57,777 bases of DNA, from the NCBI GenBank assembly GCA_002683405.1, contig NYTH01000036.1, forward strand, positions 1-57,777, written 5' to 3'. The notes beneath the pieces were generated by a model that saw only the letters and a list, made by a program, of their open reading frames with translations, ran no database searches and was not told the origin of the DNA. The DNA is from Salinisphaeraceae bacterium (GTDB taxonomy: Bacteria > Pseudomonadota > Gammaproteobacteria > Nevskiales > Salinisphaeraceae). Of the stretch, positions 1 to 57,777 are shown piece by piece. A program made the position numbers and the translations under genes. Each line of letters begins with the position of its first letter. Position 1 is the first letter of the stretch.

Positions 1-1278
1 CCCGCCGCGGTTGGTAACGATGGCCGAGGCCCGTTTCATGACCGGCTCCCAGTCCGGATCGGTCATGTCGGTGACCAGCACGTCGCCGGGCTGGACGCGG
101 TTCATTTCCTTGATGCTCGAAACGTTGCGCACTACGCCGGAGCCGATGCGCTGGCCAATGGAGCGGCCTTCCGCCAGCACCGTTCGGGCGTCGCTGCCGC
201 CCGCGGCGGTAATCTGATAGCGCTCGAGCGTGCCGGCCTGCGACTGGCTCTGCACGGTTTCGGGACGCGCCTGCAGGATGTACAGCTCGCCGGTCTCGCC
301 GTCCTTGCCCCACTCGATGTCCATGGGGCGGCCGTAGTGCTTTTCGATGATGAGCGCCTGGCGGGCCAGGGCTTCGGCATCGGCGTCGTTGATGGAGAAG
401 TTCAGGCGGTCTGCCTCGTCGACATCAACGAATTCGGTGGTCTTGCCGTGGGCGCGGTCCGCCGTGTAGACCATCTTGATGGCCTTGCCGCCGTTGATCC
501 GGCGCAGAATGGCCGGCCGGCCGGCTTCCACGTTGGGCTTGTACACGTAGAACTCGTCCGGATTCACCGCGCCCTGCACCACGGCTTCACCCAGGCCGTA
601 GGAGCTGGTGATGAACACCACCTGGTCAAAGCCGGATTCGGTGTCAATGGTGAACATGACGCCAGAGGCGCCGGTGTCGGAGCGCACCATGCGCTGTACA
701 CCCGCCGACAGCGCCACCTGGCTGTGTTCAAAGCCCTTGTGTACGCGGTAGGAGATGGCCCGGTCATTGAACAGGGAGGCGAAGACGTCCTTGATGGCCA
801 GCATCACGTTGTCCAGGCCGCGCACGTTCAGGAAAGTTTCCTGCTGGCCGGCAAAGGAGGCGTCCGGCAGGTCCTCGGCCGTGGCTGATGAGCGGACCGC
901 CACCGAGATATCGCCGCCGGTTTCGCCCACGAGCTGCTCGTAGGCGCCGCGAATCTGCTCTTCGAGGCCGGGCGGGAAGGGGTGATCAATAACCCATTCG
1001 CGAATCTGGTGGCCGGTGGCGGCCAGGGCGTCCACATCGTCCACGTCCAGCGCATCGAGCGCCTCGTTGATGCGGGCGTCAAGCCCGTCGTGTGCCAGGA
1101 ATTCGCGGTAGGCGGCGGCCGTGGTTGCGAAACCGTTCGGTACATTGACGCCCGCCTCGTGCAGATGACTTATCATCTCGCCCAGCGAGGCGTTCTTGCC
1201 GCCCACGTGCTCAACGTCGTTCATGCCCAGTTCGGAAAACCACGCGACGTGGCTGGCTTGTGCGGTTGCAGCTTCCAA
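1..1278 (-). CDS. ppsA: phosphoenolpyruvate synthase, N-terminal 426 residues (runs off the left edge)
   Basis: PEP synthase converts pyruvate and ATP to PEP, AMP and phosphate in gluconeogenesis. The minus-strand frame is open from 1278 to the window edge and reads as the N-terminal PPDK-type ATP-binding domain, with the motif [17 protein letters not shown] near residue 120. It ends at TNRGG, the beginning of the phosphohistidine (swivelling) domain signature, so the catalytic histidine and the PEP-binding half lie outside the window. I place the start at a TTG (1276-1278) with GAGG about 9 nt upstream; another in-frame TTG lies five codons earlier, and there is no nearby ATG. It is divergent from ppsR, its usual regulator, which supports the call. 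The family is normally about 790 residues long. No frameshift was seen in the visible part. Confidence 0.93.
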
Positions 1279-1441
1279 GTCGAAAATCCTCAAGTCCTGA
1301 TAAATGCCCTGATCCACATGGGGCGGGCGCATTCTACATGCGATGGTTATGAAAAATCCGTACCACCTCGGGCCGGTCGGCCCTTCATCGTGGCGGTGGC
1401 GCGGCCGATAGCCAAGCGGTACATCACGCAGGGAGACCGAG

Positions 1442-2290
1442 TTGACCGACAGCGCACCAGCCGAATCTGCCCCGAAACGCTCCGTATTCTACCTTTCGGA
1501 CCGTACGGGGATCACCTCGGAAACGCTGGGGGCGACGCTGCTCACCCAGTTCGACGAGGACAGCTTCAAGCAGTCTACGCTGCCGTTCGTCAATACGGTG
1601 GAAAAGGCCCGATCTGCGGTCGAATACATCAACCATACGGCGCGCCAGAGCGGTCTGAAGCCCATCGTCTTCAGCACCACCATCGACGAAGACATCCGCA
1701 AGATACTGCGCGATGCCGAAGCGTTGTTCATGGATCTGTTCGATCGCTTCGTGCCGGCCATGGAGGACGAACTGGCGGTCAAGGCGACCAACCGGGTCGG
1801 CCGTGCGCACGGCATCCCCGATCAGCAGGTCTACGACACGCGTATCGACGCCATGAACTTCGCGCTGAAGTTCGACGACGGGATGAGCTATGACGGCTAC
1901 GAAAAGGCCCAGGTCATCCTCATCGCACCATCCCGGTGCGGCAAGACGCCCGCCTGCGTCTACATGGCCATGCAGCACGGTATTTTTGCAGCCAACTATC
2001 CGCTGACCGAGGAAGACCTGGAATCCACGCAGTTGCCCAAACAGTTGCGGCCGTTCAAGGAGAAGCTCTACGGCCTGTCCATTGACCCCGAGCGCCTGCA
2101 CAACATTCGCAGCGAGCGGCGGCGGGGCAGCAGCTACGCCGCGCTGCCGCAGGTCACCTTCGAGCTGCGGGCCGCCGAATCGCTGTACAAGCGACACAAG
2201 ATTCCCTTTACGACCACCACCAACATGTCCATCGAGGAAATCGCCACGATGATCATGCAGGAGAAGGGCATGCGGCGGCGCTCGTTCTGA
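1442..2290 (+). CDS. ppsR: PEP synthase regulatory protein (bifunctional kinase/pyrophosphorylase)
   Basis: PpsR-family proteins switch PEP synthase off by ADP-dependent phosphorylation of a threonine near its catalytic histidine, and on again by phosphorolysis. The 282-residue product has the family's N-terminal [14 protein letters not shown] segment and the P-loop-like SRCGKTP motif near residue 162, followed by the conserved [14 protein letters not shown] stretch. The length is normal for DUF299/PpsR proteins. The start is a TTG at 1442 preceded by GGGAG. It is divergent from ppsA across about 160 nt, the classic arrangement, and the pair probably shares a control region. No broken motif was seen. 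Confidence 0.95.
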
Positions 2291-2385
2291 CAACTCCGCA
2301 GCGGCCGATAACCTTCCTGCGCCGGCACAGGCCTGACCGGCGCGGATTCCGGCCCGCGCTTTCGGCATGCCGGCGTCTTTGAGTT

Positions 2386-2413
2386 TTGACCGCGTGGCGC
2401 GGTCCCGTATATT
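2386..2413 (+). promoter_or_regulatory. sigma-70-type promoter abutting the DUF1249 start codon
   Basis: TTGACC (2386-2391), a 16-nt spacer and TATATT (2408-2413) form a good sigma-70 promoter. Only 7 nt separate the -10 box from the ATG at 2421, so transcription should begin at or next to the start codon. Confidence 0.6.
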
Positions 2414-2420
2414 GGTTCGA

Positions 2421-2897
2421 ATGGCGCTGAAAACACGCACACGCAAGATTCATCTGGCCGAGCCCCGTAGCTTCTCGGGGCTCATGGCGGTCTATGAAAG
2501 CAACTTCCGTCGGCTGCTCAGGCTGGTGCCCGAGGCTGATCTGCCGTTCGACCAGGCCGACTCCAGAGGCAAGCATGGCGCGCTGCTGCGGCTGCAGGTG
2601 CTCGAACGCTGCCGCTTCACCACCACCGTGCGGCTGGCGCACTTTGCCAGCGACGCGGAAGGCGCCGCGCCCGATCCCGACCTGCGTCTGCGGCTGTATC
2701 GCGATGCGCAGCTGGTCGAGGCGATTCGCGTGGATGCCTACGCGCAATACGCCGCGCTGGCCGACATCCAGATCGAAACGGGGGATGCGCTGGAGCAGCA
2801 GTGGCCGCGCAACATCCTGCTGAACAAGTGGCTGGCCTTCTGCATCGAGCAGGGCTTCAACTTCGCCGGCGCCGGCCGCCCGCGTCGCGCCGACTGA
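2421..2897 (+). CDS. DUF1249 family protein (YqiB-like)
   Basis: Small soluble protein of 158 residues matching the YqiB/DUF1249 family; biochemical function unknown. Supporting features are the N-terminal LMAVYESNFRRLLRLVP helix, the RFTTTVRL strand, and the C-terminal LNKWLAFCIEQGFNF segment that corresponds to the family's conserved end. Its length is close to the usual 140-150. An in-frame ATG lies further upstream at 2367, but the promoter at 2386-2413 would exclude it from the transcript, and the family homology begins after 2421. No Shine-Dalgarno sequence precedes the ATG, so the message may be leaderless. Its stop lies only 6 nt from the stop of the convergent yqhA gene. Confidence 0.85.
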   Translation: MALKTRTRKIHLAEPRSFSGLMAVYESNFRRLLRLVPEADLPFDQADSRGKHGALLRLQVLERCRFTTTVRLAHFASDAEGAAPDPDLRLRLYRDAQLVEAIRVDAYAQYAALADIQIETGDALEQQWPRNILLNKWLAFCIEQGFNFAGAGRPRRAD

Positions 2898-2903
2898 GCG
2901 GCA

Positions 2904-3398
2904 TCACTCCTTGCGGGTCATCTTGTCCAGATAGCCCATGCCGAAGGCCGACAGCACGAACGTGATGTGAATGATCACGTACCACTTCAGGTGGACTTCC
3001 TCGACATTCGGCGTGTTCATGAAGATCTTCAGCAGGTGAATCGAGGAGATCGCCACGATCGACGAGGCCACCTTGTTCTTCAGGCTGGTGTAATCCATCT
3101 TGCCCAGCCAGCCCAGCTTCTCGGTGCTGTCGTCCAGATCAAGCCGGGAGACGAAACTCTCGTAGCTCGACAGCATGACCATCACGATCAGGCCGCCCAC
3201 CAGCGCCATGTCGATCAGCGACAAGACCACGAGAATCAGATCGGCTTCCTTGATGCTGAAAATCACCGGCAGCACGTGGAAGACCTCCTGGAAAAACTTG
3301 ATGCCCAGCGCGAGCAGCGCAAGGCTCAGCCCCAGATAGATCGGGGCCAGCAGCCATCGGGCCGAGTACATGAAACGTTCGAACAGTCTTTCGAGCAT
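2904..3398 (-). CDS. yqhA: YqhA/UPF0114 family inner-membrane protein
   Basis: 164-residue integral membrane protein strongly resembling E. coli YqhA (UPF0114): the N-terminal [19 protein letters not shown], the [14 protein letters not shown] loop, the [18 protein letters not shown] segment and the C-terminal [14 protein letters not shown] are all family landmarks. Three to four hydrophobic segments are visible, near residues 15-35, 50-75, 108-125 and 140-157. Molecular function is unknown. It is convergent with the DUF1249 gene and has its own upstream region (3399-3582), which also serves the divergent DUF488 gene. Confidence 0.92.
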
Positions 3399-3582
3399 GG
3401 GTCCTGGCGTGTGGTGTGAGAGTGAAGGCCCGGCGCCGGGCCGATTGGTGGGCGCTGATTATCGGTATGAATTCGCCAGTTGCAAGCGGGGCAGCCTGGG
3501 TCAGACGTGCTCTGCACGCCTGGCCGTGTCGCTTCGACCCGAATGGTAATGACCGCCCCCGGTTTTATTCGTGAAAATGCTT

Positions 3583-3981
3583 ATGTCCGTTGTCCTGAAA
3601 CGCATCTACGAACCCGCGGCCAGGGCCGATGGGTATCGTGTTCTGGTTGATCGTTTATGGCCCCGAGGGTTGCGAAAGGCTGACGCTGCGCTGGACGAAT
3701 GGTGCAAGGAAGTAGCGCCCTCCACTGACCTGCGGCGCTGGTTCGGCCACGACCCGCAGCGCTGGGCGGCTTTCCGGAGTGCCTATCGGGATGAGCTGGC
3801 CTGCTGCGACCAGGCAGTGCTGGCGCGCCTGCGAAATCAGGCCGAGATGACGGGCTTGACGCTCCTGTTCGCCGCCAGGGATACCGAACATTGCCATGCG
3901 CTCGTGCTGCAGGCTGTCCTGGGTGGGGATTACAGCGAGGCTGGAAGCGGCCGCTCGGTGAGTGACCCCGCCAATGGGTGA
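3583..3981 (+). CDS. DUF488 family protein (YeaO-like)
   Basis: 132-residue cytosolic protein with the YeaO/DUF488 pattern: LKRIYEPA near the start, then RVLVDRLWPRGLRK, the EVAPSTDLRRWFGHDP segment, and LLFAARDTEHCHALVL near the end. The family is widespread and its molecular function is not established. Two further in-frame starts lie just upstream (GTG 3571, ATG 3577), but ATG 3583 gives the usual N-terminus. The C-terminus is about 15 residues longer than typical. It is the last recognisable backbone gene before the accessory region that starts near 3990. Confidence 0.85.
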   Translation: MSVVLKRIYEPAARADGYRVLVDRLWPRGLRKADAALDEWCKEVAPSTDLRRWFGHDPQRWAAFRSAYRDELACCDQAVLARLRNQAEMTGLTLLFAARDTEHCHALVLQAVLGGDYSEAGSGRSVSDPANG

Positions 3982-4414
3982 AACGATGCGGGAAAACCTG
4001 GAATAAGCCGACCTCGATCCGGCTTTGCCAACGGCATCCGACGTTGAATAAGCGGGCTGGGAAAAGAATGCGGCTGAGTTGGAATTAACCCGGCAAGGGG
4101 ATTCCGGCCTCGTCCTCTGGTGGAGGTCTAGGCAGCTGCCGCGAAGGCAGAGGCAAGTCAAGGGGCTACGGTCTCACTATTCGCTCAGGACTGAAAATGC
4201 CCTCGGCGAGGAGGACTCAGTGCTCCGCTCGGCGCTACGCTTCGGCGTTTAACGATTCCTTGCGAGGGAATTTCCGGCTTGAACGACAGAGCGTGCCACC
4301 GACTCATGTACAGGCGGTGTCGGAGCGGCCTGCGTCTTGCCGGTGGCGACGTGGAAGTTTTACAGATTTACCGTGAGCGTATGGCGTCAATAGCCGCCCA
4401 CGGTGTACGGGAAA
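3982..4414. other. gene-poor junction between backbone and accessory block A
   Basis: About 430 nt without a convincing gene. A 60-codon plus-strand open frame at 4279-4461 runs into the tRNA-like fragment and has no recognisable domain, so I do not call it. The composition is mixed, as expected of insertion debris. Confidence 0.5.
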
Positions 4415-4470
4415 TGGTGGGGCGACGGGAGTCGAACCCGCCGCCCGAAGGCGCTTTATAGGGTTTGAAG
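4415..4470 (-). other. tRNA-Sec-like 3' fragment; candidate attachment-site remnant
   Basis: Read on the minus strand, this stretch has the 3' half of a long-variable-arm tRNA. It contains an anticodon loop CTTCAAA (4464-4470, anticodon UCA), a variable-arm hairpin CGCC-TTCG-GGCG, a T arm with GTTCGACT between GC-rich strands, an acceptor strand CGCCCCA, and CCA at 4415-4417. No complementary 5' acceptor strand, D arm or 5' anticodon strand is found upstream (4471-4530), so it is not an intact tRNA. UCA in this loop is the hallmark of selenocysteine tRNA. Such 3' tRNA fragments are typical scars of tRNA-targeting integrases. An A in the discriminator position is unusual for tRNA-Sec. Confidence 0.5.
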
Positions 4471-4521
4471 TCGTCCGGTGCGCAAAGCCGGTACAACTAT
4501 GGCTACAACAAAAGCGCGATC

Positions 4522-6993
4522 TCACCCACATTGCTGCTCGGGCTGGTAGAGGTATTTCTGGAAGCCAACGAAGGTTTCGCGAATGGCTGAAGGCGGTCCA
4601 ATTTGCCGGGTGGCGTCGCTGATCGTGGCGTACTTGAGTTCGATCAGACCGCGCATCTTGCTGGGGGCGAGTTCGGCCACACCGTCCTGTACATAGCGGT
4701 CCAGGATGAAGTTGATGAATTCCTGCTGCCTGGGGTTGGTGTAGGCGCTGGTGATGCCTGTGCGGGCGGTCTGAGCTCTCTCACCCCGGGTTCGGGTTTC
4801 GGCGCAGTAGGCGATATAGGCCAGCACGTCGTACACGTCGCTGTCCCTGGCGTCGATAAGGTCTTTCATCGCGTCCAGCCGTTCGGAGTCGTAGCCTTCT
4901 TCGGCCAGATCAGTGAGGAGCTTTTCGCGAGTGCCGGGATCGGCCCATATGCCGCGGAGTTGATCTTCGTCGCCGAAGAACCTGGGCAAGTCGGCGAACA
5001 GGCGCTCGACGAACTCCCTGGCCGTGATCGGCGTGCCGTCGGGGCTCCAGTACAGGGCGCTGGCGATGTGCTTGATCTGCCGGGTCTTGCCGTCGGACAG
5101 GGTGATGAGCAGCTTCTTCTCGCAGGTGCAGGGCCGCTGGCCGCAGTCGGGGCAGGGTTCGGGTTCGGGCTTTTCGCAGATACAAGGATCACTCCGGCAA
5201 CGTCTGCAACTATCGCCATCACGGATGCAACAGCACGGCTGACGGCCACAATCACTGCATATTTGCGGGTCCAACGGCTCCAGCGGTTCGCCATCCCAGT
5301 CCGGATCAGAGAAGTTGTAGTGCGCTTTGACGAAATCGTAGATCGTGAAGTAGTCCTTGCCGTCGTACATGCGCGTGCCACGGCCAATGATCTGCTTGAA
5401 CTCGATCATGTTGTTGCAGGGCCGCATCAGCACGATATTGCGAACATTGCGCGCATCCACTCCGGTGGAGAGCTTGCGTGAAGTCGTGAGGATGGTCGGG
5501 ATGGTCTTTTCGTTGTCCTGAAATATCTTCAGGTCGTTTTCACCGGCCGCGCCGTCATTGGCAGTCACGCGCACGCAGTAGCTGGAATTGCGGGTCCAGC
5601 CTTTTTCCACCGCGTACTGGTTGATGAAGTCGCGCACCATGCCGGCGTGTTCCTGGGTGGCGCAGAACACGATGGTTTTCTCGCGTGGGCTGAACAGATC
5701 CATCCAGTAGCGCACCCGCATCTTTTCCCGCTCGGGAATGGTGATGATGCGGTTGAAGTCGCCTTCGGTGTAGACCTTGCCTTGTTCCGGCTCACCCCTG
5801 ACCACCACGCCATCGCCGGGGGTGTAGATGTACTCATCCATGGTGCCGATGATGGGCAGCACCTTGAACGGGGTGAGAAAGCCATCGTTGATGCCGTCTT
5901 TCAGCGCGTAGCTGTAGACCGGCTCGCCGAAGTAGGCGTAGGTGTCGGCATTGACCGAGCGCTTGGGTGTGGCGGTCAGGCCCAGTTGCACCGCAGGGGC
6001 GAAGTGGTCGAGGATCTCGCGCCAGGAACTTTCATCGTTCGCGCCGCCCCGGTGGCATTCGTCGATGACGATGAAATCGAAGAAATCCTCGGGGTAGTCG
6101 CCGAAGTACGGCGTGGGCTCGCCGTTCTCATCCTCACCGCCGCTCATGAAGGTCTGGAAGATGGTGAAGAACACGCTGGCGTTTTTTGGCACCGTGCCCG
6201 TCTTTCTGATTTCGCCCGGATCGATGCGGGCAAGGGCATCCTCGCCAAATGGGGCGAAATCATTGAAGGCCTGATTGGCCAGCACATTGCGATCTGCCAG
6301 GAAAAGGATGCGCGGGCGTTTGGCGGCCTTGTCCGGGGCGTGCCGGGCCTGCAGGCTCCATTTGCTCTGGAACAATTTCCAGGCGATCTGGAAGGCGATA
6401 CAGGTCTTGCCGGTGCCCGTGGCCAGGGTGAGCAGAACGCGCTGCTCGCCCCGCGCGATGGCGTCCAGCGCATTGTTGATCGCGTTTTCCTGATAGTAGC
6501 GGGGCGACCAGTCACCCTTGGCTTCAAACGGAATCTGCGCGAAGCGTTGCCGCCAGACCTCCGCAAAGGCCGGCTCCGGTGGCTTGTCGTCCGGCTGCTG
6601 GCTGGGGTCGAAGCTCAGGCGCCAGAGTTCATCCGGAGACAGAAACCGCTCCACCAGCGATTCCTCGCCCGTGAGCAGGTCCATCTGGTAAATCTCGTGC
6701 CCATTGGTGGCATAGCCGATGCGGCACTGCAGGCGCTGGGCGTAATCCTTGGCCTGTCGCACGCCCTCGGTGTAGCTCAGGCTTTCTTTCTTGGCTTCTA
6801 CCGCAGCCAGCTTGCGGCCTCGGTATCTCAGAACGTAGTCGCTACTAAGAGGCGTGGCCCGTTTGCCGCCGCCGATGATGCGCCCCGGTGCAATCACCTC
6901 GCGGCGAATCTGGCTGGTCTCCACAACGCCCCAACCGGCCTCAATCAGTTTCGGGTCGATCAGCTCGGCGCGGGTATCGGCTTCATTACGCAT
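4522..6993 (-). CDS. hsdR: Type I restriction-modification R subunit (DEAD/DEAH translocase-nuclease)
   Basis: 823-residue motor and nuclease subunit of a Type I RM complex (EcoEI-like size). Residues 1-150 form the nuclease/HSDR N domain, with LAAVEAKKES supplying the ExK part of the PD-ExK site. The helicase follows: LATGTGKT (Walker A, about residue 190), VIDECHRGG (motif II), GLTATP (motif III), and IIGRGTRMYDG (motif VI). Residues about 573-624 hold three tandem CxxCxxxPCxC units, an unusual cysteine-rich insert, before the C-terminal HsdM/HsdS-contacting region. It is the last gene of the hsd operon and starts 5 nt after the rhuM-fic stop, so translation is probably coupled. No inactivating lesion is visible. 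Confidence 0.93.
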   Translation of the reverse strand: MRNEADTRAELIDPKLIEAGWGVVETSQIRREVIAPGRIIGGGKRATPLSSDYVLRYRGRKLAAVEAKKESLSYTEGVRQAKDYAQRLQCRIGYATNGHEIYQMDLLTGEESLVERFLSPDELWRLSFDPSQQPDDKPPEPAFAEVWRQRFAQIPFEAKGDWSPRYYQENAINNALDAIARGEQRVLLTLATGTGKTCIAFQIAWKLFQSKWSLQARHAPDKAAKRPRILFLADRNVLANQAFNDFAPFGEDALARIDPGEIRKTGTVPKNASVFFTIFQTFMSGGEDENGEPTPYFGDYPEDFFDFIVIDECHRGGANDESSWREILDHFAPAVQLGLTATPKRSVNADTYAYFGEPVYSYALKDGINDGFLTPFKVLPIIGTMDEYIYTPGDGVVVRGEPEQGKVYTEGDFNRIITIPEREKMRVRYWMDLFSPREKTIVFCATQEHAGMVRDFINQYAVEKGWTRNSSYCVRVTANDGAAGENDLKIFQDNEKTIPTILTTSRKLSTGVDARNVRNIVLMRPCNNMIEFKQIIGRGTRMYDGKDYFTIYDFVKAHYNFSDPDWDGEPLEPLDPQICSDCGRQPCCCIRDGDSCRRCRSDPCICEKPEPEPCPDCGQRPCTCEKKLLITLSDGKTRQIKHIASALYWSPDGTPITAREFVERLFADLPRFFGDEDQLRGIWADPGTREKLLTDLAEEGYDSERLDAMKDLIDARDSDVYDVLAYIAYCAETRTRGERAQTARTGITSAYTNPRQQEFINFILDRYVQDGVAELAPSKMRGLIELKYATISDATRQIGPPSAIRETFVGFQKYLYQPEQQCG

Positions 6994-6998
6994 GATGC

Positions 6999-8003
6999 TC
7001 AGCCCTGCGTTGCCGTTTGCGCCGGTGCCAGCATGGTCATCACCAGACGGATAATTGTTTCTTTTTGTTTCGGGTCAGACTCGGCAATCAGCAAGGTCAG
7101 CGCGGCCAGTCCCGTATCGTTGATGATCGGTTCGCGGCGTGCGTTCAACAAGCGGCCGTTGCGGTGCAAGAAATCAACAAACAGGAAAGCCCCGCTGCGT
7201 TTGTTGCCGTCGCTGAACGGGTGGTTCTTGACCACGAAGTAGAGCAGATGCGCGGCTTTGCTCTCAATTGTGGGGTAAGCGGGTTCGCCGAAGACGGTTT
7301 GATTCAGATTGCCCAGTAGGGCGACCAGCCCATCGCCGCGTGGCTGGGCGAACAAGGCGGTGGCCTCGCCACGCTCGACAAGCTGGGTTTTGAGCTGGTT
7401 CAGGCTGGCCATCGCGTCGGATTCGGTCGGCAATGTGCCTCCCGGCTGGCCCTTGGGCTCCTCCAGCAGGCCTTCATCGTATTGCTGCAACCACAGAAAG
7501 GTCTGGGTGTAGCGGCTGACAATCTCCACCAGGCCGCTGCCGGCCTCGGCGGTGAGTTCCGGCGACTGCGCGGTTTTCTCCAGCAGGGTGAGCGCCTGCC
7601 GCAAGGCCGCAGCATTCTGCTCGAAGCGTTGCTGGTTCAGGGCATAACCCTGGATCAGATAGTCTTTCAGGCGCTGGGTTGCCCAGATGCGGAATTGCAC
7701 GCCCTGTTTGCTGTTGACTCGGTAGCCAACGGAAATAATTGCATCAAGGTCATAGTGGTTGAGTTCCCGTTTAACCTGCCGTTTGCCTTCGGTTTGAACT
7801 ACTAAGAATTTCTTAGTAGTTGCCCGTTCATCCAGTTCCTGTTCGCGGTAGATGTTCTGCAAGTGCATCAGCACGTTTTCAGTTGTGGTCGCAAATAACT
7901 CCCCCATTTGGCGCTGTGTCAGCCAGACGGTGTCCTTCTCAAAGCGGACTTTGACTTCCGTTTTGCCATCGCTCGCTTGATAAATTTCTATGGGTTGGGT
8001 CAT
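6999..8003 (-). CDS. RhuM-Fic fusion protein encoded within the hsd operon
   Basis: 334-residue protein with two parts. Residues 1-110 match the RhuM/virulence-RhuM family (VWLTQRQMGELFATTTENV, AIISVGYRVNSKQGVQFRIWA). Residues about 190-334 form a Fic/DOC domain whose catalytic motif HPFSDGNKR (about residue 254) is intact, implying nucleotidyl (AMP) transfer to an unknown target. The RhuM part looks like a winged-helix DNA-binding module. It overlaps the hsdS stop by one base (TGATG at 8001-8005) and ends 5 nt before hsdR, so it is made together with the RM subunits. Fusions of this kind recur beside Type I RM genes; whether they guard the system, modify it or act as toxins is not settled. 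A near-perfect palindrome lies within the coding sequence at 7797-7821. Confidence 0.88.
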   Translation of the reverse strand: MTQPIEIYQASDGKTEVKVRFEKDTVWLTQRQMGELFATTTENVLMHLQNIYREQELDERATTKKFLVVQTEGKRQVKRELNHYDLDAIISVGYRVNSKQGVQFRIWATQRLKDYLIQGYALNQQRFEQNAAALRQALTLLEKTAQSPELTAEAGSGLVEIVSRYTQTFLWLQQYDEGLLEEPKGQPGGTLPTESDAMASLNQLKTQLVERGEATALFAQPRGDGLVALLGNLNQTVFGEPAYPTIESKAAHLLYFVVKNHPFSDGNKRSGAFLFVDFLHRNGRLLNARREPIINDTGLAALTLLIAESDPKQKETIIRLVMTMLAPAQTATQG

Positions 8004-9253
8004 CAGGCGGCCTCGGTATGGCCTTGGGTGAGTTCGCCGGAGAAGGCTTTTTGGAGGAGGGATCGTTTGAGCTCTTCGAGGGCGAATAGCTTCATTTCAT
8101 ACACGCCCATCAGATGCTCGATCTGCTCTGATAGATCCGCAAGCAGTCCTGCGAACATTGATTGTTGATCAATCGGCGGGATCAGGTGATAAAACTCCCG
8201 CTGTTTTGTAATTGGGACTTGATTCCGAGTTGATTGCCTCATCACCAGCTTGTATTGGGATGCGAACTCACCAGTTTTCATGTATTGACATAAGTACTCG
8301 GGCATTACGAAGCGCGGATCACATCGGTAATACGTGAGTGAGGTCCCGAGAATTACTTTGCTTTCTTCAGTGCGCAAAATTGCGACTGGGCCAACGGTGG
8401 CATTGTGCGCAAAAATTACGTCATTGTTCTGCGCGATACCCTTCCTTAACCTTCCTGCGCGCTCGCTTGACAAGAATTTCGCTCTATTGAAGTCGATCTT
8501 TCCATCGACAAGGCAGTTTGCCGAGATGTACGGGATGCCCTGATCAATGAATTCGGTCTTCCTTGGGTAATCCGAACCATGGTTACCATCCAGATGGCTT
8601 GTGATCCATCCTCTCTCCAGCAGTTCTGCAAGTGTCGCTCGTTCCCACCCCTCCCCACGCTGGCTAAACACCTGCTGCAAAGTGCTTTCAAACAGCTCGC
8701 GGGCGTTTTTGAGGTTTTGTTCGGTCAGGGCGCGGGCTTGGTTTATGTCGGCAAAAGCCTGATTGAGGAGGGCGACGATGCGTTTTTGTTCATCGAGTGG
8801 TGGTACGGGAATCGCAAATTTCGCTAAGTCTTTTGCGCACAAATTTGGTTGAGCAGCGCCACCGGCGAACTTATTAATCATCCGCTGACAGTGCTGACTT
8901 TGCAGATATAGGCTGAAATACCCTTTATCTACTTCAGCGGAGGTGCGAACGATTACTAAAGAAGATGCGATCGCGCCTTCACTGAGATTATTAACAATTG
9001 CATATTTTCCTAACGACCCTCGTAGGCAAAACAGAAAATCGCCCGTTTGAAACTTTCCCCGGCTTAGCAGGTTGTAATTTTCCCTGGTAATGAAATTGAG
9101 ATCACCACATTGGATTTCGCCGTTCTCGAGATGGCCTGCATTTACAAACGGGATTCCCGTTTCTACAAACTTTGACCTTGACGGATAGTTCTGGCCACGA
9201 TCACCATTCTCAAAAGAACACACTTCTCCAAGAGCGCGTACAGACCACACCAT
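8003..9253 (-). CDS. hsdS: Type I restriction-modification specificity subunit
   Basis: About 416 residues, arranged as two target-recognition domains separated and followed by helical spacers. TRD1 occupies roughly residues 1-150, spacer 1 contains IPVPPLDEQKRIVALLNQAFADI, TRD2 is about residues 195-350, and the C-terminal spacer ends LEELKRSLLQKAFSGELT. HsdS gives the RM complex its bipartite DNA sequence specificity. Possible starts are TTG 9256, ATG 9253 and GTG 9250; ATG 9253 overlaps the hsdM stop as TGATG and is preferred. The two TRDs are visibly more AT-rich than the spacers, consistent with TRD exchange between strains. The recognition sequence cannot be deduced. Confidence 0.92.
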   Translation of the reverse strand: MVWSVRALGEVCSFENGDRGQNYPSRSKFVETGIPFVNAGHLENGEIQCGDLNFITRENYNLLSRGKFQTGDFLFCLRGSLGKYAIVNNLSEGAIASSLVIVRTSAEVDKGYFSLYLQSQHCQRMINKFAGGAAQPNLCAKDLAKFAIPVPPLDEQKRIVALLNQAFADINQARALTEQNLKNARELFESTLQQVFSQRGEGWERATLAELLERGWITSHLDGNHGSDYPRKTEFIDQGIPYISANCLVDGKIDFNRAKFLSSERAGRLRKGIAQNNDVIFAHNATVGPVAILRTEESKVILGTSLTYYRCDPRFVMPEYLCQYMKTGEFASQYKLVMRQSTRNQVPITKQREFYHLIPPIDQQSMFAGLLADLSEQIEHLMGVYEMKLFALEELKRSLLQKAFSGELTQGHTEAA

Positions 9254-10731
9254 CAAACCAACTCCCGAATCTTCGCCAGTATCGACTCACTTTCCTTATC
9301 CAGCGCAATGATCTCGGCAATGATGTCCTTGGGCTCACGCAGCGGCGCTTCTTCCTTCGCATTCGGGTTCTTCACCGACAAATCCCAGGTGGCCTTGTCC
9401 AGATCAGCCACGTTCAGCGACCAGGATTTCTCCGAATCGGCAAAGTCTTGCTGCAGCCGCACGAACTCCTTCAGATCGTCATCATTCAGCGGATTGGTCT
9501 TGCCCAGGCTGCGGCCCGGATCAAGCTGATAGAACCAGACCTTCTGCGTCGGCTCGCCCTTGACGAAGAACAGCACCACGGTTTTCACCCCGGCGCCGAG
9601 GAAGGTCTTGGCCGGGCAGTCCAGCACGCTGTGCAGATTGTGGTTTTCCAGCAATTCCTTGCGCAGGGCGACGGCGGCGTTGTCGGTATTGCTGAGGAAG
9701 GTGTTCTTGATGACCACGGCGGCGCGGCCACCGGGTTTGAGCATTTTCATGAAGTGCTGCAGGAACAGGAATGCGGTTTCGCCGGTCTTGATAGGGAAGT
9801 TCTGCTGCACTTCCTTGCGTTCCTTGCCGCCAAAGGGCGGGTTGGCCAGGATGATGTCGTGCTGCTGGCTGGGCTGAATGTCCTGCAGGTTCTCCGCCAG
9901 CGTGTTGGTGTGGATCACGTTGGGTGCTTCGATGCCATGCAGAATCATGTTCATGATGGCGATGACGTAGGCCAGCGATTTCTTTTCCTTGGCGTGGAAG
10001 GTGGCTTCCTGCAGGGTTTTGAGGTCTTGCGTGGAGAGCTGTTTTTTTTCGCCGCGGCCCTCGCGGCCCGGATGGCGAAGATAGTCGAAGGCCTCGCACA
10101 GGAAGCCCGCCGAGCCGGCTGCCCCATCGTAAATGGTTTCGCCGATTTGCGGCTGCAACACGTTAATCATGGCGCGGATCAGCGGGCGCGGGGTGTAGTA
10201 CTCGCCGCCGTTGCGCCCGGCGTTGCCCATGTTCTTGATCTTGGTTTCGTACAGGTGGCTGAGTTCGTGCTTTTCCTCCTGCGAGCGGAAGCGCAGTTCG
10301 TCCACCTTCTCCAGCGCATCGCGCAGGGAATAGCCACTCTGTAGCTTGTTCTTGATCTCGCCGAAGATCTCGCCGATCTTGTATTCGATGGTGTCGGGGC
10401 CGGTGGCGGACTGCTTGAAGCTTTTCAGGTAGGGGAACAGCTCGCTGTCCACGTAGTCGATCAGGTCGGAGCCGGTGAGTGCGTTGTTGTGATCGAACTC
10501 ACCGTTTGCATCCTTGGGCGCGGCCCAGCGGCTCCAGCGGTGTTCGGCGTCAATAATGGGCTGGTAGTCCTCGCCCATGAGTTCGGCTTCCAGCGCCCGC
10601 TCCGCCTCAAAATCATCCAGATATTTGAGGAACAGCATCCAGCTTGTCTGCTCGGTGTAGTCCAGCTCGCTGGAGCAGCCGGCGTCCTTGTGCAGGATGT
10701 CGTCGATATTCTTGAAGGCTTGTTCAAACAT
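9253..10731 (-). CDS. hsdM: Type I restriction-modification DNA methyltransferase (N6-adenine) subunit
   Basis: 492-residue modification subunit. It has the helical HsdM N domain (residues 1-140, YTEQTSWMLFLKYLDDFEAE), the YYTPRPLIRAMINVL entry to the catalytic domain (about residue 180), the SAM-binding motif DGAAGSAGF (about 203) and the catalytic motif NPPFGG (about 298), which indicates N6-adenine methylation. It is first in the four-gene minus-strand operon, so hsdS, rhuM-fic and hsdR depend on its promoter, expected between 10732 and about 10990. The start is ATG at 10731; the upstream Shine-Dalgarno is weak. No defects seen. Confidence 0.94.
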   Translation of the reverse strand: MFEQAFKNIDDILHKDAGCSSELDYTEQTSWMLFLKYLDDFEAERALEAELMGEDYQPIIDAEHRWSRWAAPKDANGEFDHNNALTGSDLIDYVDSELFPYLKSFKQSATGPDTIEYKIGEIFGEIKNKLQSGYSLRDALEKVDELRFRSQEEKHELSHLYETKIKNMGNAGRNGGEYYTPRPLIRAMINVLQPQIGETIYDGAAGSAGFLCEAFDYLRHPGREGRGEKKQLSTQDLKTLQEATFHAKEKKSLAYVIAIMNMILHGIEAPNVIHTNTLAENLQDIQPSQQHDIILANPPFGGKERKEVQQNFPIKTGETAFLFLQHFMKMLKPGGRAAVVIKNTFLSNTDNAAVALRKELLENHNLHSVLDCPAKTFLGAGVKTVVLFFVKGEPTQKVWFYQLDPGRSLGKTNPLNDDDLKEFVRLQQDFADSEKSWSLNVADLDKATWDLSVKNPNAKEEAPLREPKDIIAEIIALDKESESILAKIRELV

Positions 10732-10993
10732 GGGGCGGGTTCAGGGCTGGTTGTTGTGGTAATCGGCTGGCAGGACTTGAAAACGCCTCCGGCGACCGCT
10801 TTGCACCCTAATGTACCAGCGCATACGAGGGTTTTCCGCATGGACCGTTTCACCGCAATCAGGGAGCGATTCTATGGCTGGTCAATTCTCAGCTCGACTT
10901 TGGTTGCATCGGATCGGGCAGAGATTCGGTGGCACAACCATGGGTACCACTGAAAAAGCTGGAATCAGCTGAGCGCCTTCATTTTTCCCAGTC
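10732..10993. other. hsd operon upstream region
   Basis: About 260 nt between the hsdM start and the terminator at 10994. It should contain the minus-strand hsd promoter, but I find no convincing -35/-10 pair and no gene. Confidence 0.4.
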
Positions 10994-11031
10994 AAAAAAA
11001 AGCCCCGTATTCTTTGAAATACGAGGCTTTT
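10994..11031 (-). terminator. Rho-independent terminator, probably the original ssrA terminator
   Basis: A 13-bp stem (left arm ending CCCCGTAT, right arm ATACGAGGCTTTT, one mismatch) around an 8-nt loop, with an A-run on the plus strand that becomes a U-run on the minus strand. It therefore stops minus-strand transcripts. It lies 35 nt past the att repeat at 11066, the place expected for the ssrA terminator before the island inserted. A second hairpin (arms 11038-11044 and 11053-11059) lies between them. Confidence 0.75.
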
Positions 11032-11065
11032 CAAGTGCTTCCGAGGTGATCTTCGGAAGTAGTGT

Positions 11066-11088
11066 TGGTGGAGGCGGCGGGAGTCGAA
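11066..11088. repeat. orphan att copy (left end of the island)
   Basis: 23 bp identical to the last 23 nt of ssrA (30440-30462, which includes the CCA end). The match stops abruptly on both sides. This is the duplicated attachment core left at the far end by tyrosine-recombinase integration. Confidence 0.88.
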
Positions 11089-11138
11089 ATGGAGAGCTAT
11101 ATATCTGTATTTGCGCATATAATATGGAATTGATTCCG

Positions 11139-11162
11139 AGCAGTACTGCTTAAAGTACTGCT
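11139..11162. repeat. tandem AGTACTGCT repeats near the left att
   Basis: AGTACTGCT occurs at 11142-11150 and 11154-11162, a 12-bp period; the first copy is part of a 12-bp palindrome (11139-11150). The layout resembles the ACTACTAA repeats of the same period near the other end of the island, so these may be arm-type integrase or excisionase sites. Confidence 0.45.
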
Positions 11163-11310
11163 AAAATCCAAAGTCACTGCTCGAATTCACCTCCCCGGTG
11201 CGTCCGCTAATCCTAGGTGTTCTGTCGGTGCTTTCAATCCTCTCAAGGTCGCGGATTGACCCGTCGGTAACGCTAATGTTGCCGCTGAACATTAGCAGCG
11301 GGAGTCGCGA

Positions 11311-11868
11311 GTGAGGGCTACGCAAATAAATTCAGCACGTGTGCTGCACCGAGATGTCTTTCCGGGTGGGGGGCCTTACCTTGAATTCTACAGCTTTCAC
11401 GAGCCGATTTTCTTTCCTTACGGGGCTCACGCGCGGAGGCCTCAACGCGGTTCAGAATTTGGCCTGTTTTTCGAGTTCGGGGATGACTTGCTCGGCAGCA
11501 TATGCGGCGCCACCGGCCTGTATTCCCCTTTCGGTCCTCACGAAGAGACTTACTACGTCCCCACCCTGAAGAATTTCAGGAATCGAGCCAGGGCCGAAGG
11601 AATCTCAGTTCAGAGGATTGGTGACGATAAGGTATTTCACCGGTACTACGGTTTGCTGTGCGAGTTGCAGCAACCGATTGAGCGATGGCGGGCTACTCTG
11701 GCGCATGTCCATGGAAACTCGCTGCGACGGTACTTCAAAGGGGCCTATGAGGAGTACCCGGGTACTGCAAGCTTGCGCTATGACTTGTTGGCCACCATGG
11801 ATTTTTTTCTTGAGGCTATTGAAGAGGCGAATCGGCAGGGCAAAACCATCAGCGTGATCGGCTTTTGA
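11311..11868 (+). CDS. hypothetical protein
   Basis: 185-residue soluble protein I do not recognise. It has a GTG start, no signal peptide and no membrane segment. The N-terminal half is rich in aromatic residues and glycine (GGGPYLEFYSFHEPIFFPYG); the C-terminal half looks helical. It stands alone at the left end of the island, on the same strand as the small genes that follow. Codon use is less GC-rich than the backbone. A possible start further in, at a GTG in the VLHRDVF region, cannot be excluded. Confidence 0.55.
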   Translation: MRATQINSARVLHRDVFPGGGPYLEFYSFHEPIFFPYGAHARRPQRGSEFGLFFEFGDDLLGSICGATGLYSPFGPHEETYYVPTLKNFRNRARAEGISVQRIGDDKVFHRYYGLLCELQQPIERWRATLAHVHGNSLRRYFKGAYEEYPGTASLRYDLLATMDFFLEAIEEANRQGKTISVIGF

Positions 11869-11981
11869 AGCCAGGCAATTGCAGGAGGCAATGGGGTATG
11901 TGTACAAAACCCTCTTCCTGCTCGCCGGCGCAGTGCGCCCCGGCCGCCATATCTACCGCTGCCAGTGCCGCAGGTGCAATC

Positions 11982-12356
11982 ATGGACAACGAGAGCAATC
12001 GGGAGTTTGGTAAACCCATCGTCCATTTTCGATTCGGCTGGCCGGTTGGTATGAGGCTACGCATGAAGCCGGCGGAGTGTCTGCTCGCGGACTACGCCCA
12101 TCTGGGTGGCTGCGCCGTGCTGGTAACGGGGCTGGCCGCACGTTTCAAACATGGCGGTCCCTGCAAGCAATTCGTGTATCTGTTGCAAGGCCGTGACGAG
12201 AGATTTTCTACTGAACGCGTGCGGTATCAGGATATTGAACTCGATCCGAATCTGGACGAGGAATCGCAGGCCATCAACAGGGCCGTTTTTGAGGCGCTGC
12301 CGGACTGGTGGCTCGCGCACGCGCGAAAACGCCGTGGAGGAGAACAGGCAAGATGA
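11982..12356 (+). CDS. hypothetical protein
   Basis: 124-residue product, not recognised. I choose ATG 11982 because the 39 in-frame codons before it look low-complexity and overlap the end of the preceding gene. The protein contains FGKPIVHFRFGWPVGMRLRMKP-type basic sequence in short stretches, then GGCAVLVTGLAARF, and an acidic segment with LDPNLDEESQAINRAVFEALPDWW. No signal peptide or membrane helix is clear. The 16-bp sequence spanning its NREFG codons (11995-12010) recurs at 12534-12549. Confidence 0.5.
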   Translation: MDNESNREFGKPIVHFRFGWPVGMRLRMKPAECLLADYAHLGGCAVLVTGLAARFKHGGPCKQFVYLLQGRDERFSTERVRYQDIELDPNLDEESQAINRAVFEALPDWWLAHARKRRGGEQAR

Positions 12357-12604
12357 GCGCTCCGTCCGATGCCACAGGTTTGTGACTGGCTAATATGAAG
12401 GGGCATACAAAGAAAGCCCGGTGCACGCAGACAGGTTGGTACTGACACTGCGGCTATGCAATTCACCCCTACATTTAGTCGTGATGAAGTGGGTGCGGGC
12501 CGGTGAAGAGCATACGGCCACGCTTTGTATGCCGCAATCGGGAGTTTGGCACTCGATCTTGCCGTTGGACCGAGCGCAGCCTGTCAGGAGCTGAGAGACT
12601 TGAG

Positions 12605-12784
12605 ATGAGCAAAGAAGAATTCAAGAAAGCGATTCGCGCGGCTAATACCGATCAGGAGATTCACGACGCGATCATGCTGCTGGAACCGCCGCCACCCGGA
12701 ACGTTCGATCAGCATGGCGATCCGATTGCGTGGTGGGACGAAGGTCGGTCAAATGATTGCGGCGCTGATGGAAAGCCAGAATAA
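12605..12784 (+). CDS. small hypothetical protein
   Basis: 59-residue acidic protein starting MSKEEFKKAIRAAN, with a helical first half and a proline-rich middle (LLEPPPPGTFDQ). The frame stays open upstream to 12503, but the ATG at 12605 gives the more protein-like start. No domain is recognised. Island cargo of unknown role; it could be an antitoxin-size or anti-defence-size protein, but nothing in the sequence decides this. Confidence 0.45.
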   Translation: MSKEEFKKAIRAANTDQEIHDAIMLLEPPPPGTFDQHGDPIAWWDEGRSNDCGADGKPE

Positions 12785-12904
12785 GACCGTAGGTTAGGCG
12801 TGGCGTGTTTGTCGCTGAACCGACGCGTTGGTTTTTCAAGGTGTATCGGCGTTTACCTGTCAGGCGACCTATTGCGACGCATCCAGTAGAAAATTTCGTC
12901 GCCG

Positions 12905-13294
12905 TTATCGTTTGATGCGGCGTGGCTGGAGCGTTACGTTCCCATTAAATATCCGACTTCCTACTCTCGCACTTGTAGGCAATTCAAATAACGGCTGTTC
13001 TAAAGAACCACTGTGACCGTAGAACTCAGTCGCACCTTTCCAGTGCTCGGGATAGTCCAGATAGGTGGCCATGACGCGGTGGTAGTGGTTGGGTAGCGCC
13101 GACAGGGTTTCGACGAACTCGACCAGGGCGTTGAGGTCGGCCTGCAACTGCCATTCCGCCTCATCGATTATGGTCCGGAAACCCTTCTCGCAGCTCAGCT
13201 CGAAGATTTCCAGGAGTTCCGCGTCCATCGGCTTTAGCAGTCTTGCCGGAATCTCCTTGGGCGATACGGGACATTGCAGTACATTTGTAGCCAT
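12905..13294 (-). CDS. hypothetical protein, possibly 3'-altered
   Basis: 129-residue soluble protein starting MATNVLQCPVSPKEIPARL. The region to about residue 100 is helical and acidic (DAELLEIFELSCEKGF, LVEFVETLSALPNHYHRVMATYL). The last 25 or so residues look compositionally different (RVGSRIFNGNVTLQPRRIKR), as if the original end had been replaced. No family recognised. It is divergent from the ribbon-helix-helix frame, whose only visible start codon overlaps this gene's first codons, suggesting a rearrangement at about 13290-13330. Confidence 0.5.
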   Translation of the reverse strand: MATNVLQCPVSPKEIPARLLKPMDAELLEIFELSCEKGFRTIIDEAEWQLQADLNALVEFVETLSALPNHYHRVMATYLDYPEHWKGATEFYGHSGSLEQPLFELPTSARVGSRIFNGNVTLQPRRIKR

Positions 13295-13504
13295 CCTGCG
13301 AAGGACTCCGATGGCCACCACCTAGCCCGCGACCGGACCTTCCGAATTGATCCCGTCGTTAAGGAGGCGCTACGAACCGCTGCCGCCCGCCAACACCGCT
13401 CCATTGCCAATATGGTGGAGGTGCTGATTCGGGATTATTGCGGGCGCAATGGCATCACGATCGCGGAGCAGGGCGACCTGCTCAGCGGAAAAAACAAAGA
13501 CTGA
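13274..13504 (+). CDS. ribbon-helix-helix (Arc/MetJ-type) DNA-binding protein
   Basis: The segment from about residue 23 (RTFRIDPVVKEALRTAAARQ, then SIANMVEVLIRDYCGRNGI) fits the ribbon-helix-helix fold used by small repressors and antitoxins. The only available starts are a TTG at 13274 or non-standard codons, and residues 1-20 do not look like part of the fold, so the 5' end may be damaged or mis-set. It ends 29 nt before the helicase gene on the same strand and is the natural candidate for a repressor of the defence cluster, by analogy with other RHH genes placed in front of toxin or RM genes. That role is inference. Confidence 0.6.
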   Translation: MQYICSHPAKDSDGHHLARDRTFRIDPVVKEALRTAAARQHRSIANMVEVLIRDYCGRNGITIAEQGDLLSGKNKD

Positions 13505-13533
13505 ACCGGGACGACCGGCGTGACGGGGCTGCG

Positions 13534-16500
13534 ATGAAACTGATCGACAACATCAATGAGCTTCTCGGGGACGATCTGCGTCGCAGCATCACGCCCGGCG
13601 CAAAGCTCAAGATCGCGGCGTCCTGTTTCTCCATCTACGCCTTCGCGGAGCTGAAGGAGCAGTTTGAATCCGTCGAATCCCTGGAATTCATTTTCACCTC
13701 ACCGACTTTTGTCCCCGACGAGGCGATCAAGGACAGCGGCCGCAAGGTCCGCCGCGAGTTCCATATTCCGAAAGCCGAGCGGGAGCGGAGCTTCTACGGC
13801 AGCGAGTTCGAGATACAGCTGAAGAACAAGCTGACGCAACGGGCCATCGCCAGGGAGTGTGCTGACTGGATGCGGCGCAAGGCCGTTTTCCGCTCCAATC
13901 GCAGCAAAGCGCCGATGCAGCAGTTTGCTTGCGTCGATACGGGGCAATCAAAAGCCGTCTACCAGCCCCTTCATGGCTTCACCGCCGTCGATCTGGGCTA
14001 TCAGCAGGGCGACGCGGTCTCGAATTTCGTCAACCGGTTTGACGATCCGGCCTATACAGCCAATTTTCTGCAATTGTTCGACCAGATCTGGAACGATCCC
14101 GAAAAGATCGAGGATGTATCCGAGCGGCTTTGCGACCACATCGCCTCCGTGTATCAGGAAAATTCACCCGAGCGCATCTACTTCCTGATGCTCTACAACA
14201 TCTTCAACGAATTTCTGGAAGACATCAGCGAGGACGTCCTGCCCAATGACCGCACCGGCTATCAGGACAGCCTGATCTGGAACAAGCTCTATAGCTTCCA
14301 GCGGGACGGGGCTACGGGGATCATCAACAAGCTGGAAACCTACAATGGCTGCATTCTGGCCGACAGTGTGGGCCTCGGTAAAACGTTCACGGCGCTGGCT
14401 GTCATCAAGTACTACGAGCTGCGCAATCGTTCCGTGCTGGTGCTCTGCCCCAAGAAGCTGGCGGACAACTGGCTGAACTACAACCGGAACCTCACCACCA
14501 ATCCGTTGGCGAAGGATCGCTTCAACTACGAGGTGCTCTGCCACACCGACCTTCAGCGTACCAGCGGCGAGTCCTTCGGCACCCGCCTGGATCGGGTGAA
14601 CTGGGGCAATTACGACCTGGTGGTGATCGACGAATCACATAACTTCCGCAACAACGACGTCTTCAAGGACCGGGAAACCCGCTACCAGAAGTTGATGAAC
14701 AAGGTGATTCGCGAGGGGGTTAAGACGAAGGTCCTGATGCTCTCCGCAACGCCGGTCAACAACCGGTTCACTGATCTGCGCAATCAGCTCGCGTTGGCCT
14801 ATGAAGGCGAATCCGATGCACTCAGCGCCAAGCTGAGGACGGAGACCGACATCGAGGAAATCTTCCGCCGCGCCCAGACCGCCTTCAACGCCTGGTCCCG
14901 TTTGCCGCCGGATGAGCGTACGTCGGACGCCATTCTGGACGCGCTGGACTTTGACTTCTTCGAGTTGCTGGACAGCGTCACCATCGCCCGCTCCAGAAAG
15001 CACATCGAGCAGTTCTACGACACCACGGAAATCGGCACCTTCCCGGAGCGGCGCAAACCGCTGGCCTTCCACCCGCCATTGACCCAGCGCAGCGACGTGA
15101 TCGGGTTCAACGACATCTACGCTCAGCTCTCCACGGTCAAGCTCGCGGTCTATGCCCCGGTGAATTACATCCTGCCCAGTCGGCTGCCCAAGTACGAGGC
15201 GCTCTACGATACCGAAGTCTCCAGCGGCGGGGGGCGACTGAAGCAGGCCGACCGGGAGCGCAGTCTTCAGGCGCTGATGACGACTAATCTGCTCAAGCGC
15301 CTGGAAAGCTCGGTAGAAGCCTTCCGCATCACCCTGCAAAAGCTCCAGGACAACCACACCCGCACCTTGGAGAAAATCGCCACCTACAGGAAAACCGGCC
15401 GCGACCCCGGGTTCGCGGATGTCACAGCTGGCTTTGAGGACGCGGAACCGGAGGAGGAAGAGTTCCTGGCCGCAGACGATGAATCCATCGGCGGCAAGGT
15501 ACGCATAAGCCTAGCCGACATGGATCTGCCGTCCTGGGAACGGGACCTTGAGGCGGATTTGAACATCATCGCGGCATTGCTGGCCGAGATGGAAAAAGTC
15601 ACCCCTGAGGACGACACCAAGCTGCAACACATCAAGGCGCACATCAACGACAAGATCGCCGCGCCCATCAACGCTGGCAACAAAAAGGTCATCGTCTTCA
15701 CCGCCTTCGCGGATACCGCGCATTACCTGTACCGCAATCTGGTGCCCGGCGTTCTCGAAGCGCACGGCCTCCATAGCGCCATGGTCACCGGCTCCGATGC
15801 GCCCAAATCAACGCTGGGAAAGGGTTACGACTTTCAATCCTTGCTGACACTGTTCGCGCCGAAGGCCAAGGACAAACACCACGTGCTGCCGGACGAGCCC
15901 AACGACATCGACCTGCTGATCGCCACCGACTGCATTTCCGAAGGGCAGAACCTTCAGGACTGCGACTACCTGATCAACTACGACATCCACTGGAACCCGG
16001 TGCGCATCATCCAGCGCTTCGGGCGGATTGACCGCATTGGCTCTCCCAACGCCAGCATTCAGCTGGTCAATTACTGGCCCGACATCAGCCTGGATGAGTA
16101 CATCAACCTCAAGGAGCGGGTCGAAAATCGCATGGTCATCGTCGATGCGACCGCCACCGGCGACGACAACCTGCTGGATGCCGAAGCCAGTGAAATCGCC
16201 TATCGCAAGGAGCAGCTCCGCCGCCTACAGGAAGAGGTGATCGACATGGAAGACGTCAAGACCGGCGTTTCCATCACCGACTTGGGGCTGAACGACTTCC
16301 GCATGGATTTGCTCAACTACATCAAGACGCACGGCGAGCTGGCCAACCTGCCCAGCGGCCTACACGCCGTGGTCCCGGCGGACAGCGACCGTGGCCTGAT
16401 GCCGGGGGTGATCTTCACCCTGCGCAACCGCAACCATGCGGTCAACATCCAGCAGCAGAACCGCCTGCACCCGTTCTATCTGGTCTATATCGCAAACGAC

Positions 16501-16812
16501 GGCGAGATTATCGCCAACCATACTGAAGTTAAACCGCTGCTGGACCTCGCCCGCGCTGCATGCCGGGGACGGACCGAACCCATCCAGGCGGTCTGCCAGC
16601 CTTTCAATCAGGCCACCGACGACGGGCGCCATATGGGCTTCTATTCCGACCTGCTGGACCAGGCCATCTGCAGCATCGTTCAGGTACAGGACGAGAAGGA
16701 TCTGGACAGCCTGTTCACCGGTTCACGCACCAGCGCACTGACCAACCCCATTGCCGGGCTGGATGACTTTGAGCTGTTGTCCTTCGTGGTGGTGCAGGAA
16801 CAACAACGATGA
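13534..16812 (+). CDS. SNF2-type (superfamily 2) helicase of the defence cluster
   Basis: 1092-residue ATPase. Residues 1-230 resemble the phospholipase-D-like N domain found in related helicases (IAASCFSIYAFAELKEQ near the start, LTQRAIARECADWMRRK), but I see no HKD catalytic motif, so it may bind rather than cut. The SNF2 motor follows: ADSVGLGKTFTALAV (Walker A, about 274), VVIDESHNFRN (motif II, about 364), LSATPVNN (about 402), and IIQRFGRIDRIGS (motif VI, about 825). The C-terminal 250 residues are unassigned. Start ATG 13534; the frame continues upstream but without a better start. It leads a run of tightly spaced plus-strand genes including DUF4391, Mod and Res and probably supplies DNA or RNA translocation to that system. 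Confidence 0.88.
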   Translation: MKLIDNINELLGDDLRRSITPGAKLKIAASCFSIYAFAELKEQFESVESLEFIFTSPTFVPDEAIKDSGRKVRREFHIPKAERERSFYGSEFEIQLKNKLTQRAIARECADWMRRKAVFRSNRSKAPMQQFACVDTGQSKAVYQPLHGFTAVDLGYQQGDAVSNFVNRFDDPAYTANFLQLFDQIWNDPEKIEDVSERLCDHIASVYQENSPERIYFLMLYNIFNEFLEDISEDVLPNDRTGYQDSLIWNKLYSFQRDGATGIINKLETYNGCILADSVGLGKTFTALAVIKYYELRNRSVLVLCPKKLADNWLNYNRNLTTNPLAKDRFNYEVLCHTDLQRTSGESFGTRLDRVNWGNYDLVVIDESHNFRNNDVFKDRETRYQKLMNKVIREGVKTKVLMLSATPVNNRFTDLRNQLALAYEGESDALSAKLRTETDIEEIFRRAQTAFNAWSRLPPDERTSDAILDALDFDFFELLDSVTIARSRKHIEQFYDTTEIGTFPERRKPLAFHPPLTQRSDVIGFNDIYAQLSTVKLAVYAPVNYILPSRLPKYEALYDTEVSSGGGRLKQADRERSLQALMTTNLLKRLESSVEAFRITLQKLQDNHTRTLEKIATYRKTGRDPGFADVTAGFEDAEPEEEEFLAADDESIGGKVRISLADMDLPSWERDLEADLNIIAALLAEMEKVTPEDDTKLQHIKAHINDKIAAPINAGNKKVIVFTAFADTAHYLYRNLVPGVLEAHGLHSAMVTGSDAPKSTLGKGYDFQSLLTLFAPKAKDKHHVLPDEPNDIDLLIATDCISEGQNLQDCDYLINYDIHWNPVRIIQRFGRIDRIGSPNASIQLVNYWPDISLDEYINLKERVENRMVIVDATATGDDNLLDAEASEIAYRKEQLRRLQEEVIDMEDVKTGVSITDLGLNDFRMDLLNYIKTHGELANLPSGLHAVVPADSDRGLMPGVIFTLRNRNHAVNIQQQNRLHPFYLVYIANDGEIIANHTEVKPLLDLARAACRGRTEPIQAVCQPFNQATDDGRHMGFYSDLLDQAICSIVQVQDEKDLDSLFTGSRTSALTNPIAGLDDFELLSFVVVQEQQR

Positions 16813-16846
16813 ATTACCGAGAGAGCAAAGCGTACAGGGAGCACGT

Positions 16847-18688
16847 ATGACGACCTTTGACAGCACCAAGGCCTCGCTGAACGACCTGCTGCGGGAGATA
16901 CGCGAAGGCAAGATTCAGCTGCCGGATTTTCAGCGGGCTTGGGTCTGGGACGATGATCATATTCGGGACCTGCTGGTCAGTATTGCCCGATCTTTTCCCA
17001 TTGGCGCCGTCATGCTGCTGGAAGCTGGCGGCGAAGTGAGGTTTGAAACGCGACCGGTGGAAGGTCTGGAAGGGAACATCCCGAAGGATCAAAAGCCGGA
17101 GAAACTGATTCTCGACGGCCAGCAACGACTGACCACGCTCACCCAGGCGCTGGCGCTGGAGGCGCCTGTCAACACCACCACGGCCAAGGGCAAGAAGATC
17201 AAGCGCCACTATTACTTTGATATCCGCAAGGCAGTGGAGATGCCTCATGCGCTGGACGAGGCGGTGATCGCTGTCGATGAAAACCGCCAAGTGCGCAGTA
17301 ATTTCGGCCGCGATGTGGATCTGGATCTGTCCACTCGCGAGCTGGAATGTAAGCAGCTTTATTTTCCCTGTAACCAGGTCATGGGCTCGGATGACTGGGA
17401 AGCAACGCTCCACCAGGTTGCCCCGGAGCACTTCGGCACCTACATGATCTTCCGCAGCCAGGTGCTTTCGCCGTTTCGCAGTTACCAGTTGCCGGTGATC
17501 CTGCTGAAGAAAGAGACCTCCAAAGAGGCCGTTTGCCTAGTATTTGAAAAAGTAAATACCGGCGGTGTCCAGCTATCCGTTTTTGAACTCATTACGGCCA
17601 GCTATGCGGCTGATGGCTATAACCTGCGTGATGACTGGTTCGGTTCGAAGGTGCGCAATGTCGAATCGCGCAAGGCACGCATAGAACAGGACGACCTGCT
17701 CAAGGGCACCGAAGCAACCGAATTTCTCCAGGCCATCAGCCTGCTGAACACCCATGAACAGCGCCAGGCGGACATCGCCTCTGGAAAAACGGGCAAGCAG
17801 GTTCGCCCGGTTAGCGCCAAACGCGCAGATGTTCTCCAACTGCCGCTATCGGCCTGGCAACAATGGGCTGACGATCTGGAGGCCGGGTTCAAGCTGGTCG
17901 GCCGGTTTCTGCGCAAAGAATGCTTCTATAGTCGGCGCGAGCTTCCTTACAGCACACAACTGGTGCCCTTGGCCGCTGTGTTGGCGCGTCTTGGGGACCG
18001 CTGGCTTGAGCCGCGCATCTACGACAAGCTGGCGCGCTGGTACTGGTGCGGCGTACTGGGCGAGCTCTACGGCGGCGCGGTCGAAACCCGTATGGCTAAT
18101 GACTTCGAAGAGCTACTGCGTTGGTTCGAAGAAGACCTCGCCCTACCAAGGACCGTGCGCGATGCCAGTTTCCAGCCGGATCGCTTCGACACGCTGCGCT
18201 CCCGCCTCAGTGCCGCCTACAAGGGCATCAATATTCTGGTGCTTCGCGAAGGCTCGAAGGACTGGTTCTGGAAGGCCACCATCCGTGAGCTGGACGCCAG
18301 CGAGATTGCCCTGGATATCCACCATATATTCCCGCGCAACTGGTGCGAGAATCAGGGCATCTCCAAGGATGAATACGACAGCATCCTCAATAAGACACCT
18401 ATTTCCTACAAAGCCAACCGCAAGATCGGCGGCGATGCACCGTCCCAATATCTGCCGAGGATTCAGCAGGAAAAGTATGTGGGTCTGAGCGACGACGAGA
18501 TGGACGCCTTGTTGGTCAGCCACGCTGTGGCCCCGGAATTACTCCGTACCGATGAGTTTACGCAGTTTATCGAAGATCGCCGAAGCCGCCTGGCCGCACT
18601 CATCGAAAAAGCTATGGGCAAGCAGGTCAGCCAGGCTTTCGAAAAGGAAGAGTACGACACCGAAGCCTTGGAGCAATTCACCGAATGA
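16847..18688 (+). CDS. DUF262 domain nuclease with C-terminal HNH (GmrSD-like)
   Basis: 613-residue protein. The N-terminal DUF262 domain has LPDFQRAWVWDDDHIRDLL and the signature DGQQRLTTL (about residue 90), which in GmrSD-type Type IV enzymes supports nucleotide-dependent action. The C-terminal portion has DIHHIFPRNWC followed by an NxxP/ANRKIGG segment (about 485-530), an HNH/DUF1524-like nuclease site. Proteins of this type restrict modified phage DNA or act as general nucleases. ATG 16847 with AGGGAG upstream is preferred over frame extensions into the helicase gene. Its end overlaps the DUF4391 start (ATGA at 18685), indicating translational coupling. Confidence 0.87.
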   Translation: MTTFDSTKASLNDLLREIREGKIQLPDFQRAWVWDDDHIRDLLVSIARSFPIGAVMLLEAGGEVRFETRPVEGLEGNIPKDQKPEKLILDGQQRLTTLTQALALEAPVNTTTAKGKKIKRHYYFDIRKAVEMPHALDEAVIAVDENRQVRSNFGRDVDLDLSTRELECKQLYFPCNQVMGSDDWEATLHQVAPEHFGTYMIFRSQVLSPFRSYQLPVILLKKETSKEAVCLVFEKVNTGGVQLSVFELITASYAADGYNLRDDWFGSKVRNVESRKARIEQDDLLKGTEATEFLQAISLLNTHEQRQADIASGKTGKQVRPVSAKRADVLQLPLSAWQQWADDLEAGFKLVGRFLRKECFYSRRELPYSTQLVPLAAVLARLGDRWLEPRIYDKLARWYWCGVLGELYGGAVETRMANDFEELLRWFEEDLALPRTVRDASFQPDRFDTLRSRLSAAYKGINILVLREGSKDWFWKATIRELDASEIALDIHHIFPRNWCENQGISKDEYDSILNKTPISYKANRKIGGDAPSQYLPRIQQEKYVGLSDDEMDALLVSHAVAPELLRTDEFTQFIEDRRSRLAALIEKAMGKQVSQAFEKEEYDTEALEQFTE

Positions 18689-19425
18689 CCGAAGCGGGCC
18701 ATCCCGCGTTAATTGACTACCCGGAGCGCGCCAGGGTGGGCCGGGTGGTGCCCAAGAATCGCATTATGGTGGCCGGTGCGCCCGGTCGACGCGTGCGCGA
18801 TCAGCTCACCGCTCAGGTGGCGCGAATCACCTGGCAGTACAAGCTGGCGCCGGAGACCCTGAACCTGAAGGGCAGCAAGGCGGTGCCGGAGGTTCAGATA
18901 TTCCGTGTGGCGCTGAAGCCAGCCGGGTTGAGCGATGACTTGCCGGTTGAGGTATTGAAGTGCATCGACCGCGCCATCGGCTTTCCGCTGATCTTCGAGC
19001 TGATCAGTAGCCGCGAAGACGGCGCGCGGCGTGATGCCATTCGGGTAGCGGCCACCTACAAGCGGCCCAGCGAGGCCGATGCCAGCAAATGGGTGATCGA
19101 CGACTACTTCGCCACCGACTGGCTACCAGCGGACACACCCCGGGCACCGCTGCCGGTGGCGCTGGGTTTGCCCCGGCTTTATGAGCAGCTCTTGCGCGAG
19201 CTGCTCCCCATCAAGGCTCGGCCAGGTGAGTCCATGGCGGCGCTGGTGGAGCGCCACGGCCGCATCACGGCAAAGCTACGCGAGTGCCGGCGGCTGAAAG
19301 CCCGCATTCAACGGGAAAAACAATTCAACCGCAAGGTCGAGATCAACCGCCAGCTACAAGCGCTAATGGCGGAACTCGATACCTTGCGAGAAACAACGAT
19401 TGAAGGAAGCAAGCAACATGGCTGA
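18685..19425 (+). CDS. DUF4391 family protein
   Basis: 246 residues. The core from about residue 20 to 170 follows the DUF4391 pattern: VPKNRIMV, VARITWQYKLAPETLNL, VPEVQIFRVALK, and the terminal KWVIDDYFATDWLP. The last 60 residues are strongly charged and likely coiled coil (LRECRRLKARIQREKQFNRKVEINR). Function unknown; members are usually found next to Mod- and Res-like or SNF2 genes, as here, so a structural or bridging role in that complex is plausible. It overlaps both neighbours: ATGA with the DUF262 gene and 8 nt with mod. Confidence 0.85.
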   Translation: MTEAGHPALIDYPERARVGRVVPKNRIMVAGAPGRRVRDQLTAQVARITWQYKLAPETLNLKGSKAVPEVQIFRVALKPAGLSDDLPVEVLKCIDRAIGFPLIFELISSREDGARRDAIRVAATYKRPSEADASKWVIDDYFATDWLPADTPRAPLPVALGLPRLYEQLLRELLPIKARPGESMAALVERHGRITAKLRECRRLKARIQREKQFNRKVEINRQLQALMAELDTLRETTIEGSKQHG

Positions 19426-21415
19426 AGAACCGACCCTCGACAAGTTGAAAATGCACAGCCCAGACCTGAGCCAGGACAACATCGCCAAGATTCGGGAGCT
19501 GTTTCCTAGCTGCGTGACCGAGGCGCGTGATGAGGCGACCGGCAAGCTGCGTCTGGCGGTGGATTTTGATCAGCTGCGGCAGGAGCTTGATGACCATATC
19601 ATTGAAGGCTCGCCTGAGCGTTTCAAGATGGATTGGCCGGGAAAGAAAGAAGCGGCTGTTAACGCACACCAGCCTCTGCCAAAGACTCTTCGACCTTCGA
19701 TTGAAGACAGCTCAAGCTTTGAAGTCACTCGGAACTTATTCATCGAAGGAGACAACCTTGAAGCGCTAAAGCTGCTGCAGGAAACCTATCTTGCATCAGT
19801 CAGGATGATATACATTGATCCTCCATACAATACCGGGAATGATTTCATCTATGATGACTACTTTTTCGAAGGTGCAGAGGAATACCTTGAGAAGTCAGGC
19901 CAAATTGATGGATCGGGAGACAGGTTAATCGCTAACCCTGAGGCCAGGGGAAGGTTTCATTCTGACTGGCTTTCTATGATGTATTCTCGGCTTAGGCTAG
20001 CCCGGAATGTTTTACGCGAAGATGGTGTCATCTTCATATCTATTGGCGATGACGAGCAGGCAAATCTAAAAAAACTATGTGACGAAGTATTTGGCGCTAG
20101 CTGCTTTCTCGGTTGTGCGTGCAGGGTCTCTAAGAAAGCAAACAATCAGGGGGATTATTGGTCTCCTAACTTTGATTACATTCTGACGTATGCTAACGAT
20201 AAGGCTTCGTGCCCTGTATTCTTTGGGGGCATAAATCATAGCGCTTATGATCAAGTTGAAACCGAAGGGCCTCGCAAGGGAGAAAGGTATCAGTTAGTTC
20301 GGTTGTACATGACAAGCCTTGATCCGATGCGCGGATGCAGCAACCAACGATACTATATCGAAGCGCCGGATGGCACGCTGTTAATCCCACCAGGGAATGT
20401 ATTTCCGGAACTTAAGGCTGACGGCTCTAAAATAGCTCCACAGACTGGCGAAGACAAAGTCTGGCGGTGGAGCGCAGAAGCGTACGCCAAGAGGCGAGAT
20501 GAAATAGTTGTAAAGCGGGTTCGGTCCTCAAACTTAACAGATCCAGACGGCAACAAGGTGCTTTGGAATGTCTACACAAAGACATATCTCAATGATGTGA
20601 TCAAAAAGTCATCAGCAAAGCCGAACAGCCTCATTGAAGACCATATCAATCAAAACAGCTCCCATGAATTGAAGCGTCTTGGCGTGCCTTTTTCTTTCGC
20701 AAAACCATCGTCACTAATCGAATATTTGTGCGAGATTTCTCGCATCTCTAGCGATGATATAGTCATGGACTTTTTCGCTGGATCAGCCTCATCTGCTCAC
20801 GGCGTCATGCGATATAACAAGACGAATGGAACATCTTGCCGCTTTATCATGGTGCAACTTGATGAAGAACTTGATGAAAACGACCGTAACCAACAAGCTG
20901 GGTACATTTTCTGTCAAAAACACAAGATGGTACCCGTTATCCCATCGTTGTCGAAGGAAAGGATACGACGCGCAGGCCAAGAACTAGTAGCTAAGGATTG
21001 GCAGGGCGACGTCGGCTTCCGCGTGCTGAGGGTCGACAGCTCAAACATGAAAGACGTCTACTACCGCCCGGACGATCTGAAGCAGTCCGATCTGCTCGAC
21101 ATGGTCGACAACGTGAAGGAGGACCGCACCGCCGAGGACCTGCTGTTCCAGGTGCTGGTCGATTGGGGCGTCGACTTGACCCTACCCATCCGCCGCGAAA
21201 CCGTGCAGGGCAAGACCGTATTCTTCGTCGATGACAACGCCCTGGTCGCTTGCTTCGACAAGGGCATCACGGAAGAGCTGGTCAAAGAGCTGGCCGGCCA
21301 CGAGCCCCTGCGCGTCGTCTTCCGCGACAACGGCTTTGTCTCGGACGCGGTGAAGATTAATGTCGAGCAGGTCTTCCGGCAGCTTTCGCCGACCACCGAA
21401 GTGAAGTCGATCTGA
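19418..21415 (+). CDS. Type III-like DNA methyltransferase (Mod)
   Basis: 665-residue beta-class amino-methyltransferase. The catalytic motif [10 protein letters not shown] lies at about residue 133 and the SAM motif [14 protein letters not shown] at about 450, the order expected of Type III Mod proteins. The region between them is the target-recognition domain. ATG 19418 (overlapping the DUF4391 stop) is favoured over TTG 19400. From roughly 19640 to 20990 the sequence becomes clearly more AT-rich and uses A/T-ending codons, then returns sharply to GC-rich sequence, as if the catalytic/TRD core had been imported. Mod provides site recognition and self-protection for Res, which follows 19 nt later. 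Recognition site unknown. Confidence 0.92.
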
Positions 21416-21434
21416 GGGCGGCGAGGGGATAGTT

Positions 21435-24400
21435 ATGAAACTCAAGTTCAAGGTCCAGCCCTACCAGACCAACGCCGTCAACGACGTGGTGGAATGTTTT
21501 GCCGGTCAGCCCATGACGTTGGGGCTGAGCTACCGCATCGACCCGGGCCGCACAGCGCAGGCGAGCGCCTTCGAGGAAGGGTTCAAGAATGCCGACTTTG
21601 CGCTGTCCGAGGCGCAAATTCTGGAGAACATCCAGAAAGTCCAGCGGCGGCAGAATCTACCGGTATCGTCGTCATTGACCGACTTCACGACCTTCAACAA
21701 AAAGGGCGAGCGAGTGGCGGCGTCAGCGGCCTACAAGAAGGACGCGCTGGCCGCCACCCGCATTCACCTCGATGTGGAGATGGAAACCGGCACGGGCAAG
21801 ACCTACTGCTATATCAAGTCCATTTTCGAGATGAACAAGCGCTACGGCTGGTCGAAGTTCATCATCATCGTGCCCTCGATTGCCATTCGCGAAGGGGTGT
21901 ACAAGTCTTTCCAGGTGACCGCCGAGCACTTCACCGAGAGCTACGGCAAGAAGGCGCGGTTCATCATCTACAACTCCAAGCGCCTGCACGAGGTGGAGAG
22001 CTTCTCCTCGGACGCCGGTATCAACGTGATGATCATGAACATCCAGGCGTTCAATGCGCGCGGCAAGGACAACCGCCGGATCTACGACGAGCTGGACGAT
22101 TTCCAGTCGCGCAAGCCCATTGATGTGATCGCCTCCAACCGCCCGATTCTCATTCTGGATGAGCCCCAGAAAATGGAGGGTAGGGCCACCATGGAGGCCT
22201 TGCCCAAATTCAAGCCGCTGTTCATCCTGCGCTACTCGGCCACGCACCGAACCCAGCATAACCGCGTGCACCGCCTGGATGCGCTGGATGCCTACAATCA
22301 GAAACTGGTGAAGAAGATCGCCGTTCGGGGCGTTCAAACCCGTGGACTGGCCGGGACCAATGCGTACCTTTACCTGGAAGGCATCGACATCTCCAAACAG
22401 GCTCCCGTGGCCCGTGTCGAGCTGGAAGTGAAGCTGAAGTCGGGCGAGATCAAGCGGCAGCTGCGCCGACTGGAATTCCGTGATGACCTGTTCGTCGAAT
22501 CGGGCGAGCTGGACCAGTACCGGGGATTCACCATCAGCCAGATCGATGCAGTCAACGATACGGTGGAGTTCACCAACGGCGTGGTATTGAAGGCCGGTGA
22601 GGCCAGTGGCGATGTGACCGAGCGCGACATTCGGCGCATCCAGATTCGCGAAACCATCAAGGCGCACCTGGACAAGGAGAAGCAGCTCTTCGCCCAGGGC
22701 ATCAAGGTGCTGTCCCTGTTCTTTATCGACGAGGTGGCAAAGTACCGCGACTACGATCAAGCCGATGAGAAAGGCGAGTACGCGCGGGTGTTCGAGGAGG
22801 AGTACGCGCTGCTCCGGGACGAGTACCTGTCGGAATTGGCGATCGACAACGAAGCCTATCGGAAGCACCTGGCGGATATCGAACCGGGCAGAACCCACAA
22901 CGGTTATTTCTCGATCGACAAGAAGACTAACCGGCTAAAGGACCCCGCGGTCGGCGCCCGCTCGGTCGATTCCGATGATGTGGACGCCTACGACCTGATC
23001 CTCAAGGACAAGGAACGCTTGCTGGACTTTGCCGAGCCGACCCGGTTCATCTTCTCCCATTCCGCGTTGCGCGAGGGCTGGGACAACCCGAACGTGTTTG
23101 TCATGTGCATGCTCAAGCACAGCGACAACACCATTGCCCGCCGCCAGGAAGTCGGCCGGGGCCTGCGCCTGAGCGTCGATCAGCACGGGGACCGTATGGA
23201 TCATCCGGCCGTTGTGCACGACATCAATGTGCTGACGGTGGTGGCGAGCGAAAGCTACAAGGACTTCGTGGCGGGCCTGCAGAAGGAGATTTCGGAAACT
23301 CTGTCGTCCCGGCCGCGTCAGGCCACTGAAGCCTATTTCACCGGGAAGCTGCTCGCCACCGAAGACGGGCCAATCGAAGTCACCGCCGCCATGGCGAAGC
23401 AGATATACCGCTATTTGGTGAAGCACGATTACACCGACGATGCCGATCAGATCGCCGACGCCTACCACGATGCAAAGTCCGCCGCCACCCTCGCCGAGTT
23501 GCCCGAAGAGCTGAAGCCCTATGCCGACCAGGTATTTCAGCTGATCGACAGCGTCTTCAGCGACGCCCAGCTGCCGCAGGTGGATGACGGCCGCAAGCCC
23601 AAGACCAACCCACTCAATGCGAATTTTGAGAAGAAGGAATTCCAGGCGCTTTGGACGCGTATCAATCGCAAGGCCGTATATCGAGTGGAGTTCGATTCGG
23701 CGGAGCTGATCAGAAAATGTGTGAGCGCGCTGGACAGGGAGCTGCGTGTCACGCCGTTGCAGTACACCGTTCAGGCCGGGCTTCAGCAGGATGGCCTGAC
23801 CGATGAGCAGCTTCGCGGCGGTGACGGCTTTGCTGTTCAGGAAACCACGACCGAATACGGCGATTCCATCCATTCGCGAGTGAAGTACGACCTCGTCGGC
23901 AAGGCGGCGGAAAACGCCCGGCTTACCCGAGACACCACAGCGGCGATATTCAGCCAGGTGCAAACGGCCGTCTTCGAGCAGTTCCGGAAGAATCCGGAGC
24001 ATTTCATTGCCGAAGCCTCTCGCCTGATTGCCGAGCAGAAAGCGGCCATGGTCATCGAGTGTCTGGCGTACAACGAGGTGGATGATCATTACGACACCGA
24101 CATCTTCACCGCCAACCAGACCGGTCAGGACTTCTCCCGCGCGACGGAAAAACTCAGGAACCACGTCTACGATTACGCGATCATCGACTCTGATGTGGAG
24201 CGGAAATTCGTCAAAGAGCTGGACACAAGCAGCGAGGTGGTTATCTACGCCAAGCTGCCCCGCGGCTTCCTGATTCCGACCCCCGTTGGCGACTACAACC
24301 CGGACTGGGCGATTTCCTTCAAGGCCGGCAGCGTCCGGCACATCTACTTCGTAGCGGAAACCAAGGGCACGATGTCGTCGATGAAACTGCGCGAGATTGA

Positions 24401-24536
24401 GAAAACGAAGATCGAGTGCGCCCGGAAGTTTTTCGATGAAATCAGTCAGCGGATCACCGAGGATCGCGTGAAGTATGACGTGGTTACGGACTACGCAAAG
24501 CTAATGGATGTGGTTGGGCGGGCCGCCAACGCATGA
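21435..24536 (+). CDS. Type III-like restriction subunit (Res)
   Basis: 1033-residue helicase-nuclease. Motifs: [15 protein letters not shown] (Walker A, about residue 114), [11 protein letters not shown] (motif II, about 242), FILRYSATH (motif III), [11 protein letters not shown] (about 548) and [14 protein letters not shown] (motif VI, about 568). The C-terminal nuclease site is PDWAISF with AETKG (about 955 and 974), a PD-(D/E)xK arrangement. Together with Mod it should form a Type III-type complex that cuts unmethylated DNA after communication between sites. ATG 21435 follows GAGGGGAT. No frameshift seen. The match to Res is clear; cooperation with the helicase, DUF262 and DUF4391 proteins is inferred from gene order. 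Confidence 0.93.
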
Positions 24537-24672
24537 ACGGGGGAGTGTCTTCGCGGCGGAACGCGTGCTTCGAACCGGCGTGTTGGACGATTGTGGTTTG
24601 ATTAGCAGCGCGTCGGGGATAGTTTCGCCGGTCTTGTTCTTCAGGGTTGAAAAGGGCTGAGGTGGCCGCGGA

Positions 24673-25680
24673 ATGTCTCGGGAGGAATTCGCCAAGCCCT
24701 GGAAAAGCTACGAGGAGCAACTGGACCTGCTGATTTCGCGTGGGTTGGTCGTTACGGATCGCTCCAGGGCGCTGGATTATTTGCAGCGAATTGGCTACTA
24801 CCGGCTCAGTGGCTACTGGTATCCCTTTCGGGAGCGATCCGGACCTTTCATGCATTTGGATCAACAGGGCCGGAAGCCAGCCAAGAAGCAGCAGAAGGTC
24901 GTGACCCTCGCCCTGGACGAGTTTCGGTCGGGCGCGCGTTTTGAAGACGCCGTCAAACTCTATGTCTTCGACAAGAAGCTACGGCTTCTGGCCATGGATG
25001 CGCTGGAGCGGATCGAGATTGCTCTGAGGGTTGATATTTCCCACACCCTTGGCGAGATCGATCCTGTTGCTTACCTGCGCCCGGAGCTGTTCCATGACAG
25101 TTTCAGCCGGGACCTGAATAACGGCAAAGGCGTGACCCGGCATCACGAGTGGCTTGGCAGGCATGCTCGCCTGATCAATGAATCCAAGGAAGAATTCGTT
25201 CGCCACAACAAGACCAAGTACGGTTTGCCGCTGATTATCTGGGTCGCATGCGAGGTTTGGGACTTCGGCACGATGTCGCGTCTCTACGCCGGAATGCGGG
25301 AGCAGGAGCAGGATGCGATCTCGGCAAAGTACGGCGTCCATAATGGCCGCACGTTCGCAACCTGGTTGCGAAGCCTGAACTACCTGCGCAATGTTTGTGC
25401 GCACCACAGCCGGCTGTGGAACCGGAATATCGTGGATCAGCCGAAACTGCCGTCGATGGGGGAGGTCGCTTGGGTGGGGCCGTTCGAGGATGATTCCCAC
25501 CTTCGCGCCCGATGCTACCTGCTGCTGCGCATCGCACGGCATCTGCTACAGGTGGTGAACCCGAGTTCGAGCTGGCCTGAGCGCGTGAAGGCGCACCTGC
25601 AGACCTTTCCCGATCTGGATCACCTGAGCTTGAACCTGACGGGGATGGGCGCTCCTGATGGCTGGGAGAAGGATTGGTAG
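24673..25680 (+). CDS. Abi_2 family (AbiD/AbiF-like) abortive infection protein with HEPN motif
   Basis: 335 residues. The N-terminal segment SYEEQLDLLISRGL and YLQRIGYYRLSGYWYPFR are Abi_2 landmarks. Near residue 235 the motif RNVCAHHSRLWNR gives the RNxxxH signature of HEPN ribonucleases, so cell-toxic RNA cleavage after phage sensing is the likely activity. It starts 136 nt after res, on the same strand, and could be read through or have its own promoter in 24537-24672. Placement directly behind an RM system suggests a second line of defence if restriction fails; that is inference. The full-length family core appears intact. Confidence 0.88.
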   Translation: MSREEFAKPWKSYEEQLDLLISRGLVVTDRSRALDYLQRIGYYRLSGYWYPFRERSGPFMHLDQQGRKPAKKQQKVVTLALDEFRSGARFEDAVKLYVFDKKLRLLAMDALERIEIALRVDISHTLGEIDPVAYLRPELFHDSFSRDLNNGKGVTRHHEWLGRHARLINESKEEFVRHNKTKYGLPLIIWVACEVWDFGTMSRLYAGMREQEQDAISAKYGVHNGRTFATWLRSLNYLRNVCAHHSRLWNRNIVDQPKLPSMGEVAWVGPFEDDSHLRARCYLLLRIARHLLQVVNPSSSWPERVKAHLQTFPDLDHLSLNLTGMGAPDGWEKDW

Positions 25681-25956
25681 CTTCGGCAGCCAATAAAAAA
25701 CCCCTTAGCAGTCTCCCCGCCGGAGCGGTTCAACCGAAAGGGGCCGTGTTATGCAAAATCGTATGTCTAAAAAGTCTGAAAATCAAGTTCGGTATCTTCT
25801 TGCAAAGTAAACGGGTTTGGAATTAACGCAATATTGCCGACCAGCAGAAAGTCACCCCCGTTGTCACGTACGGTTTCTGCTCAGTATCGGTGGGACTACC
25901 TCGGCTTGTATTGGACAATCTCGGCTTCTAACGCAATGAAAGCGGGGAGCTGATCA

Positions 25957-26646
25957 ATGACTAATACCTCAGAATCCACTGAATATATTCCGTACCCACG
26001 AGCAATGGCGCGGCTGAAAGACAGGCTGGGGGCGACGCCAGCCGAGTTGGCGGCCTGGGTCACGTTCGGCGCGGCGCAGGGGTGTGGTGGGCTCACGGCC
26101 TACAAGCAGGCCAGCATTTCGGTGAGCCCATCCGTTCTCGACTTCGATTACATGGACATAGGCGGTTTCGATTATCTACGGCCGCTAATGGGCGCCTGGT
26201 TTCTCGCCAAAGATGTCGATGAATTCGAGCCGCAGGATCGGTTTATCGAGTATCCACGACTTTTAGAGCACTGGTCCGACAGCGAGTGGCTGGAGGATGT
26301 GGAGGCATATGTTGAAGCCTGTGTACACGAGGACCGGCTGCACGAGATTCACCCTGTGAGCGGCCGGAGCCAATTGAGTGAGCCGGACTTCGAATACGAG
26401 AGGCCGCCCAGGGAAACGACGTTGTTGTTCGTGGAAGATGTGAAAGATATTGAAAGGGCTGACGGGCTTGGCGTGGTTATTGCCGAAACGGCGGCCGGGC
26501 GGAAACAACGAATCGAGGAGATGCTGAGAGAAGAGATGAAAGCGCGAGGTACATATGGCGCACAAGCGCGCTTGGCAAGAATTCTAGATATCAAAGAGCC
26601 GACCCTCTCCGGCATTTTGAAAAGGGAGCCGAAATTCAAACCATGA
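25957..26646 (+). CDS. hypothetical protein with possible C-terminal helix-turn-helix
   Basis: 229-residue acidic protein without a recognised family. The segment at about 195-225 (QARLARILDIKEPTLSGILKR) reads as a helix-turn-helix of the Cro/C1 or XRE kind. The middle is rich in aspartate and glutamate. It sits between the defence cluster and alpA and upstream of a repeat-rich control region, so a regulator of element maintenance or excision is plausible. ATG 25957 is preceded by AAAGCGGGGAG, a good ribosome-binding site. Confidence 0.6.
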   Translation: MTNTSESTEYIPYPRAMARLKDRLGATPAELAAWVTFGAAQGCGGLTAYKQASISVSPSVLDFDYMDIGGFDYLRPLMGAWFLAKDVDEFEPQDRFIEYPRLLEHWSDSEWLEDVEAYVEACVHEDRLHEIHPVSGRSQLSEPDFEYERPPRETTLLFVEDVKDIERADGLGVVIAETAAGRKQRIEEMLREEMKARGTYGAQARLARILDIKEPTLSGILKREPKFKP

Positions 26647-26667
26647 AGGCAGTGCTGCTTCGTCTGC

Positions 26668-26783
26668 TCCTAAGCTTGCTCCTAAGTCTACTTCGGCGAG
26701 AAGCGATGTATGCAAAAATATTAACCAAAAACAATTAGTTAAAAATATTCGAATCTTAGGATTGACCTTAGGAGGTCCTAAGG
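26668..26783. promoter_or_regulatory. repeat-rich control region upstream of alpA
   Basis: TCCTAAG occurs at 26668-26674 and 26680-26686 (12 bp apart), its inverse CTTAGGA at 26755-26761 and 26767-26773 (12 bp apart), and again TCCTAAG at 26776-26782, the last two forming a palindrome with 8-bp arms (26766-26783). Between the pairs lies a very AT-rich tract (26711-26750). A T-run (CTTTTTC) follows the palindrome, so it could also act as a terminator. Operator of AlpA or the HTH protein, or an iteron-type origin, are the main readings. Confidence 0.55.
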
Positions 26784-26835
26784 CTTTTTCATAGTGAACA
26801 TTCCAACAAGCGCCGATGCGCATCAGGAGTGTTCC

Positions 26836-27030
26836 ATGACTACCGCAATCATCCGCCTGCCCGAAGTTAAGGCCCGCACCGGCCTCTCCCGCTCGACCAT
26901 CTACCTGCGTATCCAGCAGGGGCAGTTTCCACAGCCCATATCACTGGGTGGCCGGGCGGTCGGCTGGGTTGAGTCTGAATTGGAGCAGTGGCTGACCGCC
27001 AGGATCGAGTCAAGCCGGGCTGCCTCGTAA
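26836..27030 (+). CDS. AlpA family regulator
   Basis: 64-residue MerR-like winged-helix protein: IIRLPEVKARTGLSRSTIYLRI gives the helix-turn-helix, and FPQPISLGGRAVGWVESELEQW is the characteristic AlpA wing. In P4- and CP4-57-type elements AlpA activates excision functions, acting as or controlling the excisionase. ATG 26836 is chosen over an upstream in-frame ATG at 26794 because it gives the standard N-terminus. Its stop overlaps the next start (TAATG at 27028-27032), so the HTH/zinc protein is translated with it. Confidence 0.92.
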   Translation: MTTAIIRLPEVKARTGLSRSTIYLRIQQGQFPQPISLGGRAVGWVESELEQWLTARIESSRAAS

Positions 27031-27497
27031 TGCCCCGCCGGTTCAATCCCAATCTGGTCAAGATTAATCGCAACTATACGGTTGAAGAGGTCGCCGACGC
27101 GCTTCGCGCTCACAAGAATACGGTTCGCCAATGGATCAAGGCCGGGCTGCCGGTTTGCGATGACCGCCGACCCACCTTGATTCTGGGTGCTCACTTACGC
27201 GAGTTCCTCGCGGGCCGCCAGAAGAGGCGCAAGCGGAAGTGCGGGGCGGATGAGCTTTATTGCGTGCGCTGCAAGGAACCCCGGCGGCCTGCCGGCGATA
27301 TGGTGGATTTCGAGCCAATGAATGCGAGCACTGGTCGCCTGGTTGGTCTTTGCCCGGTGTGCTCGTCCTTGATGAATCGCATTGCAGGTAAAGCAGCAGC
27401 AGCCCGGATCGGGCGACATTTGGAGGTCTCGATTCCGAAGGGGCAGCAACACATAGGTGATAGCCAGTGCCCCCTCGTAAACAGTGACTTCCAATAG
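27030..27497 (+). CDS. helix-turn-helix protein with zinc-ribbon cysteines
   Basis: 155 residues. Residues 15-55 form an excisionase/MerR-like HTH (YTVEEVADALRAHKNTVRQWI). A basic tract (GRQKRRKRKCG) is followed by two CxxC pairs (YCVRCKEP near residue 75 and CPVCSS near residue 107), likely binding zinc. Together with alpA and the downstream recombinase it forms a small module (overlap with alpA; 12 nt to the recombinase). Probably a DNA-binding partner of the recombinase; no known gene name. Confidence 0.72.
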   Translation: MPRRFNPNLVKINRNYTVEEVADALRAHKNTVRQWIKAGLPVCDDRRPTLILGAHLREFLAGRQKRRKRKCGADELYCVRCKEPRRPAGDMVDFEPMNASTGRLVGLCPVCSSLMNRIAGKAAAARIGRHLEVSIPKGQQHIGDSQCPLVNSDFQ

Positions 27498-27509
27498 GAG
27501 AGTTTGAAC

Positions 27510-28619
27510 ATGCGGAAACACCATCCCGAGAATGAAAGGATAAAGCGTAAGTACTTCGTGTTCCTGCAAGAGGCGAAGCGGCAGAGCGAATCGTCCGTGG
27601 ATCAGGTAGCGAAAGCCATTAGCCGTTTCGAGGTTTTCACCAAGTGGAAAAGCTTCAAGGCGTTCCATTTCGAGCAGGCGGTTGCGTTCAAGGCGTATCT
27701 GGCTCGTCAGCCGAACGAAGCTACTGGCCGGCCGCTGAGCAAGGCCACGCTGAACTCGACGGTACGGGCATTGAAAACCTTCTTCCAGTGGCTGGCCATG
27801 CAGCCGGGGTACAAGTCGAAAGTCAGTTATACGGATGCCGAGTATTTCAACCTGTCCGAAAAAGATGCACGGATTGCTTCGGCGAAGCGCCTCCGGCCGG
27901 TGCCCACACTGGAGCAGGTCAAACATGTTCTTGGGCGGATGCCGGCGGACACTGTGGTTCAGCGCAGAGATCAGGCGGTGTTGGCTTTCATACTCCTGAG
28001 CGGTGTGCGGGACAGCGCGGCGTCTTCCTTGAAGCTAAAGCATGTGGACGTGGAAGCGGGCTATGTTTTTCAGGACGCCCGCGAGGTGAACACCAAGGCT
28101 AGCAAGACTATTGCCAGCTACTTCTTTCCTGTAGGCGATGAAGTGGTCCGCATCGTGCGCGAGTGGGTTCATTATCTGCGGCAAGTGATGATGTTTGGCA
28201 ATGATGATCCCCTTTTCCCGAAGACGCAGGTGGCACTCGGAGAACGGCAGGTCTTTGAGGCGGTTGGCATCAGTAGGGAGCATTGGAGCAATGCCACGCC
28301 GATTCGCCGCATCTTCAGGAACGCATTCGAGACTGCTGGCCTCGACTATTACAACCCTCACAGCATCCGTAATACCTTGGCGCAGCTTGGAGAAACTGTG
28401 TGCAGGACACCTGAGGAGTTCAAGGCCTGGAGCCAAAACCTGGGCCATGACAGCGTGAGGGTCACGTTCGATAGCTATGGCGAGGTGCAGCCTCGGCGTC
28501 AGGCTGAAATTCTTTCGACACTGGGAGAGGCCAATGGTGTTCGTGACGAAACGGACTGGGAGAAACTGGGAGTGGCCATAGCCCGCGAGTTACACAAGCA
28601 ACGGAGGAAAGCGAGCTAG
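27510..28619 (+). CDS. tyrosine recombinase / site-specific integrase (internal)
   Basis: 369-residue phage-type integrase. The N-terminal SAM-like core-binding domain covers about 10-100; the catalytic domain shows SGVRDSAASSLKLKHVD (arginine I), HSIRNTLAQLG (HxxR) and LGHDSVRVTFDSYG (second His and the Tyr nucleophile near residue 325). ATG 27510 follows AGGAG (27496-27500); TTG 27504 is an alternative. It is co-directional with alpA and the HTH gene. Unlike the second integrase of this island it is not next to an att site, so it may be a relic of an inner element or serve excision or dimer resolution. Confidence 0.9.
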   Translation: MRKHHPENERIKRKYFVFLQEAKRQSESSVDQVAKAISRFEVFTKWKSFKAFHFEQAVAFKAYLARQPNEATGRPLSKATLNSTVRALKTFFQWLAMQPGYKSKVSYTDAEYFNLSEKDARIASAKRLRPVPTLEQVKHVLGRMPADTVVQRRDQAVLAFILLSGVRDSAASSLKLKHVDVEAGYVFQDAREVNTKASKTIASYFFPVGDEVVRIVREWVHYLRQVMMFGNDDPLFPKTQVALGERQVFEAVGISREHWSNATPIRRIFRNAFETAGLDYYNPHSIRNTLAQLGETVCRTPEEFKAWSQNLGHDSVRVTFDSYGEVQPRRQAEILSTLGEANGVRDETDWEKLGVAIARELHKQRRKAS

Positions 28620-29028
28620 AGTCGAGGATTCTAATAACTTCGATTGTGCTTCTTGCTTATCGAAGTGAAGCTTGTTTGAGTACCGTCCTGGTCGAAGTCA
28701 ATGAGCGTGCCCTCGTTAGTTGACCGCACCCACGGATTGCCATAGCTTCGTGCATGAGCCCGACGGACTCTGGAGGCCCAACTTCAATTTATTGATGCGG
28801 CCCCGGCCTACGGCGTCCGGCTCTCCTAAAATGAGTGATCAGCATGGGGTGCCCGGATATATTTCCTTTCGGCCCCAACTTCCAGTCCTGTTCTGCTTTA
28901 CGCGCCTCCGAAATTTATTCCAACTAGCACAGGCCTTGCCGCACTGAGCAAGCCATGCATCCGCTGGCCTCACTGAACGAAATTTTCTGCCAAGGAAGAG
29001 CGTCACATTCCATTCGAGTAGCAAAGGA
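28620..29028. other. intergenic stretch between the two convergent recombinase genes
   Basis: About 410 nt. I find no credible gene, tRNA or strong terminator; a 75-codon open frame at 28720-28947 lacks any domain and a convincing start. It lies between two converging recombinases, so a weak bidirectional termination region is expected. Confidence 0.4.
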
Positions 29029-30273
29029 TTATCCAGCGACGACTGACAGGTGCTGCGTGCCCGTGATACTCAGATTGCCGGTCGAGGCATTCTCAATGTG
29101 GGCACTCCACCAATCCATCATGCTGCTACGCCGCTGCATGTATTCGGCACGGTTATAGGCATTACGAACTTCATTCCTGCCCGTGTGGGCTAGCGCGGCT
29201 TCAATAATGTCCGGGTCGAATCCCTGTTCGTTCAGCGTTGTGCTGGCAAGTGAGCGCAGACCGTGAGCCACCAGTTTCTTGTGGAAGCCCATGCGCTTGA
29301 GGGCGACATTCGCGCTGTGAGGGTGGATATGCTTTTTCAGGCTGCGGTCCGACGGGAATACGTACTCGCTGGTTCGACTAATTGGCCGCATGGCCTCCAG
29401 CAATGCCAGTGCCTGCGGCGACAGTGGAACGGAGTGGGGCTTCTTTTTCTTCATGCGGTCGGCTGGGATATTCCAGACCCCGGTATCAATCTCTATTTCA
29501 TCCCAACGCGTGCCAGCGGCTTCGCCAGGGCGGACCATGGTGTGCAGTTGCCATTCGATCAGGCAGCGCGTGGTGCGTTTGATATTGGCGTTTGCGAGCG
29601 CGGCCATGAGGTCGGGTAAGCCCGTCGGCGGCAGGGTGGGTTGGTGCCGCTTTGTCGGGCTCTGAAATGCCTTGGATATGCCGGTGAGCGGGTTGGCTTC
29701 GAGCAGGCCGGCGTTCACCGCATAGGTCATGATTTCGTTAAGCCGCTGGCATAGTCGCTTTACCGTTTCTAAGCTGCCTTTCGCAGCCACCGGTCTGATG
29801 GTGTCGATAGCCTTCACTGCCGTGATTTTGCTGATCGGCACTTTTCCCAGCGTGGGGAATACATGCAGTTCCAAGGAGCGCCAGGCATCCAGCGCGTGAT
29901 CCTGGGTGACTTTGGTCTTCTTGATCTCCAACCACTGCTCTGCAACACGCAAAAGCGTATTGGATTGAGCCGCCTCTACAAGATTGGCGTGTTCGTCCCT
30001 GTGTTCCTGCGGGTCGATATTCTGGGAAAGCAGTTTTTTGGCGTCGTCCCTTTTCGAACGTGCCTCCGCAAGAGAGACAGACGGATAGGCACCCAAGCTC
30101 AAGCTGGTCCGCTTCTTCGTATACGGTCGGTAGTAGTCCAAATGCCAGATTTTTGAGCCGTTGGGCTTGATTCTAAGTTGCAGCCCACCGCCGTCTGAAA
30201 GGGAGAAGACTTTTTCCTTTGGCTTGGCGTGGCTGATTTCCGTATTGGTGAGGGGCTTGGTGGTTCTTGCCAT
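29029..30273 (-). CDS. P4-type tyrosine integrase adjacent to ssrA
   Basis: 414 residues. The N-terminal DUF4102 arm-binding domain is clear (LSDGGGLQLRIKPNGSKIWH, SLGAYPSVSLAEARSKRDDA). The catalytic domain has HTMVRPGEAAGTRW (Arg I, about residue 270), AHGLRSLASTTLNEQG (HxxR, about 347) and LAHTGRNEVRNAYNRAEY (His and nucleophilic Tyr, about 375-385). ATG 30273 is chosen because the upstream frame holds the inverted repeats and no homology. Location at the ssrA end, next to the att core, identifies it as the enzyme that inserted the island; P4-type integrases commonly use tRNA or tmRNA 3' ends. Confidence 0.93.
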   Translation of the reverse strand: MARTTKPLTNTEISHAKPKEKVFSLSDGGGLQLRIKPNGSKIWHLDYYRPYTKKRTSLSLGAYPSVSLAEARSKRDDAKKLLSQNIDPQEHRDEHANLVEAAQSNTLLRVAEQWLEIKKTKVTQDHALDAWRSLELHVFPTLGKVPISKITAVKAIDTIRPVAAKGSLETVKRLCQRLNEIMTYAVNAGLLEANPLTGISKAFQSPTKRHQPTLPPTGLPDLMAALANANIKRTTRCLIEWQLHTMVRPGEAAGTRWDEIEIDTGVWNIPADRMKKKKPHSVPLSPQALALLEAMRPISRTSEYVFPSDRSLKKHIHPHSANVALKRMGFHKKLVAHGLRSLASTTLNEQGFDPDIIEAALAHTGRNEVRNAYNRAEYMQRRSSMMDWWSAHIENASTGNLSITGTQHLSVVAG

Positions 30274-30274
30274 T

Positions 30275-30327
30275 TTAGTAGTACCGATGCGCGATTTTCG
30301 TAACGGTACTACTAAGCGCACTACTAA
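30275..30327. repeat. ACTACTAA repeats at the integrase promoter
   Basis: A perfect 12-bp inverted repeat (30275-30286 and 30304-30315) just upstream of the integrase start, plus a further direct copy of ACTACTAA at 30320-30327, 12 bp after the one at 30308. Likely integrase arm sites or an operator for self-repression. Confidence 0.6.
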
Positions 30328-30370
30328 CGCTACTGGATCATGCTGGATCGGGATGGACGCTATGGGCAAT

Positions 30371-30404
30371 AAAAAAGCCCGTAATAACGTGAAATTACGG
30401 GCTT
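30371..30404 (-). terminator. Rho-independent terminator serving ssrA on the island side
   Basis: An 11-bp perfect stem (AAGCCCGTAAT at 30375-30385 with ATTACGGGCTT at 30394-30404), an 8-nt loop, and a plus-strand A-run that becomes U-rich on the minus strand. It ends minus-strand transcripts leaving ssrA before they enter the integrase gene. Confidence 0.85.
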
Positions 30405-30439
30405 ATCAGGTCTTTTTCGGATGTTATAAAACGACTTGA

Positions 30440-30462
30440 TGGTGGAGGCGGCGGGAGTCGAA
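30440..30462. repeat. att copy within the 3' end of ssrA (right end of the island)
   Basis: Last 23 nt of the tmRNA gene, identical to 11066-11088. The T-loop/acceptor region of tRNA-like genes is the usual crossover target of P4-type integrases, and the gene stays intact because the island supplies an identical end. Confidence 0.88.
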
Positions 30463-30794
30463 CCCGCGTCCGCAGAACCTCCGCCCTTGGATCTACATGC
30501 TTATTACGTCTTTGATTGTCGGCGAACGCTACCCGACGAAAAGGGAAAACGTTCGCTTAGCCTTGAAGGTTTAACCAATCAGCCCAAGACGTGCCGATTG
30601 GCGGTTCCATGAGTTATGACACCCGTGACCAGAAGCATGGACACTTGCCGGGCGGGCGCTAGCGGGTTTTAGGCCGCCAGTGCGTAGTTGTCGTCGTTGG
30701 CAACTATCAAAGTTACAACCTGTTTAACGAGGGTGATTGCAACCTCGGCATGCACCTCGGGTTTCGCGATCTGCGTCGAAGCCAAAACGCCCCC
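30440..30794 (-). ncRNA. ssrA: transfer-messenger RNA (tmRNA)
   Basis: 355 nt on the minus strand. The 5' end GGGGGCG (30788-30794) pairs with the 3' acceptor CGCCTCC before ACCA (end at 30440). The conserved CGAAACCCGAGGTGCATGCC segment follows the 5' end. The tag frame runs from GCC at 30701 to TAA at 30669 and encodes ANDDNYALAA, a typical proteobacterial proteolysis tag. The tRNA-like T arm is GCGGGTTCGACTCCCGC. tmRNA rescues stalled ribosomes with SmpB, encoded just upstream. Its 3' end is the island's attachment site. Confidence 0.96.
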
Positions 30795-30804
30795 GAAACT
30801 GTCA

Positions 30805-30827
30805 GGTGATGGTAGCACGCCATCACC
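30805..30827. promoter_or_regulatory. inverted repeat immediately upstream of ssrA
   Basis: GGTGATGG (30805-30812) and CCATCACC (30820-30827) form an 8-bp stem with a 7-nt loop, 11 nt from the mature tmRNA 5' end. On the minus strand it overlaps TGCTACCAT, a possible extended -10 element. It could also form part of the tmRNA precursor leader. Confidence 0.45.
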
Positions 30828-30967
30828 TTGCCTGAGCATGAATGTGTTGACGGATGAACGGACTTTCAAGCAGCCGGTCAACGCATGCCCGTTCCGCCCG
30901 CCGGGTGCCGCGGGAACACGCGTAGGTAGCGAGCCGTCGGCGTAATCGCCAGGCCCGGGCAGGAACA

Positions 30968-31441
30968 TCAATGTCGCAGCAGCCGCTCCTTCTGCCGCTG
31001 CCAGTCCTTGTCCTTCTTGTCCTGGCGCTTGTCGAACTTGGCCTTGCCCTTGGCCAGCGCGATTTCCAGCTTGGCCATGCCGCGCTTCCAGTACATGGCG
31101 GTGGGGACCAGGGTGAAGCCCTTCTGTTCGGTGGCGCCGATCAGATGGGCCAGCTCGCGCCCGTGCAGCAGGAGTTTGCGGGTGCGCGTGGGGTCGGCCT
31201 GGATATGGGTGGAAGCGGACACCAGGGGCTGGATGTGCGAGCCGAGCAGGAAGGCCTCGCCGTTGCGGATGAGCACGTAGGCTTCGGCAATGCGGCCCTT
31301 GCCGTCGCGCAGGGCCTTGACCTCCCAGCCTTCGAGTACCATGCCCGCTTCAAAGCGTTCCTCGATAAAATAATCGTGTTTGGCGCGGCGGTTCAGCGCA
31401 ATGGTGGATGAACCGCTGCCGTCTGCTTTCTTTTTTGCCAT
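30968..31441 (-). CDS. smpB: SsrA-binding protein
   Basis: 157-residue RNA-binding protein that delivers tmRNA to stalled ribosomes. Landmarks: [20 protein letters not shown] near the start, [30 protein letters not shown], and the basic C-terminal tail ([19 protein letters not shown]) needed to fill the mRNA channel. The preferred start ATG 31441 gives [10 protein letters not shown]; the frame is open further upstream but overlaps the divergent transporter. It lies directly upstream of ssrA on the same strand, the usual arrangement. Confidence 0.96.
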
Positions 31442-31461
31442 GCCACCAGTATAAGGCAGCC

Positions 31462-32871
31462 GTGTCCGAGAACATCGTCGATTCGCAGCCGAATGCCGTT
31501 TACTGGTCCTCGCCGCGCGCCTGTCTGATCGTGGCGTCGGCGGCCGCAATCGGCCTGGGCAACGTCTGGCGTCTGCCGGGTATTGCGGAGGCCTACGGCG
31601 GCGCCGCCTTCCTGATTGTCTACGCGCTGGCGCTGCTGCTCATGGGCATTCCCGTGCTGGTGGCCGAGCTGGTGCTCGGACGGCGCGTGCGCGGCAGCGT
31701 GGTGTCCAGCATCGGGCGCTGGGTCAGCGCCAGCGGCCAGAATCGGCTGTGGAAGGCCATGGGCTACATGGCGCTGGCCGGCTCGGCGATTGTGCTGTCT
31801 TACTACAGCGTGATTGCGGGCTGGAGCGTGGCTTATACCATCCGCGCCGGTGCCGGCGTGCTGGAGGGGCTGGAGCGCAGCGGATTGCGTGAGCAGTTCA
31901 TCAACCTGGCCGGCGACGCCGAAAAGGGCCTGGGCTGGCACACCATCTTTCTGTGCTGCACGACGTTCGTGGTGGCCATGGGCGTGCGCGAGGGGCTTGA
32001 GCCCGCCGGCAAGGTGCTGCTGACCGGCGCCTTCGTCATCGTCGGCCTGCTGCTGGCGGCGGCTGCGGCAGACGGCGATCTGCCCGGCGCCGTGGCGCAT
32101 TTCACCCGCGTCGATTTTGCCGCGCTCGGCTGGCGCGGGGCTATCGAGGCGATCTATCAGGCGTTTTTCAGCCTGAGTCTCGGTTTCGGGGTCATGGTGG
32201 CGTTTGGCGCCTACCTGCAGCGCGAAACCTCGCTGTTCGGCATGGCCATGGGCATTACCGTGGTGGACACGCTGTTTACCGTGCTGGTCGGTACGGCCAT
32301 GACCGCGCTGCTGCTGGCGGGCGATTTCCCGCTCAACAGCGGCCTGCAGCTGGTGTTCGAGGTGCTGCCCACGGCGCTGAACGACTCGCTGGGCGGATGG
32401 GCCAGTACGCTGTTCTTCCTGATGCTGATCCTGATCACGCTATCGACCGCGGTGGCGTTGATGGAGCTGATGGTGGTCTGGGTCATTGAACGCTGGGGCC
32501 TGAGCCGCCTGGCCGCGGCCATGGTCTGCGCGGTGTCGGTCTGGGGCCTTGGGTTGGGCACGCTGCTGTCGTTCAACCTGCTGGCCGATTGGACCTGGCT
32601 GGGCCGCACCATGTTCGACTGGCTGGCGCTGGTCAGCGGCCGCGTGATCCTGCCGCTGGTGGGGCTGCTGATCTGCGTGTTCATGGGCCGCTTCCTGCCG
32701 GCCGAGGCCATCATCGGCGGCTGGATCGGCTCGACTGACGACCTGCGGTTCAGGGTCTGGCGCTTTCTGCTGCGCTATCCGGCCCGCATCGGCCTGATTC
32801 TGGTCATTCTGAATTCGGTGGGTGTGTTCGAATTTGCCGACTGGCTCTGGGGCAGCGCCCGTGCGGGTTGA
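31462..32871 (+). CDS. sodium-dependent transporter, NSS/SNF family
   Basis: 469-residue inner-membrane protein with about 11-12 hydrophobic segments. The first one carries the family signature ([20 protein letters not shown], with RLP where RFP is usual), which lines the sodium sites. Substrate is probably an amino acid or related amine but cannot be set from sequence. GTG 31462 follows AAGG and lies only 20 nt from the divergent smpB start, so its promoter must overlap the start of smpB or lie within it. It overlaps rnfH by 11 nt. In the common gammaproteobacterial order this position, between smpB and rnfH, is held by ratA. Confidence 0.9.
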
Positions 32872-33151
32872 AGTGGCCTACGCGCGGCCCGACCGGCAGA
32901 CGCTGCTGGCCGTGGAGGTGGGTGAGGGGGCTACGCTGGATCAGGCCGTGCGCGCGTCCGGCATTCTGGAGCGGCATCCCGACATCGACTGGCCGCAGGC
33001 ACCGGTGGGTGTTTTCGGGCAGCGCTGCGATCGGCAGCGGCTGCTGCGGCCGGGTGATCGGGTGGAAATCTACCGACCGCTGCTCATTGATCCGAAGCAG
33101 GCCCGCCGGCAGCGGGCGGAGGACAGACGCAAGAGCGCCCGCGAGGGTTGA
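32861..33151 (+). CDS. rnfH: RnfH family ubiquitin-like protein
   Basis: 96-residue beta-grasp protein of the RnfH/UPF0125 (RatB) family: [32 protein letters not shown] and LRPGDRVEIYRPLLIDPKQARR are the typical blocks. Function is unclear. The GTG start overlaps the end of the transporter gene, so the two are co-translated. Its stop directly abuts the stop of the convergent bamE. Confidence 0.9.
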   Translation: MRVEVAYARPDRQTLLAVEVGEGATLDQAVRASGILERHPDIDWPQAPVGVFGQRCDRQRLLRPGDRVEIYRPLLIDPKQARRQRAEDRRKSAREG

Positions 33152-33520
33152 TCAGATACCCGTCGGATCGGGGTCGATCTCGTTGGCTTCCTCGGGCAGC
33201 TGCGCCTCGAATCCTTCATTGCCCTCGATGCGGGCCAGCTTCCCGTTGTCGAAGAACAGGCTGAGCTGGCTTTCGGATTCCTGCCCGCGGGCATTGCGGA
33301 AGTAATAGACGTAATCCCAGCGATTCTCGCCAAAGGTCGAATCGATCAGCGGCGTGCCGAGCAGATAGCGCACCTGGGGCTCGGTCATGCCTTTTTCCAG
33401 CTGATTGACCTTGTCGGTGTTGACGATGTTGCCCTGGATGACCGGCACACGAAAATAGAAGGGAATGCGGCTGCAGCCCACAACGCTGAGTGCCAGTAAG
33501 AGCAGAAGAGTCAATCGCAT
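33152..33520 (-). CDS. bamE: outer-membrane protein assembly factor BamE (lipoprotein)
   Basis: 122-residue lipoprotein of the BAM complex that inserts beta-barrel proteins into the outer membrane. A short signal with lipobox VVGC (cysteine near residue 16) is followed by the SmpA/OmlA core: GNIVNTDKVNQLEKGMTEPQV, LLGTPLIDSTFGENRWDYVYY, and LSLFFDNGKLARIEG. ATG 33520 is set by the signal peptide. It lies between rnfH and recN as in many gammaproteobacteria. The tail is acidic and a little long. Confidence 0.94.
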   Translation of the reverse strand: MRLTLLLLLALSVVGCSRIPFYFRVPVIQGNIVNTDKVNQLEKGMTEPQVRYLLGTPLIDSTFGENRWDYVYYFRNARGQESESQLSLFFDNGKLARIEGNEGFEAQLPEEANEIDPDPTGI

Positions 33521-33601
33521 AGCAAAGCTTCGCTTGGCCCGGGTCGCCGGAAAGCCGGGCATGTTACGGCAGCGTGGCGCGTAGCGGCAACACGCCACTG
33601 G

Positions 33602-35278
33602 TCAGGCGGCGCCGACCTGCTCCAGCATCTCGCGGGCATGGCCCAGCGTGCGCTCGGTGATCTTCACGCCGCCCAGCATGCGCGCCAGTTCATCGACCCT
33701 TTCCTCGGCCGAAAGTTCGCGAATGGCGGTGCGCGTGGTCTTGCCGTCGGTTTCCTTGTACACGTAAAGGTGATGGTCGGCCTGGGCCGCGACCTGCGGC
33801 AGATGCGTTACGCACAGGTTCTGGCGCTGCGCGGCGAGCTGCCGCAGCAGGCGGCCGACAATCTCGGCGACCCCGCCGCCGATGCCGGCATCCACTTCGT
33901 CGAAGATCAGCGTGGGCACGCCGCTGGCACTGATGGCCGCGACCTGCAGCCCCAGGCTGATCCGCGACAGCTCGCCGCCGGAGGCCACCTTCTCGATACC
34001 GCGGGGCGTCTGCCCCGGGTTCGCGCTGACGCGGAAGCTGATGTCGTCGTGGCCCGCCGGCGAGGGCCGTGCATCGGCTTTTGCCCGCACGTCGATCACG
34101 AACTCCCCCTCCGGCATCCCCAGCTCGCGAATCAGGGTCGTGACCTGCTCGGCCAATGCGCGGCCACAGCGGACGCGGGCGTTGTGCAGGGCGTCGGCCT
34201 GCTCGCCGTAGGCGGCGAGGCGCTTTTCCTGCTCGGCGCGCAGTTGCTCGATGCGCGCCTCGCTACCTTCCAGTTCGGCCAGCTCGGCTTCGATGTCCGT
34301 CATCTTCTGCGGCAGGGCCTCGGGGTCGCAGCGGTGCTTGCGCGCCAGCGACTGCAGCGTGGCCATGCGATCGCTCAGCCAGGCCAGGCGCTCGGGGTCC
34401 AGCTCCAGCCGGTCCAGGTGGCGCCGCAGGTCGTCCGCGGCCTCCTCGATCTGGATCAGCGCCGAGGCGACGGATTGGGCCACGGGCGAGAACTGGGCAT
34501 CAATATCCGCCGCGGTGTCGAGCAGCCGCTGGCTCTGGCCCAGCAGCGAACTGGCGGCGGTCTCGCCTTCGTACATCAGATCCAGCGCCGTCTGGGCGTC
34601 CTGGATAAGCTGCTCGGCGTGGGCCAGCCGATTGTGCTCCGCCTCGATTCGGTCCACCTCGCCGGCCTGCAGCTCCAGCGCCTCGAGTTCGTTGAACTGG
34701 TAGCGCAGCAGGTCCAGCCGGCTCGAGCCGTCCGCGTCCACGCCGAGCAGTCGCTGCAGCTCGGTGTCGGTGTCGCGATATTCGCGGGCCAGGTCGGCCA
34801 CGGCCTGCAGCGTGTCCTGGTAATCGCCGGAGTCATCCAGCAGGTGGCGCTGGTTGGCGGGCCTGAGTAGCGACTGATGCTCGTGCTGACCGTGAATATC
34901 CACCAGATGCTCGCCCAGCGCCTTGAGCATGCGCGCCGGGACCGGACTGCCGTTGACCCAGTTGCGGCTGCGGCCCTCGGCCGACACCACGCGGCGCACC
35001 ACGCATTCACCATCCGGATCGTCCAGCGCCTGTTCGGCAAGCCAGCGGGCAGCGCCGCTGTCCGGCGCCACGTCGAACACGGCGGAGACTTCGGCGCGCT
35101 TGGCGCCGTCGCGCACCGACTGGGCGTCGGCGCGATCACCCAGCAGCAGGCCGACCGCCTCCAGCAGGATCGACTTGCCGGCGCCGGTTTCGCCCGACAA
35201 CACAGTGAAGCCGGGCGCGAGCTGCAGCTGCAGATCGTCGATGATGGCAAAACTGCTGATGGCCAGCTCGCGAAGCAT
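33602..35278 (-). CDS. recN: DNA repair protein RecN
   Basis: 558-residue SMC-like ATPase of double-strand-break repair. The Walker A GETGAGKS is at residues 29-36; the middle is a long coiled coil with many Leu/Glu/Arg heptads (about 160-360); the C-terminal head holds the signature SGGELSRISLGLQ and Walker B TLIFDEVDAGIGG (about 465), then the CVTHLPQVAAQADHHLYVYK block. ATG 35278 gives the conserved MLRELAISSFAIID start. It is upstream of bamE and downstream of nadK on the same strand. Confidence 0.95.
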   Translation of the reverse strand: MLRELAISSFAIIDDLQLQLAPGFTVLSGETGAGKSILLEAVGLLLGDRADAQSVRDGAKRAEVSAVFDVAPDSGAARWLAEQALDDPDGECVVRRVVSAEGRSRNWVNGSPVPARMLKALGEHLVDIHGQHEHQSLLRPANQRHLLDDSGDYQDTLQAVADLAREYRDTDTELQRLLGVDADGSSRLDLLRYQFNELEALELQAGEVDRIEAEHNRLAHAEQLIQDAQTALDLMYEGETAASSLLGQSQRLLDTAADIDAQFSPVAQSVASALIQIEEAADDLRRHLDRLELDPERLAWLSDRMATLQSLARKHRCDPEALPQKMTDIEAELAELEGSEARIEQLRAEQEKRLAAYGEQADALHNARVRCGRALAEQVTTLIRELGMPEGEFVIDVRAKADARPSPAGHDDISFRVSANPGQTPRGIEKVASGGELSRISLGLQVAAISASGVPTLIFDEVDAGIGGGVAEIVGRLLRQLAAQRQNLCVTHLPQVAAQADHHLYVYKETDGKTTRTAIRELSAEERVDELARMLGGVKITERTLGHAREMLEQVGAA

Positions 35279-35380
35279 CAGCAGGTCTTTGCTGCGTGCA
35301 CGCGCCGGCGCGCGCCGGCGCTGCGGCATGATCCGCTCTGCGTGCGCATCCGTTCAAACTTCAGGTCGATCAAGGGCGAG

Positions 35381-36292
35381 TTAATCCGGGGTAGGCGGGT
35401 ATTCGCGCTGGCCGCGACCCCAGTGAAGCTTGTTGCGCAGGATGTTGAAGTAGTCGTAGCCGCGCGGATGGATAAGCGTGAGCGAGCGCGGCGAGCGCCT
35501 GATCACGATGCGGTCGCCGCCGGAGACGGTCTGATGGGTCTGACCGTCGGCCGTGAAGACGGCGTTCATGCCTTCGTCGGGGGCCACCACCACCTCGATG
35601 GTGTGTTTGGCGTCCACGACCAGGGGGCGATCGGACAGCGTATGAGGGCAGATCGGGACCAGCGTCAATGCCGACAGGCCCGGGTGCAGCACCGGCCCGC
35701 CGCCGGACAGCGCATAGGCCGTGGAACCGGTCGGGCTGGCGATGACAATGCCGTCGGCCCGGTGGCGGCTGATGAAATCGCCGTCCATGAAAGTGTCGAA
35801 CTCGAGCACGCGGGCGGATTCCTTGTTGCGGATGACCACGTCGTTCAGCGCGTACATGGGCCCGCAGGTCCCCAGGCCGGCGTCCTCATGCTCCACGCTC
35901 GCGCTGAGCATCAGGCGCGGCTCCCGCACGTACTCGCCGCGCAATACTTCGTCCAGCGTTTCCAGCATCTCGGCCGGCAGTACGTCCACCATGAAGCCCA
36001 GCCGGCCCAGATTGATGCCCAGCAGGGGCGTGTCGCTGTCGCAGACGTTGCGGCCGGCATCCAGGAGCGTGCCGTCGCCGCCGATCACGATGACCAGATC
36101 ACAGCGCTCGCCCAGCGCATCGCGTGGGCACAGCTCGCCGTCCCAGCCGCTGAACTGATGCGAAGTCTGCTCGTCGAGCAGAACGGTAATGGCCCGTTCG
36201 GTCAGATGATCGCGCAGGCCCAGCGCCATCTGTTCGACCCGCGCATCGTCCCGCTTGCCAATGATGCCGATGCTTGAAAACGACTTGTTCAA
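35381..36292 (-). CDS. nadK: NAD kinase
   Basis: 303-residue enzyme that phosphorylates NAD to NADP with ATP. The nucleotide-binding motif IGGDGTLLDAGR is at about residue 70, LGINLGRLGFM follows, and NDVVIRNKESARV with DGIVIASPTGSTAY marks the NAD-binding core. Length is normal. It lies 102 nt from recN and is divergent from hrcA; the same nadK-recN pair is common in proteobacteria. No defects seen. Confidence 0.95.
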   Translation of the reverse strand: MNKSFSSIGIIGKRDDARVEQMALGLRDHLTERAITVLLDEQTSHQFSGWDGELCPRDALGERCDLVIVIGGDGTLLDAGRNVCDSDTPLLGINLGRLGFMVDVLPAEMLETLDEVLRGEYVREPRLMLSASVEHEDAGLGTCGPMYALNDVVIRNKESARVLEFDTFMDGDFISRHRADGIVIASPTGSTAYALSGGGPVLHPGLSALTLVPICPHTLSDRPLVVDAKHTIEVVVAPDEGMNAVFTADGQTHQTVSGGDRIVIRRSPRSLTLIHPRGYDYFNILRNKLHWGRGQREYPPTPD

Positions 36293-36418
36293 GAGGCTTT
36301 ATCCGTGCCGTGGTCCCGCATTGGAGGCATGCCTTCACGGCATTGTTGTCGTTTCTTGACAGCCCCTGATCGCGTCTGCAATCTGCCGGACAGGGTTCGC
36401 GGCTCAAGTTTCGCACGC

Positions 36419-37477
36419 ATGAAGGCCTCAACGGAACATGTCAATCTGGACGAGCGTAGCCGCCGGCTTCTGAAATCTCTGGTGGAGCGCTACATCACGG
36501 ACGGCCAGCCGGTCGGCTCGCGCGTGCTGGCGCGTTCATCAGGCCTGGGCGTGAGTGCGGCGACCGTACGCAACGTGATGGCCGATCTGGAAGATCTGGG
36601 CTATGTGGCCGCGCCGCATACCTCGGCCGGCCGGATCCCCACGGTGCTCGGCTATCGCTTTTTCATCGATGCGCTGCTGCATCCGGAGCCGCTGGATGCC
36701 CGCCAGGCCGCGGCGCTGGCCCGGAGCCTGGACGCGCAATATCTGTCCGGCGGCAACGTGGCCGAATCCGCCTCGCGGCTGCTGTCCAGCCTGTCAGACA
36801 TGGCCGGCGTGGTCACCGTGCCGCGCAGTGGCCGCGCTACGTTGCGACAGATCGAATTCCTGCCGCTGTCGGAAAACCGCATTCTGGCCATTCTGGTCAT
36901 CAATGAGCGTGACGTGCAGAACCGCATTATTCAGGCCGAGCGAACCTATTCCGCCTCGGAGCTGGAACGCGCGGGCAATTTCATCACCGAGCGCTTCTCC
37001 GGCGAACGCCTGCCGGCCATTCGCAGCCGGCTCGAGGCCGAGCTCAACGACATGCGGTCGGACCTGGACAGCGGCATGCGGTCGGTGCTCAGTATGGGCG
37101 GTCAGCTGTTCGAGCCCGACGCCGCCACCCGGCTGGACTACTACCTGGCCGGGCAGACGAAGCTCATGGAGTTTCCCGAGTTCGGCGAGGTGGAACGCCT
37201 GCGCGAGCTTCTCGACGCGCTGCAGCAGAAGCAGTCGCTGCTGCGTCTATTCGACGACTGCCTGCGGGCCGAGGGCGTGCGTATCTACATCGGCGAGGAA
37301 TCCGGCTACCGGGTGCTCGACGAGTGCAGCGTGGTGACCGCCCCCTACACCGTGGACGGGGAGGTCGTCGGCACGCTGGGCGTGATCGGGCCCACCCGCA
37401 TGGCCTACAACCGGATCATCCCGCTGGTGGACGCCGCTGCCAATCTCCTTGGCACGGCCTTGAAATCCCGCAATTAG
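36419..37477 (+). CDS. hrcA: heat-inducible transcription repressor HrcA
   Basis: 352-residue repressor that normally binds the CIRCE element and is itself folded with GroEL help. The N-terminal winged helix is clear (LVERYITDGQPVGSRVLAR, SAATVRNVMADLEDLGYV, HTSAGRIPTVLGYR), and the C-terminal part ends GTLGVIGPTRMAYNRIIPLV. ATG 36419 gives the usual start; the frame is open to 36305. A TTGACA lies upstream (36356-36361) but its -10 partner is weak. It is 96 nt upstream of grpE. I could not find a canonical CIRCE sequence near hrcA, grpE or dnaK. Confidence 0.95.
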   Translation: MKASTEHVNLDERSRRLLKSLVERYITDGQPVGSRVLARSSGLGVSAATVRNVMADLEDLGYVAAPHTSAGRIPTVLGYRFFIDALLHPEPLDARQAAALARSLDAQYLSGGNVAESASRLLSSLSDMAGVVTVPRSGRATLRQIEFLPLSENRILAILVINERDVQNRIIQAERTYSASELERAGNFITERFSGERLPAIRSRLEAELNDMRSDLDSGMRSVLSMGGQLFEPDAATRLDYYLAGQTKLMEFPEFGEVERLRELLDALQQKQSLLRLFDDCLRAEGVRIYIGEESGYRVLDECSVVTAPYTVDGEVVGTLGVIGPTRMAYNRIIPLVDAAANLLGTALKSRN

Positions 37478-37499
37478 TCCCAAATTAGCGTGCATTGCG

Positions 37500-37520
37500 G
37501 GCCGGCGGCGTACGCCGGCC
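37500..37520. other. GC-rich hairpin between hrcA and grpE
   Basis: GGCCGGCG and CGCCGGCC around a 5-nt loop, no T-run after it. It may attenuate or process the hrcA-grpE transcript rather than terminate it. Confidence 0.4.
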
Positions 37521-37573
37521 GGGCGCCGCATTGCGCGGCAGTTGTACACAAGTTTTGAATTGGGATACGCCTC

Positions 37574-38161
37574 ATGAGTGAGAGAAAACCGCCGGGCGGC
37601 GAGCCGGTGTACGACCACGACGAGCCGGAGGCCAGCGCAGCCGAGGCGCAGCCGCAGCCACAGCCATCCGCCGATGAAGCAGAGAACGCCTCCTCCGAGC
37701 TGCAGGACGAGCTGGACGCGGCCCGCGAGCAGGTTTCGCAGTTCAAGGACCAGTTCGTGCGCGCCCGGGCCGAGCTCGAAAACGTGCGCAAGCGTGCGGA
37801 GCGCGACGTGGAATCCGCCCGCAAGTTCGCGCTGGAAAAATTCGCCGCCGAGCTGCTCGGCGTACGCGACAGCCTCGAGCTGGGGCTGCAGGCGGCCGAT
37901 GAGCAGGCGGGTGATTTCGACAAGCTGCGCGAAGGCGTCGACATGACCCGCAAGCAGCTCGTGAAGTGCATGGAGCAGTTCGGTGTGGAAGTCATCGAGG
38001 CCGAGGGCGAGACCTTCAATCCCGAAATGCATGAAGCCATGAGCATGCAGCCCACCGACGAGCATCCGCCCAACACCGTGGTGTCGGTGCTCCAGAAAGG
38101 GTACAGCCTGAACGGCCGTGTACTCCGGCCGGCCATGGTGGTGGTCAGCAAGGCGCCCTGA
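37574..38161 (+). CDS. grpE: nucleotide exchange factor GrpE
   Basis: 195-residue co-chaperone that drives ADP release from DnaK. A disordered, acidic, proline/alanine-rich N-terminus (1-55) precedes the long paired helix (ELQDELDAAREQVSQFKDQF) and the beta-wing domain with FNPEMHEAMSMQPTDE and GYSLNGRVLRPAMVVVSK. Length and start are normal. It is in the order hrcA-grpE-dnaK-dnaJ. Confidence 0.96.
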   Translation: MSERKPPGGEPVYDHDEPEASAAEAQPQPQPSADEAENASSELQDELDAAREQVSQFKDQFVRARAELENVRKRAERDVESARKFALEKFAAELLGVRDSLELGLQAADEQAGDFDKLREGVDMTRKQLVKCMEQFGVEVIEAEGETFNPEMHEAMSMQPTDEHPPNTVVSVLQKGYSLNGRVLRPAMVVVSKAP

Positions 38162-38182
38162 CGCGGTCGGGGCGGGTGAACG

Positions 38183-38211
38183 CTTGAATTGACGCGGCAT
38201 CGGCCCCAGTT
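38183..38211 (+). promoter_or_regulatory. sigma-32-like heat-shock promoter for dnaK
   Basis: CTTGAA (38183-38188), a 15-nt spacer and CCCCAGTT (38204-38211) match the sigma-32 pattern (CTTGAA, then CCCCATNT) with one clear deviation. It lies about 80 nt before the dnaK start, so dnaK can be heat-induced independently of grpE. Confidence 0.65.
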
Positions 38212-38290
38212 AACCGGTCATAGCGCGCAACGCGACAAACCTGAAACGACTTAGCAATAACGATTCAGCAAAGACAGAGGAATTTTTGAG

Positions 38291-40216
38291 ATGGGCAAGA
38301 TAATCGGCATCGACTTGGGGACCACGAACTCGTGTGTCGCGCTGCTGGAAGGCAGCACGCCCAAGGTCATCGAGAATTCCGAGGGCGAGCGCACGACGCC
38401 GTCCGTTGTTGCCTTTACCGATGACGAGCAGACGCTGGTGGGGCGCCCCGCCAAGCGCCAGGCGGTGACCAACCCGGAAAACACGCTGTACGCCATCAAG
38501 CGTCTGATCGGCCGCACCTTTGACGACAAGACTACCCAGCGCGACATCAAGACGGTGCCCTTCAAGATCGTGAAGGCCGACAACGGTGATGCCTGGGTCG
38601 AGGCGCGCGACAAGAAGATGGCGCCGCCGGAAGTCTCTGCCATGGTGCTGCGCAAGATGAAGCAGACCGCCGAGGACTATCTGGGCGAGACGGTGACCGA
38701 AGCCGTCATTACCGTGCCGGCCTATTTCAACGACTCGCAGCGGCAGGCCACCAAGGACGCCGGCAAGATCGCCGGTCTCGAGGTCAAGCGCATCATCAAC
38801 GAGCCCACTGCGGCCGCGCTGGCCTATGGTATGGACAAGAAGGGCGACAAGAAGATCGCCGTGTATGACCTGGGCGGCGGTACCTTCGACATCTCGATCA
38901 TCGAGGTCGCCGAAGTCGACGGCGAGCACCAGTTTGAAGTGCATGCCACCAACGGCGACACCTTCCTGGGCGGTGAGGATTTCGACTACGCCATCATCGA
39001 GCACATTGCTTCCGAGTTCGAAAAGGAGCAGGGCGTAGACCTGCGCAAGGACAAGCTGGCCCTGCAGCGTCTGAAGGAAGCGGCCGAGAAGGCCAAGATC
39101 GAGCTGTCCTCCACGCAGCAGACCGAAATCAACCTGCCGTACGTGACGGCCGACCAGAGCGGCCCGAAGCATCTGAACCTGAAGATGACCCGGGCCAAGC
39201 TGGAATCGCTGGTCGAGGACCTGATCAAGCGCACCATCGAGCCCTGCAAGGTGGCGCTGAAGGACTCCGGCATGAGCGCCGGCGATATCGACGACGTGCT
39301 GCTGGTGGGCGGCCAGACTCGTATGCCGGCGGTGCAGGAAGCGGTGAAAAGTTTCTTTGGCAAGGAACCGCGCAAGGACGTGAACCCGGACGAGGCGGTG
39401 GCCGTGGGCGCCGCGATTCAGGGCTCCGTGCTGTCGGGCGACACCAAGGACGTGCTGCTGCTGGACGTGACGCCGCTGTCGCTGGGTATCGAGACCCTGG
39501 GCGGCAAGATGACCAAGCTCATCGACAAGAACACCACCATCCCGACGCGCAAGTCCGAAACCTTCACGACGGCCGAAGACAACCAGGGCGCGGTGACCGT
39601 GCACGTGCTGCAGGGCGAGCGCGAGATGTCGTCGGCCAACAAGTCGCTCGGCCGTTTTGACCTGGCGGACATTCCGCCCGCGCCGCGCGGCACGCCGCAG
39701 ATCGAGGTGACCTTCGATATCGACGCCAACGGCATCCTCAACGTCTCGGCCAAGGACAAGGCGACCGGCAAGGAACAGTCGATTGTCATCAAGGCGTCCT
39801 CCGGCCTGTCCGACGAGGAAATCGACGCAATGGTCAAGGATGCCGAGGACCACGCCGAGGAAGATCGCAAGTTCAACGAGCTGATCACGGCGCGCAATCA
39901 GGGTGAAGGCCTGATCCACGGCGTCGAGAAAAGCCTGAAGGACCTCGATGACAAGGTGACCGACGCCGAGAAGACCGAGGTCGAACAAGCCATCAAGGCG
40001 CTGCGTGAAGTGCTGGACGGCGACGACAAGGACGCCATCGAGGCCAAGACGCAGGCCCTGTCCGAGGCATCCGCCAAGGTCATGGAAAAGGCCTATGCCG
40101 ACGCCGACGGCGGCGCCGCGGGCGCCGAAGCCGGTGCCAAGGCGGAATCGGACGGCAGCGCCGACGAAGACGTCGTCGACGCCGAGTTCGAGGAAGTCGA
40201 CGACAACAAGAAATAG
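38291..40216 (+). CDS. dnaK: molecular chaperone DnaK (Hsp70)
   Basis: 641-residue Hsp70. The ATPase domain starts with [12 protein letters not shown], with the phosphate loop [12 protein letters not shown] (about 197) and [12 protein letters not shown]; the substrate domain follows ([14 protein letters not shown], about 395) and the helical lid. The C-terminal tail is Ala/Gly-rich and acidic, ending [12 protein letters not shown], close to the usual proteobacterial end. GrpE and DnaJ are encoded on either side, giving the complete Hsp70 cycle. Start ATG 38291, with AGAGGAAT upstream. Confidence 0.97.
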
Positions 40217-40325
40217 CGGCTTGCCGAAAGTCGGCTATACAGCGAAAGGCGTGGGGCGCGATGGCGCTTCACGCCTTTGGCGTTTCTGAATCGACCGCCC
40301 GAACCCACCCTGACGCCCCGGAATA

Positions 40326-41441
40326 ATGAGCAAACGCGACTATTACGAAGTACTCGGTGTTGGCAAGTCCGCCTCGGCGGACGAGATCAAGAAAGCCTAT
40401 CGTCGCCTGGCGATGAAGAACCATCCCGACCGCAATCCCGGCGACGAGGAGGCGGAGGCCCGCTTCAAGGAAGCGACCGAGGCCTACGAGGTGCTGTCCA
40501 GCGAGGACAAGCGCCGCGCCTATGACCAGTTCGGTCACGACGGCGTGCAGGGCGCAGCCGGCGGCGGCTTTGGCGGCGGTGGTTTCGGCGACATCTTCGG
40601 CGATATCTTTTCCGATATCTTCGGCGGCGGCGGTGGCCAGCGCGCCGCGCGCGGGGCCGATCTGCGTTACGACCTGGAGCTCGATCTGGAAACGGCGGTC
40701 GAGGGCAAGGAAGTCAAGATTCGCATCCCGGCTCTGGAGGAATGCGAGCACTGTGACGGCGATGGCGCCGAGCCGGGGTCCGACAAGATTCGATGCGGCA
40801 CCTGCAACGGCAACGGCCAGGTCCGCATTCAGCAGGGCTTCCTGTCCATCCAGCAGACCTGCCCGCAGTGCCGCGGCCGGGGTGAGGTCATCAACAACCC
40901 CTGCATGCGCTGTCGGGGCGAAGGCCGGGTGCGCAAGCAGAAGAACCTGTCGGTCAAGGTGCCGCCAGGCGTGGACACCGGCGATCGCATCCGTCTGACC
41001 GGCGAGGGCGAGCCCGGCGAGATGGGCGGGCCGCCCGGTGATCTTTACGTGCAGATCAACGTGAAGAAGCACGACGTGTTCGTGCGTAACGGCAACGATT
41101 TGCGCTGCACCGTGCCCATCGACTTTGCCACGGCGGCGCTGGGCGGCGAGATCGATGTGCCTACCCTGAACGGCAAGGTCAACCTGCGCATTCCCGAGGA
41201 AACCCAGAGCGGCAAGGTCTTCCGTATGCGCGGCAAGGGCGTGCAGTCGGTCCGAACCAGCGCGCCGGGTGATCTGCTGTGCAAGGTGGCCGTGGAGACG
41301 CCGGTCAAGCTGACCAAACAGCAGAAGGACCTGCTCGAGGAATTCCGCGATTCGCTGGAAGAGGGCGGCGACCGCCACAGCCCCGAGTCTGCATCCTGGT
41401 TCGACAAGGCCCGGCGTTTCTTTGAAGAGCGCATGGGCTAG
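40326..41441 (+). CDS. dnaJ: molecular chaperone DnaJ (Hsp40)
   Basis: 371-residue type I J-protein. The J domain carries HPD at residues 33-35; a Gly-rich stretch follows ([15 protein letters not shown]); then four CxxCxGxG zinc motifs at about 130-205 ([32 protein letters not shown]) and the C-terminal substrate domains. It stimulates DnaK's ATPase and presents clients. It is 109 nt downstream of dnaK and likely co-transcribed. Confidence 0.97.
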
Positions 41442-41458
41442 CTGCGGCCGGTGCGCGG

Positions 41459-41920
41459 CTAGGACACCGACGGAAAACGTGAAAACCGGTTGAAGCAGAT
41501 TGCCTCGTAGGGGTCGCAGAAGCGGAAGAAGGTTATCTTCTGCGGCTCATCGGGCCGACTCACGTCGTAGTTGGTCGACTGCAGGAAGGCCGTAATCACG
41601 CGCCGCTCCAACCCGACAAACTCATTCGCCAGCCATTCGGGCACCCAGTCGTTGGGCGTGGCGCTGTGCGATACCACGGGGAACGCCTCGTAAAAGCGCC
41701 GGCGCCGGCGCGTGACGCTGCGATCCCAGGGTATGAAGGCGTCGATGAAGCCGTTCATTACCCTGGCGTCGACCGCGGCGTTGGGCAGCCGTTCGGCAAT
41801 GATGGCGCGCACCACCGATTCCGGATGCCAGACCCAGTAGGCGGCCGTCCCCGCCGCACCGGCCCCGACAGCCACGGTGGCGCCGGCGCCCCAGAGGAAC
41901 TGGCGTCTGGTCAGGCTCAT
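41459..41920 (-). CDS. Tat-exported small subunit of a GMC-type dehydrogenase (gluconate 2-dehydrogenase subunit 3-like)
   Basis: 153 residues starting with a twin-arginine signal (LTRRQFLWGAGATVAVGAGA), so it is exported folded, probably carrying its cofactor-bearing partner along. The mature part (FIDAFIPWDRSVTRRRRRFY, FVGLERRVITAFL) matches the small 'subunit 3' proteins that pair with FAD-dependent sugar or alcohol dehydrogenases. It overlaps the GMC oxidoreductase by 4 nt (ATGA), and the large subunit lacks its own signal, which fits co-export. No cytochrome c subunit is encoded nearby. Confidence 0.78.
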   Translation of the reverse strand: MSLTRRQFLWGAGATVAVGAGAAGTAAYWVWHPESVVRAIIAERLPNAAVDARVMNGFIDAFIPWDRSVTRRRRRFYEAFPVVSHSATPNDWVPEWLANEFVGLERRVITAFLQSTNYDVSRPDEPQKITFFRFCDPYEAICFNRFSRFPSVS

Positions 41921-43377
41921 GCGAACATCCTTGCGGCGGAGCGCACCGATAGTGCAGAGAGCGTGAGGGTAGGATTGGCTGGCGAACAGCTCGAGAACGA
42001 CCCGCTGCCCAGCACGTAAAGATTGTCGTGGCCGTGCAGCCGCTGTTCGGCATCGGTCACGCTGTCGGCCGGTGACCTGCCCATGGCGTGGGTGCCTTGA
42101 ATATGGGCGTCGGTGCGGCGCTTCTCGGTTTCGAAGGCGATCCGCTCGACCGGCAGGGCCGCCATCCATTCGGGCAGCATTTTCTGCGCGCGGCGAATGC
42201 CCGCTTCGCCGTACTCGCTATGGCCCTGAAAGTCGGCAATGGGCCGGCCGCTGCTGCTGATGCGCACGCGATTGCGTGTTTCGGGCAGATCCTCGACAAC
42301 CATGACCACACGCATGACCTCCTGCCAGCGGCCGTGCTCCGGGCGGAGCGCGCCCGTGTTCCAGGCCTCGATCATGCAGGCGCCAGCCTCCGAGCGATGC
42401 GGGCCGTCCCAGCCCATATAGCCTATCCCGCTGATCTTGCTGCTGCCGTTGAAGTTCTTGACGCCCTTCATGAAGATCTCCGCGCCGGTCGAGGTCTGTT
42501 CATGCAGCTTTTCGCCGATATGCGGATTGTCAAAGCCCGAGCGTAGCAGGATGGCGGCATTGAATATGGCGTTGGCCCCCAGACCGACCACGTCGCCGCG
42601 CACTTCGTAACCCGGCTGGTCCTCGTGCTCGCGTGAACGTACTTCCACCCCGACCACGCGCCCCGATTCGCGCACCACCTGCCACACCTGGCTGCGGGTG
42701 AGCACGCTCACCCGCGCGTCCTCATAGACCGGCATCATGGCGTTATCAATGGTGAACTTGGCGTCGACGGGACAGATTCGGCATACGCCGGAACTGCAGC
42801 ACACGCGGCGACCCGGGCTCGGGGCGGAAGGCCGGGCGCTCGGCATGGGGAAGAACTGCTCGGGGTAGGCGTCCGCCAGCCGCTGATGCGCGTCCGACAG
42901 CCGATGGGGCGGCAGGGGATAGGGCTGGCTGCGGGGTGACACCGCGCCGTTGTTCCCGCCCGAGATCGCCATCCACTGTTCGGTCTTGACGTAGTAGGGC
43001 TCCAGATCGGCGTAGGAAATGGGCCAGTCCTGACCCACGCCGTACCGTGTCTTCAGTTCGAAATCGGCCGGCAGAAAGCGCGGCGTGTTGCCGGACCAGC
43101 AGTTCGAACTGCCGCCGAAGCCGATGGTGAACATCCACCACTTGAAGTCGTCCTCGCCGGCGTAGTCGAAGAACGAGTCGGACGGCTCGGCAGAGTTCAT
43201 GCGGTTGGCGACCCGCCAGTCGTGCGTATATTGCCGGCCCATTTCGACCACCAGCACGCGGGCGTCCTGCGGCGCGTGCTCGAGATATTCGCGCAGGAAG
43301 AACGAGCTCGCGAAACCCGACCCGGCGAGGATCAGATCGTAGCGCTGGTTGTCGTCAACGGCTGTAATAAAGGGCAT
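41917..43377 (-). CDS. GMC family FAD-dependent oxidoreductase
   Basis: 486-residue flavoprotein. The N-terminal FAD motif is DLILAGSGFASSF; the third glycine of GxGxxG is replaced by Ser, which is uncommon. GFGGSSNCWSGNTPRF follows. The cysteine cluster CCSSGVCRICPVDAKF (about residue 195) resembles that of periplasmic glucose/gluconate dehydrogenase large subunits. The C-terminal catalytic block is GTHAMGRSPADS then SCSPANPTLTLSALSV. The substrate is probably a sugar, polyol or sugar acid. It depends on the small subunit's Tat signal for export. It lies between dnaJ and dapB, which are often close neighbours, so it may be a local insertion. Confidence 0.85.
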   Translation of the reverse strand: MPFITAVDDNQRYDLILAGSGFASSFFLREYLEHAPQDARVLVVEMGRQYTHDWRVANRMNSAEPSDSFFDYAGEDDFKWWMFTIGFGGSSNCWSGNTPRFLPADFELKTRYGVGQDWPISYADLEPYYVKTEQWMAISGGNNGAVSPRSQPYPLPPHRLSDAHQRLADAYPEQFFPMPSARPSAPSPGRRVCCSSGVCRICPVDAKFTIDNAMMPVYEDARVSVLTRSQVWQVVRESGRVVGVEVRSREHEDQPGYEVRGDVVGLGANAIFNAAILLRSGFDNPHIGEKLHEQTSTGAEIFMKGVKNFNGSSKISGIGYMGWDGPHRSEAGACMIEAWNTGALRPEHGRWQEVMRVVMVVEDLPETRNRVRISSSGRPIADFQGHSEYGEAGIRRAQKMLPEWMAALPVERIAFETEKRRTDAHIQGTHAMGRSPADSVTDAEQRLHGHDNLYVLGSGSFSSCSPANPTLTLSALSVRSAARMFA

Positions 43378-43528
43378 CGCTATTGGCTCTGGGTCACAGA
43401 CATGGCTGGGGATCGGCGTGCCCGCAGCGAAGACGCTTCATTGCGCCCTAGCGCGGCGGATCGGTGAAGGCCGTAGCCGACGCGCCAGGTGTCTGGTGAT
43501 TGTGAATAGGAGCGACGCATTCGAGAAC

Positions 43529-43540
43529 GCTAGTGTAGTA
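43529..43540. repeat. partial copy of a dispersed GCTAGTGTAGT repeat
   Basis: CGCTAGTGTAGT upstream of dapB matches the first part of the repeat seen in full at 51865-51887 (inverted) and 57674-57694. Confidence 0.45.
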
Positions 43541-43563
43541 TTTATCGGCCAAAGCGTCTCATC

Positions 43564-43632
43564 ATGAGCACGCATCACCGCCGCCGCCGACCGGCGGCCG
43601 AATTTCGAATACACCCCGATCGAACTAGGTGA
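43564..43632 (+). CDS. possible 22-codon leader peptide upstream of dapB
   Basis: An ATG-initiated frame encodes a basic peptide ([10 protein letters not shown]...TR). Its TGA overlaps the AGGTGA ribosome-binding site of dapB and ends 4 nt before the dapB TTG. It could couple dapB translation to the leader, but no start signal of its own is obvious and it may be chance. Confidence 0.25.
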
Positions 43633-43636
43633 TCAC

Positions 43637-44440
43637 TTGGTTGATATTGCGATTAATGGCGCGGCCGGCCGCATGGGCCGACAGCTTGTTCTGGCCTGCC
43701 GCAACGCCGAGGGCCTGACCTTGTCGGCGGCCTTCGAAGCGCCGGATGCGCCGGCGATTGGCCAGGATGCGGGCCAGGTGGCGGACGGCCAGGCGGCGGG
43801 TGTCTTCATCAGCCCGGCGTCGCAGCGCCCGGAAGCCGGCTTTGACGTACTGGTGGATTTTACGCGTCCGGAGCCGGCGCTCGACGCGCTGTCCGATTGC
43901 GTGAAGAAGCAGGCCGCCATGGTGATCGGTACCACGGGCTTTGACGACACGGGCGTTGCGGCCATTCGCGAAGCCGCTCGCAGCATTCCGGTGGTGTACG
44001 CCCCGAACTACAGCGCAGGCGTAACGCTGAGCTTCAAGCTTCTGGAGCTGGCGGCGCGCGCGCTCGGGGATACCGTGGATATCGAGGTCATCGAAGCCCA
44101 TCACCGGCACAAGGTGGATGCGCCTTCTGGCACGGCCCTGAAGATGGGCGAGGTGCTGGCCCAGGCGCTGGGGCGTGATCTGTCCGATTGTGCCGTCTAC
44201 GGCCGCGAGGGGCACACCGGTGCGCGTGACCGGAAGACCATCGGTTTCGAAACCATCCGCGGCGGCGATATCGTCGGGGAGCACACGGTGCTGTTTGCCG
44301 GTGACGGCGAGCGCATCGAGATATCCCACAAGGCCTCCAGCCGGATGACCTTTGCGTCCGGCGCCATGCGGGCCGCCGGATGGGTCGCCGATCAGCCGGC
44401 CGGGCTGTACGACATGACCGACGTACTCGGCATCCGTTGA
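43637..44440 (+). CDS. dapB: 4-hydroxy-tetrahydrodipicolinate reductase
   Basis: 267-residue enzyme of lysine/diaminopimelate synthesis using NAD(P)H. The dinucleotide-binding start is [17 protein letters not shown], then VIGTTGFDD, the catalytic [15 protein letters not shown] (about residue 155) and [12 protein letters not shown]. The start is a TTG (43637) with AGGTGA just upstream; the N-terminus aligns with the family from this codon. In many gammaproteobacteria dapB follows dnaJ and precedes carA; here the GMC genes and a vgrG have been inserted on either side. Confidence 0.95.
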
Positions 44441-44580
44441 GTCCGGCCTGATCGGATTAGACCCCGTTGCGGAGGAGCGGCGGGTGCATTCATCGCAGCG
44501 GGCTCGTACACTCGGGACTTCGCCCAGCACCACGGTTCGTCTGCCCCCTTCAGGCGATCGCGAAAAGAGGCCCGCATGCG

Positions 44581-47262
44581 ATGAATTCGCCGGCCCGCAT
44601 TATTGAATCGCTCTGGTCCGGTCCGTCCCAGGATCGGCGTGCGTTGCGGCTGCACACCGTGGCCGGCGCGGACGCGTTCGTCGCCGAGACGCTTCGTTGT
44701 GAAGAACAGATCAGCGCGGGCGGAGGCTACCGCCTCGAGCTGACTGCGCTCGCCCGGGAGGCGGACGCGGGCGGGGCGCGATGGCTCGGCACGCCGGCGT
44801 CGCTTGAACTGCATGCCTCGGTCGAGCCTGACGGCCGGCGGGTCTGGCATGGCTTCATCACGGCCATTTCGCTGCTCGGGGCCAATCAGGGGCTTGCGCG
44901 GTACCGGCTGGTTATCGAGCCCTGGCTCGCGCTGCTGGGTCACCGGCGGGATCGCTTCATTCATCGAAACCGGCCGCCGCTGGAAATTATTTCGACGGTC
45001 TTTTCACGCTATGCGGCGCTGAGCCCCGCTTGGAAGCAGGACGTTGCCGAACCGGAGTGGCTCTTCGCCCGCGGCACGCGAACCCAGTTCGACGAGACCG
45101 ATCTTGCATTTGTCCACCGGCTGCTGGCGGATTACGGCCTGTTCTGCTGGTTCGAGCCGCCCGGGGAAGCGCTGCTGGACGACCCGCAGGCGCATCGACT
45201 GATGATTGCCGACCACAATCAGGCGTTCTCGCCGCGTGCACCGAAAACCGTTCGCCTCCATCGGGCCAATGCCGCTGAGTCGCGGGACGGTATTCAGCGC
45301 TGGCAGGTCACGCGGGCGCGCGCCGGCACGAGTCTTTTTCTTTCCAGTCCGGATTACCGCGCGGCCACACGGCGCAGCGTCGGCGAGGACGGCGCCGGCG
45401 AATCGGCGGCGGACCATCACGATCGGGACGCAGGCCAGTATGCGTTTCCGCACAGGCGGCACGCCGAGCATCGACGACGCTGTATCGAGCAGGCCGAGCG
45501 TTGCCGGGCGACGCGTTTTGCCGGCTCGGGAAGCTGGTCCGCCATGCGGCCGGGGCTGCGCTTTCAGCTGCTGAATGCCGGGCAGGCGCAGCGCGTGGCC
45601 GTGTGCACCGGCGTGACCCATCGGGCACGCAATAACTTGTCGGAGCGGGTTTTTTCGGCCATCGCGGGGCTGCTGGGCGCCCCGGCGCATAGCCCGGGCG
45701 CGGCGCTGGGGCAGGATCAGGACTACCGCAACGAATTTCTGGCCCTGCCGGCCGACATGCCCTTCCGACCACGCCTGTTCGACGCCAACGGCGCGCCCGT
45801 CATGCGTCGTCCCCGTGTTTCGGGGTTGCAGACCGCCGTGGTGGTCGGTCCGCCGGGGTCGCCGGTATTTACCGATCGCGATCACCGGATTCAGGTGCAG
45901 TTCGACTGGCAGCGGGGCAGCCGGGCCGAGAACGGGCTGACCCGGCCGGACGGCGCCGACAACGCCAGCGGCCGGCCGGTCGAGGGCGCCTGGATACGCG
46001 TGGTCACGCCTATCGCTGGCGCCAACTGGGGTACCCATTTTCTGCCGCGGGTTGGCCAGTCGGTGCTGCTGCGGTTCATTGACGGCGATATCGACCGGCC
46101 GGTGGTCACCGGCGCGAGCTACAACGGTCGGGGTCAACGCGATGGCGCCGGTAATCAGCAGGCCGGTGGCCGAGGCCTCACGACGCCCAATGCGCCCGCC
46201 TGGTTTGCGGGTCAGGCCGGTCCGCATGCGCATGCGGCTGTGCTGTCCGGCTTCAAGACGCAGGCGCTGTCGGGCAGTCAGACGGGCCACGGCGGTCATA
46301 ATCAACTGCTGTTCGACGATAGCCCAGGCGAGAGCGGGTTGACTCTGGCAACGACCGAATACGACTCGGGGCTGTCGCTCGGGCATCTTAAGCAGCGCCG
46401 CGACAACGCGCGGCTGGCTGACCGGGGGCGAGGACTGGAGCTGTCCACGCGGGCGACCGGCGCCCTGCGGGCCGGCAGCGGACTGCTGCTGGCCGCCGAA
46501 CGCAGCCAGCCGGGCCAGCTGTTCAACCCGGGCGTGCAACAAGGGCTCGGGCAATCAAGCGAGATAGCGCAGGGGCTGGCCGACAGGGCAGAGGCGCAGC
46601 AGGGCAATCTGCCGGGCGAGACCGGCATCCGGCAACAACCCGCGCTGGACGCGCTGGCTGCCCTGCGGGCGTCGGTCCGCGCCGAGTCGGGTCAGGTGAC
46701 CGCCTGGACCCGCCCGGATCTGGGCGTCTGGGCCGATGCCGGCGTGGTCGGGTTGGCAAGCGAGGGCTGCGTGATGGCGGCGGGCGCCGAATTCTGCCAG
46801 GTCGGCCGCCACCTGATGCTGACCGCAGAGGGCCGCCTGGATATTGCCGCCGTGGCGGGACTGCGTCTGTTTGTATCGGGGGCGTCCGTCGAAGCAGGCG
46901 CGGCGGCCGGGATTGCCCTGCACGCGGCAACCGGGCCGCTGAGCTGGCAGGCCAGCAGCGGCGCAGTCGAGCTGAGCGCCGCGCAGCAGGTGGCGGTTAC
47001 CAGCCAGACCGCCGAGGTGCGCGTCCAGGCGCCGCACATCCGCTTGCGGGCCGCCGGGGCCGGGCTGGAGATGTCGGGCATGAACATCACGCTGACCGCG
47101 CCGGAGTCGGTGACCTTTGAGGCCGGGCAGCACCAGCTGGCCGGGCCGGCCATGGTGCAGCCGCCGTCGGACTCGCCCGCACACGTCGGACCATTCTCCG
47201 GATGCCGTTTTCGCCTGGCCGGCGCCGAGGTCAGCGGCGAGGCGCTGGTGGCGCTGGACTGA
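44581..47262 (+). CDS. VgrG spike protein of a Type VI secretion system (orphan)
   Basis: 893 residues. The gp27-like base spans about 1-380 (LLADYGLFCWFEPPGEALL, ADHNQAFSPRAPKTVRL); the OB-fold and gp5-like beta-helix follow (RIQVQFDWQRG, WIRVVTPIAGANWGTHFLPR, GQSVLLRFIDGDIDRPVVTG), and the C-terminal 300 residues read as a DUF2345 beta-helix. No extra effector domain, PAAR or Rhs gene follows, and no other T6SS gene is in the window. It probably tips a T6SS encoded elsewhere, or is a remnant. ATG 44581 is chosen; the frame is open upstream to 44467. It sits between dapB and carA, usually adjacent genes. Confidence 0.88.
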   Translation: MNSPARIIESLWSGPSQDRRALRLHTVAGADAFVAETLRCEEQISAGGGYRLELTALAREADAGGARWLGTPASLELHASVEPDGRRVWHGFITAISLLGANQGLARYRLVIEPWLALLGHRRDRFIHRNRPPLEIISTVFSRYAALSPAWKQDVAEPEWLFARGTRTQFDETDLAFVHRLLADYGLFCWFEPPGEALLDDPQAHRLMIADHNQAFSPRAPKTVRLHRANAAESRDGIQRWQVTRARAGTSLFLSSPDYRAATRRSVGEDGAGESAADHHDRDAGQYAFPHRRHAEHRRRCIEQAERCRATRFAGSGSWSAMRPGLRFQLLNAGQAQRVAVCTGVTHRARNNLSERVFSAIAGLLGAPAHSPGAALGQDQDYRNEFLALPADMPFRPRLFDANGAPVMRRPRVSGLQTAVVVGPPGSPVFTDRDHRIQVQFDWQRGSRAENGLTRPDGADNASGRPVEGAWIRVVTPIAGANWGTHFLPRVGQSVLLRFIDGDIDRPVVTGASYNGRGQRDGAGNQQAGGRGLTTPNAPAWFAGQAGPHAHAAVLSGFKTQALSGSQTGHGGHNQLLFDDSPGESGLTLATTEYDSGLSLGHLKQRRDNARLADRGRGLELSTRATGALRAGSGLLLAAERSQPGQLFNPGVQQGLGQSSEIAQGLADRAEAQQGNLPGETGIRQQPALDALAALRASVRAESGQVTAWTRPDLGVWADAGVVGLASEGCVMAAGAEFCQVGRHLMLTAEGRLDIAAVAGLRLFVSGASVEAGAAAGIALHAATGPLSWQASSGAVELSAAQQVAVTSQTAEVRVQAPHIRLRAAGAGLEMSGMNITLTAPESVTFEAGQHQLAGPAMVQPPSDSPAHVGPFSGCRFRLAGAEVSGEALVALD

Positions 47263-47430
47263 CGCCGGGGGCGGCAGGCGGACCATGCCGCTCGACCGGT
47301 TCGGCAACAATGCCCCGCCACTGCCGCAGGCTTCATCACGTATTAGACAGCCGCTTGGCGGCGTCGCTATACTGCGCGCGTTTTGCCCGGCCCGGGGCAC
47401 TTTCTCCACAGGAAACGGAAGACTATCGCG

Positions 47431-48582
47431 GTGTTTGCCGAAACTGATCTGCCTCCCGCCATTCTTGCTCTAGCCGATGGCAGTGTTTTCAGGGGGGTGG
47501 CCATTGGCGCATCCGGTCAGACTGTGGGAGAGGTGGTGTTCAACACCGCCATGACCGGTTACCAGGAGATCCTGACCGACCCGTCCTATCGTCAGCAGAT
47601 GGTGACGCTGACCTACCCGCACATCGGCAATGTCGGCACGAACGCGGGCGACGAAGAATCCGACAGCCCGCAGGCCGCCGGGCTCATCGTTCGAGAAGTT
47701 CCGCGCCCGCCCAGCAGCTGGCGCAATACCCGCAGCCTGCCGGATTACCTGCACCAGCACGGCATCGTGGCGATCGCCGATATCGACACCCGGCGCCTGA
47801 CGCGCATCCTGCGGGAAAAGGGCGCGCAGAACGGCTGCATTCTCACCGGCGAACAGGCAAGCGAAGAGGCCGCGCTGGCCCAGGCGCGGGGCTTCGCCGG
47901 CCTCAAGGGCCTGGACCTGGCCGCCGACGCCGGCACGCAGGCGCAGTACAGCTGGTCGGACGGCCTCTGGACAGGACCCGACGAAGAAGCGCCGCTGCCG
48001 GGTGAGCCCGCGCTGCACGTGGCGGTTTACGACTACGGCGTCAAGAAGAACATTCTGCGCAGTCTGGTCAGCGCGGGCTGTCGCGTGACCGTGGTGCCGC
48101 CGCGCATGGCCGTGGATGACGTGCTGGCGCTCGGGGTCGATGGCGTGATGCTGTCCAACGGTCCGGGCGACCCCGATCCCTGCGACTACGCCATTGCCGC
48201 GGCCCGCGAGCTGCTGGCGCGTGACGTGCCGACCATGGGGATTTGTCTGGGTCACCAGATTCTCGGCCTGGCGGTGGGCGCCCGCACTCTGAAGATGAAG
48301 TTCGGCCACCATGGCGCCAATCACCCGGTGCAGGATATCGAAACCGGCGCGGTCATGATTACCAGCCAGAACCATGGCTTTGCCGTGGACGAGGCCACCC
48401 TGCCCGAAGGGGTGATTGCCACCCATCGCTCGCTGTTTGATCACAGCCTGCAGGGCATTCGGGTGGAGGGGAAGCCGGCGTTCTCCTTTCAGGGACACCC
48501 CGAGGCCAGCCCGGGGCCGCAGGATGTGGCGCCGATGTTCAAGCGATTCGTACAGGTCATGGAAAACGCGGTCAGTCGCTAG
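47431..48582 (+). CDS. carA: carbamoyl-phosphate synthase small (glutaminase) subunit
   Basis: 383-residue amidotransferase subunit that releases ammonia from glutamine for carbamoyl phosphate synthesis (arginine and pyrimidines). The N-terminal domain has [22 protein letters not shown]; the class I glutaminase domain carries SNGPGDP, the nucleophile in [15 protein letters not shown] (about residue 270) and the His/Glu pair in [14 protein letters not shown] 47431 is the only reasonable start at this point. carB follows after 50 nt on the same strand, the usual operon. Confidence 0.95.
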
Positions 48583-48632
48583 GGCGCGGCCGCGAGACCA
48601 GGCTCTCCAAGTCAGAATTTGTAGAGAAAACA

Positions 48633-51600
48633 GTGCCCAAGCGTTCTGATATCAAGTCGATTCTAATTATTGGCGCTGGTCCGATCGTCATCGGTCAGGC
48701 CTGCGAGTTCGATTATTCCGGCGCCCAGGCCTGCAAGGCGCTCAAGGAAGAAGGCTTTCGCGTGGTGCTGGTGAACTCCAACCCCGCGACCATCATGACC
48801 GACCCCGGCACGGCCGACGCCGTCTACATCGAGCCGATTCGCTGGGAAACCGTGGCGCGCATCATTGAGGCCGAAAAGCCGGACGCGCTGCTGCCCACCA
48901 TGGGCGGGCAGACGGGTTTGAACTGCGCGCTCGATCTGTACAACAACGGCGTACTGGAAAAGTACGGCGTGGAAATGATCGGCGCCTCGCGTGACGCCAT
49001 CGAGATGGCGGAGGACCGGCAGGCGTTTCGTGAGGCCATGGACGAGATCGGTCTTAAATCACCGAAGTCCGAGGTGGTGCACAGCCTGGCGGAGGCCATC
49101 GAGGCGCAGGCGGGCATCGGCTATCCGGTCATCATTCGACCCTCCTATACGCTGGGCGGCACCGGCGGCGGGATTGCCTACAACAGGGAAGAATTCGAGG
49201 ATATTGTCAGCCGGGGCATAGAGTTATCGCCCACTAATGAAGTGCTCATCGAGCAGTCCGTGCTGGGCTGGAAAGAGTACGAGATGGAAGTTGTTCGTGA
49301 TTCGGCGGACAACTGCATCATCATCTGCTCGATCGAGAATCTCGATCCGATGGGCGTGCACACGGGCGACTCGATTACCGTGGCGCCGGCGCAGACGCTC
49401 ACCGACAAGGAATACCAGATCATGCGCAACGCCTCGCTGGCGGTGCTGCGCAAGATTGGCGTGGATACGGGCGGCTCGAACGTGCAGTTCGCGCTGAATC
49501 CCGACAATGGTCAGATGACCATTATCGAGATGAACCCCCGCGTGTCGCGTTCCTCGGCGCTGGCGTCCAAGGCCACCGGATTCCCCATCGCCAAGGTCGC
49601 CGCCAAGCTGGCCGTGGGCTACACGCTGGACGAGCTGCGTAACGAGATTACCGGCGGCGCCTCGCCGGCGTCCTTCGAGCCCAGCATCGATTACGTCGTG
49701 ACCAAGATGCCGCGGTTCACGTTCGAGAAATTCCCGGACGCCGACGATCGGCTGACCACGCAGATGAAGTCCGTGGGCGAGGCCATGGCCATTGGCCGGA
49801 ATTTCCAGGAATCGCTGCAGAAGGCGATGCGCAGCCTGGAGATCGGTTCGGATGGTTTCGAGCAGCAGGTAGTCACGGAAACCGAAGAAGAGGCCGTCAA
49901 GCTGCTGCGCGATGCGCTTACCACGCCCCGAGCAGACCGGCTGTGGTACGTGGGCGATGCCTTCCGGCACGGTCTGACGATAGATGACGTGTTCGAGCTG
50001 ACGCACATCGACCGCTGGTTTCTGGAGCAGATCGAACAGATCATCCAGACCGAAATAACGCTGGAGGGTCGATCCCTCGACGAGCTGAGCGCGGCTGATC
50101 TGCGCTATTGCAAGCGCATGGGCTTTTCCGACCGGCGCCTGGCCGTGCTGCTCGGGACCGATGAATTCGCGCTGCGCGATGCCCGCCTGGCAGCCGGTGT
50201 GACGCCGGTCTACAAGCGGGTCGACTCCTGCGCCGCGGAGTTCCCGACGGCCACGGCCTACATGTATTCCAGCTACGACGAGGAATGCGAGTCGATGCCG
50301 TCGGAACGCGACAAGATCATGGTCCTGGGCGGCGGGCCGAACCGGATCGGGCAGGGTATCGAGTTCGACTACTGCTGCGTGCATGCCGCCCTCGCGCTGC
50401 GCGAGGATGGCTACGAAACCATCATGGTCAACTGCAATCCGGAGACGGTGTCCACCGATTACGACACCTCGGACCGGCTGTACTTCGAGCCGCTGACCTT
50501 TGAAGACGTCATGGCCATCATCGACGTCGAGAAGCCCAAGGGTGTGATCGTGCAGTTCGGCGGGCAGACACCGCTCAAGCTCGCGCGGCGACTGGAAGCG
50601 GCCGGGGCGCCGATCATCGGCACCACGCCGGATTCGATCGACCTTGCCGAAGATCGTGATCGCTTCCTCAATCTGGTCAAGAAGCTCGAACTGCGTCAGC
50701 CGGCCAACCGCACCGCGCGCTCGGAAGCCGAAGCGGTGGATCTGGCCGAGGAAGTGGGCTATCCGATGGTCGTGCGCCCGTCCTACGTGCTGGGCGGGCG
50801 GGCCATGGAGCTGGTCTTTGACCGATCCGACCTGATCCGCTACATGGGCGCGGCGGTGCAGGTGTCCGACGATTCGCCCGTGCTGCTGGACCACTTTCTC
50901 GACCACGCCGTCGAGCTGGACGTCGACGCCCTGTGCGACGGCGACCGCGTGTTCATTGGCGGGATCATGCAGCACATCGAACAGGCCGGCGTGCATTCCG
51001 GTGATTCGGCCTGTTCACTGCCGCCCTACAGCCTGCCGGACAGCGTGATCGGCGAAATCCGCACGCAGACCGCAGCGCTCGCGCGTGGCCTGAACGTGGT
51101 CGGTTTGATGAACGTGCAGTTTGCGGTTCAGGACGACGAGATCTTTCTTATCGAGGTCAATCCGCGCGCCTCCCGGACCGTGCCCTTCGTCTCCAAGGCC
51201 ACCGGGCTGCCGCTGGCAAAGATTGCCGCGCGCTGCATGGCGGGGCGATCGCTCGACGAGCAGGGCGTGGGCGAGGAGCGGGTGCCGGCCTATTATTCGG
51301 TCAAGGAAGCGGTTTTCCCCTTTACCAAGTTCCCCACCGTGGATCCCATGCTGGGCCCCGAGATGAAGTCGACCGGCGAGGTCATGGGCGTGGGCTACAG
51401 CTTTGGCGAAGCCTTCGGCAAGGCGCAGCTGGCCAGCGGCACGGGCCTGCCGACGGCCGGGCAGGTGGTGCTGACGATTCGCGATGCCGACAAGCCGCAG
51501 GCGCCGGAAGTGGCGCGGCGCTTCATCGAGGCCGGCTTCACCGTGCTGGCCACCGAGGGCACGGCGCAGTGCCTGCGCAACGCGAGCCTGGAATGCCAGG

Positions 51601-51866
51601 TGGTAAAAAAGGTCAAGGAAGGCCGGCCGCACATTGTCGACATGATCAAGAACGGCGAAATCCAGTTCGTGGTGAATACCGCCCAGGACAAGCGCTCGGT
51701 CGAGGAATCCCGCTCAATACGCATGACCGCGCTACGCTACCGGGTCGCCTACTTCACGACCATGGCCGGGGCGCTGGCCAGCTGCGATGCCCTACCGCAT
51801 CTGGCCGAAAACTCCGTGCACGCCCTGCAGGCGCTGCACGCCGAGCTCGACGCGCAGGCCGGCTAG
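48633..51866 (+). CDS. carB: carbamoyl-phosphate synthase large subunit
   Basis: 1077-residue synthetase with two homologous ATP-grasp halves (about 1-550 and 551-930), each with GxGPIxIGQ-like entry motifs ([38 protein letters not shown]) and [16 protein letters not shown] / [16 protein letters not shown] blocks, then the MGS-like allosteric domain (about 930-1077) that senses UMP and ornithine. GTG 48633 start. No frameshift. A hairpin with a GC-rich stem (51904-51922) follows, lacking a clear T-run. Confidence 0.97.
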
Positions 51867-51887
51867 TGTGGCGCACTACACTAGCAG
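51865..51887. repeat. dispersed repeat, inverted copy after carB
   Basis: The stretch beginning at the carB stop reads, on the minus strand, GCTAGTGTAGTGCGCCACAC, matching 57674-57693 except for one base; it can also fold with TAGTGT and ACACTA arms. Possible REP-like unit. Confidence 0.5.
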
Positions 51888-52075
51888 CCGCCGGACGCCG
51901 AATCGCGCCGCTTGGCGGCGCGACAGGTACCGTTCGCAGCTTTCGGCAGGCGCTAGAAAATACAGTGTTTTGACTCAATGTCTTTTGTCGCAAAAGCGAT
52001 AGGGTCCGGGTTGCCAGCCGAGGCCTTAAGTCATTTCTCCGTAGTCGGACAGGAGAAACAATAATCGCGACGCGT

Positions 52076-52081
52076 TATACT
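52076..52081 (+). promoter_or_regulatory. -10 element (TATACT) of the ectABC promoter
   Basis: TATACT lies about 35 nt before the proposed ectA start. No good -35 box is present 16-18 nt upstream, which suits an activator-dependent or sigma-S-type osmotic promoter. Confidence 0.45.
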
Positions 52082-52110
52082 TCGTCTCCAATTCGAAAGG
52101 GTTTCTAGCC

Positions 52111-52659
52111 ATTTCAAGCGAAAATCGTTCAGCGGACGGCGCGTCCGCGACATCATCTCCCACCTACCGCTCACCGACCGTGGTCGACGGCACTCGAATC
52201 TGGGAACTGGTGCGGGATACCGGCGTTCTGGACGTCAACTCTGCCTACGCCTATCTGCTGCTCGGCGAGCACTTTTCGGACACCAGCGTGGTGGCCGAGA
52301 TCGACGGCGAACTCGTGGGCTTCATCAGCGCCTATCTCCCGCCCTCGAAGGATGACACCGTTTTCGTCTGGCAGGTCGGCGTGGCCGAAGCCGGCCGCGG
52401 CAAGGGGGTAGCCACGGGCATGCTCTACGACATCATTCGTCGGCCGGCCTGCGGGCACATTCGCTATCTCGATACGACCGTGGGGCCGTCCAACGAGGCG
52501 TCCATGGCCCTGTTCCGCGGCTTCGCGCGCAAGCTGGGTACGCAGGTCAGCGAGAATGAGCTGTTCAAGGTAGAACATTTCCCCGACTACGAGACGCACG
52601 AATCAGAGGTGCTTTTCCGCATCGGCCCGTTTGATCCCGCGGATTTCCCCGCGGACTAG
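52111..52659 (+). CDS. ectA: diaminobutyrate acetyltransferase (ectoine synthesis), ATT start proposed
   Basis: GNAT-family enzyme that acetylates L-2,4-diaminobutyrate, the second step of ectoine synthesis. The reading starting at ATT 52111 gives 182 residues including the conserved first strand YRSPTVVDGTRIWELV; the only standard in-frame start nearby, GTG 52180, would cut this strand and has no ribosome-binding site. GAAAGGG (52095-52101) sits 9 nt before the ATT. No in-frame ATG, GTG or TTG exists between 52111 and 52180. Later motifs: LDVNSAYAYLLLGEHF, VWQVGVAEAGRGKGVATGML (acetyl-CoA site), NEASMALFRGFARK. It leads ectABC. If the start is GTG the gene spans 52180-52659. Confidence 0.9.
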   Translation: MSSENRSADGASATSSPTYRSPTVVDGTRIWELVRDTGVLDVNSAYAYLLLGEHFSDTSVVAEIDGELVGFISAYLPPSKDDTVFVWQVGVAEAGRGKGVATGMLYDIIRRPACGHIRYLDTTVGPSNEASMALFRGFARKLGTQVSENELFKVEHFPDYETHESEVLFRIGPFDPADFPAD

Positions 52660-52745
52660 GCCGGCAGTAGCGCCCGGTGCGGCGCGCCCGGTCCGGTCAA
52701 CCGCTGCGAGCGGATCCATACAGACTCAATTTCAGGAGAACGCAA

Positions 52746-54023
52746 GTGGAAACCATCAACGAACTCGAATCCCAGGTGCGCGGCTACGTCCGCTCCTTCC
52801 CCGTCGTGTTCCAGTGGGGCAAGGGCGTGCGCATGCACACCGAGGACGACGTCGATTACCTGGATTTCTTTTCCGGCGCCGGCGCGCTCAACTACGGCCA
52901 TAACCCCGACCCGCTTAAGCAGCCGCTGCTGGACTACATCCAGGCGGACGGCGTGACGCATTCGCTGGACATGGCCTCGAACACCAAGTCCAAGTTCCTG
53001 GAGACCTTCAACGAAGTGATCCTCCAGCCGCGCGGCATGGAATACAAGATGCAGTTTCCCGGGCCGACGGGCACCAACGCCGTCGAGGCGGCGCTGAAGC
53101 TGGCCCGCAAGGTCACCGGTCGCGAGCGCATCGTGTCCTTCACCAATGCCTTCCATGGCATGACGCTGGGCGCGCTGGCGGTTACGGGTAACGCCTTCAA
53201 GCGTGCCGGCGCCGGCGTACCGCTGGGGCACGCGACGTCCATGCCGTACTGCGGCTATTTCGACGATGAGACCGACACGGCGGCCTATCTGGAAGCCATG
53301 CTGGAAGACAGTTCCAGTGGTCTGGACAAGCCCGCTGCCGTCATCCTCGAGACCGTGCAGGCCGAGGGCGGCATCAACGTGGCCGAAATGGAATGGCTGC
53401 AGCGCATCGAGAAGATCTGCCGCGACCACGATCTGCTGCTGATCGTTGACGACATCCAGGCGGGCGTGGGCCGTACCGGGCCGTTCTTCTCGTTCGAGCC
53501 CGCGGGCATCAAGCCGGACCTGATCTGCCTGTCCAAATCGCTGTCCGGCTACGGCCTGCCGCTGGCGCTCACGCTGATTCGGCCCGATCTGGACGAATGG
53601 GCGCCGGGCGAGCACAACGGCACCTTCCGCGGCAACAACCTGGCCTTCGTGACCTCGACGCACGCCATAAAGCATTACTGGTCGGACGACGCGCTCGAGA
53701 AGGACATTCTGCGCAAGGGCGAGATCGTGCGGGAGCGCCTGCAGAAGATGATCGCGCGCTTCCCGGAGTTCAAGGCATCCGTGCGGGGCCGCGGGCTGAT
53801 CAACGGGATCGACTGCGAGCCGGCTGAAGTGGCCAATGAGGTCACGGCGGGCTGCTTCAAGCGGCATTTGCTGATGGAAACCTCCGGCGCCTCTGATAAT
53901 GTCATCAAGGTCATGCCGCCGCTGATCGTGGATGATGCCGACCTGAAGATGGGTCTGGATATCCTGGAAGAGTCGCTCGAAGAGGTGCTCCGCCAGCGCG
54001 GTATTGCGAAGGGCGCGGCCTGA
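52746..54023 (+). CDS. ectB: diaminobutyrate-2-oxoglutarate transaminase (ectoine synthesis)
   Basis: 425-residue class III PLP aminotransferase that makes diaminobutyrate from aspartate semialdehyde with glutamate as donor. Landmarks: FFSGAGALNYGHNP, FPGPTGTNAVEAALKLARK, FTNAFHGMTLGALA, LLLIVDDIQAGVGRTGPFF and the PLP lysine in CLSKSLSGYGLPLA (about residue 268). GTG 52746 follows AGGAGA. It lies 86 nt after ectA in the ectABC operon. Confidence 0.96.
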   Translation: METINELESQVRGYVRSFPVVFQWGKGVRMHTEDDVDYLDFFSGAGALNYGHNPDPLKQPLLDYIQADGVTHSLDMASNTKSKFLETFNEVILQPRGMEYKMQFPGPTGTNAVEAALKLARKVTGRERIVSFTNAFHGMTLGALAVTGNAFKRAGAGVPLGHATSMPYCGYFDDETDTAAYLEAMLEDSSSGLDKPAAVILETVQAEGGINVAEMEWLQRIEKICRDHDLLLIVDDIQAGVGRTGPFFSFEPAGIKPDLICLSKSLSGYGLPLALTLIRPDLDEWAPGEHNGTFRGNNLAFVTSTHAIKHYWSDDALEKDILRKGEIVRERLQKMIARFPEFKASVRGRGLINGIDCEPAEVANEVTAGCFKRHLLMETSGASDNVIKVMPPLIVDDADLKMGLDILEESLEEVLRQRGIAKGAA

Positions 54024-54073
54024 TCCGGTCGACCGCGACAAGGCTCACCTCAAGGACGACACAAGGGTAATTC

Positions 54074-54472
54074 ATGAAGGTAGTAAGACTTGATGATCTG
54101 AAGGGCACCGACCAGTGGGTGGACAGCCCGGCCGGCTGGACCAGCGTGCGGTTCCTGTTGAAAAAGGACGGCATGGGATTTTCGTTTCACGAAACGACCT
54201 TCCCCACCGGCCTCAAATTCGACATGTGGTACAAGAACCACCTGGAGGCCGTGTACTGCTATCAGGGTCGCGGCACGCTGACTAACCGCGACACCGGCGA
54301 AACGTTCACCATCGAGCCGGGCACGCTGTACGCGTTGGACAACCACGACCGGCACACCCTCGAATGCCACGAGGAACTGAAGCTGGTCTGCGCCTTCAAT
54401 CCGCCCGTCACCGGTCGTGAAATCCACGATGAGGACGGCGCCTACATTATTCCGCCGGACGAGCGGGACTGA
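54074..54472 (+). CDS. ectC: L-ectoine synthase
   Basis: 132-residue cupin that cyclises N-gamma-acetyl-diaminobutyrate to ectoine. Landmarks: MKVVRLDDLKGTDQWVDSPA at the start, FSFHETTFPTG, the metal-site region HLEAVYCYQGRGTL, and LYALDNHDRHTLE, then VCAFNPPVTGREIHDEDGAY. Length and start are normal. It lies 50 nt after ectB and is followed by a strong terminator, so ectABC ends here; no ectD (hydroxylase) or dedicated aspartokinase is present in the window. Confidence 0.97.
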   Translation: MKVVRLDDLKGTDQWVDSPAGWTSVRFLLKKDGMGFSFHETTFPTGLKFDMWYKNHLEAVYCYQGRGTLTNRDTGETFTIEPGTLYALDNHDRHTLECHEELKLVCAFNPPVTGREIHDEDGAYIIPPDERD

Positions 54473-54514
54473 CGCACCGAGTCTGCGCCGGACCATTCGG
54501 GCAATACCTGTAAA

Positions 54515-54536
54515 CGGGGCTTCGGCCCCGTTTTTT
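54515..54536 (+). terminator. Rho-independent terminator of ectABC
   Basis: CGGGGC, loop TTCG, GCCCCG, then six T residues, 43 nt after the ectC stop. Confidence 0.95.
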
Positions 54537-54815
54537 ATGGTCGCTCCCGTGGTTTTGCAGTCGGTGATCTTCTCTTTCAGCGCCTCTGGCCAGTCCCTGT
54601 TTACCGCGGCAGAGTTTCACGACGGCCGGGCGCCTGCGCCAATCCGGCAGGCGGGCGTCCAGACGGATCCGGTACAGACAACGCAGCGTGACCCCGGGCC
54701 GCACTGAATTTGCGCCCCCGGGCCTGATCTCATAGGGTCGCCAGGGTGTGCCCGTTGGGCGGCGCTTGCGCCCGGCGCCAGACCATCTCCCACCACAGAT
54801 AACGAGAACGAATGC

Positions 54816-56342
54816 ATGTTTGGTCGGCTTGAACGTTTCCTGGGGCTTCGGACGAACCCGTACATATTCTTTCCGTCCGCCCTGTTCATAGCCCTGTTCG
54901 TGCCGGCGGCGGCCCTGTTCAATGAGGCGATCGGCGGCCTGTTCGGCGGTATCACGAGCTGGGTGGCCGCGAATCTCGGCTGGTTCTACATTCTGTCGGT
55001 CACGAGCCTGCTGGGCTTTCTGCTCTGGATCGCCATCAGTCGCTTTGGCGGCATTCGGCTGGGGGATGACGACGCGCGCCCCGAGTACAGCAACGTGGCC
55101 TGGTTCACCATGCTGTTTGCCGCCGGGATTGGCACCATCCTCATGTTCTGGGGCGTGGCCGAGCCGATCTCGCATTTCGCGAGCCCGCCGCGGGGTGACG
55201 TACCACCCGAAACCGTGGCGGCGGCGCGACAGGCAATGAATTTCACGCTGTACCACTTTGCGCTGCACACCTGGACGATATTCGCCATGCCGGGGCTGGC
55301 CATTGCCTACTTCGTTTACCGGCACAAGCTGCCGCCCCGGATCAGCTCGATCTTCTATCCGCTGCTGGGCGAGCGCGTGTACGGGCCGATCGGCTGGACC
55401 ATCGACGTGATCGCGGTCATCGGCACCATGTTCGGCGTGGCCACCTCGCTGGGGCTGGGCACGCTGCAGGTCAACAGCGGGTTGTCGCATCTGTTCGGCG
55501 TGCCGGACAACGACCTGTCCCGCGTGATCATCATCACGCTGATCACGCTGGCCGCGACCTGTTCGGTGGCGCTGGGGCTCGACAAGGGCATTCGCCGGCT
55601 GAGTGAACTGAACATCCTCATGGCGACCGGGCTGCTGCTCTTCGTGCTGTTTGCCGGACCCACGGTGTTTCTCCTGCAGGGGACCGTGGAGTCGATGGGC
55701 AACTACCTGGCGGCGCTGGTGCCGCTGTCGTTCTGGAACCAGGCGTATAACGATACCGGCTGGCAGCAGAACTGGACGGTGTTCTACTGGGCCTGGACGA
55801 TCTCCTGGGCGCCGTTCGTGGGCATCTTCGTGGCGCGAATCTCGCGCGGCAGGACCATCCGCGAATTCGTGGCCGGCGTGCTGCTGGCGCCGGTCCTGTT
55901 CTCGATCTGCTGGTTCGGTATCTTCGGCATGGCGGCGCTCAATATCGAGCTGAACGGCGGCGGCGGATTAATCGAGCAGGTGGACGAGAACGTGGCCATT
56001 GCGCTGTTCGCCTTTCTCGAAAACTTTCCCCTCAGCCGGCTGACGTCCGGTCTGGGCATCCTGATCGTGGTGATCTTCTTTGCCACCTCCGCGGATTCCG
56101 CGTCGCTGGTCATGGACATGCTCAGCTCCGGTGACGAACAGACCCCGCCCACCCGCCAGCGCGTTTTCTGGGCGCTGGCCGGCGGTTCGGTGGCCGGGTC
56201 GCTGCTGCTGCTGGGCGGCTTTGACGCGCTGCAGAACGTCATCACGACGCTGGGCTTTCCCTTCTGTCTGCTGCTCGTGTTCATGGCCGTGATGCTGGTG
56301 CGTGCGCTGCAGCGCGACTACGCCGGGCAAACGCTGCGCTAG
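54816..56342 (+). CDS. BCCT family betaine/choline/carnitine-type transporter
   Basis: 508-residue inner-membrane carrier with about 12 transmembrane segments. The signature region includes GTMFGVATSLGLGTLQVNSG and the tryptophan-rich block FYWAWTISWAPFVGIFVARI (about residues 325-345), which forms the quaternary-amine site. It imports compatible solutes such as betaine, choline or ectoine; substrate not decidable. The C-terminal cytoplasmic tail is short (ends QRDYAGQTLR), lacking the long osmosensory tail of BetP/BetT types. It lies downstream of ectABC but behind a terminator, so it should have its own promoter within 54541-54815. Confidence 0.93.
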   Translation: MFGRLERFLGLRTNPYIFFPSALFIALFVPAAALFNEAIGGLFGGITSWVAANLGWFYILSVTSLLGFLLWIAISRFGGIRLGDDDARPEYSNVAWFTMLFAAGIGTILMFWGVAEPISHFASPPRGDVPPETVAAARQAMNFTLYHFALHTWTIFAMPGLAIAYFVYRHKLPPRISSIFYPLLGERVYGPIGWTIDVIAVIGTMFGVATSLGLGTLQVNSGLSHLFGVPDNDLSRVIIITLITLAATCSVALGLDKGIRRLSELNILMATGLLLFVLFAGPTVFLLQGTVESMGNYLAALVPLSFWNQAYNDTGWQQNWTVFYWAWTISWAPFVGIFVARISRGRTIREFVAGVLLAPVLFSICWFGIFGMAALNIELNGGGGLIEQVDENVAIALFAFLENFPLSRLTSGLGILIVVIFFATSADSASLVMDMLSSGDEQTPPTRQRVFWALAGGSVAGSLLLLGGFDALQNVITTLGFPFCLLLVFMAVMLVRALQRDYAGQTLR

Positions 56343-56408
56343 CGGCCCTATAATGGCGCGCCCCGCGGCTCGCGCGGGCTTTCGTCACCCACCGGATACG
56401 TACCCGAC

Positions 56409-57323
56409 ATGATACAGGGCTCCAGGGCTTCCAGACGCGCGCTGCTGCTGCTCAATCCGAACGCCGGCAACGCCAAGGCGGGTCTGGATGTGGGGCTGCA
56501 GTGTCTGCGGTCTGCCGATATGGACGTCATCGTCAAGCGGCCCGAAGGTCCGGACGGCCTGCGTCGGGCGATCAGCGAGCATCGCGACCAGCTGGACTGC
56601 ATCATCGTCGGCGGCGGGGACGGCAGCATGAACTTCGCGCTGCCCTTCGTGATGCAGGCCGGACTGCCCATGGGCATCCTGCCGATGGGCACGGCCAACG
56701 ATCTGGCCCGCACGCTCGATATACCGCTGAACGTCGAGTCGGCCTGCCAGATCATCGCCGACGGTCATTTGAGTGACATTGACGTCGGCCAGGTCAACGA
56801 CCGGCATTTCTTCAACGTCGCGCATATCGGTCTGGCGGTCGAGGTGGCGCGCCGGGCCGACAAGCAGGCGAAGGGCTGTCTCGGGCCGCTGGCCTATCCC
56901 TACATGGCCTGGCAGGCCTTTCGCACGCGCCGCACATTCAAGGTACGTATCGACTGCGAGGGCGAACTGCATTCGCTACGCGTGGTGCAGGTGTCCGTCG
57001 GCAACGGCCGATTCTACGGGGGCGGTGTGCCGATCGCGGAGGACGCGACTATCGACGACGGCCAGCTCGATCTCTACGCCCTACCGGCCCGCAAGGGCAG
57101 CAGTCTGCTGGCGCTCATTCCTGCCGTGGGGCGGGGCCGTACTCGCGGTACCCGCGATATCTTCACGCTGCGCGGCCGCGAGGTCATTGTCATCACCAAT
57201 CGCAGCAAGGGCGTCACCGTTGACGGCGAGGAAGTCGAGCGAACGCCGGCCCGGTTTCGGGTGCTCCCGGGCGCGCTGAAGGTCTATACCGCCGCGCGCG
57301 AGGCCGACGGCGTCGACAGCTGA
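56409..57323 (+). CDS. diacylglycerol kinase-family lipid kinase (YegS-like)
   Basis: 304-residue cytosolic or membrane-associated kinase. The N-terminal domain shows LLLNPNAGNAK and the nucleotide-binding motif VGGGDGSMNFAL (about residue 74), then LPMGTANDLARTLDIP. The C-terminal beta domain ends KGVTVDGEEVERTPARFRVLPGALKV. It phosphorylates a lipid such as diacylglycerol or phosphatidylglycerol; the exact substrate is not set by sequence. It lies 66 nt after the BCCT gene on the same strand and might be co-transcribed with it. Confidence 0.9.
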   Translation: MIQGSRASRRALLLLNPNAGNAKAGLDVGLQCLRSADMDVIVKRPEGPDGLRRAISEHRDQLDCIIVGGGDGSMNFALPFVMQAGLPMGILPMGTANDLARTLDIPLNVESACQIIADGHLSDIDVGQVNDRHFFNVAHIGLAVEVARRADKQAKGCLGPLAYPYMAWQAFRTRRTFKVRIDCEGELHSLRVVQVSVGNGRFYGGGVPIAEDATIDDGQLDLYALPARKGSSLLALIPAVGRGRTRGTRDIFTLRGREVIVITNRSKGVTVDGEEVERTPARFRVLPGALKVYTAAREADGVDS

Positions 57324-57477
57324 GCCGGGCCTCGAGGCGCTCGCGCTGACGCCTCGACCTGCCCGCGCCGCCCGTCGTCTCGGGCCACCACCGTTTGTCG
57401 CGAATCCGCTGCCGACCGAACGGCTGGCGCTCGGGGGGTACTTCCGGTTTGCGCATGACTCAAATAGGCTATGTGTC

Positions 57478-57678
57478 ATGCTTAGTAACCCTTTAAAAAC
57501 AATGAATGCGATCAAGAATGTCCGCCCCGACGCCTGGCTCATTGCCGGCCTGGCCGTGCTGTTTGTCTACGTGGCGCTGGGTCTGGCGCCGTTTGACGCG
57601 GACAGTTACGACCCCCGCGGCAACCCGGTGAATCAGCAGCACTTCGGCAGTTCCGCCGAACTCGCTTACCCGCGCTAG
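57478..57678 (+). CDS. small single-span membrane protein
   Basis: 66 residues, with one hydrophobic segment (WLIAGLAVLFVYVALGLAPF, about 28-47) and a short polar tail ending SSAELAYPR. Not recognised. ATG 57478 or ATG 57502 could be the start. Its last codons overlap the beginning of the dispersed repeat at 57674. Confidence 0.5.
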   Translation: MLSNPLKTMNAIKNVRPDAWLIAGLAVLFVYVALGLAPFDADSYDPRGNPVNQQHFGSSAELAYPR

Positions 57679-57694
57679 TGTAGTGAGCCACACT
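57674..57694. repeat. dispersed repeat, direct copy after the last gene
   Basis: GCTAGTGTAGTGAGCCACAC at the stop codon of the small membrane protein, the same unit as the inverted copy at the carB stop (51865-51887). Confidence 0.5.
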
Positions 57695-57748
57695 GTCTGG
57701 CCCTTATACCGGCCCCATTTTCCGCCATGCGGCGTTGCACCTCCTCGC

Positions 57749-57764
57749 CATAGCTACGGCTATG
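57749..57764. repeat. CATAGC-TACG-GCTATG palindrome at the right edge
   Basis: 6-bp arms around a 4-nt loop, embedded in TCGCC...ACTCGTCGGCG sequence that itself looks like part of a larger imperfect palindrome cut by the window end. Possibly a REP-type element. Confidence 0.45.
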
Positions 57765-57777
57765 ACTCGTCGGCGCG

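Follow-up and report, generated by a model that had tools for sequence, protein, structure and literature searches.

Does the run of seven same-strand genes in the Salinisphaeraceae DNA encode a single defence machine, or a smaller conserved system in which other genes have found a place? In the window, by which we mean the whole 57,777-nt stretch analysed, all seven ORFs lie on the plus strand at the coordinates assigned by the initial annotation, with their starts taken from the sequence (Table 1). The starts read in this way reproduce exactly the spacings that had been given for the seven genes, and the domain names proposed for them are backed by both Pfam and PADLOC, the RHH and HNH calls being weak. 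The whole is best explained, with a probability of about 0.55, as a type III restriction-modification (R-M) operon (Mod-Res) joined by a module of a SNF2 motor and a DUF4391 protein, and carrying exchangeable defence passengers.

Table 1. The seven genes of the locus, with window coordinates
Feature	Position	Strand	Assignment and spacing
RHH-like small protein	13274-13504	+	TTG start; RHH_5 match under the Pfam cut-off
SNF2-family core helicase	13534-16812	+	SNF2-rel_dom, Helicase_C
GmrSD-like DUF262 protein, passenger between helicase and DUF4391	16847-18688	+	PF03235/GmrSD_N
DUF4391 core protein	18685-19425	+	PF14335; ATGA overlap with DUF262 gene
Mod, type III DNA methyltransferase, exchangeable centre	19418-21415	+	N6_N4_Mtase, MTase_III; 8-nt overlap with DUF4391
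Res, restriction subunit of the type III pair (SF2 helicase with PD-ExK nuclease)	21435-24536	+	19 nt after Mod
Abi_2/AbiD HEPN protein, possible passenger	24673-25680	+	PF07751; 136 nt behind Res

Four of these genes, in the order helicase, DUF4391, Mod and Res, make up a core; 117 of the 142 loci with DUF4391 have it complete, ordered and all on the same strand. These loci were gathered via DUF4391, and the recurrence of the order is therefore conditional on this family. The sources were plasmids (44 records), viral contigs (21), the best 80 of 476 genome-contig relatives of DUF4391 from a search of 84,980 species, and further genomes; altogether 154 loci were annotated, some of them fetched because their genome was without DUF4391. 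In an earlier set of 133 loci, 24 were incomplete, nearly all of them ended by the end of a contig, an exception being L059, where DUF4391 stands with neither Mod nor Res across 9.6 kb downstream. The core order is fixed across phyla with ATGA-type overlaps, the helicase and DUF4391 genes mostly overlapping by 4 nt, and it is at exactly this junction that the DUF262 gene of the window is inserted. None of the 590 matched ORFs was a core gene fusion. For the counts out of 96 given below, 21 loci redundant at helicase identity above 97% were set aside from the 117, among them L122 (with Abi_2) and L168 (with DUF262), leaving 96 non-redundant loci. Alignment A1 was made without L002-L010, L012-L014, L022-L026, L031 and L033, and in alignment A2, 13 of the 51 first-listed locus rows were excluded for stops in the translation. 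Cassettes were present in 10 of 5,426 E. coli genomes, which makes the system open to study in laboratory strains.

Some departures from the usual arrangement were also observed. Two Mod genes precede a single Res in L163 and L218. A phage record from Firmicutes (L238, Erysipelothrix phage phi1605) has a helicase, a gene for 237 amino acids, Mod and Res in one run, the 237-aa gene being a DUF4391 candidate by size alone. In L230 the order reads Mod, an ORF6N gene, Res, helicase and DUF4391; judged by gene order, the helicase-DUF4391 pair is here relocated as a unit.

Among 398 genomes of the phylum, DUF4391 occurred in 23 and Res in 43, and both were found together in 22 where 2.5 would be expected, yet 21 of the 43 Res genomes were without DUF4391. 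With DUF4391 nearly always accompanied by Res, and Res in about half of its genomes without DUF4391, the helicase-DUF4391 pair has the look of an accessory that was joined to a type III R-M system. Where the Res shares 58% identity or more with that of the window, 11 of 13 genomes have DUF4391; where it is more distant, 11 of 30 do. In addition, Mod-Res stands without the pair in L212, L214, L217 and L219, in two of which Mod and Res are separated by a Fic gene, and the pair is thus not needed for Mod-Res to persist; L216 and L218 begin too close to a contig end for its absence to be judged. A further Mod-Res locus without DUF4391, L220, has a different and shorter SNF2 helicase gene ahead of Mod and overlapping it by 4 nt, perhaps an independent recruitment. 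We found no published role for DUF4391, the family being named in one paper of the 5.39 million covered, in a table without function, and no description of a helicase-DUF4391-Mod-Res system in the literature searched, which takes in a minority of subscription papers. An orphan family that is tied to one setting, the type III Res, gains in this way a role that can be tested.

A second line of evidence comes from the way in which the core proteins diverge. Over 75 loci, the pairwise identities of the helicase correlated with those of Res at 0.975, of DUF4391 at 0.944 and of Mod at 0.761, and none of 999 label shuffles attained any of the three values. When helicases above 60% identity were taken alone, the Spearman coefficients against the helicase were 0.81 for Res, 0.83 for DUF4391 and 0.35 for Mod. 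In the 23 pairs whose helicases are at least 97% alike (two identical pairs included, with members recurring between pairs), Res had a median identity of 95.9% and DUF4391 one of 91.7%, that of Mod being 58.9%. The loss of identity in Mod is concentrated in its centre, where residues 241-440 show 15-31% identity per 20-residue block over 66 close pairs, with flanks at 85-95% (residues 21-140) and 80-88% (residues 541-671). The same can be seen in DNA of E. coli plasmid cassettes, L236 and L035 being 97% identical on either side of a 567-bp gap within Mod; L237 has a similar gap, preceded by a less similar stretch. At the level of sequence, helicase, DUF4391 and Res diverge jointly, and Mod has its central part exchanged. 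Transfer of the genes together could by itself account for this shared divergence, the comparison having covered genes of the core. The mean column identity of the helicase was 73% (36 loci), and much higher values were found between different bacteria: 97-98% for L081, L112 and L122, whose sulfate-reducing and syntrophic hosts are Desulfofustis, Nitratidesulfovibrio and a Syntrophaceae MAG, and 96.9% for L117 and L124, one from a Stenotrophomonas and the other from a contig assigned to a Myxococcota bin. Such near-identity points to recent transfer.

The surroundings of the locus are those of a defence island. GC content is 0.51-0.60 over about 7-31 kb of the window and 0.62-0.70 rightwards, and the right edge of the island is marked by a tmRNA gene with an adjoining integrase. 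The stretch 27504-30794 holds two integrase genes and the tmRNA (30440-30794), which the integrase gene at 29029-30369 adjoins. A second copy of the tmRNA end, with up to 2 mismatches allowed, was found neither in the window nor in the genome, and the repeats detected in 13000-26800, two direct families and two inverted pairs, were all imperfect. The same island carries on the minus strand (4522-10731) a type I R-M operon, hsdM-hsdS-(RhuM/Fic gene, 6999-8003)-hsdR, which repeats the habit of placing a toxin-like gene within an R-M operon. Given this setting, the seven genes might be regarded as an ordinary part of the island, a plain type III R-M with the helicase pair, DUF262 and Abi_2 as neighbours without joint function. 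The occurrence of Mod-Res alone, the optional nature of DUF262 and Abi_2, and the type I R-M and integrases nearby are in favour of this, and it is the alternative that survives best. However, a core order fixed across phyla with ATGA-type overlaps, the presence of Res in 22 of the 23 DUF4391 genomes and the joint divergence of helicase, DUF4391 and Res all speak against it, and we hold it to be unlikely. The same evidence (117 of 142 loci, 22 of 23 genomes and joint divergence) upholds the former proposal that the helicase and DUF4391 belong with Mod-Res.

The motifs and models of the core proteins bear on what the add-on pair could do. The helicase contains GLGKT, DESH and QRFGRIDR, and was matched by SNF2-rel_dom (E 6e-12) and Helicase_C (7e-13). 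Matches of Mod to N6_N4_Mtase (1e-23) and of Res to ResIII (1e-13) and RE_endonuc (5e-34) were obtained with Pfam, and PADLOC called them MTase_III (1e-196) and REase_III (1113 bits). DPPY, an adenine-type motif, is present in all 125 Mod proteins of at least 600 aa, that of the window included, with 69 of the 125 matched by our motif I regex. The Res of the window has GTGKT and PD..ETK, and GxGKT and PD..E[TV]K were found in 108 of 108 and 106 of 108 Res proteins, respectively. DUF4391 is firmly assigned (PF14335, E 3e-50, 171.8 bits versus a cut-off of 29.9), and its model (pLDDT 88, pTM 0.82) shows an alpha/beta domain with a helical hairpin. Fold searches with this model yielded nothing clear enough to assign a fold, with a best Foldseek E of 0.1 and a best VIA Z of 7.2, the latter to the helical hairpin only, and no PDB sequence matched DUF4391 at E up to 1. 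Upstream of the core, the small protein matches RHH_5 with E 3e-4 and 20.8 bits, under the Pfam cut-off of 26 bits. Relatives of it stand immediately before the helicase in L091, L099, L140 and L151, and WYL genes take this slot in 7 of 96 loci; the RHH-like protein is a probable regulator of the operon.

The helicase also raises the alternative that it forms with DUF4391 an independent ATP-dependent restriction enzyme of the SauUSI kind, which travels with Mod-Res. A PADLOC family that it matches, C3a139, is named HKD+Snf2 (420 bits over residues 200-1120 of the longer helicase ORF), and with VIA the model aligned to SauUSI (7clg_B) from residue 1 (Z 14.2, 437 residues aligned, rmsd 25.9), this model being a poor one whose pLDDT of 64 is too low for domain claims. 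The first 235 residues had no meaningful Pfam match; judged by a motif scan, the N-terminus may be a degenerate PLD domain. Against such an enzyme, HxKx4D occurs anywhere in just 5 of 126 helicases and in that of the window only at residue 699, the Pfam result contains no SRA-type domain, and DUF4391 almost never stands without Res; we consider this alternative improbable. As nuclease and ATPase motifs are kept in the core and the HKD motif is missing, cutting is placed in Res and the passengers, and the helicase-DUF4391 pair is most likely a motor partner of Res, with the passengers serving as backup weapons.

At least one gene is inserted within the core in 53 of the 96 non-redundant loci, nearly always beside Mod: 25 loci have one between DUF4391 and Mod, 38 between Mod and Res, and a single locus, that of the window, between helicase and DUF4391. 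Thirty passenger proteins (representatives together with the DUF262 and Abi_2 cases) were scanned with Pfam, and several had no match. The families found were OLD-type AAA with TOPRIM, UvrD-like, SIR2, HerA, AAA_13, AAA with subtilase, Schlafen AlbA_2, RhuM, Fic, YhcG, BRO-N, ORF6N, PLD, AAA_21, DUF3800, Abi_2 and GmrSD, SIR2-HerA being among the passenger types inside the core. When 110 loci were placed on a helicase tree built with FastTree, a minimum of 31 changes was counted for the presence of internal cargo, of 7 for DUF262 and of 50 for the cargo signature. Loci with helicases 97-98% alike may differ in cargo, L081 having none and L122 Abi_2, while L149 has a UvrD-like gene and L152 two genes of OLD/DUF2130 type (626 + 469 aa). 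Seen in gene content and phylogeny, passengers are repeatedly gained or lost, mostly on either side of Mod. Because the filled slots flank Mod and the centre of Mod is exchanged too, these changes are most simply explained by recombination between the conserved flanks, events that would swap the middle, passenger-Mod-passenger. Cores 97-99% alike with different passengers and Mod centres are natural experiments, and they bear on whether an R-M core controls the toxins embedded in it, a question asked since PrrC.

The two passengers of the window differ in how often they recur. The DUF262 protein is matched by PF03235/GmrSD_N (E 7e-32, 111.7 bits versus a cut-off of 33.2) and carries DGQQR and HHIFP; all 10 family members have DGQQR and four of them HHx[FY]P, while the match of its HNH half to GmrSD_C (E 0.1) is below the Pfam cut-off. 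Of the 96 non-redundant loci, 8 (9 of all 117) have a DUF262 gene within the core or next to it, at five positions: before the helicase (L030), between helicase and DUF4391 (the window alone, 1 of 117 full loci), between DUF4391 and Mod (L062), between Mod and Res (L229), and after Res (L072, L100, L109 and L161). In L028, L029 and L128 the gene lies 415 nt behind Res, outside our 150-nt rule for passengers. In 37 genomes other than that of the window, each positive for DUF4391 or the helicase, 3 of 32 DUF262 copies lay in the cassette versus 0.14 expected (P 0.0004, with rounded genome sizes, 15 kb assumed per cassette and island clustering uncontrolled). Recurring above expectation yet absent from most loci, DUF262 is, on the evidence of its distribution, a recurrent optional passenger. 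When the surroundings of four plasmid relatives were inspected, one, a 57% relative of the DUF262 protein in the window, was found behind drmC of a DISARM operon; it lies on a Nostoc plasmid (L231, 7193-9842), 7 nt after drmC.

The Abi_2 protein is matched by PF07751 (E 3e-54, 184.6 bits versus a cut-off of 25.6) and has the RxxxxH of HEPN proteins as RNVCAH. It occurs in 2 of 117 full loci, the window and L122, where it lies inside the core, and outside the window 0 of 12 copies in the 37 genomes fell within the cassette, some cassettes stopping at contig ends; its status as a cassette passenger is uncertain. In genome G108, matches to DUF262 and Abi_2 lie less than 1 kb apart on one strand (contig C3, about 1184662-1186565), far from the DUF4391 locus of that genome, so that DUF262 and Abi_2 may also form a pair where no core is near.

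The recurrence of both genes with the core, which had been set as a test by the initial annotation, is accordingly borne out for DUF262 (3 of 32 versus 0.14 expected) and barely for Abi_2, by L122 alone. That all seven products form one complex or a fixed layered programme is very unlikely. One gene run with overlaps and the enrichment of DUF262 in the cassette speak for it; against it, only 8 of the 96 loci have DUF262, which takes five positions in them, Abi_2 is limited to 2 of 117, cores that are nearly identical differ in their passengers or have none, and a DUF262 relative is located in DISARM. The larger complex raised by the initial annotation, with seven fixed parts, finds no support, DUF262 being variable in position and absent from 88 of 96 loci. 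It had also been argued that the DUF262 nuclease would have to co-evolve with the methylation pattern of Mod; this is not required, as Mod carries the adenine-type motif DPPY, whereas the known GmrSD enzymes attack modified cytosines (PMC12707154).

How such a locus might work can be proposed from the above. Mod would mark self DNA and recognise the site, and Res would cut invading DNA that is left unmarked. On the side of restriction, the helicase-DUF4391 pair may be a partner that uses ATP to translocate DNA and in this way loads or drives Res or clears bound proteins, and both the degenerate N-terminus of the helicase and the hairpin of DUF4391 could be binding surfaces rather than nucleases. 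The passengers would be second lines against phages that escape Res, DUF262 by targeting modified DNA and Abi_2 by RNA shutdown. Perhaps the pair does even more, and is an ATP-driven chassis that docks on Mod-Res, detects when this enzyme fails or is inhibited, and then gates the toxin or nuclease in the slots beside Mod, effectors and specificity being swapped as a cassette and the chassis staying nearly constant across phyla. We put this forward as speculation, with the odds well against it.

Finally, parts of the locus resemble several known systems. The SNF2 helicase distantly resembles DrmD of DISARM, but scores 151.6 versus a DrmD cut-off of 610 bits and has only weak DrmA-like helicase matches in PADLOC; DrmA, DrmB and DrmC were not the best match of any of the eight proteins of the run in Pfam or PADLOC. 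The helicase differs from SauUSI by being without the N-terminal HKD nuclease motif. Like the locus described here, BREX and the DUF499-centred BREX-related systems combine a conserved core with varied auxiliary effectors (OLD, Schlafen, HEPN), and Type-2 BR has an HKD-Swi2/Snf2 helicase (PMC12839542). Type III Mod-Res is found here instead, and DUF499 and DUF3780 are absent from the Pfam matches of the eight scanned proteins of the run. Toxin genes within R-M operons are known from PrrC, embedded in EcoprrI (PMC12707154), and HEPN, RhuM and Doc genes as well as Abi2/AbiD are listed as embedded in R-M operons (PMC3710099); in our case the host is a type III core with an extra motor. Other restriction loci that hold or adjoin a GmrSD-type enzyme have been reported, with TgvAB inside the type I R-M of V. 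cholerae VPI-2 (PMC11411939) and BrxU beside BREX (PMC12707154), whereas here one predicted DUF262 nuclease sits inside a type III core and separates the helicase from DUF4391. The closest likeness in components is to type III R-M of the EcoP15I kind, with adjacent Mod and Res, a methyltransferase, an SF2 helicase with PD-ExK and a variable recognition centre in Mod; what sets this locus apart is the conserved pair of SNF2 helicase and DUF4391, together with slots for passengers before and after Mod.
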